NCBI GenBank assembly: GCA_946546945.1
Contig: CAMNOU010000006.1
Span: 1-64,000, forward strand
DNA: 64,000 nucleotides
Origin: an uncultured Lachnospiraceae bacterium
Lineage (GTDB): Bacteria; Bacillota; Clostridia; Lachnospirales; Lachnospiraceae
Direction: 5' to 3'
The translations under genes and the position numbers were made by a program. Shown here piece by piece: positions 1-64,000 of the stretch (positions are counted from its first letter, which is position 1; the number at the start of each line of letters is the position of its first letter). The notes under the pieces are model-generated. The model had not been told where the DNA came from and did not search any database. It was given only the letters and a program-made list of their open reading frames with translations.

Positions 1-32
1 TCCCCAAAATCAAGGTTTTGTAACAATAAAAC

Positions 33-55
33 AGGTAGTAAAGTTGACACTACCT
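33..55. promoter_or_regulatory. Candidate operator: inverted repeat before the flavoprotein gene
   Basis: Perfect 7-bp arms AGGTAGT and ACTACCT flank a 9-nt centre, 22 nt before the next start codon. The spacing and position suit a small repressor such as HxlR or MarR, often found beside NAD(P)H-flavin genes. No regulator is visible because the window begins here. The TTGACA inside the element is too close to the ribosome binding site to be a normal -35 box. Confidence 0.35.
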
Positions 56-77
56 ATAAGACGAAGGAGGTTAAAAG

Positions 78-590
78 ATGAAGATTGCAGTGTTAAACGG
101 AAGCCCGAAAATTGGCAATACGGCTGCTTTGGTCAAGGCATTTCAGGAGGGTGCAGAAGCAGCGGGACATGAGGTGGAAGTTCTTCATGTGGGGAAAATG
201 AAAATTGCCGGATGTCTTGGCTGTGAATATTGCCATGGAAAAGGTGAGGGGACATGTGTTCAGAAAGATGACATGGAAAAAGTCATGCCGGCATACAGGA
301 ATGCTGATATGATTGTTTATGCATCACCGATTTATTATTTTGATGTTACCGCGCAGCTCAGTGCAGCAATGCAGCGAGTTTATGCGATCGGGAAACCTGC
401 GAAGGCAGTGAAAACAGCTCTGCTTTTGACGTCAGGTTCTCCGAATCCTTACAGTGGTGCGATTGGTACCTATCGGGATATGATTGGTTTCATGGGATTG
501 GAAGATGCCGGAATCATCACCGCAGCGGGAGATGAGAACGGATCTGAAGCAAAACTCGAAGAGGTCCGCAATTTTGCGAAAGGATTGTAA
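78..590 (+). CDS. Flavodoxin-fold NAD(P)H-dependent oxidoreductase, iron-sulfur flavoprotein-like
   Basis: The 170-aa protein opens with the FMN phosphate-binding loop GSPKIGNTAALV of the NADPH-dependent FMN reductase family. Residues 45-60 carry the cysteine spacing C-x2-C-x2-C-x7-C (CLGCEYC...GTC), which matches the compact cluster motif of iron-sulfur flavoproteins (Isf). It probably moves electrons between ferredoxin or NAD(P)H and a small acceptor through FMN and perhaps a [4Fe-4S] cluster. AAGGAGG lies just before the ATG. It is a single-gene unit with an inverted repeat upstream and a hairpin downstream. The substrate is unknown; the family call is firm and cluster binding is inferred from cysteine spacing only. 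Confidence 0.8.
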   Translation: MKIAVLNGSPKIGNTAALVKAFQEGAEAAGHEVEVLHVGKMKIAGCLGCEYCHGKGEGTCVQKDDMEKVMPAYRNADMIVYASPIYYFDVTAQLSAAMQRVYAIGKPAKAVKTALLLTSGSPNPYSGAIGTYRDMIGFMGLEDAGIITAAGDENGSEAKLEEVRNFAKGL

Positions 591-653
591 AACCGGTTTT
601 CGGTCAGGAATTTGATTCCATAAAGTTCCCATATATGAGCTCTGTCCGGCGCG

Positions 654-680
654 AGCGTCTCACAAGCGAGACGCTATTTT
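654..680 (+). terminator. Rho-independent terminator after the flavoprotein gene
   Basis: The 8-bp stem AGCGTCTC/GAGACGCT with a 6-nt loop is followed by ATTTTAA. It lies about 65 nt after the stop codon. The T tract is short, so efficiency may be moderate. Confidence 0.55.
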
Positions 681-825
681 AATGCTCATTTAGCAACCTC
701 TCCGGAACTAAAAAGTCTCACTCCTATATAAAATGCTGAAAAGTTAGATGGACGTTTGTATAGAACTGGTAATATTATACAAATTTTTGAATTTCAGTTT
801 TATACAAAAAGAGAGGAGAGTTGAG

Positions 826-2112
826 ATGAAAAAAATCAAAATAATGGGAATTGACTTGAAAATGTTTCTGATTATTCTGGCCATCACGGTTGTCGCATGC
901 GCTTTGGGCGTCCTTCCTGCCGGCATGGTCGGAGCTTTTTTGTTTCTCATGATCTTCGGAGCACTTCTGAATCAGATTGGAAATGTGACGCCGATCGTCA
1001 AGACGTTTCTGGGTGGAGGAGCGATTGTCTGCATCTTTGGAGGCGCGGCGCTTGTTTATCTGCACGTAATTCCTGAAACGGTAACCGAGACCTGTTCCGT
1101 TTTCATGAAGGACGGCGGATTCCTGGACTTCTATATTGCGGCACTGATCACAGGATCGATTCTTGGTATGAACCGGAAACTGCTGATCCGGGCGGCCATC
1201 CGATATCTGCCGTGCATTGGCGGAGCGGTGGGACTGGCAATTCTTCTGGTATCCGTTTTCGGAAATCTGTTTGGAATGGCAGTTGGTGAATCCATTGCCT
1301 ATATAGGTATCCCCATCATGGGAGGCGGAATGGGAGCAGGAGCTGTTCCGATTTCAAAAGTCTTTGAGAGTGCGCTCGGCATTCCGGCTGAGCAGATCAT
1401 GAGCCGTCTGGTTCCGGCGGTAGCCCTTGGAAATGCATTTGCCATCGTCTTTGGCGGCCTGCTGAACAGACTGGGGCAGGCAGTTCCGAAACTGACGGGA
1501 AACGGCCAGCTGGTCATCAGCAAAGATGAGTCTCTCAGACAGGAAGATAAGGAAGTCAAAGTGGAGGGAGTCGGCGATTATGCAATCGGCATGGTAGTCG
1601 CGACAGCCTTTTTCGCTTTGGGAAGCATTATTGCAAAACTGGTTGCACTGACCGGGGTTGATATTCATCCGTACGCATGGATGATTATTTCGGTTGCAGT
1701 TGCGAAGAGTCTCGGCATTATTCCTGAAAAGTATGAAAATGCGGCATCCTCATGGTATAAGTTTGTGGCAGGAAACTGGACAGGAGCCCTGATGCTTGGA
1801 ATCGGTATTGCCTACACGGATATGGGGCAGATCATTCAGGCGCTGACACCGACCTACATTGTGCTTGTGGCAGTCGTAGTTTTCGGAGCAATCATCGGTG
1901 CCGGTCTGGTCGGCAGACTGGTTGGATTTTATCCGATTGAAGCTGCCATTACGGCAGGTCTTTGTATGGCAAACATGGGAGGAACCGGAGATGTTGCCGT
2001 TCTGATGGCATCCAAGCGAATGGAGCTCATGCCCTTTGCGCAGATCTCATCCAGACTGGGAGGTGCGTTCATCATACTAATTGCATCCATACTGGTACCG
2101 GTCTTCTTCTGA
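826..2112 (+). CDS. 2-hydroxycarboxylate transporter (2HCT family; malate/citrate type)
   Basis: A 428-aa, very hydrophobic membrane protein of the CitS/CitP/MaeP family. The two family hallmarks are visible: the GGxG re-entrant loop motifs GGGMGAG near residue 170 and MGGTGD near residue 385. The family carries malate, citrate or related 2-hydroxy acids by Na+ or H+ symport or by exchange. The ATG at 826 is preferred because GAGAGGAG precedes it; the longer ORF from 748 adds a tail without family character. A malic enzyme follows 94 nt later, so L-malate is the likely substrate, as in the streptococcal MaeP/MaeE pair. No two-component regulator is next to it. Confidence 0.88.
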   Translation: MKKIKIMGIDLKMFLIILAITVVACALGVLPAGMVGAFLFLMIFGALLNQIGNVTPIVKTFLGGGAIVCIFGGAALVYLHVIPETVTETCSVFMKDGGFLDFYIAALITGSILGMNRKLLIRAAIRYLPCIGGAVGLAILLVSVFGNLFGMAVGESIAYIGIPIMGGGMGAGAVPISKVFESALGIPAEQIMSRLVPAVALGNAFAIVFGGLLNRLGQAVPKLTGNGQLVISKDESLRQEDKEVKVEGVGDYAIGMVVATAFFALGSIIAKLVALTGVDIHPYAWMIISVAVAKSLGIIPEKYENAASSWYKFVAGNWTGALMLGIGIAYTDMGQIIQALTPTYIVLVAVVVFGAIIGAGLVGRLVGFYPIEAAITAGLCMANMGGTGDVAVLMASKRMELMPFAQISSRLGGAFIILIASILVPVFF

Positions 2113-2206
2113 GGAAGCTTTTCCGGGAAGCACAAAGCAATGTTTGCGCTGAAAATCAATTTTATAGTTCTATGAATTCTGTATTGAATATCGAAAGGAG
2201 AAAATG

Positions 2207-3391
2207 ATGGCAAAACACAATTATGCAGAAGAAAGTCTGAAGCTGCACTATGAGAAAAAGGGAAAAATCGAGGTGGTGCACACCGTTCCCGTTGAAAACG
2301 AGGAAGATCTGTCGCTTGCCTACACACCGGGCGTTGCACAGCCTTGTCTGGAAATACAAAAGGATGTCAACCTTTCTTATGAACTGACCAGGCGCTGGAA
2401 TATGTGTCTCGTCGTGACCGACGGTTCCGCTGTCCTTGGACTGGGAGATATCGGACCGGAAGCGGGAATGCCTGTCATGGAAGGAAAATGTGTACTGTTT
2501 AAGTCCTTTGGCGGTGTGGATGCTTTTCCGCTCTGCATCAAGAGCAAGGATGTTGATGAGATTGTCAACACCATTTATCTGATTTCCGGCAGCTTTGGCG
2601 GTGTGAATCTGGAAGATATATCTGCGCCCAGGTGTTTTGAGATTGAGAAAAAACTTAAGGAAAAATGTGATATCCCGATTTTCCATGACGATCAGCACGG
2701 AACAGCGGTCATTACGCTGGCAGGCCTGATTAACGCTATGAAGGTCACCGGGAAAAAGTGGGAAGACTGTACGATTGCAGTTTCCGGTGCCGGAGCAGCT
2801 GCGATCACAATCACAAAGCTTCTGATGAGCTATGGCCTGAAGGATGCCATTCTCTGTGACAGCAGAGGAGCTATTTATGAGGGGCGTAAAGAGGGGATGA
2901 ATCCCTATAAAGAAGAAATTGCCCGGCTGACCAACAAAAGGAAAGTGCAGGGAACCCTGGCAGATGCCATGAAGGGAGCCGACATCTTCCTTGGAGTCAG
3001 CGCACCCGGCCTCGTCACCACAGAGATGGTGCGGTCCATGAACCCGGATCCGATTGTGTTTGCCTGCGCAAATCCGACTCCGGAGATCTATCCGGAGGAT
3101 GCAAAGAAGGGCGGGGCAGCAGTGGTTGCGACAGGCCGCTCCGATTTCCCGAATCAGATCAACAACGTACTTGCGTTTCCCGGCATCTTCCGCGGAACAT
3201 TTGATGTGCGCGCAAGCGATATCAATGAAGAAATGAAGATTGCGGCTGCAAAAGCCATCGCAGGCGTAATCAGTGAGGAAGAGATGACGCCTGACTTCAT
3301 CATTCCGAAAGCTTTTGATCCCAGAGTCAAAGATGCAGTAGCTGCAGCTGTCGCACAGGCGGCGAGAGACACGGGAGTAGCCAGAATCTGA
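2207..3391 (+). CDS. NAD(P)-dependent malic enzyme (oxaloacetate-decarboxylating)
   Basis: Converts malate to pyruvate plus CO2 with reduction of NAD(P). The 394-aa length matches the short bacterial malic enzymes. Visible landmarks are AYTPGVAQP (catalytic Tyr region), the Lys in LFKSFGG, the metal-site DDQHGTA and the Rossmann loop SGAGAAA. ATG codons occur at 2204 and 2207; the second sits at better spacing (6 nt) from AGGAG. With the upstream 2HCT carrier it forms a malate uptake and decarboxylation unit that would feed pyruvate and NAD(P)H to the fermentative network. Confidence 0.92.
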   Translation: MAKHNYAEESLKLHYEKKGKIEVVHTVPVENEEDLSLAYTPGVAQPCLEIQKDVNLSYELTRRWNMCLVVTDGSAVLGLGDIGPEAGMPVMEGKCVLFKSFGGVDAFPLCIKSKDVDEIVNTIYLISGSFGGVNLEDISAPRCFEIEKKLKEKCDIPIFHDDQHGTAVITLAGLINAMKVTGKKWEDCTIAVSGAGAAAITITKLLMSYGLKDAILCDSRGAIYEGRKEGMNPYKEEIARLTNKRKVQGTLADAMKGADIFLGVSAPGLVTTEMVRSMNPDPIVFACANPTPEIYPEDAKKGGAAVVATGRSDFPNQINNVLAFPGIFRGTFDVRASDINEEMKIAAAKAIAGVISEEEMTPDFIIPKAFDPRVKDAVAAAVAQAARDTGVARI

Positions 3392-3404
3392 TAATAAATT
3401 TCAA

Positions 3405-3454
3405 GTGGCTGCCGCGCACATCCAATCCGGGTGCGTGCGACGGCCGCTCTTTTT
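3405..3454 (+). terminator. Terminator after malic enzyme
   Basis: A GC-rich imperfect stem (GTGGCTGCCGCGCAC against GTGCGTGCGACGGCCGC) is followed by TCTTTTT. It closes the malate unit, so the threonine aldolase downstream is a separate transcript or read-through product. Confidence 0.6.
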
Positions 3455-3587
3455 GTGTCATAGAAGAAAATGGAAGGGATCCATGAAAAAGTACATGACA
3501 ATGCCTGCCCTGAGATGTAAAATCAAAGGAAAAAGAGGAAAGAAGAAGACCGGATCATGTTATCCGGGGGAACGGGGAACAGGAAGT

Positions 3588-4628
3588 ATGGTTTCATTTG
3601 AAAGTGATTATATTGCAGGAGCACACCCGGAGATCCTGAAAAAACTCGGGGAGACAAATATGGAAAGTTTGTCCGGTTATGGTACGGATTTTTATTGTGA
3701 GCGGGCAAAAGAGAGAATCCGCAGGGCGGTCGGAATGGAAGATGCAGAGATTGCGTTCCTTGTCGGCGGAACGCAGACCAACGAGGTGGTCATTTCCACG
3801 ATGCTTTCGGATTATGAGGGAGTTGTCGCCGCAAAGACCGGTCATGTCAGTGTTCATGAGGCAGGCGCCATTGAATATACCGGACATAAGGTTCTGGAAG
3901 TTCCGCAGACGGACGGGAAAATAGATGCGGAAGTGCTGAACAGCTATCTGACCGGATTCTACGAGGACTGCAATCATGAGCACATGGTTTTCCCGGGAAT
4001 GGTATACATATCACATCCTACAGAATACGGCACCCTGTATTCGAAACAGGAATTGACAGAGCTGTCAGAAGTCTGCCGGAGATTTCAGATTCCGCTCTAC
4101 ATGGACGGGGCACGTCTGGGCTATGGTTTGATGAGCAGAGATACGGATCTGACTTTGCCCGGGATTGCATCTCTGTGCGATGTGTTTTATATCGGCGGCA
4201 CGAAGGTCGGCGCTCTCTGCGGGGAAGCGGTTGTGTTTACAAAAGGAAACATGCCGAAGCATTTCATGACATCTGTGAAAAAGCGCGGAGCACTGCTGGC
4301 CAAGGGAAGATTGCTGGGCATACAGTTTGACACTCTTTTTGCGGATGATCTGTATTTTGAAATCAGCAGACATGCCATAGACATGGCAGAGCGGTTAAAA
4401 GAACTCATTCGCTCGCATGGACTGGAATTCTATCTTGATTCGCCCACAAATCAGCAGTTTGTGATTCTGGAGAACAGCCTGATGAAAAACCTGGAACAGG
4501 ATATTGCATTCAGTTTTTGGGAAAAAAAGGATGACACACACTCGGTTGTGCGTTTCGCGACAAGCTGGTCGACCACAGAGCAGGATCTTGACAGACTGGA
4601 AGAAGTTCTGGACAGATTTATGAAATAA
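3588..4628 (+). CDS. Low-specificity L-threonine aldolase (PLP-dependent)
   Basis: A fold-type I PLP enzyme that cleaves threonine or allo-threonine to glycine and acetaldehyde. From the chosen start it has 346 residues, the normal family size. The PLP lysine lies in YIGGTKVGA and the N-terminal FESDYIAGAHPEIL and GYGTD segments are typical. The ORF track extends upstream to 3405 across a terminator hairpin; that extension lacks family similarity, and GGAACAGGAAGT precedes the ATG at 3588. A strong terminator follows, so it is monocistronic. Confidence 0.85.
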   Translation: MVSFESDYIAGAHPEILKKLGETNMESLSGYGTDFYCERAKERIRRAVGMEDAEIAFLVGGTQTNEVVISTMLSDYEGVVAAKTGHVSVHEAGAIEYTGHKVLEVPQTDGKIDAEVLNSYLTGFYEDCNHEHMVFPGMVYISHPTEYGTLYSKQELTELSEVCRRFQIPLYMDGARLGYGLMSRDTDLTLPGIASLCDVFYIGGTKVGALCGEAVVFTKGNMPKHFMTSVKKRGALLAKGRLLGIQFDTLFADDLYFEISRHAIDMAERLKELIRSHGLEFYLDSPTNQQFVILENSLMKNLEQDIAFSFWEKKDDTHSVVRFATSWSTTEQDLDRLEEVLDRFMK

Positions 4629-4656
4629 AATATAATAACCCTTCAGGAAGGCGCTG

Positions 4657-4708
4657 CCGGACAGATCTGATCCGAATTTACTCGGACACGGATCTGTCCG
4701 GTTTTTTT
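4657..4708 (+). terminator. Strong Rho-independent terminator after the aldolase gene
   Basis: The outer stem CCGGACAGATC/GATCTGTCCGG and inner TCCGA/TCGGA pairing are followed by seven T residues. It isolates the aldolase gene from the broken acyl-CoA operon. Confidence 0.85.
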
Positions 4709-4785
4709 GTCTTAGGTAAGCGATTCCCAATGACAACAAAAGCGCTTTGTTTAGGATATTTATACAAAAAAAACTTTGAGCTTTT

Positions 4786-4883
4786 GGTGAATCCGTTCAT
4801 TGACAAAATATTATCAAGTGGACTAGAATGTATTTGGTGAATTGGTTCAATGATAAAGTACGGCGAATGTGTTCATTGAAAAA
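4786..4883. repeat. Three imperfect 22-bp repeats, each containing a TGAA-N4-TTCA dyad
   Basis: Copies begin at 4786, 4836 and 4862. All fit the form GGYGAATnnGTTCAWTGAnAAA, and each contains a short palindrome (CGAA in the third copy). The last copy ends 20 nt before the ATG of the broken hbd gene and lies next to its GGAGG site. The arrangement is typical of an operator array for a TetR- or MarR-type regulator of acyl-CoA metabolism. No such regulator is adjacent. Confidence 0.55.
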
Positions 4884-4902
4884 TAAAGGAGGATAAAGAA
4901 AC

Positions 4903-5235
4903 ATGAAAATCAACACAGTTATGGTAATCGGAGCTGGTCAGATGGGCGGAGGCATCGCGCAGGTATTCGCACAGACAGGCGCGAAGGTCTACTTAAACGA
5001 CATCAAACAGGAATATATCGATAAGCGTATGGCGTTTATTGAGAAGCTGCTGACAAAAGATGTGGCCAAGGGCAAAAAGACAGAAGAAGAGAAGGCTGCT
5101 GTTCTGGCCATCATGGAAGTCCTGTACGAAGGATATTCAGACAGCAAGTACCGTCCCTGCCCGCTGCTGCGTCAGTATGTGAAAGCAGGCTGGCTGGGGA
5201 AGAAGACAGGACGCGGATTTTATAAATATGAGTAG
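4903..5235 (+). pseudogene. hbd: 3-hydroxybutyryl-CoA dehydrogenase with internal in-frame deletion
   Basis: The ORF encodes 110 aa, against about 280 for the family. Residues 1-67 are the normal N-terminus with the NAD-binding loop [15 protein letters not shown]. Residue 68 onward is the extreme C-terminus ([17 protein letters not shown], then [12 protein letters not shown]). About 170 codons are missing, including the catalytic His/Glu dyad and most of the dimerisation domain. The join falls at CTGGCC, where both normal partners would read Leu-Ala, so short-homology recombination is likely. The ribosome site (AAAGGAGG) and start are intact, so a short peptide may still be made. It cannot be an active dehydrogenase. 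Confidence 0.88.
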
Positions 5236-5260
5236 ACAGTAAAAGAAGGCGGATCAAGGA

Positions 5261-5809
5261 ATGGAAAACTATGTAAAGTATGAAAAGAAAGAATGGGGCG
5301 CGCTGCTGACGATTGACAGACCGAAAGCTCTGAACGCATTAAATCCGAATGTCCTGAACCAGCTGCGGGAAAACCTGGCGCTTTGTGAAAAAAATCATGC
5401 AAAAGTCGTGATTATCACAGGAGGCGGAGAGAAAGCATTTGTTGCAGGCGCTGATATTGCGTCCATGAAGGATATGAATCCGGCTGAGGCGAAGGAATTC
5501 AGCCGCCTTGGTCAGAGTATTATGCACGGCATTACCGGAATGCATGCAATTGTGATTGCTGCGGTAAATGGCTATGCTCTTGGCGGCGGCTGTGAACTGG
5601 CCATGGCCTGTGATTTTTGTATTGCATCCACAAAAGCGCGTTTTGGTATCCCGGAAGTTTCTCTCGGGGTAATCCCCGGCTTTGGCGGGACACAGCGTCT
5701 GTCCCGGATCGTCGGCACCGGAAAAACCATGGAAATGATGCCCGCATCCTCCGGATCTATGAGGGAACGAGCGAAGTCCAGAAGATGGTCATTTCCCGTG
5801 CTGTCATGA
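5261..5809 (+). pseudogene. crt: Truncated crotonase (3-hydroxybutyryl-CoA dehydratase), out-of-frame tail
   Basis: Residues 1-159 are a good crotonase N-terminus: KALNALN, the oxyanion-hole segments FVAGADI and YALGGGCELAMACD, and the catalytic-Glu region PEVSLGVIPGFGGTQRL. After GKTMEM the similarity stops at about nt 5737. The remaining 23 residues (PASSGSMRERAKS and on) are another gene read in the wrong frame. About 100 C-terminal residues are lost, including the trimer-forming helices. It starts 25 nt after the hbd remnant, so both belong to one former operon. It is probably non-functional, although the active-site residues themselves remain. Confidence 0.88.
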
Positions 5810-5838
5810 AGGGCTGGAATCCGGCATCCGGAAAATAA
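5737..5838 (+). pseudogene. bcd: 3' fragment of a butyryl/acyl-CoA dehydrogenase gene
   Basis: Read in the frame ending at 5838, the sequence gives DARILRIYEGTSEVQKMVIS and a short tail. This is the conserved C-terminal end of short-chain acyl-CoA dehydrogenases (the IYEGTSEVQ motif near the FAD/catalytic region). Only about 33 codons remain and there is no start of its own. It is joined directly to crt; the sequence ATGATG or GATGCC at the join fits both parents, suggesting deletion between short repeats. Confidence 0.85.
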
Positions 5839-5887
5839 GCAGGCTGATAAAAACAGAAAACACCAATAACTCCAAATACCTTTTCGG

Positions 5888-5921
5888 GGCTGCTGTGCGG
5901 ATACCATTCTGTACAGCAGCC
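5888..5921 (+). terminator. Hairpin ending the acyl-CoA remnant operon
   Basis: The perfect 9-bp stem GGCTGCTGT/ACAGCAGCC is followed only by TTAT. It is probably the original operon terminator, but the weak T tract makes this uncertain. Confidence 0.5.
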
Positions 5922-5948
5922 TTATCAAAATAATAAAAAAAAAAACAG

Positions 5949-5977
5949 TTGCAATTTACGTGAATGTTTTATATAAT
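5949..5977 (+). promoter_or_regulatory. Sigma-70 promoter for tRNA-Thr
   Basis: TTGCAA, 17 nt, TATAAT. The -10 box ends 11 nt before the tRNA 5' end, leaving a leader of only a few nucleotides, as usual for tRNA units. Confidence 0.75.
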
Positions 5978-5988
5978 AATAATTGCTT

Positions 5989-6061
5989 GCTTCGATGGCT
6001 CAGTTGGTAGAGCACTTCACTCGTAATGAAGGGGTCGTGGGTTCGAGTCCCATTCGAAGCT
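5989..6061 (+). tRNA. tRNA-Thr (anticodon CGT)
   Basis: A full cloverleaf can be drawn: acceptor GCTTCGA/TCGAAGC, D arm GCTC...GAGC, anticodon stem CTTCA/TGAAG with loop CTCGTAA (anticodon CGT, reading ACG), and T arm GTGGG-TTCGAGT-CCCAT. Length is 73 nt and the discriminator base is T. CCA is not encoded and must be added. It has its own promoter and terminator. Confidence 0.95.
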
Positions 6062-6077
6062 CTCGGAAGTATAAAAT

Positions 6078-6135
6078 AATAAAGAACCTCTGGAAATATC
6101 TTGATTTTTTCAAGAATTTCCAGAGGTTCTTTATT
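6078..6135. terminator. Bidirectional terminator between tRNA-Thr and hicB
   Basis: The 20-bp perfect inverted repeat AATAAAGAACCTCTGGAAAT plus an inner CTTGA/TCAAG pairing is A-rich on one side and T-rich on the other. It can stop transcripts from both the tRNA (+) and hicB (-). Confidence 0.85.
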
Positions 6136-6149
6136 CTATTTTGGCGGCT

Positions 6150-6545
6150 TTATAAGTTCAACTGCTTTTTTAAGGCATTTTGCAATACCTGAGAGAAGTT
6201 TAATCCCGCTGCGGTAGCTGCTTCATTTAACCATTCCGGAATAGTAAGAGTCTTTTTGACAGCTTTATTGTTATTCCTTTTTTGATACTCAATAGTGTCG
6301 CATAAAATGAGATTAATAAATTCCCCTTCCCCAAGAGAAATATCTGCCGCTTTGCTAGGAGAGGGAATTTCCTTTTTCTCTTTTTCGTAGTCGTACAATG
6401 TGAAGGCGAGAACGTCCTCTGCCATCGCAATTGCGTCAGCCAAATTTTCACCACATGTATAACAACCTTCCAGATCGGGAAAGTCTACAGAATACATGCC
6501 TTTCTCTTCAACTGTAAAAACTGCCGGATATAAATATTTTGCCAT
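6150..6545 (-). CDS. hicB: HicB-family antitoxin, no HicA partner visible
   Basis: The 131-aa protein has a HicB N-terminal fold (residues 1-65: YPAVFTVEEKGMYSVDFPDLEGCYTCGENLADA, degraded RNase H-like). Its C-terminus (KKTLTIPEWLNEAATAAGLNFSQVLQNALK) resembles a ribbon-helix-helix DNA-binding domain. HicB normally neutralises the small RNase HicA, encoded directly beside it. Here the gene is followed by a terminator and preceded only by its promoter, and no 50-90 codon HicA ORF is seen. It is therefore an orphan antitoxin or a stand-alone repressor. It probably autoregulates through the ACACGTGT palindromes upstream. Confidence 0.82.
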   Translation of the reverse strand: MAKYLYPAVFTVEEKGMYSVDFPDLEGCYTCGENLADAIAMAEDVLAFTLYDYEKEKKEIPSPSKAADISLGEGEFINLILCDTIEYQKRNNNKAVKKTLTIPEWLNEAATAAGLNFSQVLQNALKKQLNL

Positions 6546-6591
6546 ATGCGCATCTCCTTTTATTGTTTTCCCCTTGTCATTTGTTGATTAC

Positions 6592-6644
6592 ATTATAACA
6601 CGTGTATGCACGTGTGTCAATAAAAACACTTATTAACACGTGTT
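6592..6644 (-). promoter_or_regulatory. hicB promoter with embedded CACGTG operators
   Basis: On the minus strand both boxes are consensus: TTGACA (6615-6620), 17 nt, TATAAT (6592-6597). The spacer is itself a dyad, CACGTG-cata-CACGTG. A second palindrome, AACACGTGTT, lies at 6635-6644, just upstream of the -35 box. A bound ribbon-helix-helix repressor would block polymerase directly, which fits HicB autoregulation. Confidence 0.75.
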
Positions 6645-6653
6645 TTCTGTTTT

Positions 6654-7661
6654 TTATAGGATATATTTCTTCGGAGATGCCTGTCTGCCGTACTCCGGAA
6701 CGATATCGCGCCCCAAAGCGGCAAACATTTCTTTGTCGCTCTGAATGGTGGAGCCGGAGGTGGTGAGCATATTTCCGGTTATGGTCGCGCTGGCCCCGCT
6801 TTGAAAGGCGATCATGCCGTTTTGCGGGAGCAGTGATCTCCCCGCGGCGAGACGGATGTTGGCTTCGGGGTTGAGATAGCGGAAGATGGCTACGGTGCGC
6901 AGGATGTCTTCTGCGGAGAGCTGTTTCAGGTGCTCCAGAGGAGTGCCCGGAATCGGCGTCAGTACGTTGATGGGAATGGAGCGGATGTCGAGTTCGGCCA
7001 GGGTCAGGGCCATGTCGATGCGGTCCTGCAGTGTTTCGCCCATACCGATGATTCCGCCCGAGCAGACGGACAGGCCGGCCGCTTTCGCACGGCGGATGTT
7101 TTCCAGTTTTTCCTCAAATGTATGCGTGGTACAGATGGAGGGGAAGCGGCTCCGGGAGGTTTCAATGTTTGAGTGATAGCGCTGTACGCCTGCGTCATGA
7201 AGACGCTGAAACTGTTCAGAACTCAAAAAACCGTGGGACGCACACAGGGATATATGACATTCCTGATGCATTTTTTTGTAAGCCAGAATTGCTTTTTCAA
7301 AATCCTCCCCATCCAGGGTCCGTCCGGAAGTGACGATTGAGAAGCGGTTCACACCTTCTTTTTCATTTGCGAGGGCAGCTTTTAAAATAGTATCGATATC
7401 CAGAAAACCATACACGTCACACTCTGTGTGATGATGTGCGGACTGAGCACAGTATTTGCAGTCTTCACTGCAGCGGCCGCTTCGTCCGTTGATAATGGTA
7501 CAAAGATCTACTTTATTTCCGCAATAATGGGCGCGGATCGCGTCGGCTCCTTTGCAAAGGTCTGCCAGATCACAGGTCTGGAAAAAATGCAGGTCATCCT
7601 GTCTGCAGAGGCGTTTTCCCGCTATGATGCGGCCGGATAATTCCAAAACGTTCATGTTCAT
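6654..7661 (-). CDS. bioB: Biotin synthase
   Basis: A radical SAM enzyme that inserts sulfur into dethiobiotin. The 335-aa length is normal. The SAM-cluster motif CSEDCKYC is near residue 64, followed by YHSNIETS, the glycine-rich SGGIIGMGET and the arginine-bearing region NIRLAAGR, all typical of BioB. ATGs lie at 7661 and 7655; neither has a strong Shine-Dalgarno. It lies 8 nt after bioY and shares its BirA-controlled promoter. bioF, bioA and bioD are not in the window, so the cell may import dethiobiotin or biotin through BioY or encode the rest elsewhere. Confidence 0.93.
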   Translation of the reverse strand: MNMNVLELSGRIIAGKRLCRQDDLHFFQTCDLADLCKGADAIRAHYCGNKVDLCTIINGRSGRCSEDCKYCAQSAHHHTECDVYGFLDIDTILKAALANEKEGVNRFSIVTSGRTLDGEDFEKAILAYKKMHQECHISLCASHGFLSSEQFQRLHDAGVQRYHSNIETSRSRFPSICTTHTFEEKLENIRRAKAAGLSVCSGGIIGMGETLQDRIDMALTLAELDIRSIPINVLTPIPGTPLEHLKQLSAEDILRTVAIFRYLNPEANIRLAAGRSLLPQNGMIAFQSGASATITGNMLTTSGSTIQSDKEMFAALGRDIVPEYGRQASPKKYIL

Positions 7662-7669
7662 TCTCTTTT

Positions 7670-8242
7670 CTATTCGTGCTGTAAGGATTCTTTTGTGACA
7701 CTGTGATCTGCTGCGTTAACGATCCGGTAAAGGGGCTTGCAGACAGACACGGCAGCAATACATTTGATAATGTCGCCGGCGATAAAAGGAAGCACGCCTG
7801 CGGCAAACGCTGCCTTCCAGTCCATGTTTGTTACCAGTTTCATCCAGGGGAAACCGATGGCGTAGATAATCGGGATCCCGCAGAATACGGAAATCAGGTT
7901 TCGAAGAAATCTGTTCTTTTTTCCTTTCATCATTGCAATCAGAATGACGGCAGCGAGATAGCCGATGATATAACCGCCGGTCGGGCCTGCGATGACTCCG
8001 AATCCGGCCTTGCCGCCGGAAAAGACAGGCAGACCGATGATGCCGAGAAGAATCCAGATGAGGACAGTAATGCCGGCTTTCTTTGGTTTCAGGAGGAGAG
8101 CAACCATATTAATCACTAATGTCTGGGCCGTAATGGGGACCAGTGAAAAAGGAAGCGGAATACTGATATAAGAGGATACGCACAAAAGTGCTGCAAGAAG
8201 AGCCATTGTTGTGAGCTCCTGGGCGGATAATTTTTCTTTCAT
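7670..8242 (-). CDS. bioY: BioY biotin ECF-transporter substrate-binding subunit
   Basis: A 190-aa integral membrane protein with about six hydrophobic segments and the BioY signatures LPFSLVPITAQTLVINM, AGFGVIAGPTGGYIIGY and FIAGDIIK. It is the biotin-binding S component of an energy-coupling factor transporter; the EcfA/EcfT module is not in this window and is probably shared. The start at 8242 follows GAGG, which itself lies within the BirA operator, so repressor binding would cover the translation start region in DNA. Confidence 0.92.
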   Translation of the reverse strand: MKEKLSAQELTTMALLAALLCVSSYISIPLPFSLVPITAQTLVINMVALLLKPKKAGITVLIWILLGIIGLPVFSGGKAGFGVIAGPTGGYIIGYLAAVILIAMMKGKKNRFLRNLISVFCGIPIIYAIGFPWMKLVTNMDWKAAFAAGVLPFIAGDIIKCIAAVSVCKPLYRIVNAADHSVTKESLQHE

Positions 8243-8244
8243 AA

Positions 8245-8305
8245 TTGTTTACCTCGATTATTGATTAAGTGTTAACATTTTAGCTCGAAACAGCACGATT
8301 GTCAA
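8245..8305 (-). promoter_or_regulatory. BirA operator and promoter of bioY-bioB
   Basis: The promoter on the minus strand is TTGACA (8300-8305), 17 nt, TAAAAT (8277-8282). From the -10 box to the start codon lies TTGTTTACC-N16-TGTTAACAT (8245-8278, plus-strand reading), matching the 9-16-9 layout of BirA operators (E. coli form TTGTAAACC-N16-GGTTTACAA). Biotin-loaded BirA should repress the pair by covering the transcription start. Confidence 0.75.
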
Positions 8306-8362
8306 CCGGATACAGGGGAAATGGTTAACTATTTTATCTGCGCACGCCTGTTAAGCAGTAAG

Positions 8363-8391
8363 TTGAGTTTTTCATTTTTCTGTAGTATCAT
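8363..8391 (+). promoter_or_regulatory. Promoter for the monooxygenase-like / GH13 pair
   Basis: TTGAGT, 17 nt, TATCAT, about 34 nt before the ATG at 8425, with AAGGAGG in between. Confidence 0.55.
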
Positions 8392-8424
8392 AAGTAAACA
8401 ACAGACAAGAAGGAGGAAACAGTT

Positions 8425-8715
8425 ATGATTAAGATTGTCGCAAAGGGGAAAGTAAAAGCGAACGAGGTGGAGCATTTCAAGTCCATGGCAAAGGAGCTTG
8501 TGGAGAAATCCCGACAGGAAGAGGGAAATATTTCCTATGCGCTGAATGAGCTGATCGGGGAACCGGCGACACTGGCATTTATTGAATTCTGGAAGGATCA
8601 GGCGGCCATTGATCATCATAAGGCTACGGAGCATTACACGACGATTCTGCCGAAGCTGGGAGAACTCTGTGAAGGTGCGTTCGAGATCGCGCTTTTTAAG
8701 GAATTGGAACTGTAG
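8425..8715 (+). CDS. Putative quinol monooxygenase (ABM domain)
   Basis: A 96-aa dimeric alpha+beta barrel protein of the antibiotic biosynthesis monooxygenase (YgiN-like) family. Visible are the N-terminal strand MIKIVAKGKVK, the EEGNISYAL turn and the FIEFWKDQAAIDHHKATEHY segment with its conserved Glu/Trp and His. Family members act on quinols or simply protect against reactive quinones; no cofactor is needed. AAGGAGG precedes the ATG. The GH13 gene follows 22 nt later, though no functional link is obvious. Confidence 0.8.
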   Translation: MIKIVAKGKVKANEVEHFKSMAKELVEKSRQEEGNISYALNELIGEPATLAFIEFWKDQAAIDHHKATEHYTTILPKLGELCEGAFEIALFKELEL

Positions 8716-8737
8716 AGCGGAGGTTTGGTAAGGAAGT

Positions 8738-10330
8738 ATGGCCTGGTATGATGAAGCAATTTTTTATCACATTTATCCGCTTGGACTCTGCGGCGCGCCT
8801 AAGCAGAATCCTTATGGAGAGCCGGTGCACCGACTGAAGGAACTGGTTTTGTGGATCGATCATATCAAAGAGATCGGCTGCAATGCGCTTTATATCGGCC
8901 CGTTGTTTGAGTCGGTCGGACATGGTTATGAGACGACGGATTACAGGAAGCTGGATTCCAGACTGGGGACGAATGAGGATCTGAGAGAGTTCACTGCGCT
9001 CTGCCATGAAAAAGGGATCCGTGTGATCTTTGACGGTGTCTTTAACCACACCGGGCGGGATTTTTTCGCGTTTCAGGATCTGAAGAAGAACCGTGAGAAT
9101 TCCGCTTACCGGGACTGGTTCTGTCATGTGAATTTTAATGGAAACAATGAATACAATGACGGATTTTCCTATGAGAACTGGGGAGGTTATAACCTTCTGG
9201 TCAAGCTGAACCAGAGGAACCCTGAGGTGATTGCGTATATCTGTGACGTGATTCGTTTCTGGGTCAGTGAGTTTGACATAGACGGGATTCGACTGGATGC
9301 GGCCGATGTGCTGGATTTTGATTTCATGAAAGCACTGCGGTCTGTTGCAAAGGAAGTGAAAGAAGATTTCTGGCTGATGGGCGAGGTGATCCATGGAGAT
9401 TACACCCGCTGGGTGAATGAAGGAACCCTGCATTCCGTGACCAATTATCATCTTTACAAGGCGCTTTATTCAGGACACAATGATCATAATTATTTTGAAA
9501 TCGCGCACACGATCCGGAGGCAGTTCGAGACCGGGATTCAGGGAAATGGCATCAAACTTTATAATTTTGCGGACAACCATGACGTGGAGCGGATCTATAC
9601 GAAGCTGATCAATAAAGCGCACTTTGCGCCTGTTCACATTCTGCTTTATACATTGCCGGGGATCCCGTCGGTCTATTATGGTTCGGAGTTCGGGATCGAA
9701 GGGAAAAAAGAACGGTATTCGGATGATTCCCTGCGCCCGGCTCTGCATCTGGAAGAGTACAGGGACGCGGTGAAGAACAATCCCTGTACGGCGCTGATCG
9801 CGGCTCTCGGAGAGATCAGGCAGAAGACGCCGGCTCTGTCATGGGGAGATTATGCGGAACTTTGCCTGACGAACCGGCAATATGCGTTCAGCAGGAACTG
9901 GAAGGGACAGGATGTGATCATTACGGTGAATAACGATGACAACGACGCGTCTTTGACTGTTCCGGCACGGAATCAGACATATACCGGAGCGCTGTCCGGT
10001 GAAGAAGTAAAGGCGGAGGATGGCAGACTCTCTGTAAATGTCAGAGCAAATTTTGGAGAGATCTGGATACCGGATTCGGCCGGATTGGAGTTTGAGCATA
10101 CAGATGTACTGCCGGTTCCTGAAGAGATTCCCTGCTCTGACAGCCAAAGCAGCGAGCCTTTGAAGCAGGTGCCGGACAAGCCTTATGAAGAGATGTCTGT
10201 GGAAGAACTGCAGGCTGCCATTCTGCAGAAGATGGCCGTAAACGGATCGGTATCGGATCAGATGAAGCGCACGGTCACTGAGAATGTCTGGAAGGATTCT
10301 CTGTTGAACTGGGTGAAATCATTCCGGTGA
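8738..10330 (+). CDS. GH13 alpha-amylase family glucosidase (maltodextrin/neopullulanase-like), cytoplasmic
   Basis: The 530-aa enzyme has the four GH13 regions in order: DGVFNHTG (about residue 98), DGIRLDAAD with nucleophile Asp187, GEVIHG with the acid/base Glu near 214, and ADNHDVE near 278. There is no signal peptide, so it would hydrolyse imported malto-oligosaccharides in the cytoplasm. After the barrel come a beta-sandwich (about 370-450), a Pro/Glu/Ser-rich linker and a short helical tail (KPYEEMSVEELQAAILQKM) that is unusual for the family and may be an oligomerisation element. Exact specificity (maltogenic amylase, cyclomaltodextrinase or alpha-glucosidase) cannot be fixed. A terminator follows. 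Confidence 0.85.
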   Translation: MAWYDEAIFYHIYPLGLCGAPKQNPYGEPVHRLKELVLWIDHIKEIGCNALYIGPLFESVGHGYETTDYRKLDSRLGTNEDLREFTALCHEKGIRVIFDGVFNHTGRDFFAFQDLKKNRENSAYRDWFCHVNFNGNNEYNDGFSYENWGGYNLLVKLNQRNPEVIAYICDVIRFWVSEFDIDGIRLDAADVLDFDFMKALRSVAKEVKEDFWLMGEVIHGDYTRWVNEGTLHSVTNYHLYKALYSGHNDHNYFEIAHTIRRQFETGIQGNGIKLYNFADNHDVERIYTKLINKAHFAPVHILLYTLPGIPSVYYGSEFGIEGKKERYSDDSLRPALHLEEYRDAVKNNPCTALIAALGEIRQKTPALSWGDYAELCLTNRQYAFSRNWKGQDVIITVNNDDNDASLTVPARNQTYTGALSGEEVKAEDGRLSVNVRANFGEIWIPDSAGLEFEHTDVLPVPEEIPCSDSQSSEPLKQVPDKPYEEMSVEELQAAILQKMAVNGSVSDQMKRTVTENVWKDSLLNWVKSFR

Positions 10331-10399
10331 AAAAAGCCGGATAAAGAAACAACGGAAAGGATTCGATGAAATGAGCATTGATCTGGATGAATGAAAGAT

Positions 10400-10443
10400 G
10401 CCGCCGCATGAATGATTGAAAAATCATTCATGCGGCGGCTTTT
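10400..10443 (+). terminator. Terminator after the GH13 gene
   Basis: The long perfect stem GCCGCCGCATGAATGATT/AATCATTCATGCGGCGGC has a 4-nt loop and is followed by TTTTC. Confidence 0.85.
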
Positions 10444-10492
10444 CTTTGGATCAGGTTCTCAACCGGCGTATCCTCGCGAGTGAGACTTGAAC

Positions 10493-12274
10493 TTATTTTC
10501 CGAAGTAGGTATTGATACCGCTTACCAGTCCGTCGGCCAGATTGTTCAGTGTTGCGCTGTCGTGTCTGGAACACTGATTTCCAAGCTCGATATCGGTGCT
10601 GGGGATGGAACTGTAGGAGGTCTGAGTCAGATCCATCTGCATGGTTCCGCTGCCGTGAATCTTCGCGCCTTTTGACTTCAGTCCCTGCACCAGTGCGTTG
10701 GAGAGGGCATCGTCCTGCTTCCATACTTTGGAGACAGGATACATGCCTTTGATGCCGTCCGGAACGGTCAGACTGAAGCAGCCCTTGTCATAGCTGAGTC
10801 CGTCCCCGTCCCAATGCAGTGCAATATGGCAGTCGGCAACATTGTTGCAAATGACGGTGCGGGCTACGTTGTCAAGCTGTACATCGTCTCCGTCGCGGAT
10901 CATGAGCACATCGTAACCCTGTGCCAGAAGCTTTGACTTGAGCGTCTGAGCCATCTGCAGGGTGACCGTGCTCTCGCTGGTCCCGTCGTTGAAGGTCATT
11001 CCGCCGGATACGGCAACGGCTTTGGTGGCTCCCTTTGATGTGGTCCCGCCGGTAACTTTGGGACTCTTATCCGGATGACACCAGGTTTTTCTGGAGGTGC
11101 CGCCTTTCGTGCCATGGCCGGCATTGACGCCTACAATGATATTCTTCCGGTTGGAGGACGCCTTGTAGAGGACGGCGCATCCGGAATTGATTTCTGAATT
11201 GCCGGCAAATTCCCAGCTCTTATTGAGGTAGATCTGCTGACCATTCTGGTAGCTGCCGTTAACTACCTTTCCTTTTTGAATATGGTATGTTTTTCCGTTA
11301 TAAGTGACATCACCGCTGAAGCCGAAGTTCACTTTTCCCTTTTGCAGATACCAGGATCCGTTCTGGTTGGAGGCGATGCCGTTAAAGCCGAAGTTTACCT
11401 TTCCTTTTTCGATGCGCCACCAGCCGTTCCGGTTCTGGGCCACGCCGGTATAGTTAAAATCGACTCTTCCTTTTCGGATATACCACCATCCGTTTTCGTT
11501 CTGCTCTACAGAATTGCATCGGAAGTCGACCTTTCCTTTGACGATGCGCCACCAGCCGTTCTGGTTCCTGGCAATGCCGGTGTAACTGAAATCGACCTTG
11601 CCCTTGCGGATGTACCACCAGCCATTCTCGTTCTGTTCAACAGAATTGCAGCCGAAGTCTACTTTTCCGTTCTTAATGCGCCACCAGCCGTTCTGGTTTT
11701 GGGCAATGGTATTGGTAAAAAGAACATGACTCTTGCGGACGTACCACCATCCGTTTTCACCGTTGACAGTGCCGCTGATCACGCTGCTGTCCTGAAAGGT
11801 CACCTTGCCGTTTCGTAAGTACCACCAGCCGTTGGCATTCTTCGCAAATCCATTATAATGAAAATCGACCTGGCCGCCGGCATTGATGTACCACCAGCCG
11901 TTGGCATTCTGCGCGACCGTAACTTCTTTCTGAAGGACTCCATCCTTCAGATGATACCAGTTATTGTCCCACAGCTTCACGACTCCGCTCAGAGAAGACT
12001 TTTCGCCATTGACATAGTAAACGGACTGCCCGTTCACTTCTTTAAAACCCGTTGTTCTGTCTTCTGCCGGATTGTTGTCTGCAGAAGTACCGGTATCCTC
12101 TGCCGGATCTGTTTTGGGGCTATCCGCAACAGTGGCTGCGGGGATTTCTTCCGGATCGTTCACTTCGGTGACGGTTTCCTGAGGGGGGACTGACGACGGC
12201 TCTGCGGCAGAAGCAAAGGTCAGAGTCGAGACAGTCAGTGTCATTGCAAATAAAAGGACGGACATTTTTTTCAT
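10493..12274 (-). CDS. Secreted N-acetylmuramoyl-L-alanine amidase with a long GWW repeat array
   Basis: From the ATG at 12274 (GGAGAA upstream) the protein is 593 aa. A signal peptide ([24 protein letters not shown]) is followed by a Thr/Pro/Asp-rich stretch to about residue 75. About eleven repeats of some 22-24 aa follow, of the form [21 protein letters not shown], resembling cell-wall or choline-binding-type repeats. The C-terminal ~210 residues are an Amidase_3 zinc hydrolase with [21 protein letters not shown] and IELGNQ in place of the usual His/Glu/His/Glu ligands. It cuts the lactyl-peptide bond of peptidoglycan during wall remodelling or lysis of neighbours. The longer start at 12319 overlaps the -10 box and is rejected. 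Confidence 0.87.
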
Positions 12275-12317
12275 AGGTATTCTCCATTTCCTTTCAAAAT
12301 CTTTTGATGTGTTATTC

Positions 12318-12346
12318 ATTATAGTTTATCCGGAAGAATTGTGCAA
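12318..12346 (-). promoter_or_regulatory. Promoter of the amidase gene
   Basis: Minus strand: TTGCAC (12341-12346), 17 nt, TATAAT (12318-12323), about 44 nt before the ATG at 12274. Confidence 0.75.
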
Positions 12347-12386
12347 TGCGTTCTCTTCTTTTTTAATCCGCCCGGGGCGCGCCGGA

Positions 12387-13199
12387 TTACTTCAGGCACT
12401 TCTTCTCAATCCACACCAGTGCCTGATACAGCCCCAGAGCGATGAGGCACAGGATGACGATGCCGAGGATGATCCAGTCCAGTTTGAATATCTGGCTTCC
12501 GTATATGATCATGTATCCGAGCCCCCGCCTGGAGGAGATAAATTCCCCGATGATGACGCCGACCAGACACAGACCGATGTCTACTTTCATGATGGAAAAG
12601 AGATTCGGGATGTTGGAGGGCAGTACGACCCGGGACAGGATATTTCTGCGGGTTCCGCCAAGAGTCCGGATCAGCTTGATCTGGTTGGGGTCCACATCCA
12701 TGAAGCCGCGGTACAGGCTCAGGATGGACCCGAAGATGGCTACGGACAGACCGGTAACGATAATCGTTCTGCAGCCGGATCCAAGCCAGACGATCAGCAG
12801 AGGGGCAAGCGCGGATTTCGGAAGACTGTTCAGTACGACCATGCAGGGCTCGGAGGTTTCGGAAAGGGTTCTGTTTGACCACAGAAGGATTGTGATCAGA
12901 AGTGTGAGCGCGATGACGAGGCCGAAGCTTACAAGAGTCTCCAGTAAGGTGATGCTGATATGCTGCCAGATGGACCCGTCCAGAATCATGGATTTCAGGC
13001 AGAGGAGGAGTCTGGAGGGGCTGCTGAAGATAAAGCTGTCGATCCATCCGAAATCTGCGGCTGTCTCCCAGAGAATGAGAAATGCGGCAAAGGAAAGGAT
13101 GCGGAGCAGACGGATCTTTCTTGTGTGCCTTTTCTGATTTTTTAAAAATTGTTCCTGATGCCAGGATGCGGGGGCCTGATTATTCGGCGGCTGTATCAT
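12387..13199 (-). CDS. ABC transporter permease, NitT/TauT (SsuC-like) family
   Basis: A 270-aa membrane protein with about six transmembrane segments and the cytoplasmic EAA-type loop (TLGGTRRNILSRVVLPSNIPNL), typical of permeases for sulfonates, taurine, nitrate or thiamine precursors. Its first 20 nt overlap the end of the ATPase gene, so the two are translationally coupled. No periplasmic-type binding protein gene is adjacent on either side, so the substrate cannot be inferred. The binding protein may be encoded elsewhere. Confidence 0.85.
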   Translation of the reverse strand: MIQPPNNQAPASWHQEQFLKNQKRHTRKIRLLRILSFAAFLILWETAADFGWIDSFIFSSPSRLLLCLKSMILDGSIWQHISITLLETLVSFGLVIALTLLITILLWSNRTLSETSEPCMVVLNSLPKSALAPLLIVWLGSGCRTIIVTGLSVAIFGSILSLYRGFMDVDPNQIKLIRTLGGTRRNILSRVVLPSNIPNLFSIMKVDIGLCLVGVIIGEFISSRRGLGYMIIYGSQIFKLDWIILGIVILCLIALGLYQALVWIEKKCLK

Positions 13200-13956
13200 G
13201 ATGCAGTTCCTCCCAGAGAATATTTTGATAATCTTTAAATGAAGAGTGGCTCCGCCTTTCGAGGGGAGTCAGATCCGAAGGCAGATCGATGATCAGTTCC
13301 TTTCTGATTCTGCCGGGGCGGCTGCTTAAGACCAGGACCCGGCTGGCGAGGCTGACCGCTTCGGAAAGGTCGTGGGTGACAAGGATCGCAGTTTTTTTCT
13401 GTTTTGAGATGATCTTGCCGATATCATTTCCGACGGTGAGCCTTGTCTGATAATCCAGCGCGGAGAATGGCTCATCGAGCAGCAGAAGATCCGGCTTTAA
13501 CACGAGGGTCCGTATGAGAGCGGCCCGCTGGCGCATCCCTCCGGACAGCTCGTGAGGCCTGGCATTTTCAAAGGAACCGAGCCCGTACTGGTTCAGAAGC
13601 GTTTTCGCGTAACGGATTGTTTCACCGGTCAGCTGATGACGGATCTGCAGACCCAGCAGGACGTTTTTCAGAATCGTGCGCCATTCCAGCAGATAATCCT
13701 GCTGGAGCATGTAGCCGATCCGGAGTCTGCTTTGCGGGGACAGAGGCTTTCCGTTGAACAGGATGTTTCCGGTTTCCGGGGTGATCAGACCGCAAAGCAG
13801 GTTCAGGAGCGTGGATTTCCCGCAGCCGCTGGGACCGACGATGGCGATAAATTCGCCCAAAGATACAGAAAAGGTAATGTCAGACAAGGCGGGGATCCCG
13901 CCCTGCATGGTATGGTAAGTGTAGCTTACCTGTTTTATTTCAAAGATGGGGTGCAT
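13180..13956 (-). CDS. ABC transporter ATP-binding protein, NitT/TauT (SsuB-like) family
   Basis: The 258-aa ATPase has Walker A GPSGCGKST, Q loop MLQQDYLLEW, signature LSGGMRQR, Walker B LLLDEPFSALD and H loop VTHDLSEAV, all intact. The start at 13956 has GGAG at good spacing; the annotated ORF reaching 14364 runs into the divergent queH region and has no family similarity there. It drives the overlapping permease. The pair lacks a solute-binding subunit in this window. Confidence 0.87.
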   Translation of the reverse strand: MHPIFEIKQVSYTYHTMQGGIPALSDITFSVSLGEFIAIVGPSGCGKSTLLNLLCGLITPETGNILFNGKPLSPQSRLRIGYMLQQDYLLEWRTILKNVLLGLQIRHQLTGETIRYAKTLLNQYGLGSFENARPHELSGGMRQRAALIRTLVLKPDLLLLDEPFSALDYQTRLTVGNDIGKIISKQKKTAILVTHDLSEAVSLASRVLVLSSRPGRIRKELIIDLPSDLTPLERRSHSSFKDYQNILWEELHHDTAAE

Positions 13957-14014
13957 AAAAAACTCCATTGTTTTCCGGTATATATTAAAGTATGAAAAGA
14001 AATAGATTGTGCTA

Positions 14015-14043
14015 TTGTCAAATGAATCTGAATCAGATACAAT
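14015..14043 (+). promoter_or_regulatory. Promoter of queH-argH, very close to the start codon
   Basis: TTGTCA, 17 nt, TACAAT. The -10 box ends 9 nt before the queH ATG, so the transcript would start within about 0-4 nt of the start codon, and no Shine-Dalgarno is present. This implies a leaderless or near-leaderless mRNA. Confidence 0.6.
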
Positions 14044-14052
14044 AATTAAATT

Positions 14053-14706
14053 ATGAATGTAAATTATCAGAAGGAACTGGACAGAAAAATTGAAGAACTG
14101 GTCCGCGCAGACCATGTGCCGCGTCTGTTGCTGCACAGTTGCTGCGCACCCTGCAGCAGTTACGTGCTGGAGTATCTGTCTGCGTATTTTGAGATTACCG
14201 TTTTCTATTATAATCCGAATATTACGGATCGGGCGGAGTACGAAAGACGTGTGGAAGAGCAGAAATCTCTGATCGCGCGCCTGCCTGCCGGACATCCGGT
14301 ATCCTTTGCGGAAGGCCCCTGGCAGCCGGCTGCTTTTTTTGATGCCGTGAAGGGAGTTGAGCATATTCCGGAGGGAGGAGAGCGATGCTTTCGCTGTTTC
14401 GAGCTGCGTCTGAATGAAACGGCCAGACTGGCTCAGCAGGAAAAGTTTGATTACTTTACAACGACGCTTACCATCAGTCCGCTGAAGAATGCAGCGATGT
14501 TAAATGAAATCGGAGAGAAAGCGGCAGCCCGCTTTGAAGGAACCTGTTTTCTGAATTCGGATTTCAAAAAGAAGAACGGATATAAGCGTTCGACAGAACT
14601 GTCAAAAGAATACGGACTGTACAGGCAGGATTACTGCGGGTGTATTTTTTCCAAAAGGGAAAGAGAAGAAAAAAAGAGAAAAAGTGAAGGACACACAGAA
14701 GAATAA
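14053..14706 (+). CDS. queH: Epoxyqueuosine reductase QueH
   Basis: A 217-aa protein of the former DUF208 family, which carries out the last step of queuosine tRNA modification (epoxyqueuosine to queuosine) independently of QueG. The metal and cluster cysteines are visible as HSCCAPC (about residue 29), CFRC (about 116) and DYCGC (about 199). The C-terminus is a lysine/glutamate-rich tail. It lies 15 nt before argH and probably shares a transcript. No other queuosine genes are nearby. Confidence 0.9.
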   Translation: MNVNYQKELDRKIEELVRADHVPRLLLHSCCAPCSSYVLEYLSAYFEITVFYYNPNITDRAEYERRVEEQKSLIARLPAGHPVSFAEGPWQPAAFFDAVKGVEHIPEGGERCFRCFELRLNETARLAQQEKFDYFTTTLTISPLKNAAMLNEIGEKAAARFEGTCFLNSDFKKKNGYKRSTELSKEYGLYRQDYCGCIFSKREREEKKRKSEGHTEE

Positions 14707-14721
14707 AAGGAGGATGACAGA

Positions 14722-16101
14722 ATGGCTCAGTTATGGGGAGGACGCTTTACAAAGGATACCGATCAGCTGGTGTACAATTTCAACGCGTCGATTTCTTTTG
14801 ACCAGAAGTTTTATAAGCAGGACATAGAAGGCAGTATTGCCCATGTGACCATGCTCGGCAGGCAGGGAATCCTGACCGGGGAGGAGATGAATGAGATCAT
14901 CCGGACGCTGAAGGAGATCCGTGCGGATGTGGATGCCGGAAAGCTTCCGATTACGGAGGAGTATGAAGATATCCACAGCTTTGTGGAGGCAAATCTGATC
15001 GACCGTCTCGGAGATACCGGAAAGAAGCTTCATACCGGGCGGAGCAGAAACGATCAGGTCGCGCTGGACATGCGGCTTTATACAAGACAGGAAGTGCTGG
15101 ATACGGATGCGCTGTTAAAAAATCTGCTGAAAGAACTGCTTGTCATCATGGAGGAGAATACAGAGACGATCATGCCCGGCTTTACACATCTGCAGAAGGC
15201 ACAGCCGGTGACCCTGGCGCATCATGTGGGAGCGTATTTTGAGATGTTCAAACGCGACCGCGGACGTCTCCACGATATCTATGAGCGCATGAATTACTGC
15301 CCGCTCGGCGCCGGTGCGCTTGCGGGGACGACCTATCCGCTGGACCGGGAGCTGACGGCAGAACTTCTCGGATTCTACGGGCCGACGCTGAACAGTATGG
15401 ATTCGGTGTCCGACCGGGATTATCTGATCGAATTCCTGAGCGCGCTCGCGACTGTGATGATGCACCTGAGCCGTTTTTGCGAGGAAATCATCATCTGGAA
15501 TTCCAATGAATACCAGTTCGTGGAGATTGATGATGCATACAGTACGGGAAGCAGTATCATGCCCCAGAAAAAGAATCCCGACATCGCGGAGCTGGTGCGC
15601 GGAAAAACAGGGCGGGTGTATGGCGCTCTGAATGCGATTCTGACAACGATGAAAGGGCTTCCGCTGGCATATAACAAAGATATGCAGGAGGATAAGGAGT
15701 TGACCTTCGATGCGATCGATACTGTGAAAGGCTGCCTGGCACTCTTTTGCGGCATGATTTCCACGATGAAGTTCAACAGAAAGATCATGAAAAAAAGTGC
15801 GAATAACGGATTCACAAACGCGACCGATGCGGCGGATTATCTCGTTAACCACGGTGTACCCTTCCGGGACGCGCATGGGATCGTTGGCCGGATCGTACTG
15901 TATTGTATAGAGAAGGATATGGCAATTGATGACATGTCTTTAGAAGAGCTCAAAGCCATCAGCCCGGTTTTTGAGGAGGACATCTATGACGCGATCTCCA
16001 TGGAAACCTGTGTCAATAAGCGGCTGACCATCGGTGCGCCCGGGAAAGAAGCAATGGAGCGGGTGATTGCGCTGGAGAAGGATTATCTGGAGAACAATTG
16101 A
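14722..16101 (+). CDS. argH: Argininosuccinate lyase
   Basis: The last enzyme of arginine synthesis, splitting argininosuccinate to arginine and fumarate. The 459-aa length is typical. Landmarks: LWGGRFT at the N-terminus, [13 protein letters not shown], and the superfamily signature [12 protein letters not shown] with the catalytic serine near residue 277. AAAGGAGG precedes the ATG. argG is not adjacent, so arginine genes are dispersed in this genome. Confidence 0.95.
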
Positions 16102-16235
16102 TATAAAGATCTTTTTTGGGGTTGCTTTTTTTCAGAAATAGGCGTAATATATCGTAGGTAAAGACAAGTGTTCGTGATACGCGGACAAATCTTGAGAGTT
16201 GTAACAGCTGTTCATAAAAAATGGAGGATACTGAT

Positions 16236-17327
16236 ATGGATCAGAAATTAAAAGTAGGTATTTTGGGCGGAACCGGCATGGTCGGACAAAGATTCATCTC
16301 TCTTCTGGAGAATCATCCCTGGTTTGAGGTGACAACCATCGCAGCAAGTTCCCGTTCTGCGGGGAAACGCTATGAGGATGCCATCGGTGACCGCTGGAAA
16401 ATTGACATCCCGATGCCGGAAGCAGTGAAAGATATCATTGTCATGAACGTCAATGAGGTGGAGAAAGTCGCAGCACAGGTGGATTTTGTGTTCAGTGCCG
16501 TGGATATGACCAAGGAAGAGATCAGGGCTATCGAGGAAGCATATGCAAAGACGGAGACCCCTGTTGTTTCGAACAACAGCGCGCACCGCTGGACGCCGGA
16601 TGTCCCGATGGTGGTTCCCGAGATCAATCCGGAGCATATGAAGGTCATTGAATATCAGAAGAAGCGTCTGGGCACGACCCGCGGTTTTATTGCCGTGAAG
16701 CCCAACTGCTCGATCCAGGCATATTCTCCTGCCCTGACCGCATGGAGGGAGTTTGAGCCCTATGAAGTTGTGGCAACGACCTATCAGGCAATTTCCGGCG
16801 CCGGCAAGACATTCAAAGACTGGCCGGAGATGGTGGGCAATATCATCCCTTACATCGGCGGCGAGGAAGAAAAGTCCGAGAAAGAACCGCTTCGTCTCTG
16901 GGGATCCGTTGATCCGGTCAAGGGTGAGATCGTTCCGGCCTCTTTACCGGTCATCACATGCCAGTGCGTGCGTGTACCTGTACTGAACGGCCACACGGCA
17001 GCGGTATTTGTAAAATTCAGAGAGAAACCGACGAAACAGCAGCTGATCGACGCGCTGGTGAACTTCAGCGGCCAGCCGCAGGAACTGAATCTTCCGAGTG
17101 CTCCGAAGCATTATATCCAGTATCTGGAGGAGGAGAACCGTCCGCAGGTGGCACTGGATGTAGATTATGAGAACGGAATGGGAGTCAGCATCGGACGTCT
17201 TCGCGAGGATACCGTCTATGACTGGAAATTCATCGGACTGGCGCACAATACAATCCGAGGTGCAGCAGGCGGAGCCGTTCTCTGTGCAGAACTTCTGACT
17301 GCAAAGGGGTATATCAGCAGGAAATAA
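16236..17327 (+). CDS. asd: Aspartate-semialdehyde dehydrogenase (archaeal/fungal-type)
   Basis: Reduces aspartyl phosphate to aspartate semialdehyde for lysine, threonine and methionine. The 363-aa protein has the nucleotide loop GILGGTGMVGQRF, the catalytic cysteine in VKPNCSIQ, QAISGAGK and the general-base His region NGHTAAVFVKF. The long insert-free layout is that of the archaeal/fungal branch often seen in Clostridia. The ATG at 16236 has GGAGG 8 nt upstream; the ATG at 16221 lies within that site region and is less likely. Confidence 0.92.
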   Translation: MDQKLKVGILGGTGMVGQRFISLLENHPWFEVTTIAASSRSAGKRYEDAIGDRWKIDIPMPEAVKDIIVMNVNEVEKVAAQVDFVFSAVDMTKEEIRAIEEAYAKTETPVVSNNSAHRWTPDVPMVVPEINPEHMKVIEYQKKRLGTTRGFIAVKPNCSIQAYSPALTAWREFEPYEVVATTYQAISGAGKTFKDWPEMVGNIIPYIGGEEEKSEKEPLRLWGSVDPVKGEIVPASLPVITCQCVRVPVLNGHTAAVFVKFREKPTKQQLIDALVNFSGQPQELNLPSAPKHYIQYLEEENRPQVALDVDYENGMGVSIGRLREDTVYDWKFIGLAHNTIRGAAGGAVLCAELLTAKGYISRK

Positions 17328-17352
17328 TCTCCCCTTATTAGGATAGTTAGTG

Positions 17353-17382
17353 TTGACAATCTTAAGGACAGCTCAATATAAT
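17353..17382 (+). promoter_or_regulatory. Promoter of the hydF-nfl-hyp operon
   Basis: TTGACA, 18 nt, TATAAT, both boxes at consensus. The next recognisable promoter in this direction is before rimP at 29967, so this one may drive about 12.5 kb. Its transcript must pass a terminator-like hairpin before reaching hydF. Confidence 0.7.
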
Positions 17383-17389
17383 AAAACAT

Positions 17390-17455
17390 ATGAAAGATGT
17401 GACAGCAGTCATGAATCTGACCGTAAAGGTATCTGATCTTTTCAAGGATTCCTGA
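17390..17455 (+). CDS. Possible 21-codon leader peptide before hydF
   Basis: ATG 7 nt after the -10 box opens a 21-codon frame, MKDVTAVMNLTVKVSDLFKDS, ending in TGA. It has no Shine-Dalgarno, so it would be translated from a leaderless 5' end. It is followed 41 nt later by a terminator, the usual layout of an attenuation leader. The codons show no run of a single amino acid, so classical amino-acid attenuation is not indicated. It may be chance. Confidence 0.3.
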   Translation: MKDVTAVMNLTVKVSDLFKDS

Positions 17456-17495
17456 GGGGAAAGACAAGTGCGTGTGACATGGATGTGTTTATGTT

Positions 17496-17530
17496 ACCCT
17501 TGTGCCCTTTTCAGGCACAGGGGTTTTTTT
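17496..17530 (+). terminator. Terminator/attenuator in the hydF leader
   Basis: The 11-bp stem ACCCTTGTGCC/GGCACAGGGGT (one G-T pair) has a 7-nt loop and is followed by seven T residues. It lies between the TTGACA promoter and the hydF ribosome site GAGGAG, so it is either the asd terminator or an attenuator for the operon. The promoter upstream of it favours attenuation. Confidence 0.75.
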
Positions 17531-17544
17531 GAGGAGAAAAAAAG

Positions 17545-18771
17545 ATGAGTCTGAACAGTACACCAGGCGCCAACCGTGTTCATATCGGTTTTTTCGGCGT
17601 CCGCAACGCGGGAAAGTCCAGTGTCGTCAATGCCGTGACGGGGCAGGATCTCGCAATTGTATCCGATACGAAGGGAACCACGACGGATCCGGTCTCAAAA
17701 TCTATGGAACTTTTGCCCATCGGGCCGGTGGTCATTATCGATACGCCGGGATTTGATGACGAGGGCAGTCTGGGAGAACTGCGTGTCAGGAAGACAAAAC
17801 AGGTACTGAACCGGACGGATATTGCAGTTCTCGTTGTGGATGCTTCGGAAGGGTTGAAAACGGCAGACAGGGAAATGCTGGAATTGTTCCGCCAGAAGGA
17901 TATTCCGTATGTGATTGCCTATAATAAATCGGATCTTCTGGAACAGGAGCCAAAGCAGGAAAAAGAGGCTGGCAAAGAGGAAACCGGAGAACATGAAATC
18001 TATGTCAGCGCTCTGGAAAAGAAAAATATTTATGAGCTGAAGGAAATGATCGGACGGACCGCGAAGAATCCGGGCAGCCGGGTTGAGATCGTGGGCGATC
18101 TGATCAGCCCGGGAGATCTGCTTGTGCTGGTCGTTCCGATTGATACGGCTGCGCCGAGGGGGAGACTGATCCTGCCGCAGCAGCAGACGATCCGTGATAT
18201 CCTGGATTCCGGAGCTGCCGCGGTTGTTGTGCGGGATGCGGAATTGAAGGATACCCTGGAAACGCTGGGGAAGAAACCGGCTATGGTGATTACGGACAGT
18301 CAGGTATTTCAGAAGGTTTCCAGAATTGTGCCGCAGGATATTCTGCTTACTTCTTTTTCCATCCTGATGGCCCGCTATAAAGGATTTCTCGACGTGGCCG
18401 TACAGGGCGTCCGGGCTGTCGAGACGCTGAAAGACGGCGACCGGGTCCTGATCAGTGAGGGATGTACGCATCACAGACAGTGTGAGGACATCGGGACTGT
18501 CAAGATACCGGCATGGCTGAAGGAATATACCGGGAAAGAGATTTCCTTTGAAACCAGTTCCGGAACCGGATTTGAGGAGGATCTGACTCCTTATCATATG
18601 GTCATCCACTGCGGGGGCTGCATGCTCAATGAGCGGGAGATGAAGTACCGGATGAAATGTGCCGTGGATCAGGGAGTTCCGTTCACGAACTACGGGATCT
18701 TTATTGCATATGTGCATGGGATACTGAAACGCAGCGTGGAGATCTTTCCGCACTTATATGAACAATTCTGA
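17545..18771 (+). CDS. hydF: [FeFe]-hydrogenase H-cluster maturation GTPase HydF
   Basis: A scaffold that receives the 2Fe subcluster made by HydE and HydG and delivers it to HydA. The 408-aa protein has the GTPase motifs GVRNAGKSS (P loop), DTPGFDD (G3) and NKSD (G4), then the cluster ligands CTHH near residue 306 and HCGGC near residue 354. HydE, HydG and HydA are not in this window. It is the first gene of the operon that continues 52 nt later into the NifH-like gene, an unusual association of a [FeFe] maturase with Hyp genes. Confidence 0.93.
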   Translation: MSLNSTPGANRVHIGFFGVRNAGKSSVVNAVTGQDLAIVSDTKGTTTDPVSKSMELLPIGPVVIIDTPGFDDEGSLGELRVRKTKQVLNRTDIAVLVVDASEGLKTADREMLELFRQKDIPYVIAYNKSDLLEQEPKQEKEAGKEETGEHEIYVSALEKKNIYELKEMIGRTAKNPGSRVEIVGDLISPGDLLVLVVPIDTAAPRGRLILPQQQTIRDILDSGAAAVVVRDAELKDTLETLGKKPAMVITDSQVFQKVSRIVPQDILLTSFSILMARYKGFLDVAVQGVRAVETLKDGDRVLISEGCTHHRQCEDIGTVKIPAWLKEYTGKEISFETSSGTGFEEDLTPYHMVIHCGGCMLNEREMKYRMKCAVDQGVPFTNYGIFIAYVHGILKRSVEIFPHLYEQF

Positions 18772-18823
18772 GAGCAGGCCGGCGGCATTCAGCCGTCTGT
18801 ACGGCAGCCGGATGAGGTGAGAG

Positions 18824-19564
18824 ATGAAAAAAATTGCAGTTTACGGAAAGGGAGGCATCGGAAAATCGACGATTGTCTCGAATATGGCGGCAGCCCTGGC
18901 GCTCGAAGGATACCGGGTGGCACAGATCGGCTGTGATCCGAAGGCGGATTCCACGATCGGACTCCGGCACGGAGAGCCGCTTGCGACCGTGCTTCAGACA
19001 TTCCGTGAGAAGAAAAATGATTTTGCCCTGGATGATATCGTCAGGGAAGGCTATGCCGGCGTGGTATGTGTGGAGGCCGGAGGACCGGTCCCGGGCATGG
19101 GGTGTGCCGGCCGGGGCATTATTACGGCACTGGAAAAACTGGAGGCAAAGGGATTCTACGAGACATACAGGCCGGATATTGTTTTTTACGATGTCCTGGG
19201 CGATGTGGTGTGCGGAGGTTTTTCCATGCCGATGCGAAGCGGGTACGCGGATGAAGTCTATATCGTTTCCTCCGGAGAAAACATGTCCATCTATGCGGCC
19301 GCGAATATTGCGTCCGCAGTCAGGAATTTCAAAGGCAGGGGCTACGCGTCGCTGGGAGGCGTGATCCTGAACCGCAGGAATGTGAAGAACGAAGAGCAGA
19401 AAGTAAGGGAACTGTGTGAGGATTTCGAAACGAAGATCGTCGGAGCTATCGATTATTCCGAACTGATTCAGGATGCGGACGAAAGAAGGATCACCCTGAT
19501 GGAGGCATATCCGGACAGCGTGATCGCAGAGGAATTCCGGAGGCTTGCAAAAATATGCTGTTGA
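18824..19564 (+). CDS. NifH-like ATP-dependent reductase, copy 1
   Basis: A 246-aa iron-protein homologue (NifH is about 290). It keeps the P loop GKGGIGKST, the switch GCDPKADST and both cluster cysteines at the subunit interface, Cys94 in GMGCAGRG and Cys130 in GDVVCGGF. It should therefore dimerise around a [4Fe-4S] cluster and pass electrons with ATP hydrolysis. It is shorter at the C-terminus than true NifH. The following NifD-like gene overlaps it by 10 nt. It belongs to the uncharacterised nitrogenase-like (Nfl) class rather than nitrogen fixation; the target is presumably the next two gene products. Confidence 0.9.
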   Translation: MKKIAVYGKGGIGKSTIVSNMAAALALEGYRVAQIGCDPKADSTIGLRHGEPLATVLQTFREKKNDFALDDIVREGYAGVVCVEAGGPVPGMGCAGRGIITALEKLEAKGFYETYRPDIVFYDVLGDVVCGGFSMPMRSGYADEVYIVSSGENMSIYAAANIASAVRNFKGRGYASLGGVILNRRNVKNEEQKVRELCEDFETKIVGAIDYSELIQDADERRITLMEAYPDSVIAEEFRRLAKICC

Positions 19565-20886
19565 ATGTGAAAGAGGCAAAGGTGCCAATCAGGGAAGCCC
19601 GTTTTCCGGCCCCGTTTCAGGAGGGGCTGGAGTACAGTTCTCCGGCCCGGGGCACGTGGAATATTGTACATACCGGCATGCTGATTCCGGAAGCGCATCA
19701 GATCTTTGTCTGTGCGCTCGGCTGCCTTCGGGGAGTGGTTCTCACGGCAGCGGAGATGAATGCGCTGGACCGGTATTCCGCGATTCAGATCCGGGAGGAA
19801 AATGTGCTGGACGGCGGCATGGAGGAGCTGATGATCGAAGGGGTCGCGGATGTTCTTGCGAAACTGGATTACCGGCCGCGCGCCATCCTTCTTTTCATCA
19901 GCTGTCAGCATTTTTTCCTGGCCTATGATAAAGAGCTGGTGTTCCGGACACTTCGGGAACGTTTCCCGGATATTAAGTTCGCAGACTGTTACATGATCCC
20001 GACGCTCAGAAAGAGCGGACTGACTCCGGATCAGAAGATGCGGATCCAGATGTACAGTATGTGGGAAAAAAGAGAAAAGAAGAAAAAGGTCAATCTGATC
20101 GGGAGCAATCTGAGGACGTCTCCGTCTTCGGAACTGGTACAGATGGTGGAAAATGCCGGCTATGCGTTCTGGGATCTCTACCGGTGCAGAACCTTTGACG
20201 ACTATATGGATATGGCGGAGGCAAAGCTGAATATCGTCTATGAGCCACTTGCGCTCATGGCTGCGGAGGAACTCAAAAAACGGCTGGGACAGGAATATCT
20301 GTATCTGTCGTTCAGTTTTGATTTTGATGAGCTTGAAGATAATTACAGGAAGCTTGCCGCTGCGCTGGAGACAGAAAAACCGGATTTTTCCGGGCTGCAG
20401 AAAAAAGCGGACGAAGCCATGCTCCGCGCAAAAGAGGTGATCGGAGACACGCCTGTGGCGGTGGATTATACGTTTACCTTTCGCATTCTGAGCTTTGCGC
20501 GGATGCTGCTCGAATACGGATTCCGAGTCACAGAAATCTATGCGGATGCTTTTGCTGCCGAAGATGAGGAAAACTTCCGCTGGATCCGGGAGCATTTTCC
20601 GGATATGATCATCTCGGCGACGAACCGCCCGGAAATGAGATTTCTGTATCACGGAGATGACGCCGGAGACGGCGGGACAAAGCGCCAGCGCGTACTGGCG
20701 GTCGGACAGAAGGCGGCGTATTTTACCCGGACCGATTATTTTGTCAATGTCGCGGAGAGCGGCGGATACTATGGATATGATGGCATCATCCGGATCGCGG
20801 ATCTGATGATTGATGCCTGGAAAAATAAAAAAGACAGGAAGTCCATCATCCAGAAAAAGGGATATGGATGTGAGAGCTGCTTATGA
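19555..20886 (+). CDS. NifD-like nitrogenase component 1 protein, copy 1
   Basis: A 443-aa homologue of nitrogenase component 1 alpha chains. Candidate cluster cysteines are Cys53 and Cys57 (FVCALGC) and Cys117 (FISCQHF), in the places of the NifD P-cluster ligands. By eye, the FeMo-cofactor cysteine (NifD Cys275) aligns with Glu230 in NIVYEP, so no FeMo-co is expected. A cysteine in the segment RCRTFDDY (Cys211) is shared with copy 2 and looks family-specific. The C-terminus ends in CESCL. The start overlaps the NifH-like gene and has GGAGG about 11 nt upstream. The role is unknown. Confidence 0.82.
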   Translation: MLLNVKEAKVPIREARFPAPFQEGLEYSSPARGTWNIVHTGMLIPEAHQIFVCALGCLRGVVLTAAEMNALDRYSAIQIREENVLDGGMEELMIEGVADVLAKLDYRPRAILLFISCQHFFLAYDKELVFRTLRERFPDIKFADCYMIPTLRKSGLTPDQKMRIQMYSMWEKREKKKKVNLIGSNLRTSPSSELVQMVENAGYAFWDLYRCRTFDDYMDMAEAKLNIVYEPLALMAAEELKKRLGQEYLYLSFSFDFDELEDNYRKLAAALETEKPDFSGLQKKADEAMLRAKEVIGDTPVAVDYTFTFRILSFARMLLEYGFRVTEIYADAFAAEDEENFRWIREHFPDMIISATNRPEMRFLYHGDDAGDGGTKRQRVLAVGQKAAYFTRTDYFVNVAESGGYYGYDGIIRIADLMIDAWKNKKDRKSIIQKKGYGCESCL

Positions 20887-22046
20887 AACAGGTAACAGGA
20901 AGGATCTGCACGTATTCATCGGATGAATTCGGTATCTGCTCAGCGCTTTATGAGCTGGGGGGCATGGTGGTCATGCATGATGCGTCCGGATGCAATTCGA
21001 CGTATACGACGCATGATGAACCGCGCTGGTATGACATGGACAGCATGATCTTCATCTCCGCCATCTCCGAGGCAGAGGCGATCATGGGTGATGACGATAA
21101 GTTCATTCATGACCTGACGGAGACGGCACAGGAGCTGCAGCCGGAGTTTGTCGCGCTGGTCGGAGCCCCGATTCCGTATATGATCGGGACGGATCTGGAT
21201 GCAATCGCGAGGATCGTGCAGGAAAAAACGGGCATCCCGGCCTTTGGGTTTGCCGCAAATGGGATGAACGATTACACAAAGGGCATCTCCATGGCCTTAA
21301 AGAAGATCGTTCATGTCTTCTGTGAAAAAAGAGAGTATGAAAAAAACCCGGAGTGTCCGGTGGTCAACATCATTGGAGCAACGCCGCTTGATTTTTCTCT
21401 GAACCGGAGCGTGGAATCCATGCAGGCATGGATCACTGAGAACCGGATGCAAAACGGAGTCTGCCTGGCCATGGGCTGCACGAAAGAGCAGATCGGCTCG
21501 ATGGCAGAGGCGGATGTGAATCTGGTGGTATCCCGCGGAGGACTGGCGGCAGCGGAATACATGGAAGAGAACTTCGGGATCCCCTATGTGGCCGGCATCC
21601 CGTTCGGGGAACGCTTCGGCGCGCAGCTGGCAGAAGAGGTCAGAAAGGCCGCGGCAGACGGAGTCAGCCGGATCGGATACCCGGACAGAGAAGCAGACTC
21701 TCTGACAGAGAAAAAGAAATATGTTCTGATCGGCGACAGCGTCTTCGCCTCGAGTCTTGCAGCGGCGCTTTGGATGGAGGCAAAGATGGATGTCCGGGTG
21801 CTGTGCCCGCTTGATACAGAAGAAAAGCTTCTGAAAAACAATGCGGTCCGGACACCGGAGGAAGATGACATCCTGAGGGAAATCAAAGACGCGGACGCGG
21901 TGATCGCGGATCCGCTGTACAGGCCGCTGACAGACAGGCAGAAGATGATAGAGCTGCCCCACGAGGCTTTTTCGGGAAGAATCTATGATTCTGTGAATCC
22001 GAATCTGATCGGGGCAAATTTGAAAGGATGGATAGAACAATGCTGA
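20883..22046 (+). CDS. NifK-like nitrogenase component 1 protein, copy 1
   Basis: A 387-aa beta-type component 1 homologue starting in a 4-nt ATGA overlap. Two P-cluster-type cysteines are present, Cys19 (FGICSALY) and Cys37 (DASGCNS). The third position reads [13 protein letters not shown] where NifK has a cysteine, so the cluster would be asymmetric. The DEPRWY motif after Cys37 is shared with copy 2. It presumably pairs with the upstream D-like subunit as an alpha2beta2 reductase fed by the NifH-like protein. No known substrate gene is adjacent. Confidence 0.82.
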
Positions 22047-22792
22047 AACTTGCGATTTACGGGAAAGGCGGGATCGGAAAATCAACAACGACAGCCAATC
22101 TGGCTGCGGCTTTTGCTGTTCTCGGCAAAAAAGTGATTCAGATCGGATGTGATCCGAAGGCCGATTCGACGATCAACCTTCTGGGAGGGCATCCTCTGCT
22201 TCCGGTCATGAATTATATCCGCGACCGGGATGAGGAGCCGGAGTCTTTGGAGGAGATCGCAAAGGAGGGATTCGGCGGCGTTCTGTGCATCGAGACGGGA
22301 GGGCCGACCCCGGGACTCGGATGTGCCGGAAGAGGCATCATTACTACCTTCAGCCTGCTGGAGGATCTCGAATTGTTTGAGACCTGTCAGCCGGATGTGG
22401 TGCTTTATGACGTCCTCGGCGATGTTGTGTGCGGCGGCTTTGCCGCGCCGATCCGCGAGGGCTATGCGGAACATATCCTGATCGTGACGTCAGGGGAGAA
22501 GATGGCACTTTACGCAGCCAACAATATTAATACGGCGGTAAAGAATTTTGAGGACCGCGGTTACGCGACGGTGAAGGGAATTATTCTGAACCGTAGAAAT
22601 GTGGAGAATGAATATGAAAAGGTATCTGCTTTTGCCGCAGAGAACGGACTTGAGATCATAGCGGATATCCCAAGGAGCAATGACATCACGCGTTACGAGG
22701 ATCAGGGGATGACCGTGATAGAAGGCGACCGCGATCTGCCGGTCAGCCGGATCTATCTGGATCTCGCGAGAAGATTATTGGAGGAATCATGA
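22040..22792 (+). CDS. NifH-like ATP-dependent reductase, copy 2
   Basis: From the ATG at 22040 ([10 protein letters not shown], matching the family N-terminus) the protein is 250 aa; the track start at 22028 adds four residues. P loop GKGGIGKST, Cys95 in GLGCAGRG and Cys131 in GDVVCGGF are intact. It overlaps the end of the K-like gene by 7 nt (ATGCTGA). It is clearly a paralogue of copy 1. Having a dedicated iron protein for each component 1 pair suggests two distinct reductases rather than a simple dosage effect. Confidence 0.9.
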
Positions 22793-24096
22793 AAAACGAG
22801 GTTTATTCGATAACAGCCGCCGAACTGGCGCAGAGAGGAAAAGAGAATGTTCCGGATGAGCTGCAGTCATCCAGACACCTGATCTACAGTTCCCCGGCGA
22901 CCCTGTCTTTTAACTCTCCGGGCGCACAGGGCTTTGGCGTGAAGAGAGCGGGGCTGTCGATCCCCGGATCCGTGATGCTTCTGGTGGCGCCGGGGTGCTG
23001 CGGAAGAAATACGATGATGCCGGTCGACCCGGGCGAGTTCGGTTCAAAGTTTTTTTATCTTCTGCAGGATGATACAGACATTGTGACCGGACGCCATCTG
23101 AACAAGATTTCAAAGGCGGTCAAAGAGGTGGTGGATTCGCTGGAGGAGAAGCCATCCGCGGTGATGATCTGCATCACCTGTGTGGATGCTTTGCTCGGGA
23201 CAGATATGGAGCGTGTCTGTAAAAAGGCGTCGGATTATGCGGGGGTTCCCGTTCTTCCGTGCTATATGTACGCGCTGACCAGAGAGGGAAGAGTGCCGCC
23301 CATGGTGGCTGTGCAGAAGACCATTTATTCACTTCTGGAAAAAACAGACAGAAAGCGGGATGCGGTCAATCTGCTGGGAGAGTTTGCTCCCTTTGCGGAT
23401 GACTGTGAACTTTATGAAATCTTAAAGGATCTTGGGATCCGTAAGGTGCGTGAGATCTCCCGCTGTCAGACCTTTGATGAGTACCGGCAGATGGCAGAGG
23501 CGAATTTTAACATTGTACTCAATCCGGAGAGCCGCCTGGCTGCGGGGGATCTGAAAAAAAGACTGAATATCCCGGCACTCGAGATGACCAGAGTCTATCA
23601 GATCGACAAGATACGGAAACAGTATGAACTGTTTGCGGCCGCGCTTCATGTAACCATCGATGATGAAAAGTGGTACCGGGAAGCCGAGGCAGCGGTCCGG
23701 GATTTTACGGAATGTTATCCGGATACAGAATTTGTCGTGGGAGAATGGCTGAACGCGGATCCGTTTGAGCTTTCCCTGGCGCTGATCCGTTACGGACACC
23801 GGGTAAGTGAGATCTACGGAACGGTGACCGGTACAAATTTTGTTTATATCAGAAAAATCGCTGCGCTGAGCCCGGATACCAGAATCTATACGAATCTGTC
23901 CCCGACGATGTTAAATTACAATATCACGGGATCCGGGGCAGCCTGCTCGATCGGAAAAGACGCGGCGTACTATCATCCCGACAGTGTGAATGTCGCCTGG
24001 AATGAAGAGAACAAGCCGTTCGGATACCGGGGGCTTGCGAAATTGTTTCAGGAATTAAAGAGTGCGATGGACCGCACGGAAAGGAGCGGCAGATGA
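22789..24096 (+). CDS. NifD-like nitrogenase component 1 protein, copy 2
   Basis: 435 aa, in an ATGA overlap with the NifH-like gene. Likely cluster ligands are in APGCCGR (Cys70/71) and ICITC (Cys128/131). The segment [15 protein letters not shown] with Cys226 mirrors RCRTFDDYMDMAEA of copy 1, which shows paralogy. The FeMo-co cysteine position holds Asn245 (NIVLNP). The cysteine spacing near residue 70 differs from copy 1, so the two complexes may bind different clusters or have different roles, as NifDK and NifEN do. Function unknown. Confidence 0.82.
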
Positions 24097-27000
24097 AAGG
24101 ATTATTAAAATATTTGTCCCCTTTTGCACCGGATCAGTCCGGAGCGGTGTCTGTATTCTATACCATGGGAGGCATCACTGTGATCTGTGACGCGGGAGGC
24201 TGTACCGGGAATATCTGCGGATTTGACGAACCGAGGTGGTTCATGGAAAAAAGCGCGGTTTTCAGCGCCGGCCTTCGCGATATGGACGCGATCCTGGGAC
24301 GGGATGACCGTCTGGTCGAAAAGCTGAAGGATGCGGCTTCCCGTCTGGGAGGGAATTTTGCCGCGATCATCGGCACACCGGTGCCGGCGGTTATCGCGAC
24401 TGATTTTCAGGCCATAAAACGGATGGCAGAGAAACGCTGCGGCATGCCGGTCATGACGGTTGCCTGTACCGGAACACGGCTCTACGATGAGGGAGCAAAA
24501 GAGGCGTATCTGGAATTGTTCCGCACGTTTGCCGGAGAGGACGTAAAGCCCGATCCGAAGACCATCGGTGTGATCGGGGCGATCCCGCTGGATACGACTT
24601 ATCTGCATGCGGACCAGTTCCTGAAAAAGCAGTACGAAGAACAGGGCTATGATCGAATCTGGTGTTACGGGATGGGAGCTGGCCTCGAAGAGGTAAAGCA
24701 GGCAGGCGCGGCTTCTCTCAACATTGTCCTGTCGCCGGCCGGACTGGCGGCGGCCAGGTATCTGGAAAAAACCTTCGGCACTCCCTATGAAGTACGGTTT
24801 GATCTGCTTTCCGACCAACTGAAGGCCGGACTCAGACAGCTGACAGGAAAAAAAGTACTGATCGTCCATCAGCAGGCGGCGGCCAATGCCATGAGAGAAG
24901 AGATCCGGAAGGCCGGAAATGCCGATGTGGTCTGCGGGACCTGGTTTATGCAGGAAGAAGAACTTTCTGAACCGCAGGACGTGCGGTTTGAGCGGGAAGA
25001 TCAGTTTATCGAATATATAGAATCGGAACAGTTTGACGCCATTGTCGCTGATCAGATGTTCCGCAGAGCTTTGAAGAATTACCGGGGGATTTTTATAGAG
25101 GCAAATCATTTTGCCGTTTCCGGGATACCGGATGACAGTGTGCCTGCGGCGGAAGAACCGGATCTTTTGTTGACGACGAATGTGGTGCGTGTGTACGGGA
25201 TTGTACAGGGCGTGGGCTTCCGGCCGTTCGTGAGCAGGATCGCTGACCGGGCAGGCGTGACCGGGAGCGTGGCAAATAAGGGCTCCTATGTGGAAATATT
25301 CCTGAATGGCAGTCCTGAAGCCAGAAAACAGTTTTTATACGATCTGGAACATTGTGCCCCGGAGCGGTCTTCCATCCTGAAGATCGATGTTTCAGAATGT
25401 GCGCGGCGTCCGTTCGACCGGTTTGCTATTATTGAGAGTGAGAAGGAGACGGGAGATATCTTTGTCTCGCCGGATATCGCGACCTGTCCGAAGTGCAGAC
25501 AGGAACTGTATGATCCGTCGAACCGCAGGTATATGCATCCATTCATCAACTGCACGGCGTGCGGGCCGCGGCTGACGATTCTGGATTCGATGCCCTATGA
25601 CCGGGAGCGCACAAGCATGGGCGAATTTCCCATGTGCCCGGAATGCGAGTATGAATATACCCATGCGGAAACCAGACGCTATGACGCGCAGCCGGTCTGC
25701 TGCAATGACTGCGGGCCGGAGGTCTATCTGCTGGGCCGGAAGGAGCGCGGCAGAGAGGCGATCACCTTTGTGCGGAAGGCGATCCTGGAGGGAAAGATTA
25801 TTGCAGTCAAGGGAATCGGCGGCTTCCATCTGTGCTGTGACGCTGCAAACGAGGCTGCCGTTGCCCGCCTGAGGCAATTAAAGCACCGGCCGGCGAAGCC
25901 GTTCGCAGTCATGATGCGTAATCTGGAGACTGTGGAGGCCGAGTGTGAAGTATCGGAGGCGGAAAAGGAAGTGCTGGACGGCCATCAGAAGCCGATCATT
26001 CTGCTGAAGCGAAAGCCCGGCAGCCGTCTTGCCCCTTCGGTTGCTCCGGACAATCCGAGGGTCGGGGTCATGCTTCCGTACGCCCCGGTGCAGATGCTTT
26101 TATTTGATTACAATGATGACATAGAGATGACGACAGACAGTTTCGTCATGACCAGCGGCAACGTGTCGGGCGCGCCGATCTGCCGCACAGATGAGGACGC
26201 TGTGAAGGAACTGAGCAGTTTTTGCGATCTCATTTTGTCTCACAACCGCAGGATCCGGCTTCGGGCAGATGACTCTGTCATGGGCTTTTATCAGGACGAA
26301 CCCTATATGATCCGGAGATCAAGAGGGTACGCCCCCCTTCCGGTCATGATGAGCGAAGCCCGGACGGGGCAGGTGCTGGCTGTCGGAGGAGAACTGAAAA
26401 ACACGTTCTGTATTGGAAAAAACCAGCTTTTCTATCCTTCTCCGTATGTAGGAGATATGGCTGATCCGCGGACGGTGAACGCCTTGAGGGAATCGATTCG
26501 GAGGATGGAAGAACTTCTGGAGACGAAGCCGGAGCTCGTTGTCTGTGATATGCATCCGAAGTATAATACAACGGTCGTGGCAAAGGAACAGGGGATTCCC
26601 CTTCAGATGGTGCAGCATCATTACGCGCATATCCTGTCCTGTATGGCGGAAAATGATGTGCCGGAAAATGAAAAGATCATCGGCGTTTCCTTTGACGGGA
26701 CCGGATACGGCACGGACCAGACCATATGGGGAGGCGAATTCCTGATCTGTGATTACAACGGCTTTGAACGTGCGGGCAGCATCCGTCCGTTCCTGCAGAT
26801 CGGCGGGGATGTCTCTGCCAGAGAAGGATGGCGGATCGCGGTCGCTATGATCAATGAGCTCTTTGCGGATCAGGCGGAAGAGATGGTGCGGAAGCTGGAT
26901 CTTTGCCCGCCGGATATGCAAAAGCTCTATGTACGGATGGCAGAAAGAAAGATCAACTGTGTGGATTCGACCAGCGCGGGGCGGCTGTTTGACGCCGTCA

Positions 27001-27554
27001 GCGCAGTCCTCGGGATCAGGAAGTGCTCAACTTTTGAGTCGGAGGCTTCCGTGACCCTGCAGTTTCGGGCGGAAGCGTTTGAGGAGAAAGCCAGGGCGAA
27101 CGGAATCGATACCGGACGCCTGTTAGACGAGTTTATGAACGGCAGAACAGAAAATGCCATCTGTGTAGTTCCGGCATCGATGGAGGAACCGGAGATGTCG
27201 GAAGAAGGGGACCGGTTCCTGTTAAGGACAGGACATCTGTTTGCCCTGCTGGCGGAGCTGAAGATGAAAGGCGAGGACAGTTCAAAGCTTGCCTATCTGT
27301 TCCATGCATCTCTCGCCCGGCAGATTACGGCCGGCTGCAGAGCAATCGCAAAACAGACCGGTTTGCATAAAACAGCATTAAGCGGCGGTGTTTTTCAGAA
27401 TCAGCTTCTGCTCCGGCTGTGTGAAACGCAGCTGGAAAAGGAAGGATTCCGGGTGTACCGGCACCGCCTGATTCCGCCCAATGACGGCGGACTTGCGCTT
27501 GGGCAGGCCGCCTGGGGGATGGCTTATCTGAACAGAGAAAAAGGAGGAAAATAG
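24093..27554 (+). CDS. hypF: Fusion: NifK-like component 1 domain (copy 2) + complete HypF carbamoyltransferase
   Basis: One uninterrupted 1153-codon frame. Residues 1 to about 345 are a NifK-like domain (DAGGCTGNICGFDEPRWF; the VIGT-type loop lacks the third cysteine, and Cys19 of copy 1 is Val here). After a linker of about 20 residues, residues 364-1153 are a full HypF. This has an acylphosphatase domain (GIVQGVGFRPF), two zinc-finger pairs (CPKC and CPEC with their partners), a YrdC-like domain (TSGNVSGAPICR) and a Kae1-like domain (HHYAH, SFDGTGYG, SAGRLFDAVS, PPNDGGLALGQ). HypF makes the carbamoyl group that HypE turns into the cyanide ligand of [NiFe]-hydrogenase. The join lies between intact domains, so a designed fusion is more likely than an error. 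HypC follows 1 nt later. Confidence 0.9.
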   Translation: MKGLLKYLSPFAPDQSGAVSVFYTMGGITVICDAGGCTGNICGFDEPRWFMEKSAVFSAGLRDMDAILGRDDRLVEKLKDAASRLGGNFAAIIGTPVPAVIATDFQAIKRMAEKRCGMPVMTVACTGTRLYDEGAKEAYLELFRTFAGEDVKPDPKTIGVIGAIPLDTTYLHADQFLKKQYEEQGYDRIWCYGMGAGLEEVKQAGAASLNIVLSPAGLAAARYLEKTFGTPYEVRFDLLSDQLKAGLRQLTGKKVLIVHQQAAANAMREEIRKAGNADVVCGTWFMQEEELSEPQDVRFEREDQFIEYIESEQFDAIVADQMFRRALKNYRGIFIEANHFAVSGIPDDSVPAAEEPDLLLTTNVVRVYGIVQGVGFRPFVSRIADRAGVTGSVANKGSYVEIFLNGSPEARKQFLYDLEHCAPERSSILKIDVSECARRPFDRFAIIESEKETGDIFVSPDIATCPKCRQELYDPSNRRYMHPFINCTACGPRLTILDSMPYDRERTSMGEFPMCPECEYEYTHAETRRYDAQPVCCNDCGPEVYLLGRKERGREAITFVRKAILEGKIIAVKGIGGFHLCCDAANEAAVARLRQLKHRPAKPFAVMMRNLETVEAECEVSEAEKEVLDGHQKPIILLKRKPGSRLAPSVAPDNPRVGVMLPYAPVQMLLFDYNDDIEMTTDSFVMTSGNVSGAPICRTDEDAVKELSSFCDLILSHNRRIRLRADDSVMGFYQDEPYMIRRSRGYAPLPVMMSEARTGQVLAVGGELKNTFCIGKNQLFYPSPYVGDMADPRTVNALRESIRRMEELLETKPELVVCDMHPKYNTTVVAKEQGIPLQMVQHHYAHILSCMAENDVPENEKIIGVSFDGTGYGTDQTIWGGEFLICDYNGFERAGSIRPFLQIGGDVSAREGWRIAVAMINELFADQAEEMVRKLDLCPPDMQKLYVRMAERKINCVDSTSAGRLFDAVSAVLGIRKCSTFESEASVTLQFRAEAFEEKARANGIDTGRLLDEFMNGRTENAICVVPASMEEPEMSEEGDRFLLRTGHLFALLAELKMKGEDSSKLAYLFHASLARQITAGCRAIAKQTGLHKTALSGGVFQNQLLLRLCETQLEKEGFRVYRHRLIPPNDGGLALGQAAWGMAYLNREKGGK

Positions 27555-27555
27555 A

Positions 27556-27762
27556 ATGTGTGTAGGTTTGGCTGCAAAAGTAGTAGGAATGAAAGACGGA
27601 ATGGCAGTGGTGGATGCTTCCGGAGCAAGACGGGAGGTTTCCGCCGAACTGCTCGATGAGCTGGAGCCGGGCGATTATGTGATGGTCCATGCAGGAATCG
27701 CCATCGCAAAGATCGACGGGGATGATCAGGCTGAGGCCGAGGATATTATCGGATTGCTCTAA
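27556..27762 (+). CDS. hypC: HypC-family hydrogenase maturation chaperone
   Basis: 68 aa, starting MCVGLAAKV, with the essential Cys2 exposed after methionine removal. The family core DYVMVHAGIAIAKID is present. HypC carries Fe(CN)2CO together with HypD and hands it to the hydrogenase large subunit. GGAGG precedes the ATG, and only one base separates it from the hypF stop. No large-subunit gene is present in the window to receive the cofactor. Confidence 0.92.
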   Translation: MCVGLAAKVVGMKDGMAVVDASGARREVSAELLDELEPGDYVMVHAGIAIAKIDGDDQAEAEDIIGLL

Positions 27763-27816
27763 GAGAAATGCAGAATAGAGCAGTATTTTGCGTGAAGATG
27801 GAAAGCAGGTGCGTTT

Positions 27817-28869
27817 ATGGAAGATATTATACAAAAGGCGCGGTCCATTATCGAAGGATATGACGGGCCGAAGCTGCGGATCATGGAGGTCTGCGGGACA
27901 CATACCCATGAAATATTCCGTCTGGGGATCCGAAAGATCCTGCCGGAAAATATTGAACTGATCTCGGGCCCGGGATGTCCGGTCTGCGTGACACCGGTGG
28001 GGTTCATCGATGAGGCTGTCTGGCTGGCTCTGGAGAAAGGCTGTCTGATCTGCACCTTCGGAGATCTTATCCGGGTGCCCGGCACAAAGATGAGCCTGGC
28101 CGGGGCCAGGGCGGAGGGGGCACGGATAAAAGTGGTCTACACACCGCTGGATGCGGTTCAGATTGCCCGGGACAATCCGGGGGAGGAGGTTGTCTTCTTA
28201 TCTGTAGGATTTGAGACAACAACGCCGTCGGCATGTCTGTCCGTTAAAAAGGCAAAGGAACTCGGGCTGAAGAACTTCTCGATCCTGACAGCCAATAAGA
28301 CGATGCCGAACGCCTACCAGACACTGAAGGGCAGTGCGGATGCTTTTCTTTATCCGGGACATGTCAATGCGATAACCGGTGAAGCGGAGTGCAGAAAGCT
28401 TGCGGAAGAGGGCGTATCCGGCGTAATTGCCGGATTTACGGCAAAGGAACTTCTGACAGCGCTTGCGGTCATTGTGGAAAAATCAGGGTCGAAAGAACCG
28501 TTTTTTGTCAATTGTTATCCGAGAGTTGTCAGAAAAGAGGGAAATCCGGCGGCCCTCCGGATGATCGATGAGGTGATGGAGCCGTGTGATTCCCGGTGGA
28601 GGGGACTCGGAGTGATACCGGGGTCCGGATTAAAGCTGAAGGAAGAATATAAAGAATACGACGCCAGAGTGAAGTATGCGGTCCCGCAGATACAGGGGCA
28701 GGAGAATCCGGCCTGCAGATGCGGGGATGTCCTGCAGGGAAAATGCAGGCCTTCCGACTGCAAAGTATTCGGAAAAGGCTGCACGCCCCAGCATCCCGTC
28801 GGAGCCTGCATGGTCTCCAATGAGGGAACCTGTTCCGCGTATTATCAGTACGGCGCGGCCCGCAGCTGA
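27817..28869 (+). CDS. hypD: HypD, Fe(CN)2CO assembly iron-sulfur protein
   Basis: 350 aa with all hallmarks: CGTHTHEIF (about residue 26), GPGCPVCVTP (about 50), the GFETTTP motif near 128 and a C-terminal [4Fe-4S] domain (CRCGDVLQGKCRPSDC then GKGCTP, GACMVSNEGTC). HypD with HypC is the site where Fe(CN)2CO is built. It is 54 nt after hypC in the same operon. All catalytic cysteines appear intact, so the protein should be active. Confidence 0.94.
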   Translation: MEDIIQKARSIIEGYDGPKLRIMEVCGTHTHEIFRLGIRKILPENIELISGPGCPVCVTPVGFIDEAVWLALEKGCLICTFGDLIRVPGTKMSLAGARAEGARIKVVYTPLDAVQIARDNPGEEVVFLSVGFETTTPSACLSVKKAKELGLKNFSILTANKTMPNAYQTLKGSADAFLYPGHVNAITGEAECRKLAEEGVSGVIAGFTAKELLTALAVIVEKSGSKEPFFVNCYPRVVRKEGNPAALRMIDEVMEPCDSRWRGLGVIPGSGLKLKEEYKEYDARVKYAVPQIQGQENPACRCGDVLQGKCRPSDCKVFGKGCTPQHPVGACMVSNEGTCSAYYQYGAARS

Positions 28870-28899
28870 AATTTATAATGAAAACATGAGGGAAAAAAG

Positions 28900-29907
28900 A
28901 TGTCAGAAAAGAAAATATCGCTTGCTCACGGAGCCGGCGGCAGACAAACAGCAGAATTGATCCATGAAGTGTTCCGGGAACATTTTTCCAATCCGGAATT
29001 TACGGCTGATGACGCAGCAGTTCTGGATGTCGGAGGCGCAAAAATCGCCATGTCGACAGACGGGTTTATTGTTTCCCCCTATTCGTTCAACGGGGGGAAC
29101 ATCGGAAAGCTCAGTATCTGCGGAACCGTCAACGATCTCGCCTGTATGGGGGCAAAACCATTATACCTGACCTGCTCCTTTATTATTGAGGAAGGGTTTC
29201 CGTTTGATGAGCTGGAAAAGATTGCCGCCAGCATGGAGAAGACCGCAAAAGAAGCGGGAGTCAGAATTGTGGCCGGAGATACCAAGGTGGCCGGGAAAGG
29301 ACAGGTGGATCACGTATTTATCACCACCACCGGCATCGGACGCCTGACGGAAGGCGTCTCCACATCCGGCGCCTTCGCCAAACCAGGAGACGTGGTTTTG
29401 GTGACCGGAGATGTAGGACGCCACGGCTGCACCATTCTTCTGGCAAGAGAAGATCTCGGTATTGAAGCCGATATCAAAAGTGACTGTGCTCCTCTCTGGG
29501 GGACCGTGGAATCCATGATCGCCGCAACGAAGGATATTCACGTCATCCGGGATGCCACAAGAGGCGGCGTCGGAACCGTACTCTATGAGATCGCCGCAGA
29601 GAGTAATGTCGGCGTCCGCTTAAACAGCGAAGCGATTCCGGTGGATCCGGCCGTCCGCGGCGTGTGCGGCATGCTCGGACTGGATCCCCTTTATCTGGCG
29701 AATGAGGGAACCCTGGTCGTGATCGCTCCGAAAGAGCAGGCCGGTGTGCTTCTTGAGACATTAAAAAAAGGGAAATATTCCGCGAACGCGGCCATCATCG
29801 GAGAAATCACGGAAAGCATGCCCGGAAAGGTAATTGTGACAACAGAAATCGGGGCAGAGACGATGCTTCCGGAACCCGGCGGGGAACTGCTGCCGAGAAT
29901 CTGCTGA
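28900..29907 (+). CDS. hypE: HypE, carbamoyl dehydratase (cyanide donor)
   Basis: A 335-aa PurM-like ATPase that dehydrates the carbamoyl group on its C-terminal cysteine to thiocyanate. The sequence ends in PRIC, the functional C-terminus. HGAGGRQT at the start and DATRGGVGTVL in the second half are conserved. It is the last gene of the operon. With HypF, HypC and HypD it completes the Fe(CN)2CO pathway, while the nickel-inserting HypA and HypB are missing. Confidence 0.94.
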   Translation: MSEKKISLAHGAGGRQTAELIHEVFREHFSNPEFTADDAAVLDVGGAKIAMSTDGFIVSPYSFNGGNIGKLSICGTVNDLACMGAKPLYLTCSFIIEEGFPFDELEKIAASMEKTAKEAGVRIVAGDTKVAGKGQVDHVFITTTGIGRLTEGVSTSGAFAKPGDVVLVTGDVGRHGCTILLAREDLGIEADIKSDCAPLWGTVESMIAATKDIHVIRDATRGGVGTVLYEIAAESNVGVRLNSEAIPVDPAVRGVCGMLGLDPLYLANEGTLVVIAPKEQAGVLLETLKKGKYSANAAIIGEITESMPGKVIVTTEIGAETMLPEPGGELLPRIC

Positions 29908-29966
29908 TTACGGGGAATAAAGACTGAAAAAAGGAGCGGGAAAGGCTCTGAATTTCGAAAAAAACC

Positions 29967-30044
29967 TTGACATCCCTGATGATTATGGTAAAGTAATACA
30001 TGGTAATATTGTTGATATAGTAAGAGTGGGCGTGAGTCCACTCT
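29967..30044 (+). promoter_or_regulatory. Promoter and leader hairpin of the rimP-nusA-infB operon
   Basis: TTGACA (29967), 16 nt, TAAAGT (29989). About 25 nt into the transcript lies the hairpin AGAGTGG/CCACTCT (30023-30044), of the kind often seen ahead of this operon in Clostridia. A second hairpin, GCGGCTGT/ACAGCCGC, lies at 30084-30103. NusA could autoregulate through such a leader. Confidence 0.55.
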
Positions 30045-30122
30045 TCCTTATTGTTATGGATGGCTTTTGAGCAGACGCCCGGTGCGGCTGTCAGAACAGC
30101 CGCATAAGAGAGGGTGAGGATA

Positions 30123-30593
30123 ATGTCAAAACGAGAGGACTACGAAGCCAGGACAGAGCAGCTGCTCCTTCCGCTGATGGAAGAGTTCGGTTTTGAACTG
30201 GTTGATGTCGAGTATGTGAAAGAGGGCGGATCCTGGTATCTGCGCGCCTATATCGATAAAGAAGGCGGTATTACGGTCGATGACTGCGAGATGGTCGCCC
30301 GCAGAATGAATGACCTTCTGGATGAAAAGGATTTTATTGACGAATCCTATATTTTTGAAGTGAGTTCTCCGGGACTGGGACGTCCTTTGAAGAAAGAAAA
30401 GGATTACATCCGCAGTATGGGAAAGGTACTGGAGATCCGGACTTACCGTGCGGTCGACCGCAAGAAAGAGTTTTACGGAGTGCTGACATCCTTTACGGAT
30501 GATTCCGTTACGATTTCAGAAGATGACGGAAATGAGCGGACGTTTTTGAAAAAAGACATTGCTCTGATCAGAGAGCATTTTGTTTGGGAATAG
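30123..30593 (+). CDS. rimP: Ribosome maturation factor RimP
   Basis: A 156-aa 30S assembly factor. The N-terminal alpha/beta domain contains FELVDVEYVKEGGSWYLRAYID, and the Sm-like C-terminal domain ends near ALIREHFVWE. The ATG at 30123 follows AGGGTGAGGA; the GTG at 30114 lies inside that site. It is first in the conserved rimP-nusA-ylxR-L7Ae-infB-rbfA order. Confidence 0.93.
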   Translation: MSKREDYEARTEQLLLPLMEEFGFELVDVEYVKEGGSWYLRAYIDKEGGITVDDCEMVARRMNDLLDEKDFIDESYIFEVSSPGLGRPLKKEKDYIRSMGKVLEIRTYRAVDRKKEFYGVLTSFTDDSVTISEDDGNERTFLKKDIALIREHFVWE

Positions 30594-30608
30594 GAGGAAA
30601 GGGAGAAA

Positions 30609-31964
30609 ATGGCAAAGACCACAAAAAACAGTAAACCGAATGACAGCAGAGAATTGCTGGAAGCGCTGACTCTGATTGAGAAGGAGAAGAACATCAGCAA
30701 AGAGACACTGCTTGAGGCGATTGAGAATTCTCTTCTGACTGCTTGCAAGAATCATTTCGGCAAGGCAGATAACGTAAAAGTGGAGATGAATCATGATACC
30801 TGCGAATACCATGTATACGCGGAAAAGACAGTTGTGGAGCAGGTAGAGGATCCCGTGCTGGAGATCAGTCTGGCGGAAGCAAGAATGCGCGACAGCAAAT
30901 ATGAGGTCGGTGATATTGTACGCGAAGAGATCCAGTCCAAAGATTTCGGGCGGATTGCCACACAGAATGCAAAGAATGTCATCCTGCAGAAGATCCGTGA
31001 GGAAGAGCGCAAGGTGATTTATGATCAGTATTATGGAAAATCCAAAGACGTCGTGACCGGAATTGTCCAGCGTTATATCGGAAAAAATGTCAGCATTAAC
31101 CTCGGAAAAGCAGATGCGATCCTGAGCGAGAATGAAATGATCAAAGGGGAGACGTTCGAGCCGACCCAGCGTGTCAAGGTGTATATCCTGGATGTGAAGG
31201 CCACCTCCAGAGGACCGAAGATCCTGGTATCACGTACCCATCCGGAGCTCGTTAAAAGACTCTTTGAAGAAGAAGTGGCTGAAGTCCGGGATGGAATCGT
31301 GGAGATCAAGAGCATTGCCCGTGAGGCAGGCAGCAGAACAAAGATGGCCGTATGGTCAAATGATCCGGATGTAGATCCGGTCGGAGCATGCGTCGGCATG
31401 AATGGTTCGCGTGTCAATGCGATTGTTGATATTCTGAACGGGGAGAAGATTGACATCATCAACTGGGACGAAAACGCAGCTCTTCTGATTCAGAATGCGC
31501 TCAGTCCGGCCAAGGTCATCTCTGTTATCGCGGATGGAGAAGAAAAAACAGCGAAAGTGGTCGTTCCCGACTATCAGTTGTCACTGGCAATCGGAAAAGA
31601 AGGACAGAATGCGCGTCTGGCGGCGCGTCTGACAGGATTCAAGATTGACATCAAGAGTGAGACACAGGCCCGTGAGGCGGGAGATTTCATGGATTATGAG
31701 ACTGACTACGAAGATGTGGATTACGATGAGTATGATGATGAATACTATGAAGACGAAGCCTATGAGAAAGACGCTTTTGAAGAGGAGTCTTATGACGGGG
31801 ACGCATATGAGGACGACTATTACGAAGAGGGAGACTATGCGGACGATGTGTATCCGGATGAGGAATACAAAGACAGTGACGAAAGTGACCGTGTAGAGTA
31901 TTCAGACGAAGCAGATCCGGAAGAAGAATCCACAGACCCGGAAGAAAGGTCTCAGAATGAGTAA
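30609..31964 (+). CDS. nusA: Transcription termination/antitermination factor NusA with an acidic tail
   Basis: The 451-aa protein has the N-terminal RNA-polymerase domain, an S1 domain (about residues 135-200) and two KH domains ([18 protein letters not shown] and [16 protein letters not shown]), ending near residue 350. It continues with about 95 residues almost entirely of Asp, Glu and Tyr (for example [16 protein letters not shown]). That tail replaces the C-terminal repeats of E. coli NusA and is longer than in many Firmicutes. The stop overlaps the ylxR start by 8 nt. Confidence 0.94.
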
Positions 31965-32226
31965 GAAGATCCCGATGCGCATGTGTATCGGATGCCGGCA
32001 GATGAAGGAAAAAAAAGATATGATCCGTATTCTGAAAATGCAGGATGATACATTTTGCATCGATGTTACCGGAAAAAAGAACGGACGGGGCGCATATCTT
32101 TGTAAAGACGAAAACTGTCTTGCCCTGGCCCTGAAAAATCACGGCCTGGAAAGATCCTTCAAAATGAGCATCCCCAAAGATACCGTGGAGGCTCTGAAAA
32201 AGGAGATGGACCAGATTGCAAAATGA
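31957..32226 (+). CDS. rnpM: RnpM/YlxR (DUF448) RNA-binding protein
   Basis: An 89-aa basic protein with the conserved start RMCIGCRQMK and the GRGAYLC motif. In Bacillus the family binds RNase P RNA and modulates its activity. It overlaps nusA and is itself overlapped by the L7Ae gene by 11 nt, so expression is tightly coupled. Confidence 0.9.
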   Translation: MSKKIPMRMCIGCRQMKEKKDMIRILKMQDDTFCIDVTGKKNGRGAYLCKDENCLALALKNHGLERSFKMSIPKDTVEALKKEMDQIAK

Positions 32227-32533
32227 CAGAATCTTATCGAATCTTTCTCTGGCTGCGAAGGCGGGAAGGATTGTCAGTGGAGAGTTTGCGGTAGAAAAAG
32301 CGGTTCGTGACGGCAGTGCCTGTCTTGTGATCGTCGCTGAGGACGCGTCCGGCAATACCAGAAAGAAAATGCAGAACATGACGGAGTTTTATGAGATTCC
32401 CCTGTATTTTTATTCGGATAAAGAGAACCTTGCGCACTGTATCGGAAAAGACTACCGTTCCATGGTCGCCGTTACAGACCCGGGGTTTGCAGATTCCATT
32501 GATAAGAAACTTAGACAAATAACAACTGAATAG
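32216..32533 (+). CDS. L7Ae/YlxQ-family ribosomal-type RNA-binding protein
   Basis: A 105-aa K-turn RNA-binding protein. The pattern LAAKAGRIVSGEFAVEKAVRDG followed by LVIVAEDAS is typical of YlxQ. The start is TTG at 32216, about 10 nt after AGGAG; no in-frame ATG is better placed. It sits in its usual place between ylxR and infB. Confidence 0.88.
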   Translation: MQNDRILSNLSLAAKAGRIVSGEFAVEKAVRDGSACLVIVAEDASGNTRKKMQNMTEFYEIPLYFYSDKENLAHCIGKDYRSMVAVTDPGFADSIDKKLRQITTE

Positions 32534-32545
32534 GGAGGAACAGGC

Positions 32546-35497
32546 ATGGCGAAAATGAGAGTTCATGAACTAGCAAAAGAATTGGATATACCGAGTAAGG
32601 AAATCGTTTCATTTCTTACCGGGAAAAATATAGAAGTTAACAGTCATATGAGTGTACTGGAGGACGACGCGGTTTCGCTGGTCAAAAAACAGTTCGGCGC
32701 AAAACCGAAGAGTTCTGACGCGCCGGAAGCGTCAAAGGCTCCGAAAAGTGCTGCTGCCGGAGAGGATGGCGCAGTCAGAAGAGAACGGCCGAAGAAAAAG
32801 GCAAGCATCTCAGCGGTCTATAATCCGCAGAACAGCAAGATGGGAGACCGCAGAGGCGGTTCCAGAGGCCGGAATAATCAGACAAGAATTACAAATGAAA
32901 AAACACGCCCGGCCCGTCCGGCGGGAGAGCGCCCGGCTCGTCCGGCAGGAGAGCGCCCGGTACGCCCGGCAGGAGAGCGCCCGGTACGCCCGGCAGGAGA
33001 GCGTCCGGTACGCCCGGCGGGAGAGCGCCCGGTACGTCCGGCGGGAGAACGTCCGGTACGTCCGGCAGGAGAGCGTCCGGTACGTCCGGCAGGAGAGCGC
33101 CCGGGAAAGGCTGCGGCAGAACAGTCCGCTGCACAGACAGCAGAACGCAAACCGGAACGTCCGGCTGAGGAGAGAACCGTGCGCCTGACAGGGGAGCGTG
33201 TAATCGGAAACATGACTGTCCGCATGACCGGAGATCCGGCCATCGATGAAAAGAATATCCGTCTCGCTTCCGAAAGAGCGAATGCGGAAAGAGCACAGCG
33301 CGCAAGACAGTCCGGTGACAGGCCGTCGCGAAGATACGGTGACAGGCCGCAGAGACAGGAAGGTGACAGAAATGAACGCTCTGAAAAGAAGGATTACGGC
33401 AATCAGAAGAACCATTCGAATAATTACCAGAATAATCGGAATACTTCCGGTAATACTCAAGGTAATCGAAACGGCAGACAGGACGGCCAGAATCGTTTCA
33501 AAGACTCGAAAAACCGACTGAACCAGGGCACGAACCGCACCGGCCGTGATGCCGCAAAAGCTGCTCCCATGGAGGAACTGCGCGGAAAAGATTCCAGAAA
33601 CAGCGGCGTGAATAAAAAGAAAAAACAGGATTATGATAATAAGAAGAACAAGAGACAGGAAAACTATGTAAACCTGGAAAAGAAGACCGGACATAAGAAG
33701 CGCAATGCGGTTCCGCAGGCGCCGGGCGAGAAGAAGACAGATGAAGTACGGACCATTACACTTCCCGAGGTGATGACCGTACGTGAGCTGGCAGATGCCA
33801 TGAAGGTCCAGGCTTCCGAAATCGTCAAGAAACTGTTCATGCAGGGCATCATGATGACGGTGAACCAGGAGATCGAATACGAGAAGGCAGAGGAGATCGC
33901 TCTGGAGTTCAACTGTATTGCTGAGCCGGAAGAAAAGGTAGACGTAATCGCTGAGCTTTTGAAAGAGGAGGAAGAAGATGAAGAGACCATGGTGACCAGA
34001 CCGCCGGTTGTGTGCGTGATGGGGCATGTTGACCATGGAAAGACTTCCCTGCTCGATGCGATCCGCAATACGAGAGTGACGGATAAGGAGGCCGGCGGCA
34101 TTACACAGGCAATCGGTGCTTCGGTTGTCCAGATCAACGGGCAGAACATCACATTCCTGGATACGCCGGGACATGAGGCATTTACCGCAATGCGTATGCG
34201 CGGTGCCAATTCCACAGATATAGCGATCCTGGTTGTTGCGGCGGACGACGGCATTATGCCGCAGACCGTTGAGGCGATTAACCATGCGAAAGCGGCCGGC
34301 GTTGAGATTATTGTAGCGATCAATAAGATTGATAAAGAAGGCGCAAATATCGAGCGGGTAAAACAGGAGCTGACCGAGTATGAACTGGTTGCGGAAGACT
34401 GGGGCGGCAGCACGATCTGTGTTCCTGTATCTGCAAAGACCGGTGAGGGAATCACGGAGCTGCTCGAGATGATCCTTCTGAGTGCGGAAGTTCTTGAGCT
34501 GAAAGCGAACCCGAAGAGAAATGCAAGAGGTCTTGTGATCGAGGCTCAGCTGGATAAGGGAAGAGGCGCGGTAGCGACCGTTCTTGTCCAGAAGGGAACT
34601 TTAAAGGTCGGTCAGGCAGTGGCATGCGGAAGCAGCTTCGGTAAGGTCCGCGCCATGATCGATGACAAGGGAAAACGTGTGAAAGAAGCAGGTCCTTCCA
34701 TGCCGGTTGAGATCCTGGGACTGAACAGTGTGCCGAATGCAGGTGAAGTATTTGTCGTATGCGATACTGAAAAGGAAGCGCGCAGCTTCGCGGAGACCTT
34801 TGTATCGCAGGATAAGGAAAAACTTCTTGCCGAGACAAAAGCGAGAATGTCTCTGGATGATCTGTTCTCACAGATCCAGGCAGGCAGCTTAAAGGAACTG
34901 AATCTGATCGTGAAGGCCGATGTCCAGGGATCGGTAGAGGCAGTAAAACAGAGCCTGACCAAACTTACCAATGAGGAAGTGGTTGTCAAGGTGATCCACG
35001 GAGGAGTCGGCGCGATCAATGAGTCGGATGTATCTCTTGCGGCGGCATCCAATGCAATTATTATCGGATTCAATGTGAAGCCGGATCCCGTTGCAAAATC
35101 TACCGCCGAGCAGGAAGAAGTGGATATCCGTCTGTATGATGTCATCTATAAGGCGATTGAAGATATCGAGGCTGCCATGAAGGGCATGCTGGATCCTGTA
35201 TACGAGGAGCAGGTGATCGGACATGCGGAAGTACGCCAGATCTTCAAGGCTTCCGGTGTCGGCAATATTGCGGGCTCCTATGTGCTTGACGGTGTATTTG
35301 AGCGGGGCTGCAAGATCCGCATCTCCAGAGAGGGAGCGCAGATCTACGAGGGTGCCCTTGCTTCTCTGAAACGATTCAAGGATGACGTAAAGGAAGTCAG
35401 AGCCGGATACGAGTGCGGTCTTGTCTTCGAAGGATTCAACGATATTGCGGAACTGGATGTTGTCGAAGCATATAAGATGGTCGAGGTTCCGCGCTAG
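32546..35497 (+). CDS. infB: Translation initiation factor IF-2 with repeat-rich N-terminus
   Basis: 983 aa. The first ~50 residues form an IF2 N-terminal helix domain. Residues ~90-390 are low complexity, including eight tandem RPAGERP(V/A) octapeptides and an Asn/Gln/Arg-rich stretch. A second N-domain (about 410-460) precedes the GTPase, with GHVDHGKTS (about residue 495), DTPGHEAF and NKID, then domains II-IV. It loads initiator tRNA on the 30S subunit. The N-terminal region is probably disordered and basic. ATG at 32546 follows AGGGAGG. Confidence 0.95.
32905..33103 (+). repeat. 24-bp tandem repeat array inside infB
   Basis: About eight 24-bp units of the type CGTCCGGCAGGAGAGCGCCC encode (V/A)RPAGERP in frame. 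Units differ by synonymous C/T and A/G changes, showing selection on the protein or drift after amplification. The array is prone to slippage, so copy number may vary between strains or be miscounted in assemblies. Confidence 0.9.
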
Positions 35498-35508
35498 GAA
35501 AGGTTTTT

Positions 35509-35883
35509 ATGAGAAAAAACAGTATTAAAAACACCAGATTAAATGAAGAAGTGATGAAAGAACTCAGTAATATCATCCGCAATGAGATCAAAGATCCCCG
35601 CATCCATCCGCTGACTTCTGTGTCGCAGGTGGAAGTGGCGCCGGATCTGAAGACCTGCAAGGCTTATATCAGTGTCCTGGGAGATGAAAAGGAAAAGAAC
35701 GATACCATTACCGGACTCAAAAGCGCGGCAGGCTATGCGAGAAAATGTCTGGCACAGTCCATGAATTTGAGGAATACGCCTGAAATCCGCTTTATTCTGG
35801 ATGAGTCGATCGAATACGGCATCAATATGTCCAGAAAGATCGATGAGCTGAAACGCAAAGAACAGTCAGACGGAGAAGACTAA
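35509..35883 (+). CDS. rbfA: Ribosome-binding factor A
   Basis: A 124-aa KH-like 30S maturation factor with the family N-terminus (NSIKNTRLNEEVMKELSNIIR), KDPR and the SVSQVEVAPDLKTCKAYISVLG strand pair. It lies 11 nt after infB. Confidence 0.94.
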   Translation: MRKNSIKNTRLNEEVMKELSNIIRNEIKDPRIHPLTSVSQVEVAPDLKTCKAYISVLGDEKEKNDTITGLKSAAGYARKCLAQSMNLRNTPEIRFILDESIEYGINMSRKIDELKRKEQSDGED

Positions 35884-35896
35884 AGGGGAATCGACG

Positions 35897-36850
35897 ATGA
35901 ATTCTTTGGATGAAGTATTAAAAGAGGTCCGCACAGCCGCAGTGTCGGGGCATGTCCGCCCCGACGGAGACTGTGCCGGTTCCTGTCTGGCAGTATATAA
36001 TTATATCCGGGAAGTGTACCCCGGTGTGGATGTACATCTTTTCCTGGAACCGATTCCGGAAAAATTCCGCTTTCTCAAGAACGCGGACAGAATAGAGGAT
36101 GCTGCTTCGGCCGGGGCATCCGGACGATACGATCTTTTTATTGCGCTGGACTGTTCGGATGAGGAACGGCTCGGGGCGGCAGCGGATCTTTTCAGAAAGG
36201 CAGAACGGACGGTCTGTATTGATCATCATCTTACCAATGAAAGCTTTGCGGATGAAAATTATATCGATCCGCAGGCGAGTTCAGCGAGTGAACTGGTCTA
36301 CGACCTTCTGGATAAAGCACATCTGACAAAAGAGATCGCGGAATGTCTTTATCTCGGGATCGTGCATGATACGGGCGTCTTTCAGTATTCCTGCACATCC
36401 AGAAAGACCATGTGTATTGCCGGAGAACTGATGGAAACCGGAATCGACTATCCCCGGATCGTGGATGAGACATTTTTCATCAAGACCTACCCCCAGCTGA
36501 GAATCTGGGGCAGGGCCATGCAGGAAAGCACCCTGTATCTGGATGGGAAATGCATCGGAAGCGTCATCACGGCAGAAGATGTTCGTGAATTTGGCGCGTC
36601 CTATGACGATCTGGACGGGATCGTCAGTCAGCTGCGCTCTACCGCAGGCGTAGAGGCGGCAGTATTTTTGTATGAAATAAATGGCGCATATAAGGTGAGC
36701 CTGCGATCCGCTTCGTATGTGGATGTGGCAAAAATCGCATCTTCGTTCGGAGGCGGCGGACACGCAAGAGCGGCGGGATTCTCCGCCCAGGGTGCCCCGC
36801 GGCAGATCATGGAAAAAGTGCTGGCAGAGATCAGAACGCAGCTGCGGTAA
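35897..36850 (+). CDS. nrnA: DHH/DHHA1 phosphoesterase, NrnA-like nanoRNase / pAp phosphatase
   Basis: 317 aa. The metal motifs are HVRPDGDCAGS, LDCSDEERLG and the DHH motif IDHHLTNE; the DHHA1 end has GGGGHARAAGF, which binds the nucleotide. The family degrades 2-5-nt RNAs and pAp. It lies between rbfA and truB, its usual place in Firmicutes. The first metal motif has Arg-Pro between His and Asp (HVRPDGD), common in this branch. Confidence 0.9.
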   Translation: MNSLDEVLKEVRTAAVSGHVRPDGDCAGSCLAVYNYIREVYPGVDVHLFLEPIPEKFRFLKNADRIEDAASAGASGRYDLFIALDCSDEERLGAAADLFRKAERTVCIDHHLTNESFADENYIDPQASSASELVYDLLDKAHLTKEIAECLYLGIVHDTGVFQYSCTSRKTMCIAGELMETGIDYPRIVDETFFIKTYPQLRIWGRAMQESTLYLDGKCIGSVITAEDVREFGASYDDLDGIVSQLRSTAGVEAAVFLYEINGAYKVSLRSASYVDVAKIASSFGGGGHARAAGFSAQGAPRQIMEKVLAEIRTQLR

Positions 36851-36860
36851 GGAGCGCATG

Positions 36861-37763
36861 ATGTACAACGGAATTCTGAATGTATATAAAGAGCCCGGAT
36901 ATACCTCCTTTGATGTCGTCGCAAAGCTCAGAGGAATTTTGAAAATAAAAAAAATCGGCCATACCGGCACCCTCGATCCGGATGCAGAAGGAGTTCTGCC
37001 GGTCTGTCTCGGGAAAGCGACCCGGGTCTGCGATCTGCTCACAGACCGGGATAAGGAGTACCGGGCAGATATGATCTTAGGTGTCGAGACGGATACACAG
37101 GATCTTTCGGGAACAGTCCTCAGACAGGGCAGTACGGACGGATTGACGGCAGAGATGATCCGCAGGGCTGTTTTCAGCTTTGCCGGGGAAACAGAACAGA
37201 TTCCGCCCATGTATTCCGCGCTCAAAGTCAATGGCCGCAAACTGTGCGATCTTGCAAGAAAAGGGGAGATCGTTGAAAGAAAACCCCGCAGGATCCGGAT
37301 CTATGATATCCGGATTGAAAAAATCGAGGTTCCGGCTGTCCGGATGACCGTCCGGTGTTCCAAAGGGACCTATATCCGTACCCTGTGCCACGATATCGGG
37401 CAGAAGCTGGGATGCGGAGCGGCGCTGGAACACCTGGTGCGGACACAGGCCGCCGGATACCGGATTGAGGATGCGCTGCGCCTGGAAGAGATTGAAAAGC
37501 TTCGCGATGAGGGCAGGCTGAAAGAGAAGATCTGCCCGACAGAAAATGTTTTCCTGACGTACCCTTATTTTTCGACAAAAGAATCTGCTGACAGGCTCCT
37601 GTATAACGGGAATGCCCTTCAGAAAAAAGATTTTAATGAGGATACATATGATGATCACGCAGGGCCTGTGAGGGTCCGGGACTCAAAGGGAACGTTTTGC
37701 GCGGTTTATCAGTTCTCGGCAGAAAAGCAAGCTTACAGACCGGTCAGGATGTTTTTGCCGTAA
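36861..37763 (+). CDS. truB: tRNA pseudouridine(55) synthase TruB
   Basis: 300 aa from the ATG at 36861; GGAG is 6 nt upstream, and the ATG at 36858 is too close. The catalytic Asp is in HTGTLDPDAEGVLP (about residue 39). YSALKVNGRKLCDLARKG and SKGTYIRTLCHDIG are conserved. It modifies U55 of the T loop of all tRNAs. The long ORF start at 36717 lies within nrnA and is not used. Confidence 0.94.
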   Translation: MYNGILNVYKEPGYTSFDVVAKLRGILKIKKIGHTGTLDPDAEGVLPVCLGKATRVCDLLTDRDKEYRADMILGVETDTQDLSGTVLRQGSTDGLTAEMIRRAVFSFAGETEQIPPMYSALKVNGRKLCDLARKGEIVERKPRRIRIYDIRIEKIEVPAVRMTVRCSKGTYIRTLCHDIGQKLGCGAALEHLVRTQAAGYRIEDALRLEEIEKLRDEGRLKEKICPTENVFLTYPYFSTKESADRLLYNGNALQKKDFNEDTYDDHAGPVRVRDSKGTFCAVYQFSAEKQAYRPVRMFLP

Positions 37764-37813
37764 CAGAAAATGCCGGAGACCTGTTCACCTTTTATAAGCG
37801 CAGGAAGAATAAG

Positions 37814-38746
37814 ATGAGATATATAAAGAACACAATGGATTTCGAGATCACAGAGCCCTCTGTCATCACCCTCGGCAAGTTCGACGGGCTTCATCTCGGG
37901 CACCGCTATCTGATGGAAGCGGTGGTGAAAGGAAAAGCCGAGGGATTAAAAAGCGTTGTTTTTACGTTCGATATTCCTCCGAAGGCTGTCAATGGGGCAG
38001 CTTATAAGGTATTATCGACAAAAGAGGAAAAACTCAGCATCTTCGAGGACGCGGGGATCGATTATCTGATCGAATGTCCTTTTACAGAGCAGCTGCGCCA
38101 GATGATGCCGTATGATTTTCTGAAAATGCTCACGGACAGAATCTGCATCAAAAAGATTGCCGCAGGGACAGATTTCCGTTTCGGATATAAACGCAGCGGA
38201 AGCTACCTGGATCTGGAACGGTATGCGGATACGTTTTCCTATGAGACAGTCATCACCGAAAAGAAGCAGTACAAAGGCCGGGACATCAGCAGCACGAGGA
38301 TACGGACATGTATCGAAAACGGGGAGATCGAAGAGGCGAACCGGCTGCTGGGATACCATTATTTTGTGCGGGCGAAGGTAGAGCATGGCAATGCGCTGGG
38401 GAGAACACTCGGATTTCCCACGGCCAATCTGCTGCCGCCTCCCGAAAAACTCCTGCCGCCGAACGGAGGCTACTGCTCGCAGATCCTGATTGACGGAAAG
38501 CTCTATAACGGGATCAGCAATATCGGAAGAAAGCCGACGATCAAAGGGGAATATCCCGTCGGAGTAGAAACCAATATCTTTGATTTCGACGGAGATATTT
38601 ACGGAAAGACCATACAGGTTTCTTTTCTGAAATATCTGCGGCCGGAACAGAAATTTGATTCGGTTGATGACCTGGTCGTGCAGATGGAAGCGGACAGGAA
38701 CACCTGTAAGGAATTTTTTGAAAAAGAATATTTACAAAGAAATTGA
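37814..38746 (+). CDS. ribF: Bifunctional riboflavin kinase / FAD synthetase
   Basis: 310 aa. The N-terminal nucleotidyltransferase has GKFDGLHLGHRYL and the ISSTRIRTCIENG segment; the C-terminal kinase has GRTLGFPTANL and the GVETNIFDFDGDIYG strand. It makes FMN and FAD, needed by Rnf, ApbE and the flavoproteins encoded nearby. The start at 37814 follows AGGAAG; the ORF upstream of it overlaps truB. Confidence 0.93.
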   Translation: MRYIKNTMDFEITEPSVITLGKFDGLHLGHRYLMEAVVKGKAEGLKSVVFTFDIPPKAVNGAAYKVLSTKEEKLSIFEDAGIDYLIECPFTEQLRQMMPYDFLKMLTDRICIKKIAAGTDFRFGYKRSGSYLDLERYADTFSYETVITEKKQYKGRDISSTRIRTCIENGEIEEANRLLGYHYFVRAKVEHGNALGRTLGFPTANLLPPPEKLLPPNGGYCSQILIDGKLYNGISNIGRKPTIKGEYPVGVETNIFDFDGDIYGKTIQVSFLKYLRPEQKFDSVDDLVVQMEADRNTCKEFFEKEYLQRN

Positions 38747-38759
38747 AATATGCTATATT
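38731..38759 (+). promoter_or_regulatory. rpsO promoter
   Basis: TTTACA, 17 nt, TATATT. The -35 box lies inside the last codons of ribF. The resulting leader of about 100 nt precedes rpsO. Confidence 0.7.
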
Positions 38760-38765
38760 AGTCAG

Positions 38766-38868
38766 GTGTGAGCTTTAGCCCGTACTCAGTGTCTGGACTC
38801 TCCGACCTGACACCTGGTAGCTCACAGGAAGAAGACCGGGCCTTATCAAAGAAAAGGAGGAAATCGAC
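38766..38868 (+). promoter_or_regulatory. Probable ribosomal protein S15 autoregulatory leader
   Basis: The roughly 100-nt untranslated leader contains complementary blocks: CAGGTGTGAGCT with AGCTCACAGG, and CAGGTGT with ACACCTGG. It ends in AAAGGAGG. S15 commonly represses its own mRNA through such junction or pseudoknot leaders. The precise structural class cannot be assigned by eye. Confidence 0.5.
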
Positions 38869-39135
38869 ATGATTTCAAAAGAAAAGAAAGCAGCCATCAT
38901 GGCAGAGTATGGCAGAACACCGAATGACACAGGATCACCGGAAGTACAGATCGCAATTCTGACCGCTCGTATCAAAGAGCTCACAGATCATCTGAAAGAG
39001 CATCCGAAGGATACGCATTCCAGACGCGGTATGTACAAGATGGTAGGTCAGCGACGCGGCTTGCTGGATTATCTGAAGAAGAAAGATCTGGAAGGCTATC
39101 GTGCACTGATCGCAAAGCTTGGAATCAGAAGATAA
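38869..39135 (+). CDS. rpsO: 30S ribosomal protein S15
   Basis: 88 aa, the canonical size, with [17 protein letters not shown] and [20 protein letters not shown], the 16S helix 22 contacts. It precedes pnp, the common bacterial order. Confidence 0.97.
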
Positions 39136-39216
39136 CAGGGAATCAAAGCGGCGGGAGATGCTTTTTAAGTGTTTCTCGCTACTTTTCGTTCGGGCAGGGG
39201 TTTCGGATCCGGGACC

Positions 39217-39278
39217 ACTGATTAGCGCATAATTTCCGCCTGACCGGATCAGGGGGCGCAGATTGTGCATTAATCAGT
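39217..39278 (+). promoter_or_regulatory. Long hairpin in the rpsO-pnp intergenic leader
   Basis: ACTGATTAGCGCATAAT pairs with ATTGTGCATTAATCAGT, leaving a 28-nt loop that can fold further. The hairpin is flanked by TTTCGGATC direct repeats and outer GGCAGG/CCTGCC pairing. It lies just before the pnp ribosome site and resembles RNase III or PNPase autoregulatory structures. Confidence 0.55.
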
Positions 39279-39325
39279 AGTTTCGGATCTCCTGCCAGAC
39301 GTATTTCAAGGAGAAGGAGAAGAAT

Positions 39326-41419
39326 ATGAAACAGACATTTTCAATGGAACTGGCCGGCAGGACACTCAGTGTGGATATCGGCCGTGTTGCTGCACAGGCA
39401 AATGGTGCGGCGCTGATGCATTACGGAGATACGACCGTGCTGTCTACGGCAACGGCTTCCGACAAGCCGCGTGAGGGAATCGATTTCTTCCCCCTGAGCG
39501 TTGAGTTTGAAGAAAAAATGTATTCCGTAGGAAAAATCCCGGGCGGATTCAACAAGAGAGAGGGAAAGGCTTCGGAGAATGCGGTGCTCACCGCCCGTGT
39601 GATCGACCGTCCGATGCGCCCCCTGTTCCCGAAGGACTACCGCAATGACGTGACACTGAACAACCTGGTGCTGAGCGTGGATCCGGAGAATCGTCCGGAA
39701 CTGGTAGCTATGCTGGGTTCCGCGATTGCGACCAGTATTTCCGACATTCCTTTCAGCGGTCCCTGTGCGACCACACAGATCGGTATGGAAAACGGAGAGT
39801 TCATCGTCAATCCCTGCCAGAAATCCTGGGATGAGGGAGATCTGCAGCTGACCGTTGCGTCCACTTCGGAAAAGGTAATCATGATTGAGGCAGGCGCCAA
39901 CGAGATCAAAGAGGATAAGATGATCGAGGCCATCTATATGGCTCATGAAATCAATCAGACGATCATTGCCTTTATCAACGAGATCGTTGCTGCTGTCGGC
40001 AAAGAGAAACATACGTACACCAGCTGTGCGATCACTGAGGAGATGTTTGAGGCGATCCGGAAGATCGTTCCTCCCGAGCGCATGGAAGAGGCTGTATTTA
40101 CAGACGAAAAACAGAAACGCGAAGAGAACATCCGCCAGATCACCGAAGAGTGCGAGGAGGCTTTTGCCGACAGAGAAGAGTGGCTGGAAGTGCTTGGCGA
40201 AGCGATCTACCAGTATCAGAAAAAGACCGTCAGAAAGATGATCCTTCAGGATCATAAGCGCCCGGATGGACGTGCGATCAATCAGATCCGTCCGCTGGCT
40301 GCGGAAGTGGACCTGATCCCGCGTGTACACGGTTCTGCGATGTTCACCAGAGGACAGACCCAGATCTGTACGATTACGACACTTGCTCCGCTTTCCGATA
40401 TGCAGAGAGTCGACGGCCTCGATGAGAACATTGTAAACAAGCGTTATATGCATCATTATAATTTCCCTTCCTATTCGGTAGGTGAGACAAAACCGTCCAG
40501 AGGACCGGGACGCCGCGAGATCGGACATGGCGCGCTGGCAGAGAAGGCGCTCGTACCGGTACTTCCTTCGGAAGAAGAGTTCCCTTACGCGATCCGTACG
40601 GTTTCCGAGACCTTTGAGTCCAACGGTTCGACTTCCCAGGCGAGCATCTGTGCGTCATCCATGTCTCTGATGGCAGCCGGCGTACCGATCAAAAAGCCTG
40701 TAGCAGGTATCTCCTGCGGACTTGTGACCGGCGAGACGGATGAGGATTATATTGTATTGACGGACATCCAGGGTCTGGAGGACTTCTTCGGAGATATGGA
40801 CTTCAAGGTGGCCGGTACCCGTGATGGAATCACTGCGATCCAGATGGATATCAAGATCCATGGTCTGACCCGCCCCATCGTAGAGGAAGCGATCGCCAGA
40901 ACCCGTGAGGCAAGGCTGTATATCCTGGATGAGGTGATGGCAAAAGCCATCGAAGCTCCGCGTCCTGAAGTCGGCAAATACGCGCCGAAGATCATCTCCA
41001 TGCAGATCGACCCGCAGAAGATCGGAGATGTGGTCGGTCAGCGCGGCAAAACCATCAACGCGATTATTGAGGAGACAGGCGTTCGCATCGACATCACCGA
41101 TGACGGAACCGTTTCCATCTGCGGTACTGATGCGGAAATGATGGAGAAGGCCAGAAAATATGTCGAGATTATTGTGACTGATTTTGAAGCCGGACAGATC
41201 TTCACCGGTAAAGTGGTGAGCATTAAGGAATTCGGCGCATTTATCGAATTCGCCCCGGGCAAAGAGGGAATGGTTCACATTTCCAAGATTGCCAAAGAGC
41301 GGATCAAGCGCGTAGAGGATGTGCTGACCCTTGGAGACATGGTCACAGTGGTTTGCCTCGGCAAAGACAAAATGGGCAGAATCAGCTTCAGCATGAAAGA
41401 TGTCAAAGACAAAAAATAA
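39326..41419 (+). CDS. pnp: Polyribonucleotide nucleotidyltransferase (PNPase)
   Basis: A 697-aa 3'-5' exoribonuclease. Two RNase PH domains (second one with QASICASSMSLMAAGVPI and the catalytic Asp region TDIQGLEDFFGDMDFKVAGT) are followed by a KH domain (GKTINAIIEETGVRIDI) and a C-terminal S1 domain ending in FSMKDVKDKK. GGAGAAGGAG precedes the start. A terminator follows at 41435. Confidence 0.97.
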   Translation: MKQTFSMELAGRTLSVDIGRVAAQANGAALMHYGDTTVLSTATASDKPREGIDFFPLSVEFEEKMYSVGKIPGGFNKREGKASENAVLTARVIDRPMRPLFPKDYRNDVTLNNLVLSVDPENRPELVAMLGSAIATSISDIPFSGPCATTQIGMENGEFIVNPCQKSWDEGDLQLTVASTSEKVIMIEAGANEIKEDKMIEAIYMAHEINQTIIAFINEIVAAVGKEKHTYTSCAITEEMFEAIRKIVPPERMEEAVFTDEKQKREENIRQITEECEEAFADREEWLEVLGEAIYQYQKKTVRKMILQDHKRPDGRAINQIRPLAAEVDLIPRVHGSAMFTRGQTQICTITTLAPLSDMQRVDGLDENIVNKRYMHHYNFPSYSVGETKPSRGPGRREIGHGALAEKALVPVLPSEEEFPYAIRTVSETFESNGSTSQASICASSMSLMAAGVPIKKPVAGISCGLVTGETDEDYIVLTDIQGLEDFFGDMDFKVAGTRDGITAIQMDIKIHGLTRPIVEEAIARTREARLYILDEVMAKAIEAPRPEVGKYAPKIISMQIDPQKIGDVVGQRGKTINAIIEETGVRIDITDDGTVSICGTDAEMMEKARKYVEIIVTDFEAGQIFTGKVVSIKEFGAFIEFAPGKEGMVHISKIAKERIKRVEDVLTLGDMVTVVCLGKDKMGRISFSMKDVKDKK

Positions 41420-41434
41420 TTGATCTTATATAGG

Positions 41435-41463
41435 ACCGCCGCATGTATTTTGCGGCGGTTTTC
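41435..41463 (+). terminator. Terminator after pnp
   Basis: ACCGCCGCA/TGCGGCGGT stem with a short loop, then TTTC. It separates pnp from the subtilase gene. Confidence 0.75.
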
Positions 41464-41525
41464 TGCGCGTTCCGGCCGGACGGGAATATTATGGAAGAGA
41501 GAGAAAACTTTGATGGTTGTCTTTT

Positions 41526-42398
41526 ATGAAAAGAATACTGGATTTTATTCATGCCTCTTATGCATACCGGCTCGGCCTGGACGGGCGGGGCATCGGAGCG
41601 GCTGTTCTGGATACGGGAATCTGCGCGCATCATGACCTCGGCAGCCGGATCATGGGATTTTATGATTTTGTAAACGGAATAAATGACCCCTATGATGACA
41701 ACGGACACGGGACGCACATCAGCGGGATCATAGGAGCATCGGCAGACGCGGAGTATCCCGGCGTCGCGCCGCAATGCAGCCTGTACGGATATAAGGTTCT
41801 GGATCAGAATGGAAATGGAAGCATCGACACTGCCTGCAGAGCTCTGGAGAAGATTCTGGAGGAAAACAGCAAACATCCCGGTACGGTCCGGGTGGCCAAT
41901 ATTTCGGTCGGCATGACGGAGTCGGTCCCTCCCGGAGCGAAAAGCAGACTGATTCATATGGTAGAGAAGGTGTGGGACAGCGGCGTTGTTGTGCTCGCGG
42001 CTGCCGGAAATAACGGCCCCGGAGAAAATACGGTTACCAGTCCCGGGATTTCCAAAAAGATCATAACCGTCGGGAGCCTGGATGATGGTTCCCGGGATCG
42101 TTTCCGGCGGGGATATTCGGGAAGAGGACCGACCGATGAGTGTGTCGTCAAACCCGAGATTCTGATGCCGGGAACCAATATTTACAGCTGTGCCGGCCGC
42201 AGATACGGATATGTAAGGAAAAGCGGCACTTCCATGGCGGTACCGGTACTTGCCGGCGCGATTGTCCTTTTGCTGCAGGCCTATCCGTATCTGACGCCGA
42301 ATCAGGTAAAGATCCGCCTGTTCTATGCAGCCAGAAAGACCGGCCTGGCAAAGGACCGGAAATGCTGGGGCACGATTACGATGGACCATCTGCTGTAG
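41526..42398 (+). CDS. S8 family (subtilisin-like) serine peptidase without signal peptide
   Basis: 290 aa from the ATG at 41526; the track's TTG at 41517 has no better ribosome site. The catalytic triad is visible: Asp in AVLDTGI (about 32), His in DNGHGTHISG (about 62) and Ser in SGTSMAVP (about 235), with the oxyanion Asn in AAGNNGPG. There is no secretion signal or propeptide, so it resembles intracellular subtilases. The last 23 nt overlap the convergent D,D-carboxypeptidase gene. Confidence 0.85.
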   Translation: MKRILDFIHASYAYRLGLDGRGIGAAVLDTGICAHHDLGSRIMGFYDFVNGINDPYDDNGHGTHISGIIGASADAEYPGVAPQCSLYGYKVLDQNGNGSIDTACRALEKILEENSKHPGTVRVANISVGMTESVPPGAKSRLIHMVEKVWDSGVVVLAAAGNNGPGENTVTSPGISKKIITVGSLDDGSRDRFRRGYSGRGPTDECVVKPEILMPGTNIYSCAGRRYGYVRKSGTSMAVPVLAGAIVLLLQAYPYLTPNQVKIRLFYAARKTGLAKDRKCWGTITMDHLL

Positions 42399-43578
42399 CA
42401 TCCGCTGCAGCGCGGCCGCCGGCATCAAAAAACAGTCTGTGCAGAAGCCGGATCAGGACATCCCGGAAGGTCTCTTCTTCAACGGATGCAGATGCGATGA
42501 TCTCCACTTCGCCTACTTTTTCGCCGGCGAGATAATAAGCTGCCCTGCCGACAGGATCTCCTTTTTTTACCGGAGCGGCAATGGAATCCGGAAGATCAAC
42601 GGATTTGGAGAGCTCTTCGGAGGATCCGGAGGTATCCAGATACCGGAACTCATTGCGGTAGCGGACGGGGAGAAAGCTGTCGGTTCCGCCGGTCACCGGA
42701 ATGGCAGACAGAGAATCTGTATTTGCGTCACAGAGCAGGCGGCAGATGCCAAATCCCCAGTCAAACAGATGGATGGCATCGGCGATCCTTGCTTTACTGT
42801 CTGCGGCGGCCATGATGACGGCAATCAGATGGACATCATCTTTGGACGCTGTGGCGGAGAGACAGAAGCCGGCCTGACTTGTGGAACCTGTCTTCAGTCC
42901 GGTGGCGCAGGGATACTGTTTTAAGAGTTTATTGGTGCTGTTCAGCGTGAAGCTGCTGTCTCCCTTTCTCGTGTGATGTGTCATATCTTCCGTCCAGATC
43001 TTTGTATACTCAAATATTTCCGGATGTTTTGTGGTAAGTTCTCTGGACATCAGGGCGATATCCAGGGCGCTGGAATAATGGTCTTTGGCATCGAGGCCGC
43101 AGCTGTTCACAAAATGTGTGTCCTTCATTCCGAGCTCTCCGGCTTTTTTATTCATTTGTTCTACAAAGGCGCTCTCTGTTCCGCCCAGATGTTCCGCCAT
43201 GGCTACACAGGCGTCATTGGCGCTGGAAATGACAATACATTTTATCAGGGTCTCAACACTCTGGGTCTCCATGGGTTCCAGAAAGACCTGGGAGCCGCCC
43301 ATGCCGGCGGCATGTTCGGAGACCGTAACGGTATCATCAAGAGAGATCCTGCCGCTGTCCAGTGCTTCGAAGGTCAGCAGCAGGGTCATGACTTTTGTGA
43401 CGCTTGCGAGCGGACGCCGGTCCGTTTCCTGCCGGGCATACAGAATCCTTCCGGAATCCTGGTCCATCAGCAGGACAGAAGGGGCGCTGGTCTCAGGGGC
43501 CGGAACGTCCGCGCGGGCGGGGAGGGCGGATAAGAAAGCGGCAGCGAAGCCGAGTATCAGACATAGAAGTTGTTTCAT
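42376..43578 (-). CDS. D-alanyl-D-alanine carboxypeptidase (DacF/PBP5-like)
   Basis: 400 aa from ATG 43578. The signal peptide MKQLLCLILGFAAAFLSALPARA is followed by the penicillin-binding motifs SVTK (SxxK, about residue 58), SAN (SSANDACVA) and KTG (LKTGSTSQ). A C-terminal beta-rich domain and a terminal segment that may anchor in the membrane complete the layout. It trims the fifth residue from peptidoglycan stem peptides, perhaps including spore cortex. The track start at 43638 adds 20 residues ahead of the signal peptide and is rejected. Confidence 0.9.
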   Translation of the reverse strand: MKQLLCLILGFAAAFLSALPARADVPAPETSAPSVLLMDQDSGRILYARQETDRRPLASVTKVMTLLLTFEALDSGRISLDDTVTVSEHAAGMGGSQVFLEPMETQSVETLIKCIVISSANDACVAMAEHLGGTESAFVEQMNKKAGELGMKDTHFVNSCGLDAKDHYSSALDIALMSRELTTKHPEIFEYTKIWTEDMTHHTRKGDSSFTLNSTNKLLKQYPCATGLKTGSTSQAGFCLSATASKDDVHLIAVIMAAADSKARIADAIHLFDWGFGICRLLCDANTDSLSAIPVTGGTDSFLPVRYRNEFRYLDTSGSSEELSKSVDLPDSIAAPVKKGDPVGRAAYYLAGEKVGEVEIIASASVEEETFRDVLIRLLHRLFFDAGGRAAADATADGPS

Positions 43579-43701
43579 GAGATCACCGTTTGTCGGAGTT
43601 ACTATTATGTTTATTAGGGGAGGACGGGATCTATTCACGAAACTTTCGCTTGCGTTGTTCCCGTATATTCAGTAAAATATGGTTTGGATTGGAGAGAAGT
43701 C

Positions 43702-44448
43702 ATGGAGCTGAGCGTAAAACTAGAAGTGTTTGAAGGTCCGCTGGATCTGCTGCTTCACTTGCTTGAAAAAAATAAAGTCAATATATATGATATCCCGATC
43801 GTGGAGATCACGGATCAGTATCTGGAATACATCCGCGGAATGCAGCAGGAAGATCTGAATGTTATGAGCGAATTTATGGTCATGGCATCTACTTTGCTCG
43901 ATATCAAAGCGAGATGGCTGCTTCCGAAAGAAGAGACAGAAGAAGAGGAAGAAGAAGATCCGCGCGCGGAGCTTGTGGAACGTCTCCTTCAGTATAAGAT
44001 GTACAAATATATGTCACTGGAATTAAAGGACCGTGAGTTCGACGCGGCAAAACAGATGTATAAGGATCCGACGATTCCGGAAGCGGTAAGAGCCTATGAA
44101 CAGCCTGTCGATCTGGATGCGCTGACTGCGGGACTGGATCTGGATATCCTTCATGAAATATTTGAATCGGTACTGAAACGGCAGGAAAACAAACTGGATC
44201 CGATCCGTTCGACCTATGGAAAGATAGAAAAGGAAGAGGTCACGGTGGAAGAGAAGATGACCTATATGGAAGACTATCTGAAAAAACACAGACGTTTTTC
44301 TTTCCGCAGCCTGCTGATGAAACAGCGAAGCAAAGTTGAAGTGGTCGTTACGTTTCTGGCGATTCTGGAATACATGAAGATGGGAAGGATCCGGGTCGGT
44401 CAGGACCATGTCTTTGGAGAGATCGAGATTGAGGTCACAGAGGCATAA
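43702..44448 (+). CDS. scpA: Segregation and condensation protein A
   Basis: A 248-aa kleisin of the SMC-ScpAB condensin. LEVFEGPLDLLLHLLEKNKV opens the SMC-binding helix region, and a winged-helix end (FLAILEYMKMGRIRVGQ) closes it. GGAGAGAAG precedes the ATG. It is followed by scpB 22 nt later. Confidence 0.94.
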   Translation: MELSVKLEVFEGPLDLLLHLLEKNKVNIYDIPIVEITDQYLEYIRGMQQEDLNVMSEFMVMASTLLDIKARWLLPKEETEEEEEEDPRAELVERLLQYKMYKYMSLELKDREFDAAKQMYKDPTIPEAVRAYEQPVDLDALTAGLDLDILHEIFESVLKRQENKLDPIRSTYGKIEKEEVTVEEKMTYMEDYLKKHRRFSFRSLLMKQRSKVEVVVTFLAILEYMKMGRIRVGQDHVFGEIEIEVTEA

Positions 44449-44470
44449 AGGAGAGGATTTTGGAGGAACG

Positions 44471-45040
44471 ATGAAAGTGGAAAATTACGAGGCGGCGGTA
44501 GAAGCAATCCTTTTTGCCATGGGCAATTCCGTGGAGCTGTCCAGGATTGCGGATGCCATGGAAATATCTGAAAAAGAAGCGAAGCTGATCATACAGAATC
44601 TGTCCGACAGATATAAAAATGAAAACTGCGGCCTGCAGATCATAGAACTGGACGGGGCCTATCAGATGTGCACCAAACCCAGCCAGTACGAATACCTGAT
44701 CCGCATCGCGAAGCAGCCGAAAAAACATGTGCTGACGGATGTGCTTCTGGAGACATTGTCCATTATTGCTTACAAACAGCCCGTGACCAGGGCGGAAATC
44801 GAAAAGATCAGGGGAGTGTCCTGTGAGCACGCGGTCAACCGTCTGGTGGATTATAATCTGATCCGCGAGATCGGACGTCTGGACGCGCCGGGCAGGCCCA
44901 TCCTGTTTGGAACGACAGAGGAATTCCTGCGGTGCTTCGGCGTCCAGTCCGCACAGGACCTTCCGGCCCTGGACCCGGAACAGATGGAGGAATTCAAGAC
45001 ACAGGCGCAGGAGGAAGTACAGCTGAAGCTGAATATATAA
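44471..45040 (+). CDS. scpB: Segregation and condensation protein B
   Basis: 189 aa with two winged-helix domains. AAVEAILFAMGNSVEL at the start and LETLSIIAYKQPVTRAEIEKIRGV are ScpB hallmarks. The start at 44471 follows TGGAGG; the upstream part of the ORF overlaps scpA in another frame. It forms the condensin with ScpA and SMC. Confidence 0.94.
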   Translation: MKVENYEAAVEAILFAMGNSVELSRIADAMEISEKEAKLIIQNLSDRYKNENCGLQIIELDGAYQMCTKPSQYEYLIRIAKQPKKHVLTDVLLETLSIIAYKQPVTRAEIEKIRGVSCEHAVNRLVDYNLIREIGRLDAPGRPILFGTTEEFLRCFGVQSAQDLPALDPEQMEEFKTQAQEEVQLKLNI

Positions 45041-45101
45041 TCCGTAAGAAGCGGACAGAGGAAACAAAGAAGAAATCTTAAAAAGGAAATACAAACAGGT
45101 T

Positions 45102-45158
45102 CCGGGAGTTCTTTGCGGTCTTTTTTCACAGACCGGCAGAAAACTTCCGGATTTTTTT
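45102..45158 (+). terminator. Terminator after scpB
   Basis: CCGGGAGTT/AACTTCCGG outer stem with GCGGTC/GACCG inner pairing, then ATTTTTTT. Confidence 0.7.
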
Positions 45159-45213
45159 GTAAAAAATTATTTGGACGTTATTTCGGATGGTTTATTGTTG
45201 GATAGCAGGTGTA

Positions 45214-45290
45214 TTCCGGCTCCGGAACATGCTTCCCCGGAGGGCCGGAAGAAGGAGGAATTGTATATGTGCAGTTTTTTACATTTTTAG
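45214..45290 (+). other. Hairpin followed by a 7-codon ORF with strong ribosome site
   Basis: The stem TTCCGGC/GCCGGAA (with inner TCCGG/CCGGA) is followed by AGGAGG and, 8 nt on, ATG opening MCSFLHF and TAG (45267-45290). The rest of the 314-nt gap between scpB and the RpiR gene holds the scpB terminator and the RpiR promoter. The mini-ORF may be a leader peptide or the remnant of a lost gene start. Confidence 0.35.
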
Positions 45291-45335
45291 TTGTTTTTTG
45301 ATGCCCGAAAGGATATACTAAAAAAAGTACTTTCG
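45291..45335 (+). promoter_or_regulatory. Promoter and inverted repeat before the RpiR gene
   Basis: TTGTTT, 17 nt, TATACT (45314-45319). The arms CGAAAG (45306) and CTTTCG (45330) flank the -10 box, so a bound protein would block initiation. This is the expected place for autoregulation by the RpiR product. Confidence 0.55.
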
Positions 45336-45354
45336 AAAAACAGGGGTAATACAA

Positions 45355-46236
45355 ATGAACCAGTCGAATGATCTGCTGAACCGGATCAAAGAGCATTACA
45401 GTCAGATGAGCAAAGGGCAGAAGCTTCTGTCGGAATATGTGACCGGGAATTATGACAAGGCTGCATTTCTGACCGCCGGGAAGCTGGGGAAGACGGTCGG
45501 AATCAGTGAGTCGACGGTCGTGCGCTTTGCCACCAGCCTCGGTTACCAGGGGTATCCGGAATTTCAGGCCGCACTGCAGGAACTGGTGAAAAACAGGCTG
45601 AATTCCATTCAGAGAATGGAAGTTACCTATGGCAGGATCAGCCAGACACGGATCCTGGAATATGTTCTGCGCTCAGATGAGCAGAAGATCAGGGAGACGC
45701 TGGATCAGATCGATCAGGCAGCGTTTGAACACGCTCTGGATCTGATATCCGGGGCGGAGAATATTTATATCATAGGGACCAGAAGCTGCGCTCCTCTTGC
45801 CGGTTTTCTGGGCTATTATTTCAATCTGATCTTTGAGAATGTTCATATTCTTCACACCAGCAGTTCAAGCGAGCTCTATGAGCAGATGGTGCGCATCAGC
45901 AGCCGCGACGCCATTATCGGCATCAGTTTTCCGCGCTATTCGATGCGGACTCTGAAAGCACTGGAATTCGCCTACAGCAGGCATGCAAAGGTGATTACGC
46001 TTACGGACAGTGTTCATGCGCCGATCAGCCAGTATTCCTCAGCCGGACTGATTGCCAAGAGTGACATGGCATCGATCGTGGATTCCCTGGTCGCTCCGCT
46101 TTCTGTCATCAATGCACTGATCGTCGGACTTTGTATGCGCAGACAGGATGAGGTAGCGCACACCCTGGGGACGCTGGAGAAAATCTGGGATGAATATGAG
46201 GTATATGAAAGCGTTGACAAGACGGAGAAGTCGTAA
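45355..46236 (+). CDS. MurR/RpiR-family transcriptional regulator
   Basis: 293 aa. The N-terminal helix-turn-helix (about 1-77: LGKTVGISESTVVRFATSLGY) binds DNA. The SIS domain (about 125-255: IYIIGTRSCAPLAGFLGYYF, DAIIGISFPRYS) senses a phosphosugar. No sugar catabolic genes are adjacent, so the target and ligand are unknown. It is probably autoregulated through the dyad across its promoter. Confidence 0.88.
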   Translation: MNQSNDLLNRIKEHYSQMSKGQKLLSEYVTGNYDKAAFLTAGKLGKTVGISESTVVRFATSLGYQGYPEFQAALQELVKNRLNSIQRMEVTYGRISQTRILEYVLRSDEQKIRETLDQIDQAAFEHALDLISGAENIYIIGTRSCAPLAGFLGYYFNLIFENVHILHTSSSSELYEQMVRISSRDAIIGISFPRYSMRTLKALEFAYSRHAKVITLTDSVHAPISQYSSAGLIAKSDMASIVDSLVAPLSVINALIVGLCMRRQDEVAHTLGTLEKIWDEYEVYESVDKTEKS

Positions 46237-46275
46237 CGCTGAAATGCCGGAACAAAAAGCAGGAGATCGGAAAGT

Positions 46276-47520
46276 ATGCGAAAAGTAGTGGTGATCGGCG
46301 CGGGGCCGGCCGGGATGATGGCAGCCCTGACTGCCGCCGAAAACGGAAATGAAGTGACTTTGTTCGAGCACAATGAGAAGACCGGGAAAAAGCTGTTCCT
46401 GACCGGGAAGGGACGGTGCAACCTGACAAATGCGTGCGATATCGATGAGCTCTTTGAACATATCACCAGAAACCCCAAATTTCTTTACAGCGCGATTCAC
46501 CGGTTTGATAACGGTGATGTGATGAAGTTTTTCGAACAGCAGGGCCTCCGGCTGAAGATAGAGCGCGGCAACCGTGTGTTTCCGCAGTCAGACCATTCTT
46601 CGGACGTGATCAAAGCCCTGAACACAGCACTCCGGAAAGCCGGCGTTACGGTGCGTCTGAATTCCGATGTCAGGAAACTGCTGACGGAAGACGGCGGCAT
46701 AACCGGAATCGTGTATGATTCCTTCGATGATCACAAAAAAGGACAGACCTTCTTATGTGATGCAGTGATCATCGCCTGCGGCGGAGTTTCTTATCCAAGT
46801 ACGGGCTCGGACGGCAGCGGCTGGCGTATGCTGGAGGAACTCGGGCATACCCGCAGTGAGATCCGGCCTTCCCTCATCGGGGTGCGGACCGGGGAGGATT
46901 ATATCCTTCGGCTTCAGGGGCTGACGCTGAAGAATATTTCACTTCTGATCAGAAACGGGAAGAAAAAGCTCTATGAGGAATTCGGGGAGCTTTTGTTTAC
47001 GCATCAGGGGATCAGCGGGCCTGTTGTGCTGACGGCAAGCAGTGTGATCGCGGATAAGTACTGGAAGGAGAATCTTGATTTTGAGATCGATCTGAAGCCT
47101 TCGCTGACACCGGAACAGCTGGACAGGCGCCTGCAGCGTGATTTTTCGCAGAATCTGAACAAGCAGTTCAGAAATGCGCTGAGCGGACTGCTGCCATCCA
47201 AAATGATTCCTGTGATCGTTGAATTGTCCGGCGTCGATCCGGAAAAAAAGATTCATTCCGTTACCAGAGAAGAGAGAAACGAACTGATCCGGCTGCTGAA
47301 GCATTTTCCGGGTACGATCACAGGGCTCGGGAAGATGGAGGAGGCAATCATTACCCGCGGGGGGATCAAAGTGAAGGAAGTGAATCCGTCCACGATGGAA
47401 TCCAGGCTGATCCGCGGACTGTATGTGTGCGGAGAGATGCTCGATGTAGATGCGGTGACCGGCGGTTTCAATCTGCAGATCGCATGGTCCACGGGACATC
47501 TGGCCGGATGCAGTGTGTAA
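46276..47520 (+). CDS. HI0933/YhiN-family NAD(P)/FAD-dependent oxidoreductase
   Basis: 414 aa. The FAD Rossmann motif VIGAGPAGMMAALTAAENG opens the protein, GRCNLTNA is the family signature, and GEMLDVDAVTGGFNLQIAWSTG closes the FAD site. Proteins of this group are often called aminoacetone oxidase-like, but their physiological reaction is unsettled. It precedes cmk by 60 nt, a frequent arrangement in Clostridia. Confidence 0.87.
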   Translation: MRKVVVIGAGPAGMMAALTAAENGNEVTLFEHNEKTGKKLFLTGKGRCNLTNACDIDELFEHITRNPKFLYSAIHRFDNGDVMKFFEQQGLRLKIERGNRVFPQSDHSSDVIKALNTALRKAGVTVRLNSDVRKLLTEDGGITGIVYDSFDDHKKGQTFLCDAVIIACGGVSYPSTGSDGSGWRMLEELGHTRSEIRPSLIGVRTGEDYILRLQGLTLKNISLLIRNGKKKLYEEFGELLFTHQGISGPVVLTASSVIADKYWKENLDFEIDLKPSLTPEQLDRRLQRDFSQNLNKQFRNALSGLLPSKMIPVIVELSGVDPEKKIHSVTREERNELIRLLKHFPGTITGLGKMEEAIITRGGIKVKEVNPSTMESRLIRGLYVCGEMLDVDAVTGGFNLQIAWSTGHLAGCSV

Positions 47521-47580
47521 GATTGTGCGCTTAAAGACAGTACACAGACAAAAGAAAAAGAATAAGCGGGGAGAATTCAG

Positions 47581-48294
47581 ATGAGTTATAATATTGCAAT
47601 TGACGGACCTGCGGGGGCAGGAAAAAGTACCATCGCAAAGAAGCTGGCTGAGCGGCTGTCTTTCCTTTATGTTGATACCGGCGCGATGTATCGGGCGATG
47701 GCCTATTATTTTCTTTCCCATCATATCCGGGCAGAGGAAGAGGACAGGATCCGGGAAGCCTGTGGGGACATCAGCATCGATATCATTTACAGGGACGGAA
47801 CACAGCGGGTCCTGCTGAATCAGGAAGATGTTTCGGAAAAAATCCGGCAGGAGGAAGTCGGGAATATGGCATCCGCTACAAGCGGCTACCCTTTTGTCCG
47901 GCAGAAACTGCTGAATCTGCAGAGGTCGCTGGCCTGTTCGAATGATGTCATCATGGATGGACGGGATATCGGTACGGCCATTCTTCCGGACGCGGATCTG
48001 AAGATTTATCTCACGGCCAGCCCGGAGGCGCGGGCGAAGCGCCGCTATCTGGAGCTTGTGCAGAAAAATATCCCGTGTGATCTGGAAGCAATTAAACGGG
48101 ATATCGAAGAAAGAGATGACAGAGATATGCACCGCAAGATCGCTCCGCTGAGAGCGGCGGAAGATGCAAGGATTCTGGATTCCTCTGATATGGGGATCGA
48201 GGAAGTGCTTTCGGCCATTGAGGAAATGGTCAGAGAAAACCGGAAGGAAGAGAAGATTTCCGGCGAACCGCAGCAGAAAAGGGAAAACAGATGA
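47581..48294 (+). CDS. cmk: (d)CMP kinase
   Basis: 237 aa: P loop IDGPAGAGKSTIAKKLA, DTGAMYRAMAYYFL and the DGRDIGT motif. It phosphorylates CMP and dCMP. The last residues are a charged tail overlapping the ispH start by 4 nt. Confidence 0.95.
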   Translation: MSYNIAIDGPAGAGKSTIAKKLAERLSFLYVDTGAMYRAMAYYFLSHHIRAEEEDRIREACGDISIDIIYRDGTQRVLLNQEDVSEKIRQEEVGNMASATSGYPFVRQKLLNLQRSLACSNDVIMDGRDIGTAILPDADLKIYLTASPEARAKRRYLELVQKNIPCDLEAIKRDIEERDDRDMHRKIAPLRAAEDARILDSSDMGIEEVLSAIEEMVRENRKEEKISGEPQQKRENR

Positions 48295-49175
48295 AGGTTG
48301 AACTGGCAAAAAAAGCAGGGTTCTGTTTCGGTGTGAACAGGGCGGTTGAGCTTGCGTATCAGGAGGCTGAGTGCAAAGAAAAACCGGTTTGCAGTTTCGG
48401 GCCGGTCATACACAACGAAGAAGTGATCGCAGATCTTCAGAAAAAAGGAGTGAGCGTGGTCAATAATCTTGAGGAACTGAAAGAGTCCGGATGCAAAACG
48501 GTGATCATACGGTCTCACGGAGTTCCGGAATCCGTCCAGAAGGAACTGGAAGCAGACGGACGCAAGGTCATTGATGCCACCTGCCCTTTTGTAAAAAAGA
48601 TCCATTCGATTGTGCGGGAGTATTCCCTTAAGGGGTATGAGATCATTATTATCGGAAGTCCGGATCATTCGGAAGTCCAGGGCATTATCGGATGGTCTTC
48701 CCCCGGACATACGATGGTTATTTCTGATGAGAAAGATGCAGAGGAACTGAATCTCTCCGGAAAAGATAAAATCTGTGTTGTATCACAGACGACATTTAAT
48801 CATAATAAATTTAAATATTTAGTTGAAATTATTCGAAAAAAAGAGTATTATAAAACAGGTACCGTGAAAAAGGATACCGATCTTGTAATACACAATACAA
48901 TCTGCAGTGCCACATTGGAACGTCAGTCAGCAGCAGCGCAGCTGGCCGGTCAGGTGGATGCGATGATTGTGATCGGAGGACTGAGCAGCTCCAATACAAA
49001 GAAATTGTATGATATCTGCTCTGAGCATTGTAAAAATACTTACTTTATACAAACGAAGGAAGACCTGAGACATTCTGATTTTTCGCGTTTCGGCTACGTA
49101 GGTATTACAGCAGGGGCGTCCACCCCAAATAATATAATTGAGGAGGTTCAAAAGTATGTCAGAAATGAACTTTGA
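48291..49175 (+). CDS. ispH: 4-hydroxy-3-methylbut-2-enyl diphosphate reductase
   Basis: The final step of the MEP isoprenoid pathway; an oxygen-sensitive [4Fe-4S] enzyme. The three cluster cysteines are in KKAGFCFGV, DATCPFV and NTICSATLERQ. 294 aa. In many Clostridia ispH is fused to rpsA; here the genes instead overlap by 20 nt in different frames, which keeps translation coupled. Confidence 0.95.
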   Translation: MKVELAKKAGFCFGVNRAVELAYQEAECKEKPVCSFGPVIHNEEVIADLQKKGVSVVNNLEELKESGCKTVIIRSHGVPESVQKELEADGRKVIDATCPFVKKIHSIVREYSLKGYEIIIIGSPDHSEVQGIIGWSSPGHTMVISDEKDAEELNLSGKDKICVVSQTTFNHNKFKYLVEIIRKKEYYKTGTVKKDTDLVIHNTICSATLERQSAAAQLAGQVDAMIVIGGLSSSNTKKLYDICSEHCKNTYFIQTKEDLRHSDFSRFGYVGITAGASTPNNIIEEVQKYVRNEL

Positions 49176-50274
49176 ACAAATGTTGGATGAATTTTCAAAA
49201 ACAATCAGAAATGGAGAGGTAGTCGAAGGCACTGTTATAGATGTTAAACCGGATGAGATCGTCCTGAATATTGGCTATAAGGCTGATGGTATCATTACCC
49301 GCAGTGAGTATACAAACGACTCCAGTGTTGACCTGACCACAGTGGTTTCCGTCGGTGATACGATGGAAGCAAAAGTACTGAAGGTCAATGACGGTGAGGG
49401 CCAGGTGCTGCTTACATATAAGCGCCTTGCTGCCGAGAAGGGAAGCAAGCGTCTCGAGGAAGCTTTCCAGAATGAGGAAGTTCTGAGAGGACCTGTTACA
49501 CAGGTGCTTGACGGCGGACTGAGCGTTGTGATCGATGACACCAGAATCTTTATTCCGGCAAGTCTTGTATCTGATGTATATGAGAGAGATCTCAGCAAAT
49601 ACAAAGATCAGGAGATCGAGTTCGTGCTTACCGAGTTCGCTCCGAGAAGAAGACGCATCATCGGTGACCGCAAACGCCTGCTCGTTGCTGAGAAGGCACG
49701 CAAACAGGCGGAGCTGCTTGAGCGCATCAGCATTGGCGATGTGATCGAAGGTACTGTTAAGAACATTACAGATTTCGGCGCATTCATCGATCTGGGCGGA
49801 GCAGACGGACTGCTGCACATTTCTGAGATGTCATGGGGACGTGTGGACAACCCCCGCAAGATCTATAAAGTCGGTCAGACTGTCAGAGTATTTATCAAAG
49901 ATATCAAAGACACCAAGATCGCACTTTCTGTCAAGTTCCCGGAGGATAATCCCTGGAACAATGCCGCTGAAAAGTATGCCGTAGGCACGATCGTTACAGG
50001 AAAAGTTGCACGTATGACTGACTTCGGCGCTTTCGTAGAGCTTGCGCCGGGCGTAGACGCACTTCTGCATGTTTCACAGATTTCCAGAGAGCATGTTGAG
50101 AAGCCGTCTGACGTACTTTCCATTGGTCAGGAGATCGAGGCAAAGATCGTAGACTTCAATGAGCAGGACAGAAGAATCAGCCTGAGCATCAGAGCAATCA
50201 CACCTGCACATCCGGCAGCACAGGAGGCTCCGGAACAGGAAGAAGCTCCGGAAGAAGAGACAACAGAAGAATAA
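49156..50274 (+). CDS. rpsA: 30S ribosomal protein S1-like, short (four S1 domains)
   Basis: 372 aa with repeated S1 modules: about 20-90, 105-170, 190-258 (GTVKNITDFGAFIDLGGADGLLHISEMSWG) and 275-345 (GKVARMTDFGAFVELAPGVDALLHVSQIS). An acidic Glu/Pro tail follows. This is the short Gram-positive form; it may not act like the six-domain E. coli S1. ATG 49156 has AGGAGG upstream, within the end of ispH. Confidence 0.92.
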   Translation: MSEMNFEQMLDEFSKTIRNGEVVEGTVIDVKPDEIVLNIGYKADGIITRSEYTNDSSVDLTTVVSVGDTMEAKVLKVNDGEGQVLLTYKRLAAEKGSKRLEEAFQNEEVLRGPVTQVLDGGLSVVIDDTRIFIPASLVSDVYERDLSKYKDQEIEFVLTEFAPRRRRIIGDRKRLLVAEKARKQAELLERISIGDVIEGTVKNITDFGAFIDLGGADGLLHISEMSWGRVDNPRKIYKVGQTVRVFIKDIKDTKIALSVKFPEDNPWNNAAEKYAVGTIVTGKVARMTDFGAFVELAPGVDALLHVSQISREHVEKPSDVLSIGQEIEAKIVDFNEQDRRISLSIRAITPAHPAAQEAPEQEEAPEEETTEE

Positions 50275-50290
50275 GAGGAAACTCATAAAA

Positions 50291-50315
50291 GCCGCACCGG
50301 TCAGGTGCGGCTTTT
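50291..50315. terminator. Terminator between rpsA and the nuclease gene
   Basis: GCCGCACC/GGTGCGGC stem followed by TTTTT. It overlaps the last codons of the convergent nuclease gene. Confidence 0.8.
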
Positions 50316-51413
50316 TGTATCAACGGAGCTTCCGGACATGAGGGCTTCGAAGGACGAGATGAGAAACTGTTTCAGGTCTTTATCCCCGGCGTGTCCGAGT
50401 TCCAGATAAAGACCGTGATCTCCGTAAGACTGGCGCAGAGGACTTCCGGCTGTTTTTGCGGGGACCGAGATGTAATCGCAGACCTTCTTCGAATAGCAGT
50501 TTTTGCGCGTGGCTTTCCGGCGGTGAGCGGGATCGACATAGGCCCCTATGCTTTTGTGAACGGCATAGTCTTCCTGCGGCAGGTAGTAATAGTTTTCGGG
50601 ATCATCAAAAAACTTTTTCAGTTCTCCGTGACGGACCGGATAGGACATCAGGACTTCTTTCTTTTTCACAAACACGGAGAAGTCTTCACCTGTAAGGGAA
50701 AGGTTCGCAGGAAGATCATATTCCGGAAAAAGACGGATGGAAAGCATCTCCCGGCCGTCCCGGTCCGGCGTCCGGACACACGTATCGACCGTAAAGCTGC
50801 CTCCGAGCAGCTCTTTATAGGAGAGCAGGCCGAAGGTCTGGAACATGCCTGTGATATCTTCTTCGTTGTGAAGAAGCAGAGCCTCCCGGATATGAGGATC
50901 CGGATGGCTGAGATACTGCAGGTACTGCTCTGTCAGCTGGCCGCCGGTGAACGGATCCCTGCGCAGATATCCCAGAAACTGCTCGATGTTTCTCTGACGG
51001 CAGGACGGGAGGCGCAGAATGCGGTTCAGAAATCTGGCTTCGCGGTAAAGATCGATGTGCGTCCGCCGGAAGAACGGATCCAAAGACAGATCTCCCCCGA
51101 GAAGGGCAGCGCGCTTTTTCAGAAAAGGGATATCGAACGTACTCCCGTTGAAGGTGATCACGGTAGGAAATCCCGAAAGCCGTTCCTGAAAGGCCCGGAT
51201 GATCTGCGGCTCCTCCGCCGCGGACTCTGCAAAAAACAATTCCGTTGTCAGGCTGCCGCCGTCTTTATAACCGCATCCGATGCAGTAGACCGGATCCCTG
51301 GCGGCAGACAGACCGGTCGTTTCAATGTCGAAAAAAAGCATATCCTCCTGTATTTCACGCTGCGAATAGAGCGGAAGGCCTTCGAAGGAGGTATGTGTGA
51401 TCAAATGTTCCAT
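50301..51413 (-). CDS. YprB-like ribonuclease H-fold 3'-5' exonuclease
   Basis: 370 aa. DEDD-type acidic motifs are visible: FDIETTGL (about residue 29), TFNGSTFDIPF (about 106) and HNEEDITGM (about 183). The C-terminal third has no clear domain and is Tyr/Lys-rich. The family is widespread in Firmicutes and predicted to process nucleic acids, but the exact substrate is unknown. It is monocistronic and converges on rpsA. Confidence 0.85.
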   Translation of the reverse strand: MEHLITHTSFEGLPLYSQREIQEDMLFFDIETTGLSAARDPVYCIGCGYKDGGSLTTELFFAESAAEEPQIIRAFQERLSGFPTVITFNGSTFDIPFLKKRAALLGGDLSLDPFFRRTHIDLYREARFLNRILRLPSCRQRNIEQFLGYLRRDPFTGGQLTEQYLQYLSHPDPHIREALLLHNEEDITGMFQTFGLLSYKELLGGSFTVDTCVRTPDRDGREMLSIRLFPEYDLPANLSLTGEDFSVFVKKKEVLMSYPVRHGELKKFFDDPENYYYLPQEDYAVHKSIGAYVDPAHRRKATRKNCYSKKVCDYISVPAKTAGSPLRQSYGDHGLYLELGHAGDKDLKQFLISSFEALMSGSSVDTKSRT

Positions 51414-51518
51414 TGTGTATCGTATCCTTTAGATAATATGATGGACGGGAATCATGATTTCATTTTACTTCATTATTACATTTTGTCAAATTTAAGTGTA
51501 TTTTTTTCAGTACATTTG

Positions 51519-51546
51519 TTGGATGTAAATAAGTTTATGGTAAAAT
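51519..51546 (+). promoter_or_regulatory. Possible promoter of the rnf operon
   Basis: The extended -10 TGGTAAAAT (TAAAAT at 51541-51546) has TTGGAT 16 nt upstream, about 72 nt before rnfC. The rest of the 204-nt gap is AT-rich and shows only a weak GGCA/TGCC hairpin. Confidence 0.4.
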
Positions 51547-51617
51547 GAATCATAAGTTTTACTGTGGCATGCTATGTGTGCCGGTAAATAAATATTATAA
51601 GAAAGAGGGCATGGGTT

Positions 51618-52940
51618 ATGAGTCTGACTTTTAAGGGCGGCGTCCATCCGTATGATGGAAAAGAGCTGTCCAAAGACAAGCCGATCAAAGAGTACTTACC
51701 CCAGGGAGAGCTGGTCTATCCGTTGTCTCAGCATATCGGAGCTCCGGCGAAACCGGTTGTAAAGGCCGGCGATGAGGTCCTTGCGGGACAGATGATTGCC
51801 GAAGCGGGAGGATTTGTTTCCGCTCCGATCTATGCGACCGTTTCGGGTAAGGTCAAGAAGATTGAAAAAAGACGTGTTGTGGTCGGCGACATGGTTGATT
51901 CTATTGTGATTGAGAACGATGGCCAGTACAATACCGTCGAATTCCATCCGGTAGAGGATGTTTCCGCTTTATCCAAAGAGGAGATTATTGAGAAGATCAA
52001 AAATGCCGGGATCGTAGGTATGGGAGGTGCCGGATTCCCGACACATGTCAAGCTTTCCCCGAAGGAGCCGGATAAGATCGACTATATTATTGCGAACTGC
52101 GCAGAGTGTGAACCTTATCTGACATCTGACTACCGCAGAATGCTGGAGGAGCCGGAGAAGCTGATCGGGGGCATGAAGATCATGCTTTCCCTGTTTGACA
52201 ACGCAAAAGGCATCTTCGGAATTGAGGATAATAAGCCGGACTGCATCAAGCTGCTGTCAGATCTGGTGAAGGATGAGCCGAAAATGGAAGTAAAGGCTCT
52301 GAAGACGAAATATCCGCAGGGTTCAGAGCGTCAGCTTATTTACGCGACCACAAAGAGAGCGATCAATTCGACGATGCTTCCGGCTGATGCAGGGTGCATC
52401 GTGGACAACACAGATACGATCGTTTCCATCTATAAAGCGGTCAAGCTGGGGATGCCGCTGATGCACAGGATCGTGACGATTACCGGCGATGCCATCGCTG
52501 AACCGCAGAACTTCTCCATTTGCATCGGGACAAATTACCGGGAACTGGTGGAAGCCGCAGGCGGGTTCAAAACACAGCCACAGAAAATTATTTCCGGCGG
52601 TCCCATGATGGGATTTGCTATGTTCAGTCTGGATATTCCCACGACAAAGACCACATCTGCGCTGCTGTGCCTGACGGAGGATGAAGTCCAGAAGGCAGAG
52701 GGGCAGGCTACGAACTGCATCAACTGCGGGCGGTGCGTGGAGGCATGTCCTTCCAGGATCATCCCCTCAAGGCTGGCTGATTTCGCACAGAACCATCAGG
52801 CAGAGCAGTTTGAAAAGTGGAACGGTCTGGAGTGCGTCGAGTGCGGAAGCTGCAGCTTTACATGTCCCGCAAAGCGCAATCTGCTTCAGGCGATCCGTGT
52901 GATGAAGAAGACAGTATTAGCAAATAAACGTAAGAAATAA
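51618..52940 (+). CDS. rnfC: Rnf complex subunit C (NADH-binding)
   Basis: 440 aa. It has a glycine-rich NADH/FMN segment (GMGGAGFPTHVKL, NCAECEPYLTSDYR) and two [4Fe-4S] motifs near the C-terminus (CINCGRCVEACP and CVECGSCSFTCP). Rnf couples reduced ferredoxin oxidation to NAD reduction with Na+ or H+ pumping. Gene order C-D-G-E-A-B is the clostridial one. Confidence 0.95.
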   Translation: MSLTFKGGVHPYDGKELSKDKPIKEYLPQGELVYPLSQHIGAPAKPVVKAGDEVLAGQMIAEAGGFVSAPIYATVSGKVKKIEKRRVVVGDMVDSIVIENDGQYNTVEFHPVEDVSALSKEEIIEKIKNAGIVGMGGAGFPTHVKLSPKEPDKIDYIIANCAECEPYLTSDYRRMLEEPEKLIGGMKIMLSLFDNAKGIFGIEDNKPDCIKLLSDLVKDEPKMEVKALKTKYPQGSERQLIYATTKRAINSTMLPADAGCIVDNTDTIVSIYKAVKLGMPLMHRIVTITGDAIAEPQNFSICIGTNYRELVEAAGGFKTQPQKIISGGPMMGFAMFSLDIPTTKTTSALLCLTEDEVQKAEGQATNCINCGRCVEACPSRIIPSRLADFAQNHQAEQFEKWNGLECVECGSCSFTCPAKRNLLQAIRVMKKTVLANKRKK

Positions 52941-52959
52941 TGGAAAGAGGTGGATTATT

Positions 52960-53910
52960 GTGAGTGAGTTATTTAATGTAACATCGTCACCACACGTGAG
53001 ATCCAAAGTAAGTACAGACAAGATTATGCTTTGCGTTATTATTGCATTACTGCCTGCTACTGTATTTGGTATCATCAATTTCGGCCCGAGAGCGCTTGCG
53101 GTTGTCGTTGTTACCATTGCGAGCTGTATCGTATCCGAATATCTTTATAATAAAATTGCACACAAGAAACAGACCATCGGCGATCTGAGCGCGGTCGTTA
53201 CGGGACTTCTCCTGGGACTGAACCTGTCCAGCACGATTCCTTTCTGGATTGCGATCATGGGCGGAGCCTTCGCGATTGTTGTAGTCAAGATGCTGTTTGG
53301 CGGACTTGGACAGAACTTTATGAACCCGGCGCTCGGCGCGAGATGCTTCCTGCTTCTTGCCTTTACCGGACCGATGACGAGTTTCGCGAATATCCCGCTG
53401 GACGGAACCTCCGGCGCAACGCCGCTGTCCGTTCTGCACAATGGCGGACTGTATGAGAATACCATGGCTATGTTCACGGGACGTATCGCCGGTACGATCG
53501 GTGAGACTTCCGTCATCGCCCTTCTGATCGGCGCGATCTTCCTGATCGCTGTTGGAGTGATCGACATCCGTATTCCGGGTACATATATTGTTACCTTTGC
53601 AATTTTTGTCATTCTTTTCGGCGGCCATCTGACCACCGGTGATCTGCCGACCTTTGTTGTTCAGGAAATCTGCGGCGGCGGTCTGATCCTCGGCGCGTTC
53701 TTCATGGCGACGGATTATGTCACTTCACCAATTACACCGAGAGGAAAGATCATTTACGGTATCATCTGCGGATGTCTGCTGGGAATCTTCCGTCTCTTCG
53801 GTGCTTCCGCGGAGGGATGTTCCTACTCCATCATCTTTGCAAATATGCTGGTGCCTCTGATCGAGAGATTTACGGTGCCGAAACCATTTGGTAAAGGAGG
53901 GGAGATATAA
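52960..53910 (+). CDS. rnfD: Rnf complex subunit D (membrane, covalent FMN)
   Basis: 316 aa, multi-spanning. The covalent flavin site is SGATPLS (Thr in DGTSGATPL), the substrate of ApbE. It starts with GTG, preceded by AAAGAGGTGG. It shares its last base with the next start codon. Confidence 0.94.
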   Translation: MSELFNVTSSPHVRSKVSTDKIMLCVIIALLPATVFGIINFGPRALAVVVVTIASCIVSEYLYNKIAHKKQTIGDLSAVVTGLLLGLNLSSTIPFWIAIMGGAFAIVVVKMLFGGLGQNFMNPALGARCFLLLAFTGPMTSFANIPLDGTSGATPLSVLHNGGLYENTMAMFTGRIAGTIGETSVIALLIGAIFLIAVGVIDIRIPGTYIVTFAIFVILFGGHLTTGDLPTFVVQEICGGGLILGAFFMATDYVTSPITPRGKIIYGIICGCLLGIFRLFGASAEGCSYSIIFANMLVPLIERFTVPKPFGKGGEI

Positions 53911-54539
53911 TGAAAAACACAATCGTGAAAGACGCCCTGATCCTTTTTCTGATTACGATCGTAGCCGGTTTCGGACTCGGCGCTGTCCATGAGATCACTC
54001 TGGAGCCCATTGCCGCTGCGAACGAGAAAGCACAGCAGGATGCCTACAAAGCGGTATTCCCTGATGCGGATTCCTTCGTTGACCTTCCGGGATTTTCGGT
54101 GGAGACGGCCACACAGGCGGCAATCGAAAGCGGTTATCCGGATGATTCCATTGAAAACTGTGTGCAGGCGGTGGATGCCGACGGAAATCTTCTCGGCTAT
54201 GTCATCAATGCGACAGACCCCAACAGCTATGGCGGAGATGTAACGTTATCTCTGGGCGTGCGTGTTGACGGAACGGTTAACGGATATTCTATTACAGAGA
54301 TCAATGATACGGCCGGACTCGGCATGAAAGCGAGAGAGGAAGCTTTCTCCTCACAGTATGCCGGCAAACAGGTCGATATGTTTGTGGTTACAAAGACCGG
54401 TGCCACATCGGATGATGAGATCAACGCGATCAGCGGTGCGACCATTACTTCTGACGCGGTGACATCGGCTGTGAATGCAGGACTGAGTTATTACAGATAC
54501 CTGATGAATCTGACGGGAGGGGAGCTGCTCAATGAATAA
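53910..54539 (+). CDS. rnfG: Rnf complex subunit G (covalent FMN)
   Basis: 209 aa with one N-terminal membrane anchor (DALILFLITIVAGFGLGAV) and an extracytoplasmic FMN domain. The flavinylated threonine is in ISGATITS. ApbE encoded 2.2 kb downstream would attach the flavin. Confidence 0.94.
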   Translation: MKNTIVKDALILFLITIVAGFGLGAVHEITLEPIAAANEKAQQDAYKAVFPDADSFVDLPGFSVETATQAAIESGYPDDSIENCVQAVDADGNLLGYVINATDPNSYGGDVTLSLGVRVDGTVNGYSITEINDTAGLGMKAREEAFSSQYAGKQVDMFVVTKTGATSDDEINAISGATITSDAVTSAVNAGLSYYRYLMNLTGGELLNE

Positions 54540-55275
54540 GTGTGTTGAACGAGTACAAAACGGATTATTTAAAGAGAACCCTACCTTCGTGCTGTTATTG
54601 GGAATGTGCCCGACGCTGGCCGTTACAACATCCGCGATGAACGGACTCGGCATGGGACTCTCCACAACACTGGTACTGGTGTTCTCGAACCTGATCATAT
54701 CATTGCTGAGAAAAATCATACCGGATAAGGTGCGTGTGCCTGCGTTCATCGTAGTTGTCGCATCTCTGGTTACGATCGTACAGTTCCTGCTGCAGGGTTA
54801 TGTGCCGGATCTGTATAAATCACTGGGAATCTATATTCCGCTGATCGTTGTTAACTGTATCATCCTCGGCCGTGCCGAGAGCTATGCGTCCAAGAACGGC
54901 CCGGTCACCTCGATCTTTGACGGTATCGGAATGGGGCTTGGATTTACACTCGGTCTTACCTGTATCGGTATTGTTCGTGAGATCCTCGGTGCAGGACAGA
55001 TCTTCGGCGTACAGGTGCTTCCGCTTGCGGATGCAGCTTCCGGGAAAGCCGGTTTTACACCGATCACGATTTTTGTTCTGGCACCCGGCGCATTCTTCGT
55101 TCTGGCGATGCTGATCGCAATTCAGAATGCGTTCAAGGAGTCCAGAAGGAAAAAAGCCATGAGGGCTTCTGTAGCTGTGAAAGCCGCGGACGGGACAGAA
55201 GAGACTCAGCCGGCAGGCGCAGTGACAGCTGAGAAGAAAGTCTTCACAGCCGGTACAGATGGAATTACAGGTTAG
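54532..55275 (+). CDS. rnfE: Rnf complex subunit E (membrane)
   Basis: 247 aa with six predicted membrane helices and the conserved LLGMCPTLAVTTSAMNGLGMG, with the cysteine thought to help bind a buried iron site. A 40-residue charged, alanine-rich C-terminal tail is longer than usual. It overlaps rnfG by 8 nt. Confidence 0.94.
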   Translation: MNKCVERVQNGLFKENPTFVLLLGMCPTLAVTTSAMNGLGMGLSTTLVLVFSNLIISLLRKIIPDKVRVPAFIVVVASLVTIVQFLLQGYVPDLYKSLGIYIPLIVVNCIILGRAESYASKNGPVTSIFDGIGMGLGFTLGLTCIGIVREILGAGQIFGVQVLPLADAASGKAGFTPITIFVLAPGAFFVLAMLIAIQNAFKESRRKKAMRASVAVKAADGTEETQPAGAVTAEKKVFTAGTDGITG

Positions 55276-55289
55276 GAGGAGAGGTTCGG

Positions 55290-55865
55290 ATGAAAGAGGT
55301 TATATTAATCGCAATTGGTTCCGCAATTGTTAACAACGTCGTACTGAGCCAGTTCCTTGGTTTGTGTCCGTTCTTCGGCGTATCCAAAAAAGTAGATACT
55401 GCCGCGGGCATGGGTATGGCCGTTGTATTCGTAATTACAATTGCATCCTTTGTAACAAGTGTTTTGGATAAGTTTATCCTTCAGAAGTTTGACATGGTAT
55501 ATCTGCGGACGATCGTGTTCATTCTGGTTATTGCGGCGCTGGTTCAGTTCGTAGAGATGTTCCTGAAAAAATCAATGCCGCCGCTGTACAATTCCCTGGG
55601 CGTTTTCCTTCCGCTGATCACAACAAACTGTGCAGTGCTTGGTGTTGCCCTTAACAATGTACAGTACGGTTACGGAATCGGCGTCAGCACCATCAACGGT
55701 CTGGCGACAGCAGTCGGCTTTACGATCGCGATCGTAATTATGGCAGGTATCCGTGAGAAAATTGAGTATAATGCAATTCCACAGCCCTTCAAAGGGTCTG
55801 CGATCGTTCTTGTCACAGCCGGTCTGATGGCAATTGCGTTCATGGGATTTTCCGGTGTGATATAA
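55290..55865 (+). CDS. rnfA: Rnf complex subunit A (membrane)
   Basis: 191 aa, six helices, with VLSQFLGLCPFFGVSKK and TTNCAVLGVALNN, the paired half of RnfE. It belongs to the NqrE/RnfA pair. Confidence 0.95.
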   Translation: MKEVILIAIGSAIVNNVVLSQFLGLCPFFGVSKKVDTAAGMGMAVVFVITIASFVTSVLDKFILQKFDMVYLRTIVFILVIAALVQFVEMFLKKSMPPLYNSLGVFLPLITTNCAVLGVALNNVQYGYGIGVSTINGLATAVGFTIAIVIMAGIREKIEYNAIPQPFKGSAIVLVTAGLMAIAFMGFSGVI

Positions 55866-55877
55866 GGAGGTATACAG

Positions 55878-56681
55878 ATGAGTACTCAGGCAATTATTCT
55901 AGCCGCGGTCATCGTCGGCGTAGTAGGTATTATCATCGGTATTATCCTCGGTATTGCCGGTGAGAAGTTTAAAGTAGAAGTAGATCCGAATGAAGAGGCG
56001 ATTCTCGGCGTTCTTCCCGGAAACAACTGCGGCGGATGCGGTTATGCCGGATGTTCCGGTCTGGCTGCGGCCATCGCAAAGGGAGAAGCGGAAATCGGCG
56101 CCTGCCCGGTCGGCGGAGCTCCGGTCGCTGAAAAAATCGGCGCGATCATGGGCGTAGAAGCCGGTGATGCCGTACGGATGACGGCATACGTGAAGTGTGC
56201 GGGAACCTGTGAGAAGGCAGGAAATGATTATAACTATATCGGAGAGCAGTCCTGCTCCATGGTGAAATTTATTTCCAACGGAGGACCGAAGTCCTGTAAT
56301 CACGGCTGCCTTGGGTTCGGCGAGTGCGTGGAGGCCTGCCCGTTTGACGCGATCCATATCGTGGATGGGATTGCGGTTGTCGACAAAGAGAACTGTAAGG
56401 CGTGCAGCAAGTGTATCAAAGCCTGCCCGCAGAATCTGATAGAACTGATTCCGTATGATTCCAAATATGCGGTACAGTGTTCTTCAAAGGATATGGGTAA
56501 AATTGTGATGAAAGCATGCCAGGTCGGCTGTATCGGCTGCCGGATGTGTACGAAGGTCTGTGAGTTTGACGCGATTACTGTTGAGAACAATATTGCGCAT
56601 ATTGACCAGACGAAGTGTACCGGATGCGGCGCATGCGCGGAGAAGTGTCCGAAGAAGATTATTATCAAACAGGTTGTTTAA
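55878..56681 (+). CDS. rnfB: Rnf complex subunit B (ferredoxin-accepting)
   Basis: 267 aa. An N-terminal helix is followed by the CGGCGYAGC cluster domain and then two pairs of ferredoxin motifs (CLGFGECVEACP, CKACSKCIKACP, CIGCRMCTKVCE, CTGCGACAEKCP). It accepts electrons from ferredoxin and passes them to the membrane core. A terminator follows directly. Confidence 0.95.
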   Translation: MSTQAIILAAVIVGVVGIIIGIILGIAGEKFKVEVDPNEEAILGVLPGNNCGGCGYAGCSGLAAAIAKGEAEIGACPVGGAPVAEKIGAIMGVEAGDAVRMTAYVKCAGTCEKAGNDYNYIGEQSCSMVKFISNGGPKSCNHGCLGFGECVEACPFDAIHIVDGIAVVDKENCKACSKCIKACPQNLIELIPYDSKYAVQCSSKDMGKIVMKACQVGCIGCRMCTKVCEFDAITVENNIAHIDQTKCTGCGACAEKCPKKIIIKQVV

Positions 56682-56712
56682 AAAAAGATGCCGGTGCGCC
56701 GGCATCTTTTTT
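56681..56712 (+). terminator. Terminator of the rnf operon
   Basis: AAAAAAGATGCCGG/CCGGCATCTTTTTT stem with tight loop; the stop codon TAA lies at its 5' edge. Confidence 0.85.
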
Positions 56713-56722
56713 CTATTAATGG

Positions 56723-56751
56723 TTGCCTTCAAAGCAGAAATTTCTTATAAT
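56723..56751 (+). promoter_or_regulatory. Promoter of apbE
   Basis: TTGCCT, 17 nt, TATAAT, 26 nt before the ATG at 56778. Confidence 0.65.
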
Positions 56752-56777
56752 GAGAGTGTTTGTTGAGGAGGAAATCT

Positions 56778-57803
56778 ATGAGAAAGCACAAGCCCGCTGT
56801 GCTACTGCTGCTGGCAGTCATAAGCGGAATGTTTCTGTTGGCCGGAGGATGTTCCGGCAAAGGTCCGGACGCCGGCACCTCTTACAGTGAAACAGGCACG
56901 TATTTTGATACTGTGATCACGATTACACTCTATGATAAAGAGGAAGTTCCGCTGATTCAGGATTGTTTTGAACTCGCAGACCATTATGAGAAACTGTTCA
57001 GCCGGACGCTTCCGGATTCCGATGTGAGCCGCATCAATCAGGCGGAAGGCGAATATGTAACCGTCGATCAGGAAACCATTGACCTGATTGAGGACGGGCT
57101 GGAGTATTGCGAGCTCACCGGCGGCGCTTTTGACATTACCGCAGGGGCATTGTCCGATCTCTGGGATATCCGGAATAACCCGGGCGTCATTCCTGATGAA
57201 TCCGATATCCGGGATGCGGTTTCCACCATTGGCTGGGAGAACATCTCCATCCGCGATCATCAGGCAGCACTGAAACAGAAAGGAGCGATGCTCGATCTCG
57301 GAGCCATCGCCAAGGGATATATTGCGGACCGTATGAAAGAATACCTGGTCAGCCGGGGCGTTTCATCCGGCATGATCAATCTGGGCGGGAATGTCCTTGT
57401 CATAGGAAGCAAACCGGATGGAACCCCCTTCCATGTAGGGATCCAGAGGCCGTTTGACAAAACGAATCAAGTGCTTGCTTCTGTAAGCGTATCAGATAAA
57501 AGTGTTGTATCCTCCGGCAATTATGAACGATATTTTGAATTGGACGGACGGATCTATCATCACATTATGGATGTCGCTTCCGGTTATCCGGCAGACAATC
57601 ATCTGCTCGGGGTGACGATCATTTCCGATGATTCCACTGCAGGAGATGGGCTCAGTACATCCTGTTTTGTGCTGGGACTGGAAAAGGGTATGGAACTCAT
57701 TGAATCTACAGAAGATACAGAAGCCATCTTTGTGACGGAAGATTATCAGCTGCACTGCACTTCTGGAATTGGTTCGGATGTTCCTCTGAAAGAGTATGAG
57801 TGA
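56778..57803 (+). CDS. apbE: ApbE FAD:protein FMN transferase lipoprotein
   Basis: 341 aa. A lipoprotein signal ends at the lipobox LLAGGC. The ApbE core includes TYFDTVITITLYD, GAIAKGYIADRM, GMINLGGNVLVIGSKPDG and HHIMDVASGYPA. It covalently attaches FMN to threonines of RnfD and RnfG at the cell surface. The ATG at 56778 has GAGGAGG upstream. It is separately promoted but clearly linked to rnf. Confidence 0.94.
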   Translation: MRKHKPAVLLLLAVISGMFLLAGGCSGKGPDAGTSYSETGTYFDTVITITLYDKEEVPLIQDCFELADHYEKLFSRTLPDSDVSRINQAEGEYVTVDQETIDLIEDGLEYCELTGGAFDITAGALSDLWDIRNNPGVIPDESDIRDAVSTIGWENISIRDHQAALKQKGAMLDLGAIAKGYIADRMKEYLVSRGVSSGMINLGGNVLVIGSKPDGTPFHVGIQRPFDKTNQVLASVSVSDKSVVSSGNYERYFELDGRIYHHIMDVASGYPADNHLLGVTIISDDSTAGDGLSTSCFVLGLEKGMELIESTEDTEAIFVTEDYQLHCTSGIGSDVPLKEYE

Positions 57804-57859
57804 GAAAATACAGAGAATGTCCGCCTCCTGAATTGACAGGAGGAACGCTGCATTAAATA

Positions 57860-58732
57860 ATGATACAGGAGAATTATATACGCATGGTAACAAATGATTA
57901 TTTCAAATATAAGAGAAGAGTGGTCGTAAAGATCGGATCTTCCTCTTTGCAGCATGTCCAGACCGGGGATACCGATTATATTAAGATTGAACGGCTCGTC
58001 CGGGAACTTTGCGATCTGCGCAACCGCGGGATGGACGTCTGTCTGGTGAGCTCCGGCGCGATTGCGGTAGGGAGAAAAGCCTTCGGACTGCAGGACCGCC
58101 CGAAGGATATTTCGACGAAACAGGCGTGCGCGGCGGTGGGGCAGGCCCGGCTGATGATGACTTATCAGCGCCTGTTCGCAGAGTATAATCAGACCGCGGC
58201 ACAGATCCTGATGACGAAGAATACGATTTTTGAAGAAGAGTCCAGGATGAATGCGCACAACACATTTGATGAGCTTTTTCGTCTGGGCGCGATCCCTGTG
58301 GTGAATGAGAACGATACGGTTTCTACTTATGAAATGAAGCTTGGGGACAATGACACACTGTCTGCGCTGGTCGCTTCCCTGATCCATGCGGATCTTCTGA
58401 TTCTGCTTTCGGATATTGACGGACTTTACACAGATGATCCGCGGCAGAATCCGGACGCGAAGCTGGTTGAGGTTGTTGAAAAGATGGATGAACGCTATGA
58501 TGCCATGGCAAAAGAGTCCACAGGCAGTGACGTGGGTACCGGCGGGATGGCTACGAAACTGACAGCCGCCCGCATTGCCACGATGTCCGGCGCGGATATG
58601 ATTATCGCGAACGGTCAGAATGTCGGTGTGATCCATGATATTATCGAGGGAGACTTCCGGGGAACACTGTTTCGCGCACAGAAGAACAGCAGCATCGATA
58701 TCCGTTCTTATGTGGAACAGCATGTTCTCTGA
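57860..58732 (+). CDS. proB: Glutamate 5-kinase without PUA domain
   Basis: The first step of proline synthesis. The 290-aa protein consists of the amino acid kinase domain only (VVVKIGSSSLQ, VSSGAIAVGR, NENDTVST, LLSDIDGLYTDDP, GTGGMATKLTAA); the C-terminal PUA domain of E. coli ProB is absent. Starts at 57860 or 57884 are possible; AGGAGG at 57838 is 16 nt from the first and sits in a hairpin (CCTCCTG/CAGGAGG). proA is not adjacent. Confidence 0.92.
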   Translation: MIQENYIRMVTNDYFKYKRRVVVKIGSSSLQHVQTGDTDYIKIERLVRELCDLRNRGMDVCLVSSGAIAVGRKAFGLQDRPKDISTKQACAAVGQARLMMTYQRLFAEYNQTAAQILMTKNTIFEEESRMNAHNTFDELFRLGAIPVVNENDTVSTYEMKLGDNDTLSALVASLIHADLLILLSDIDGLYTDDPRQNPDAKLVEVVEKMDERYDAMAKESTGSDVGTGGMATKLTAARIATMSGADMIIANGQNVGVIHDIIEGDFRGTLFRAQKNSSIDIRSYVEQHVL

Positions 58733-58816
58733 ACTTTAAAGATTAATCTCAGTGGGGAGTCATCTCCCATCTGATATACTTACAGAAGAATTTATACAAG
58801 AGAGAGGTATAAAAAG

Positions 58817-59641
58817 ATGAATTATTTCGGACCTGCAGAGGTTGCAAAGAATTATGTGGCGATTGGGAAGGGAAAAGTCGCTCTTCCGGTATCCAAAATG
58901 TTATTGCTGGGGATTCTGGCCGGCGCGTTTATTGCCTTTGGCGGGATCGGCTCGACGGTCGTGGCCGTATCGATCCCATATGCCTCCCTGGGAAAGTTTA
59001 TCGGGGCCTGTATCTTCCCGGCCGGACTGACTATGTGCCTGCTTGCGGGGAGTGAACTCTTTACCGGCAACTGTCTTTTGTCCATCCCTTTGCTGGAGAA
59101 GGAGATCACGGTGGGCGGCATGCTGAGAAACTGGATCGTTGTGTATGCAGGAAACTTTATCGGGGGACTTCTGGTCGCGGCTGCTGTCGTTTATTCTCAT
59201 CAGGTCAGCCTGTTCGGAAATGGTGTGGCTGCCTCTGTACTGTCCACGGCTGCAGCAAAATGTTCCCTTTCCTTCGGGGATGCTTTCCTGCGCGGGATTC
59301 TGTGCAATGTTCTTGTCTGTATTGCGGTGTGGATTTCGTTTGCGGCGAAAGACATTGCCGGCAAGATCGTCGGCCTGTTCTTCCCGATCATGGTGTTTGT
59401 TCTCTGCGGATTTGAGCACTGCGTGGCCAATATGTATTATCTGATGGCAGGCGTTTTTGCCAAAGGCGTCGATGCCTATGCGGCGGCCGGAACGGAAGCG
59501 GGCGTGGATCTGAGCGCGATCAATGGCGCAGGGATCGCACGCAATCTGCTTTCTTCTTCGCTGGGCAATATCGTCGGGGGATCGGTCTGTATCGGACTGG
59601 TATACTGGTTTGTATATCTGTATAAGAAAAAAGGAGCCTGA
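58817..59641 (+). CDS. Formate/nitrite transporter family channel (FocA/NirC-like)
   Basis: A 274-aa pentameric channel family protein with six helices. LLLGILAGAFIAFGGIGSTVV, LAGSELFTGNCLL and GFEHCVANMYYL are family signatures. In an acetogenic or fermentative anaerobe formate is the likely cargo. Its terminator doubles as that of the convergent PHP gene. Confidence 0.9.
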   Translation: MNYFGPAEVAKNYVAIGKGKVALPVSKMLLLGILAGAFIAFGGIGSTVVAVSIPYASLGKFIGACIFPAGLTMCLLAGSELFTGNCLLSIPLLEKEITVGGMLRNWIVVYAGNFIGGLLVAAAVVYSHQVSLFGNGVAASVLSTAAAKCSLSFGDAFLRGILCNVLVCIAVWISFAAKDIAGKIVGLFFPIMVFVLCGFEHCVANMYYLMAGVFAKGVDAYAAAGTEAGVDLSAINGAGIARNLLSSSLGNIVGGSVCIGLVYWFVYLYKKKGA

Positions 59642-59653
59642 GGCTCCTTTTTT
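59626..59653. terminator. Bidirectional terminator
   Basis: AAAAAAGGAGCC/GGCTCCTTTTTT, GA-loop stem between the convergent transporter and PHP genes. Confidence 0.85.
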
Positions 59654-60375
59654 TAGTGCGGTCTGCGCTGAATACACTGAAGGATCGCTTCCGGGGAAGT
59701 GTCTTCCGGTTCCAGAAAACACAGTGGTTCCCTGAGCGAATTTAGATCATGTGCATCAGAACTGCTCAGCACATTGCAGTTTTTCAGATATGGATATTGT
59801 TCCTGCAGTGCAGGCCATGTGGAAAGGTCCTTTACTTCGGCACAGGAAAAGCGGCTGTCCGCAGGCACGAATCCCAGGTTTGCCAGAAGACTGGTCGTTG
59901 GTTTGTTGATATGTGCCGGAACCATGATGCCGTGATACTGCTGTGTCAGATCATATACCTGATCGAAGGGGATCATGGTCGCGGATATCAGAAGCTTCTT
60001 TTCATGCCCGCAGATCTGGTCATTTTCATCGCAGATGATCTGATTTCCGAACAGTGCCGGCGTATTCTCAATCGGCGGAAGCTGTTCGTATACATAGCGG
60101 TCAAAGGCCATGGCATCTTTTAAGGAAGAAAAATAGCAAAGGACGTGTACTTCCTCCATCGTTGTCAGTTCCATGCCGTATATCACGTTCATTTCGTAAA
60201 ACTTTGCCGCCGCGTCAAAAGCCGGAAGGTTCTTGCAGGAACTGTGGTCGGTCAGCGCGACCAGATCCAGGCCGATGACTTTGGCCATCCCGACAATATT
60301 CGCGGGAGTCATTTCATCATCTCCGCACGGGGAAAGGCAGGAGTGTATATGGAGGTCGTAGGCAAGCCTAGGCAT
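59653..60375 (-). CDS. PHP-domain phosphoesterase-like protein
   Basis: 240 aa from the ATG at 60375, which overlaps the end of the DRTGG gene by 8 nt. Metal motifs DLHIHSCLSPCGDD, ALTDHSS and the C-terminal SSDAHDLN are typical of the PHP superfamily. The protein is routinely found with hydrogenase regulatory genes in Clostridia, but the substrate is not known. Confidence 0.87.
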   Translation of the reverse strand: MPRLAYDLHIHSCLSPCGDDEMTPANIVGMAKVIGLDLVALTDHSSCKNLPAFDAAAKFYEMNVIYGMELTTMEEVHVLCYFSSLKDAMAFDRYVYEQLPPIENTPALFGNQIICDENDQICGHEKKLLISATMIPFDQVYDLTQQYHGIMVPAHINKPTTSLLANLGFVPADSRFSCAEVKDLSTWPALQEQYPYLKNCNVLSSSDAHDLNSLREPLCFLEPEDTSPEAILQCIQRRPH

Positions 60376-60700
60376 GAAGCTGGTTGTACACTTCAAGAGC
60401 CATGTCAAAGATGGCCTTGTCCGTGCGAAGCAGTGTAATGTCCTGGGAAACAGCCTTCATTTTCATGTTGTCATCGACGGAGGCACTGCAGCACAGAATA
60501 ATACATGCGGCGTCTGCCAGAGAAGCAACGGCCAGAGTGTTCATATTGGACATGACCGTACACCAGGCACATCCGGCCGGAGCGTTTCCCATGGCAACGC
60601 TCAAAAGATCACAGCAATAGGGCTCTGTGATTTCAGCATCTCCGTCACCGAGATGAATGATTTCCAGTTTACAGTTATCGATTAATTCATTTACTTTCAT
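60368..60700 (-). CDS. DRTGG-domain protein, hydrogenase-associated (copy 2)
   Basis: 110 aa. A small alpha/beta protein related to the DRTGG domain of HPr-kinase-like proteins; a CCDLLS start and the CAWCTVMSN segment give five cysteines, more than expected. It shares layout with the copy at 62533. Its position between the HydS-like and PHP genes implies a regulatory role in hydrogenase expression; no mechanism is known. Confidence 0.75.
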   Translation of the reverse strand: MKVNELIDNCKLEIIHLGDGDAEITEPYCCDLLSVAMGNAPAGCAWCTVMSNMNTLAVASLADAACIILCCSASVDDNMKMKAVSQDITLLRTDKAIFDMALEVYNQLHA

Positions 60701-60738
60701 GGATGTTAACCTTCCTTTCTGATCGGGGCTGCGCCTGT

Positions 60739-62055
60739 CTAAGATTCGGAGTCTTCCGTGGAATCCGGACTGGATTCTTTCATCTGTTCATTGCGGTACC
60801 GGTCTTTGAGCAAAAAGATACAGTCTTCGATTTTGGCTTTGTTCCCGTACATTACAATATCGGTAGCCAGTGCCTTGCATGTCGGGGCGCCGCAGCATCC
60901 GCAGTCCAGACCGGGAAGCTTTTCGAGGATGGCGTCCACGCGTTCCATATTGTGCATGCTCTCAAAAATGTTGCTGCCCAGACTGAAAACCGGCTCATAG
61001 TCGATGGACTCGGACCAGTTGAAGCTGTCGAGCGTGTGATCCTGAAGCCTGGAGCTGTCAGTGCGCATAAAGGGTTCTTTTTCGGTCAGGTGAATGTTCT
61101 TTGCTTTTGCAAGGTATGCGTTCTCCACCGTTAAGACGCCGCCCACGCAGCCGGCGCTGCAGGAATTGAGTTCGATAAACTGCAGGCCATGCAGGAATTT
61201 CTCGTCCTCGAGATCCTCCAGAACATGGATGACATTCTCAATGCCGTCCGCAGCCAGATAACTGTTCGATTTTAAACCGGCCGCCTCGCCGCCGCTGACG
61301 GCCCATCCTTTGCCGAGCCTGCCGGAAAGAGACAGATTCCGGACATTGTTCGCGCTGTGCTTCATGTGTGACAGAAGGATGGGATAGTAGTCTTTGATCC
61401 CGATGACCCGGTCAACATTGCTTTTTGCCTGACCCAGAGGCGCGTGTGTGAACGCAACCTTGGAAGGACAGGGCGAGATAAAAACGATTCCGATCTCTTC
61501 GGAAGACAGTCCGGTGTTTTTCATGGCCCGTTCCCGCGCCAGAATAGCTGCGACCTCCATAGGAGGCAGAATCGGGAGAAGATGCGGAATCAGGCTCGGA
61601 AAACGAACGCGGATCAGTCTCTCGATCGTTGGACAGGCCGTGCTGATCAGAGGCCACTGTTCGGTATGCTCCAGTACATATTTGTGTGTTGCTTCCGAAA
61701 CGATTTCCGCGGCTGCGCTTACCTCAAAAACATCGTCGAACCCTGACTCGAGAATGCCCGTCAGAATAATATTGACATCATTCAGGTGATTGAACTGACT
61801 GTACAGCGCAGGAGCCGGGAGTGCCACCAGATACTTGAAGTCTTTCCGCAGATCTTCAAACTGATCTCTGCGGCTCCGCTTCGCGTGATGGGGGCAGTGC
61901 CGGCAGCATTCCCCGCAGTCAATGCAGAATTCAGAGATAATAAATGCTTTGTTATCCCTGATGCGGATTGCCTGTGTGGGACATCGCTTCAGACAGGTGA
62001 AACAGCCGGTGCACCGTTCGGAATATAAGTATACGGAATGATAAAATTTATCCAT
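60739..62055 (-). CDS. [FeFe]-hydrogenase-like sensory protein (HydS-type)
   Basis: 438 aa. Two ferredoxin [4Fe-4S] motifs (CTGCFTCLKRCP, CIDCGECCRHCP) precede an H-cluster domain with degenerate motifs: L1 STACPT (only the ligand Cys; the proton-transfer Cys is Ala), L2 SPCPSK and L3 ELNSCSAGCVGG. A C-terminal cluster domain (LPGLDCGCCGAPTC) follows. This matches group C sensory hydrogenases rather than a catalytic HydA; the PAS domain often found there is missing. It probably reports H2 or redox state to the RsbW-like and DRTGG neighbours. Confidence 0.85.
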   Translation of the reverse strand: MDKFYHSVYLYSERCTGCFTCLKRCPTQAIRIRDNKAFIISEFCIDCGECCRHCPHHAKRSRRDQFEDLRKDFKYLVALPAPALYSQFNHLNDVNIILTGILESGFDDVFEVSAAAEIVSEATHKYVLEHTEQWPLISTACPTIERLIRVRFPSLIPHLLPILPPMEVAAILARERAMKNTGLSSEEIGIVFISPCPSKVAFTHAPLGQAKSNVDRVIGIKDYYPILLSHMKHSANNVRNLSLSGRLGKGWAVSGGEAAGLKSNSYLAADGIENVIHVLEDLEDEKFLHGLQFIELNSCSAGCVGGVLTVENAYLAKAKNIHLTEKEPFMRTDSSRLQDHTLDSFNWSESIDYEPVFSLGSNIFESMHNMERVDAILEKLPGLDCGCCGAPTCKALATDIVMYGNKAKIEDCIFLLKDRYRNEQMKESSPDSTEDSES

Positions 62056-62111
62056 AATAAAACCTCAGTGCCGTGTAAGGAGAGAACCTTCGCGCGGCAT
62101 GATTGTGTATG

Positions 62112-62531
62112 CTAGAAATTGATGGTCATGGTCACGGTCGTGCCGACATTTAATTCGGTGTCGATCAGAATCTCATCGGTCGCCTTTTTCATGTTCGGCA
62201 GTCCCATCCCGGCTCCGAAACCGAGACTGTTGACCTCGTGATTAGCCGTGGAAAAACCTTCCTGCATGGCTTTGTCAATATCCGGAATGCCCGGACCGAC
62301 ATCCTTGAGTACCATAAGGATCTTATCCGGGTAGATATCGACATCGATCACTCCGCCGTTGGCATGGATCACCATGTTGATCTCTCCCTCGTAAATAGCG
62401 ATGGAGCATCTGCGGATAATATCAGGCGGAAGGTTCATCTGCTTGAGTTTCTGCTTGAGCTTGCTGCTTGCTTCTCCGGCCCGGGAGAAGTCGGATGCAT
62501 CAATCTCATACTGGTAATGAATGCTGTTCAT
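62112..62531 (-). CDS. RsbW-like anti-sigma / serine kinase ATPase
   Basis: 139 aa from the ATG at 62531 (GGAGG upstream). It is a GHKL ATPase: the N box (IAIYEGEINMVIHANGG), DVGPGIPD and GFGAGMGLPNMKKATD are clear. It probably phosphorylates or binds a partner to control hydrogenase gene expression. It lies 1 nt after the DRTGG gene in the same minus-strand operon. Confidence 0.85.
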   Translation of the reverse strand: MNSIHYQYEIDASDFSRAGEASSKLKQKLKQMNLPPDIIRRCSIAIYEGEINMVIHANGGVIDVDIYPDKILMVLKDVGPGIPDIDKAMQEGFSTANHEVNSLGFGAGMGLPNMKKATDEILIDTELNVGTTVTMTINF

Positions 62532-62532
62532 G

Positions 62533-62868
62533 TCAGAAGCCTCCTTCCTTATATAAAATACCGCATGCTTCAAACATGCGCAGATCTGATTGAATCACAT
62601 AGATGCCGCACTCTTCAGCCAGTTCAAGCATTTCCGGCGAGGGGGTCTTGCCGCGGATAAAGGCAATACAGACGATATCCATCATCTCCGCTGTGCGGAT
62701 CACCTGCGGGTTGGTAAGTCCGGTCAGAAGAAGCGCGTCCTTTTTAATAAAAGCGAGGACATCGCTCATCATATCGGAACCGCAGATCGAGATGATCTGT
62801 TTGTCCAGGTCAATGGATTCAGACAGGACGCGGGCGTCCAGCAGATCAATTACGTTTTTGATTGTCAT
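62533..62868 (-). CDS. DRTGG-domain protein, hydrogenase-associated (copy 1)
   Basis: 111 aa from the ATG at 62868 (GGAGG 11 nt upstream); a TTG at 62886 is the track start. ICGSDMMSDVLAF and the TGLTNPQVIRTAEMMDIVCIAF segment are typical of the DRTGG protein family. First gene of the divergent regulatory operon; paralogue of the 60368 gene. Confidence 0.8.
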   Translation of the reverse strand: MTIKNVIDLLDARVLSESIDLDKQIISICGSDMMSDVLAFIKKDALLLTGLTNPQVIRTAEMMDIVCIAFIRGKTPSPEMLELAEECGIYVIQSDLRMFEACGILYKEGGF

Positions 62869-62930
62869 AGTGTAGAATGCCTCCAATTTTCTTCCTATTA
62901 TTTATCCGTTTGTGAACAAATTCTGAGGTT

Positions 62931-62959
62931 AGTATACCACATACATTGGGCATATTCAA
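62931..62959 (-). promoter_or_regulatory. Promoter of the hydrogenase regulatory operon
   Basis: Minus strand: TTGAAT (62954-62959), 17 nt, TATACT (62931-62936), about 63 nt before the ATG at 62868. Confidence 0.65.
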
Positions 62960-63011
62960 CAAAAACGGTTCGAATAATGCATTAATTTATTATGATGTTT
63001 GTGATATTAAC

Positions 63012-63094
63012 CAAACCTAACTCGGGGTTTGATAAAAACATGACAAGAATAGGGCTATATTTTTGTTGAAAAGTATGCAATATGATGCTAAGAT
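63012..63094 (+). promoter_or_regulatory. Divergent hydrogenase promoter with upstream dyad
   Basis: The promoter is TTGAAA (63066), 17 nt, TAAGAT (63089). About 35 nt upstream lies the dyad CAAACC-N8-GGTTTG (63012-63031), and just before it TTTGTGATATTAACCAAA, which weakly resembles a Rex site. NADH/NAD control would fit the downstream NuoE-like gene. Confidence 0.5.
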
Positions 63095-63146
63095 AACATT
63101 ATGTAGTGTGGTATGAGAAAAGCACTAGGTTATAGGAGGGATAATT

Positions 63147-63638
63147 TTGGATAATTCAAATCGAGTTCCGTTCAACGGGACACCGCAGCAGAAAGAACAG
63201 CTGCTGGAAGTTATCAGAGAACTTCGAGACACAAAAGGGGCTTTGATGCCGATTATGCAGAAAGCCCAGGACATTTATGGATATCTTCCATATGAAGTCC
63301 AGAAGATCATTTCCGATGAGATGGAAGTCCCGCTGGAGAAGATCTACGGTGTAGCAACATTCTATTCCATGTTCACACTGTTCCCCAAGGGAGAATATCA
63401 GATTTCCGTCTGTCTTGGAACGGCATGCTATGTCAAGGGCTCAGGCAATATCTTCAGCAAACTGACAGAGAAGCTGGGGATCGAGAGCGGACAGTGTACA
63501 ACAGACGGCAAGTTCTCATTAGATGCATGCCGCTGCATCGGCGCATGCGGACTTGCTCCGGTCATGATGATCAATGATGATGTATATGGGCGGCTGACTC
63601 CGGATGAGCTGGACGGCATCCTGGCAAAATACAACTGA
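63147..63638 (+). CDS. NuoE-like NAD-linked [2Fe-2S] hydrogenase subunit (HydC/HndA type)
   Basis: 163 aa, thioredoxin-like. The [2Fe-2S] ligands are in CLGTACYVKG and CRCIGACG. It belongs to the small subunit of electron-bifurcating [FeFe] hydrogenase or NADH dehydrogenase. The start is TTG at 63147, 7 nt after GGAGG; no in-frame ATG precedes the conserved region. The HATPase gene follows in an ATGA-type overlap. Confidence 0.92.
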   Translation: MDNSNRVPFNGTPQQKEQLLEVIRELRDTKGALMPIMQKAQDIYGYLPYEVQKIISDEMEVPLEKIYGVATFYSMFTLFPKGEYQISVCLGTACYVKGSGNIFSKLTEKLGIESGQCTTDGKFSLDACRCIGACGLAPVMMINDDVYGRLTPDELDGILAKYN

Positions 63639-64000
63639 TGCTTACGGAGATATCACTAAACGTTCTGGATATTGCTCAGAATTCCATCTCTGCCGACGCT
63701 TCTCTGATCACCATTCTTGTGGAGACTCTGTCGAAAGAGCATCTGCTGAAGGTGCAGATCAGGGATAACGGACGCGGGATGACGAAAGAGGTCGTCAATT
63801 CTGTCATCGATCCTTTTTTTACGACCAGGACGACGCGCAGCGTGGGGCTTGGAGTGCCGTTCTTCAAACAGGCGGCGGAGTGTACAGAGGGAACATTTGA
63901 CCTGGAATCCATGCCCGGAGAGGGGACCGATATTCAGGCAGTCTTTCACACGGACCACATCGACTGCATGCCGCTGGGAGATATCAATTCGACGATTCAT
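63638..64000 (+). CDS. Histidine-kinase-type ATPase, partial (runs off the window)
   Basis: 121 codons to the edge, beginning MLTEISLNVLDIAQNSISAD. The GHKL motifs are the N box, IRDNGRGM and GLGVPFF, and there is no stop. This gene normally sits between the NuoE-like and NuoF-like subunits of clostridial hydrogenase operons and may act in regulation with the DRTGG and RsbW-like proteins. It is absent from the ORF track because it is open at its end. Confidence 0.85.
   Translation, partial: MLTEISLNVLDIAQNSISADASLITILVETLSKEHLLKVQIRDNGRGMTKEVVNSVIDPFFTTRTTRSVGLGVPFFKQAAECTEGTFDLESMPGEGTDIQAVFHTDHIDCMPLGDINSTIH

Follow-up and report, generated by a model that had tools for sequence, protein, structure and literature searches.

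In the H-clusters that have been studied, the tyrosine lyase HydG is behind all five CO and CN ligands (PMC3105041); in descriptions of this enzyme, all H-cluster CO and CN originate from it, with tyrosine as the starting material. HydE takes an Fe(CO)2(CN) unit. In the Hyp system, HypF and HypE turn carbamoyl phosphate into thiocyanate, and HypC and HypD carry Fe(CN)2CO. Bacteria that lack HydG while otherwise bearing the [FeFe] pathway include gut Blautia, Roseburia, Eubacterium ramulus, Faecalicatena and Anaerostipes, as well as the industrial syngas species Clostridium ljungdahlii. Di Leonardo et al. 2022 (PMC9431212) reported HydE and HydF without HydG in C. ljungdahlii, C. coskatii, C. 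ragsdalei and AWRP, together with HypCDEF without HypA or HypB in those Clostridium acetogens, and left both absences unexplained. Dos Santos et al. 2012 (PMC3464626) noted that Coprococcus catus and other Firmicutes carry NifHEN-like genes next to genes for hydrogenase maturation.

We analyzed a stretch of 64,000 nucleotides, here called the window (G000:C6:1-64000), from a 2.77-Mb draft genome of the Lachnospiraceae, whose genus we take to be that of Eubacterium ramulus. It contains an operon that, in our main reading, replaces HydG and yields a product that feeds HydE, HydF and HydA. We consider this reading likely, with a probability of about 0.78, on the basis of comparative genomics only and without any biochemical or genetic test. 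The genes at 17545-29907 are arranged in the order hydF, H1, D1, K1, H2, D2, K2::hypF, hypC, hypD, hypE, all on the forward strand and with neighbors mostly abutting or overlapping:

17545-18771, + strand: HydF, [FeFe]-hydrogenase H-cluster maturation GTPase (TIGR03918, 581 bits, cut-off 325.6; PF18128 and PF18133 domains)
18824-19564, + strand: H1, NifH-like ATPase 1 (PF00142, 289 bits; TIGR01287, 314 bits, under the cut-off of 394)
19555-20886, + strand: D1, nitrogenase component-1-like subunit (PF00148, 65.6 bits; AlphaFold2 pLDDT 84.6)
20883-22046, + strand: K1, nitrogenase component-1-like subunit (PF00148, 100 bits; closest PDB sequences DPOR ChlB and nitrogenase alpha)
22028-22792, + strand: H2, NifH-like ATPase 2 (PF00142, 299 bits)
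22789-24096, + strand: D2, nitrogenase component-1-like subunit (PF00148, 96.6 bits; closest PDB sequence NifE; AlphaFold2 pLDDT 84.4)
24093-25130, + strand: K2, nitrogenase component-1-like subunit, N-terminal part of a fusion (PF00148 at residues 17-233 of a 1153-aa ORF)
25185-27554, + strand: HypF carbamoyltransferase, C-terminal part of the fusion (TIGR00143, 753.6 bits, cut-off 466.1; Pfam domains)
27556-27762, + strand: HypC, 68 aa (TIGR00074, 58.6 bits, cut-off 48)
27817-28869, + strand: HypD (TIGR00075, 398 bits)
28900-29907, + strand: HypE (TIGR02124, 427 bits)

The initial annotation, made from sequence alone, had placed HypCDEF at 27556-29907, and profile searches recovered hypC, hypD and hypE there. 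HypF is present too, but lies just outside that interval, as residues 365-1139 of the preceding 1153-aa ORF (24093-27554), with acylphosphatase, zinc finger, YrdC and Kae1-like domains. It was likewise right that hydF heads the run, and HydF, HypC, HypD, HypE and HypF all score above their curated profile cut-offs. What it overlooked is the main surprise of the locus: hydF is separated from hypF by six nitrogenase-like genes (18824-25130), which make up two complete NifH/D/K-like modules. The second of these modules is joined to the hyp genes by an in-frame fusion of K2 with HypF within ORF 24093-27554; K2 is a separate gene in relatives, and as far as we have seen the fusion occurs in the window genome only.

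Two further features of the window were recorded outside the operon. A 110-aa ORF at 4903-5235 resembles a 3-hydroxybutyryl-CoA dehydrogenase without most of its middle and lies beside a shortened crotonase (5261-5809); the pair at 4903-5809 may reflect a deletion or an assembly fault. In addition, a 24-bp tandem repeat of 8.3 copies (32906-33104) lies inside the gene for translation initiation factor IF-2 and encodes RPARPAGE-type repeats.

All Hyp key residues checked for the cyanide steps are conserved in the cluster proteins. In HypC, Cys2 and His45 are invariant, as are C26, C54, C57 and the C-terminal set in HypD, which comprise iron-ligand and 4Fe-4S cysteines; the C-terminal PRIC cysteine of HypE (C335), which bears the cyanide precursor, is kept in 60 of 61 relatives. 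The Cys and His residues of the HydF motifs CxHHxxC and HCxxC are invariant in 18 relatives. Both ATPases retain two 4Fe-4S cysteines that are invariant across 79 relatives (C94 and C130 in H1, C99 and C135 in H2). Among the component-1-like subunits, invariant cysteines are found in D1 (C57 and C117), K1 (C37), K2 (C37 and C42) and D2 (C70, C71, C128, C131 and C144, with C158 nearly so).

Although D1, K1, D2 and K2 are members of PF00148, they fall far under every nitrogenase cut-off: the NifE profile gives D2 only 74 bits against a cut-off of 505, and the DPOR BchB profile reaches 52 against 490. The ATPases likewise remain below the cut-offs for NifH (314 and 308 bits for H1 and H2, against 394) and CfbC (309 against 402). 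In a sequence alignment, D2 lacks the cofactor-ligand cysteine of NifD and NifE, with ‘NMMVCSK’ of NifE aligned to ‘NLVLNPE’ of D2. True nitrogen fixation by these genes was rejected on the low scores and the missing cofactor cysteine. The AlphaFold2 models of D1 and D2 (pLDDT about 84.5) match NifK, NifEN, the beta subunits of Fe and V nitrogenases and DPOR with TM scores of about 0.6-0.7. By Foldseek, the closest solved folds to D1 are NifK, VnfK, AnfK and NifN (TM about 0.65-0.69), with DPOR and the methylthio-alkane reductase Mar also near, while D2 has a NifK/NifEN/DPOR fold. A separate nitrogenase-like H-D-K set, which does not belong to the hyp cluster, was observed in a genome from the same bacterial family (G023:C24:18001-28000), adjoining an iron-siderophore/cobalamin-type ABC transporter.

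The hydrogenase gene content was determined by searching 61 genomes family by family with profiles, 20 of them from the genus and 41 from other relatives. HydG (TIGR03955) was above its cut-off in none of the 20 genus genomes, compared with 18 of the 41 other relatives, and D2 was found at comparable strength in none of these 18. Conversely, HydE, HydA (several copies each), HypD and D2 are present in all 20 genus genomes, and HydF in 19, the exception being a very fragmented genome. The initial annotation had proposed searching the complete genome for hydE and hydG: HydE is there (G000:C10:34163-35185, TIGR03956, 584 bits), HydG is absent, and group A6 HydA was found as well (913 and 785 bits, cut-off 765), the 785-bit protein having all three H-cluster motifs. 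In total, two HydA of the window genome carry all three. A group A6 NADH-dependent HydA lies just beyond the window end (G000:C6:66351-68177). Within the window, at 60739-62055 and 59653-60408, an [Fe]-hydrogenase C-domain-like protein with 4Fe-4S motifs is found beside a PHP-domain protein; it looks more like a member of the sensory HydS-type group than like a catalytic hydrogenase.

The best HydG match in the window genome reaches 176 bits against a cut-off of 312 and is ThiH, in a thi operon where it adjoins thiG, thiS and thiF. A 421-aa HydG-like match was rejected as a true HydG because it lies in a thiF-S-G-H operon and covers only HydG positions 37-373. One could nevertheless suppose that a ThiH-like tyrosine lyase, or free CO and CN, does the job of HydG, and that the cluster merely assists, for instance through CO supply or detoxification. 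In favor of this, the genus genomes retain ThiH in the thi operon, with about 170-196 bits to HydG, and with trace diatomics HydE and HydF reach about 1% activation by themselves (reviewed in PMC9431212). Against it, C. ljungdahlii has no ThiH-like match, its sole match of 68 bits being HydE (genome G089); ThiH is without the HydG C-terminal domain and is also found in HydG-bearing genomes; and the conserved C-terminal cysteine of HypE implies dedicated cyanide synthesis. We therefore regard this explanation as very unlikely.

The cluster is not confined to the genus. When 85,462 species genomes were scanned for D2, 246 loci were obtained, of which 80 were kept for analysis, including loci from Clostridium (ljungdahlii, carboxidivorans, drakei, ragsdalei, luticellarii and muellerianum), Anaerostipes, Blautia luti, Roseburia faecis, Faecalicatena contorta, Lentisphaeria, a spirochaete and a synergistid. 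Two gene orders recur, H1D1K1-H2D2K2-hypFCDE and H2D2K2-hypFCDE-H1D1K1, and the reading frames of H1-D1, D1-K1 or D2-K2 are joined in some lineages. Behind these loci stand 50 further cluster-bearing whole genomes from several phyla (one, E. ramulus, is also in the genus set). HydG was above cut-off in only one of these 50 (C. drakei), while HydE was found in 47; among HydE-bearing relatives without the cluster, HydG is present in 18 of 20. The anticorrelation between HydG and the cluster is strong (Fisher p about 1e-15, from genome counts uncorrected for kinship). Incomplete assemblies were rejected as the only cause of missing HydG: the two genome sets yield HydE in 20/20 and 47/50 cases, against 0/20 and 1/50 for HydG.

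Synteny also ties the cluster to [FeFe] maturation genes. An operon of the form TM1266-(HydF)-HydE-H1-D1-K1-H2-D2-K2-hypFCDE occurs in Lentisphaeria, Spirochaetaceae, Oscillospiraceae and Clostridiaceae; TM1266 (TIGR03959), the putative regulator of the iron-only hydrogenase system, was verified in two examples (110 and 106 bits, cut-off 60.8). The reading frames of HydE and H1 overlap by 4-8 nt in Lentisphaeria, in the spirochaete and in one Oscillospiraceae genome, as they should if they belong to a single operon. Across the 80 loci, HydE is present in 19, HydF in 17 and TM1266 in 43, and at least one of the three is found in 47 of the 55 loci of at least 15 kb. Lentisphaeria that carry an operonic HydE were also seen to have a second, divergent HydE-like radical SAM protein, with about 39% identity to the HydE of the window genome (G076:C7:2601-4100 and similar).

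The genome counts are not independent of one another, although several independent swaps are evident from HydE. In a tree of 40 HydE sequences, those partnered with HydG and those partnered with the cluster are interleaved, and even if only strongly supported branches are counted, the cluster label must have changed at least 5 times. Of the 114 positions invariant in HydG-partnered HydE, 93 are also invariant in cluster-partnered HydE; the Clostridium acetogen clade, which includes C. drakei, is more divergent. Neither the tree nor this comparison gave any sign of a HydE specialized to the cluster. Repeated exchange of partners without visible re-specialization suggests that both partners deliver the same or a similar product, which remains an inference. 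In 200 of 200 bootstrap trees, HypD from the cluster forms one clade that excludes the [NiFe]-linked HypD of the same family, and this single clade spans Bacillota, Spirochaetota and Lentisphaerota, so the cassette moves as a unit.

A conventional explanation would be ordinary [NiFe] maturation, with a large subunit that is divergent or unassembled and nitrogenase-like genes that are unrelated neighbors. It is supported by the intact catalytic residues of HypCDEF, by a lone HypB-family gene in the window genome (G000:C11:73452-74081, 240 bits), and by PF00374 proteins in 10 of the 50 further cluster-bearing genomes. On the other hand, the [NiFe] large subunit family PF00374 was found neither in the window genome nor in any of the 20 genus genomes, on which ground this explanation was rejected, and 10 of 50 is itself a minority; cluster HypD is separate from [NiFe]-linked HypD; and nif-like genes accompany hyp across phyla, with K2 even fused to HypF. 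Outside the genus, PF00374 occurs in six relatives, each of which has HypD as well, so HypD there accompanies [NiFe]-hydrogenase. Only 3 of the 20 genus genomes have a HypB above cut-off, and HypB is also present in genomes without HypD, so that it is not tied to the cluster locus; the lone HypB, like a hypAB pair observed in another genome (G001) at a distance from hypCDEF, likely serves another nickel enzyme. We consider the [NiFe] explanation very unlikely and largely refuted already. The claims of the initial annotation on this point fared well. Neither HypA nor HypB is found in the operon (for HypA, this was established for the operon and not genome-wide), and the absence of a [NiFe] recipient large subunit, claimed for the window, holds for the whole genome. 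A [NiFe]-hydrogenase with hypAB elsewhere in the genome, which it had named as refuting its idea, was looked for, and only the one solitary HypB, with no PF00374 protein, was found. The nickel-free recipient for Hyp products that it raised, without naming one, is thus supported.

A third alternative is that the cluster builds another organometallic cofactor, such as an Fe-CN-CO center in a nitrogenase-like complex that itself acts as an enzyme; HydE and HydF would then accompany the cluster through use for that cofactor too, and the loss of HydG would have a separate cause. Two full NifH/D/K-like sets indeed seem more than a maturase requires, the related DPOR, CfbCD and Mar are catalysts (two of them, DPOR and Mar, near D1 in fold), and HydG-less genomes without the cluster exist. 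However, near-universal HydE, the near-total absence of HydG and the operonic HydE, HydF and TM1266 point to the H-cluster, and D2 does not conserve the cysteine that binds the cofactor in NifD and NifE, so we consider this alternative unlikely.

Under the preferred reading, that the locus replaces HydG, a route can be proposed. HypF, fused to K2, would take the carbamoyl group of carbamoyl phosphate and attach it to the C-terminal cysteine of HypE; HypE would dehydrate it to thiocyanate, and the cyanide would be transferred to iron held by HypC and HypD. For Hyp proteins of other systems, these reactions are established. More speculatively, the ATP-driven NifH/D/K-like complexes may supply low-potential two-electron steps that are absent from ordinary Hyp: one or both may make CO, perhaps through reduction of carbamoyl or CO2-level carbon (which module would do so can only be guessed), and they may convert a unit of the Fe(CN)2CO type to one of the Fe(CO)2(CN) type, or hold the unit meanwhile. 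The K2-HypF fusion might place the reductase beside carbamoyl transfer. The resulting Fe-CO-CN unit would pass to HydE, then HydF and then HydA; its entry into HydE is inferred. The replacement of HydG is well supported, with gene content, synteny, anticorrelation with HydG, conservation and repeated partner exchange in the HydE tree all shown, while the chemistry is inferred.

Several observations count against this reading. HypCDEF normally yield Fe(CN)2CO and not the Fe(CO)2CN that HydE is known to accept, so that the reading depends on a conversion that is unproven. HydG and the cluster occur together in C. drakei, and the clusters of Clostridium acetogens have no HydE, HydF or TM1266 next to them. 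Finally, in two relatives (G052 and G030) HydE and HydF are present, but HydG and the cluster are both missing. G052 is a 99% complete genome with HydA and a TM1266-HydE-HydF operon (G052:C7:36001-46000), and possibly represents a third solution or an assembly gap; either HydG can apparently be absent without the cluster or it is missing from those two assemblies, and the case is unexplained. Separately, a single-contig genome (G057:C1:2912001-2920000) encodes a HydA-like protein with near-canonical H-cluster motifs (EVMACPGGCIGGAG) and has no HydE, HydF or HydG above cut-off. In favor, Wang 2013 (as cited in PMC9004356) reported a functional [FeFe]-hydrogenase complex of C. autoethanogenum, a species closely related to the cluster-bearing, HydG-less C. 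ljungdahlii; the main text of the C. autoethanogenum transposon-essentiality paper (PMC9004356) names none of the cluster genes.

If the reading is true, the operon would answer how HydG-less bacteria assemble their cofactor, assign a role to orphan nitrogenase-like proteins that are widespread, and explain HypCDEF without a nickel enzyme. It would also unite three great organometallic systems, those of the two hydrogenases and of nitrogenase, in a single pathway, and the proposal is directly testable in tractable acetogens. A bolder version, which we consider probable, is that the H-cluster ligands can be made by a second pathway of independent origin, in which cyanide synthesis by HypCDEF and two ATP-driven nitrogenase-like reductases produce an Fe-CO-CN unit acceptable to HydE, spread as a cassette (Bacillota, Lentisphaerota, Spirochaetota and a synergistid) and exchanged repeatedly with HydG.

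We found no paper linking the absence of HydG with nitrogenase-like and Hyp genes in the open-access literature searched, which leaves most subscription journals and preprints uncovered. The genes of Dos Santos et al. (PMC3464626) resemble those described here in their two linked copies and in a 2+1 cysteine pattern as in D1 and K1, but the relevant sections make no tie to HydE, HydF or TM1266, to the absence of HydG or to the kind of hydrogenase, nor to Lentisphaeria, spirochaetes or acetogens. In Di Leonardo et al. (PMC9431212), nitrogenase appears only in a reference title, and the two absences are not connected. Compared with HydEFG maturation, the system shares the use of HydE, HydF and HydA, the TM1266 regulator in many loci, and HydE sequences that mix with those of HydG genomes in one tree; it differs in having HypCDEF and two NifH/D/K-like modules in the place of HydG. 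With HypABCDEF [NiFe] maturation it has in common HypC, HypD, HypE and HypF with key residues for Fe-bound cyanide, whereas it has no [NiFe] large subunit, does not include HypA or HypB, has a HypD of a separate clade and a HypF that adjoins a nitrogenase-like subunit or is fused to it, and elsewhere has HydE and HydF in the same operon. The PF00142 and PF00148 folds are shared with NifEN, NifDK and DPOR, with models of D1 and D2 that match NifK, NifN/NifE and DPOR; in contrast to these, the cluster proteins score far under the NifH, NifD, NifE and CfbC cut-offs, have fewer P-cluster-type cysteines, lack in D2 the conserved NifD/NifE cofactor cysteine, and are linked to hydrogenase maturases. 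Each part thus comes from a known superfamily, and the novelty lies in the proposed pathway as a whole.
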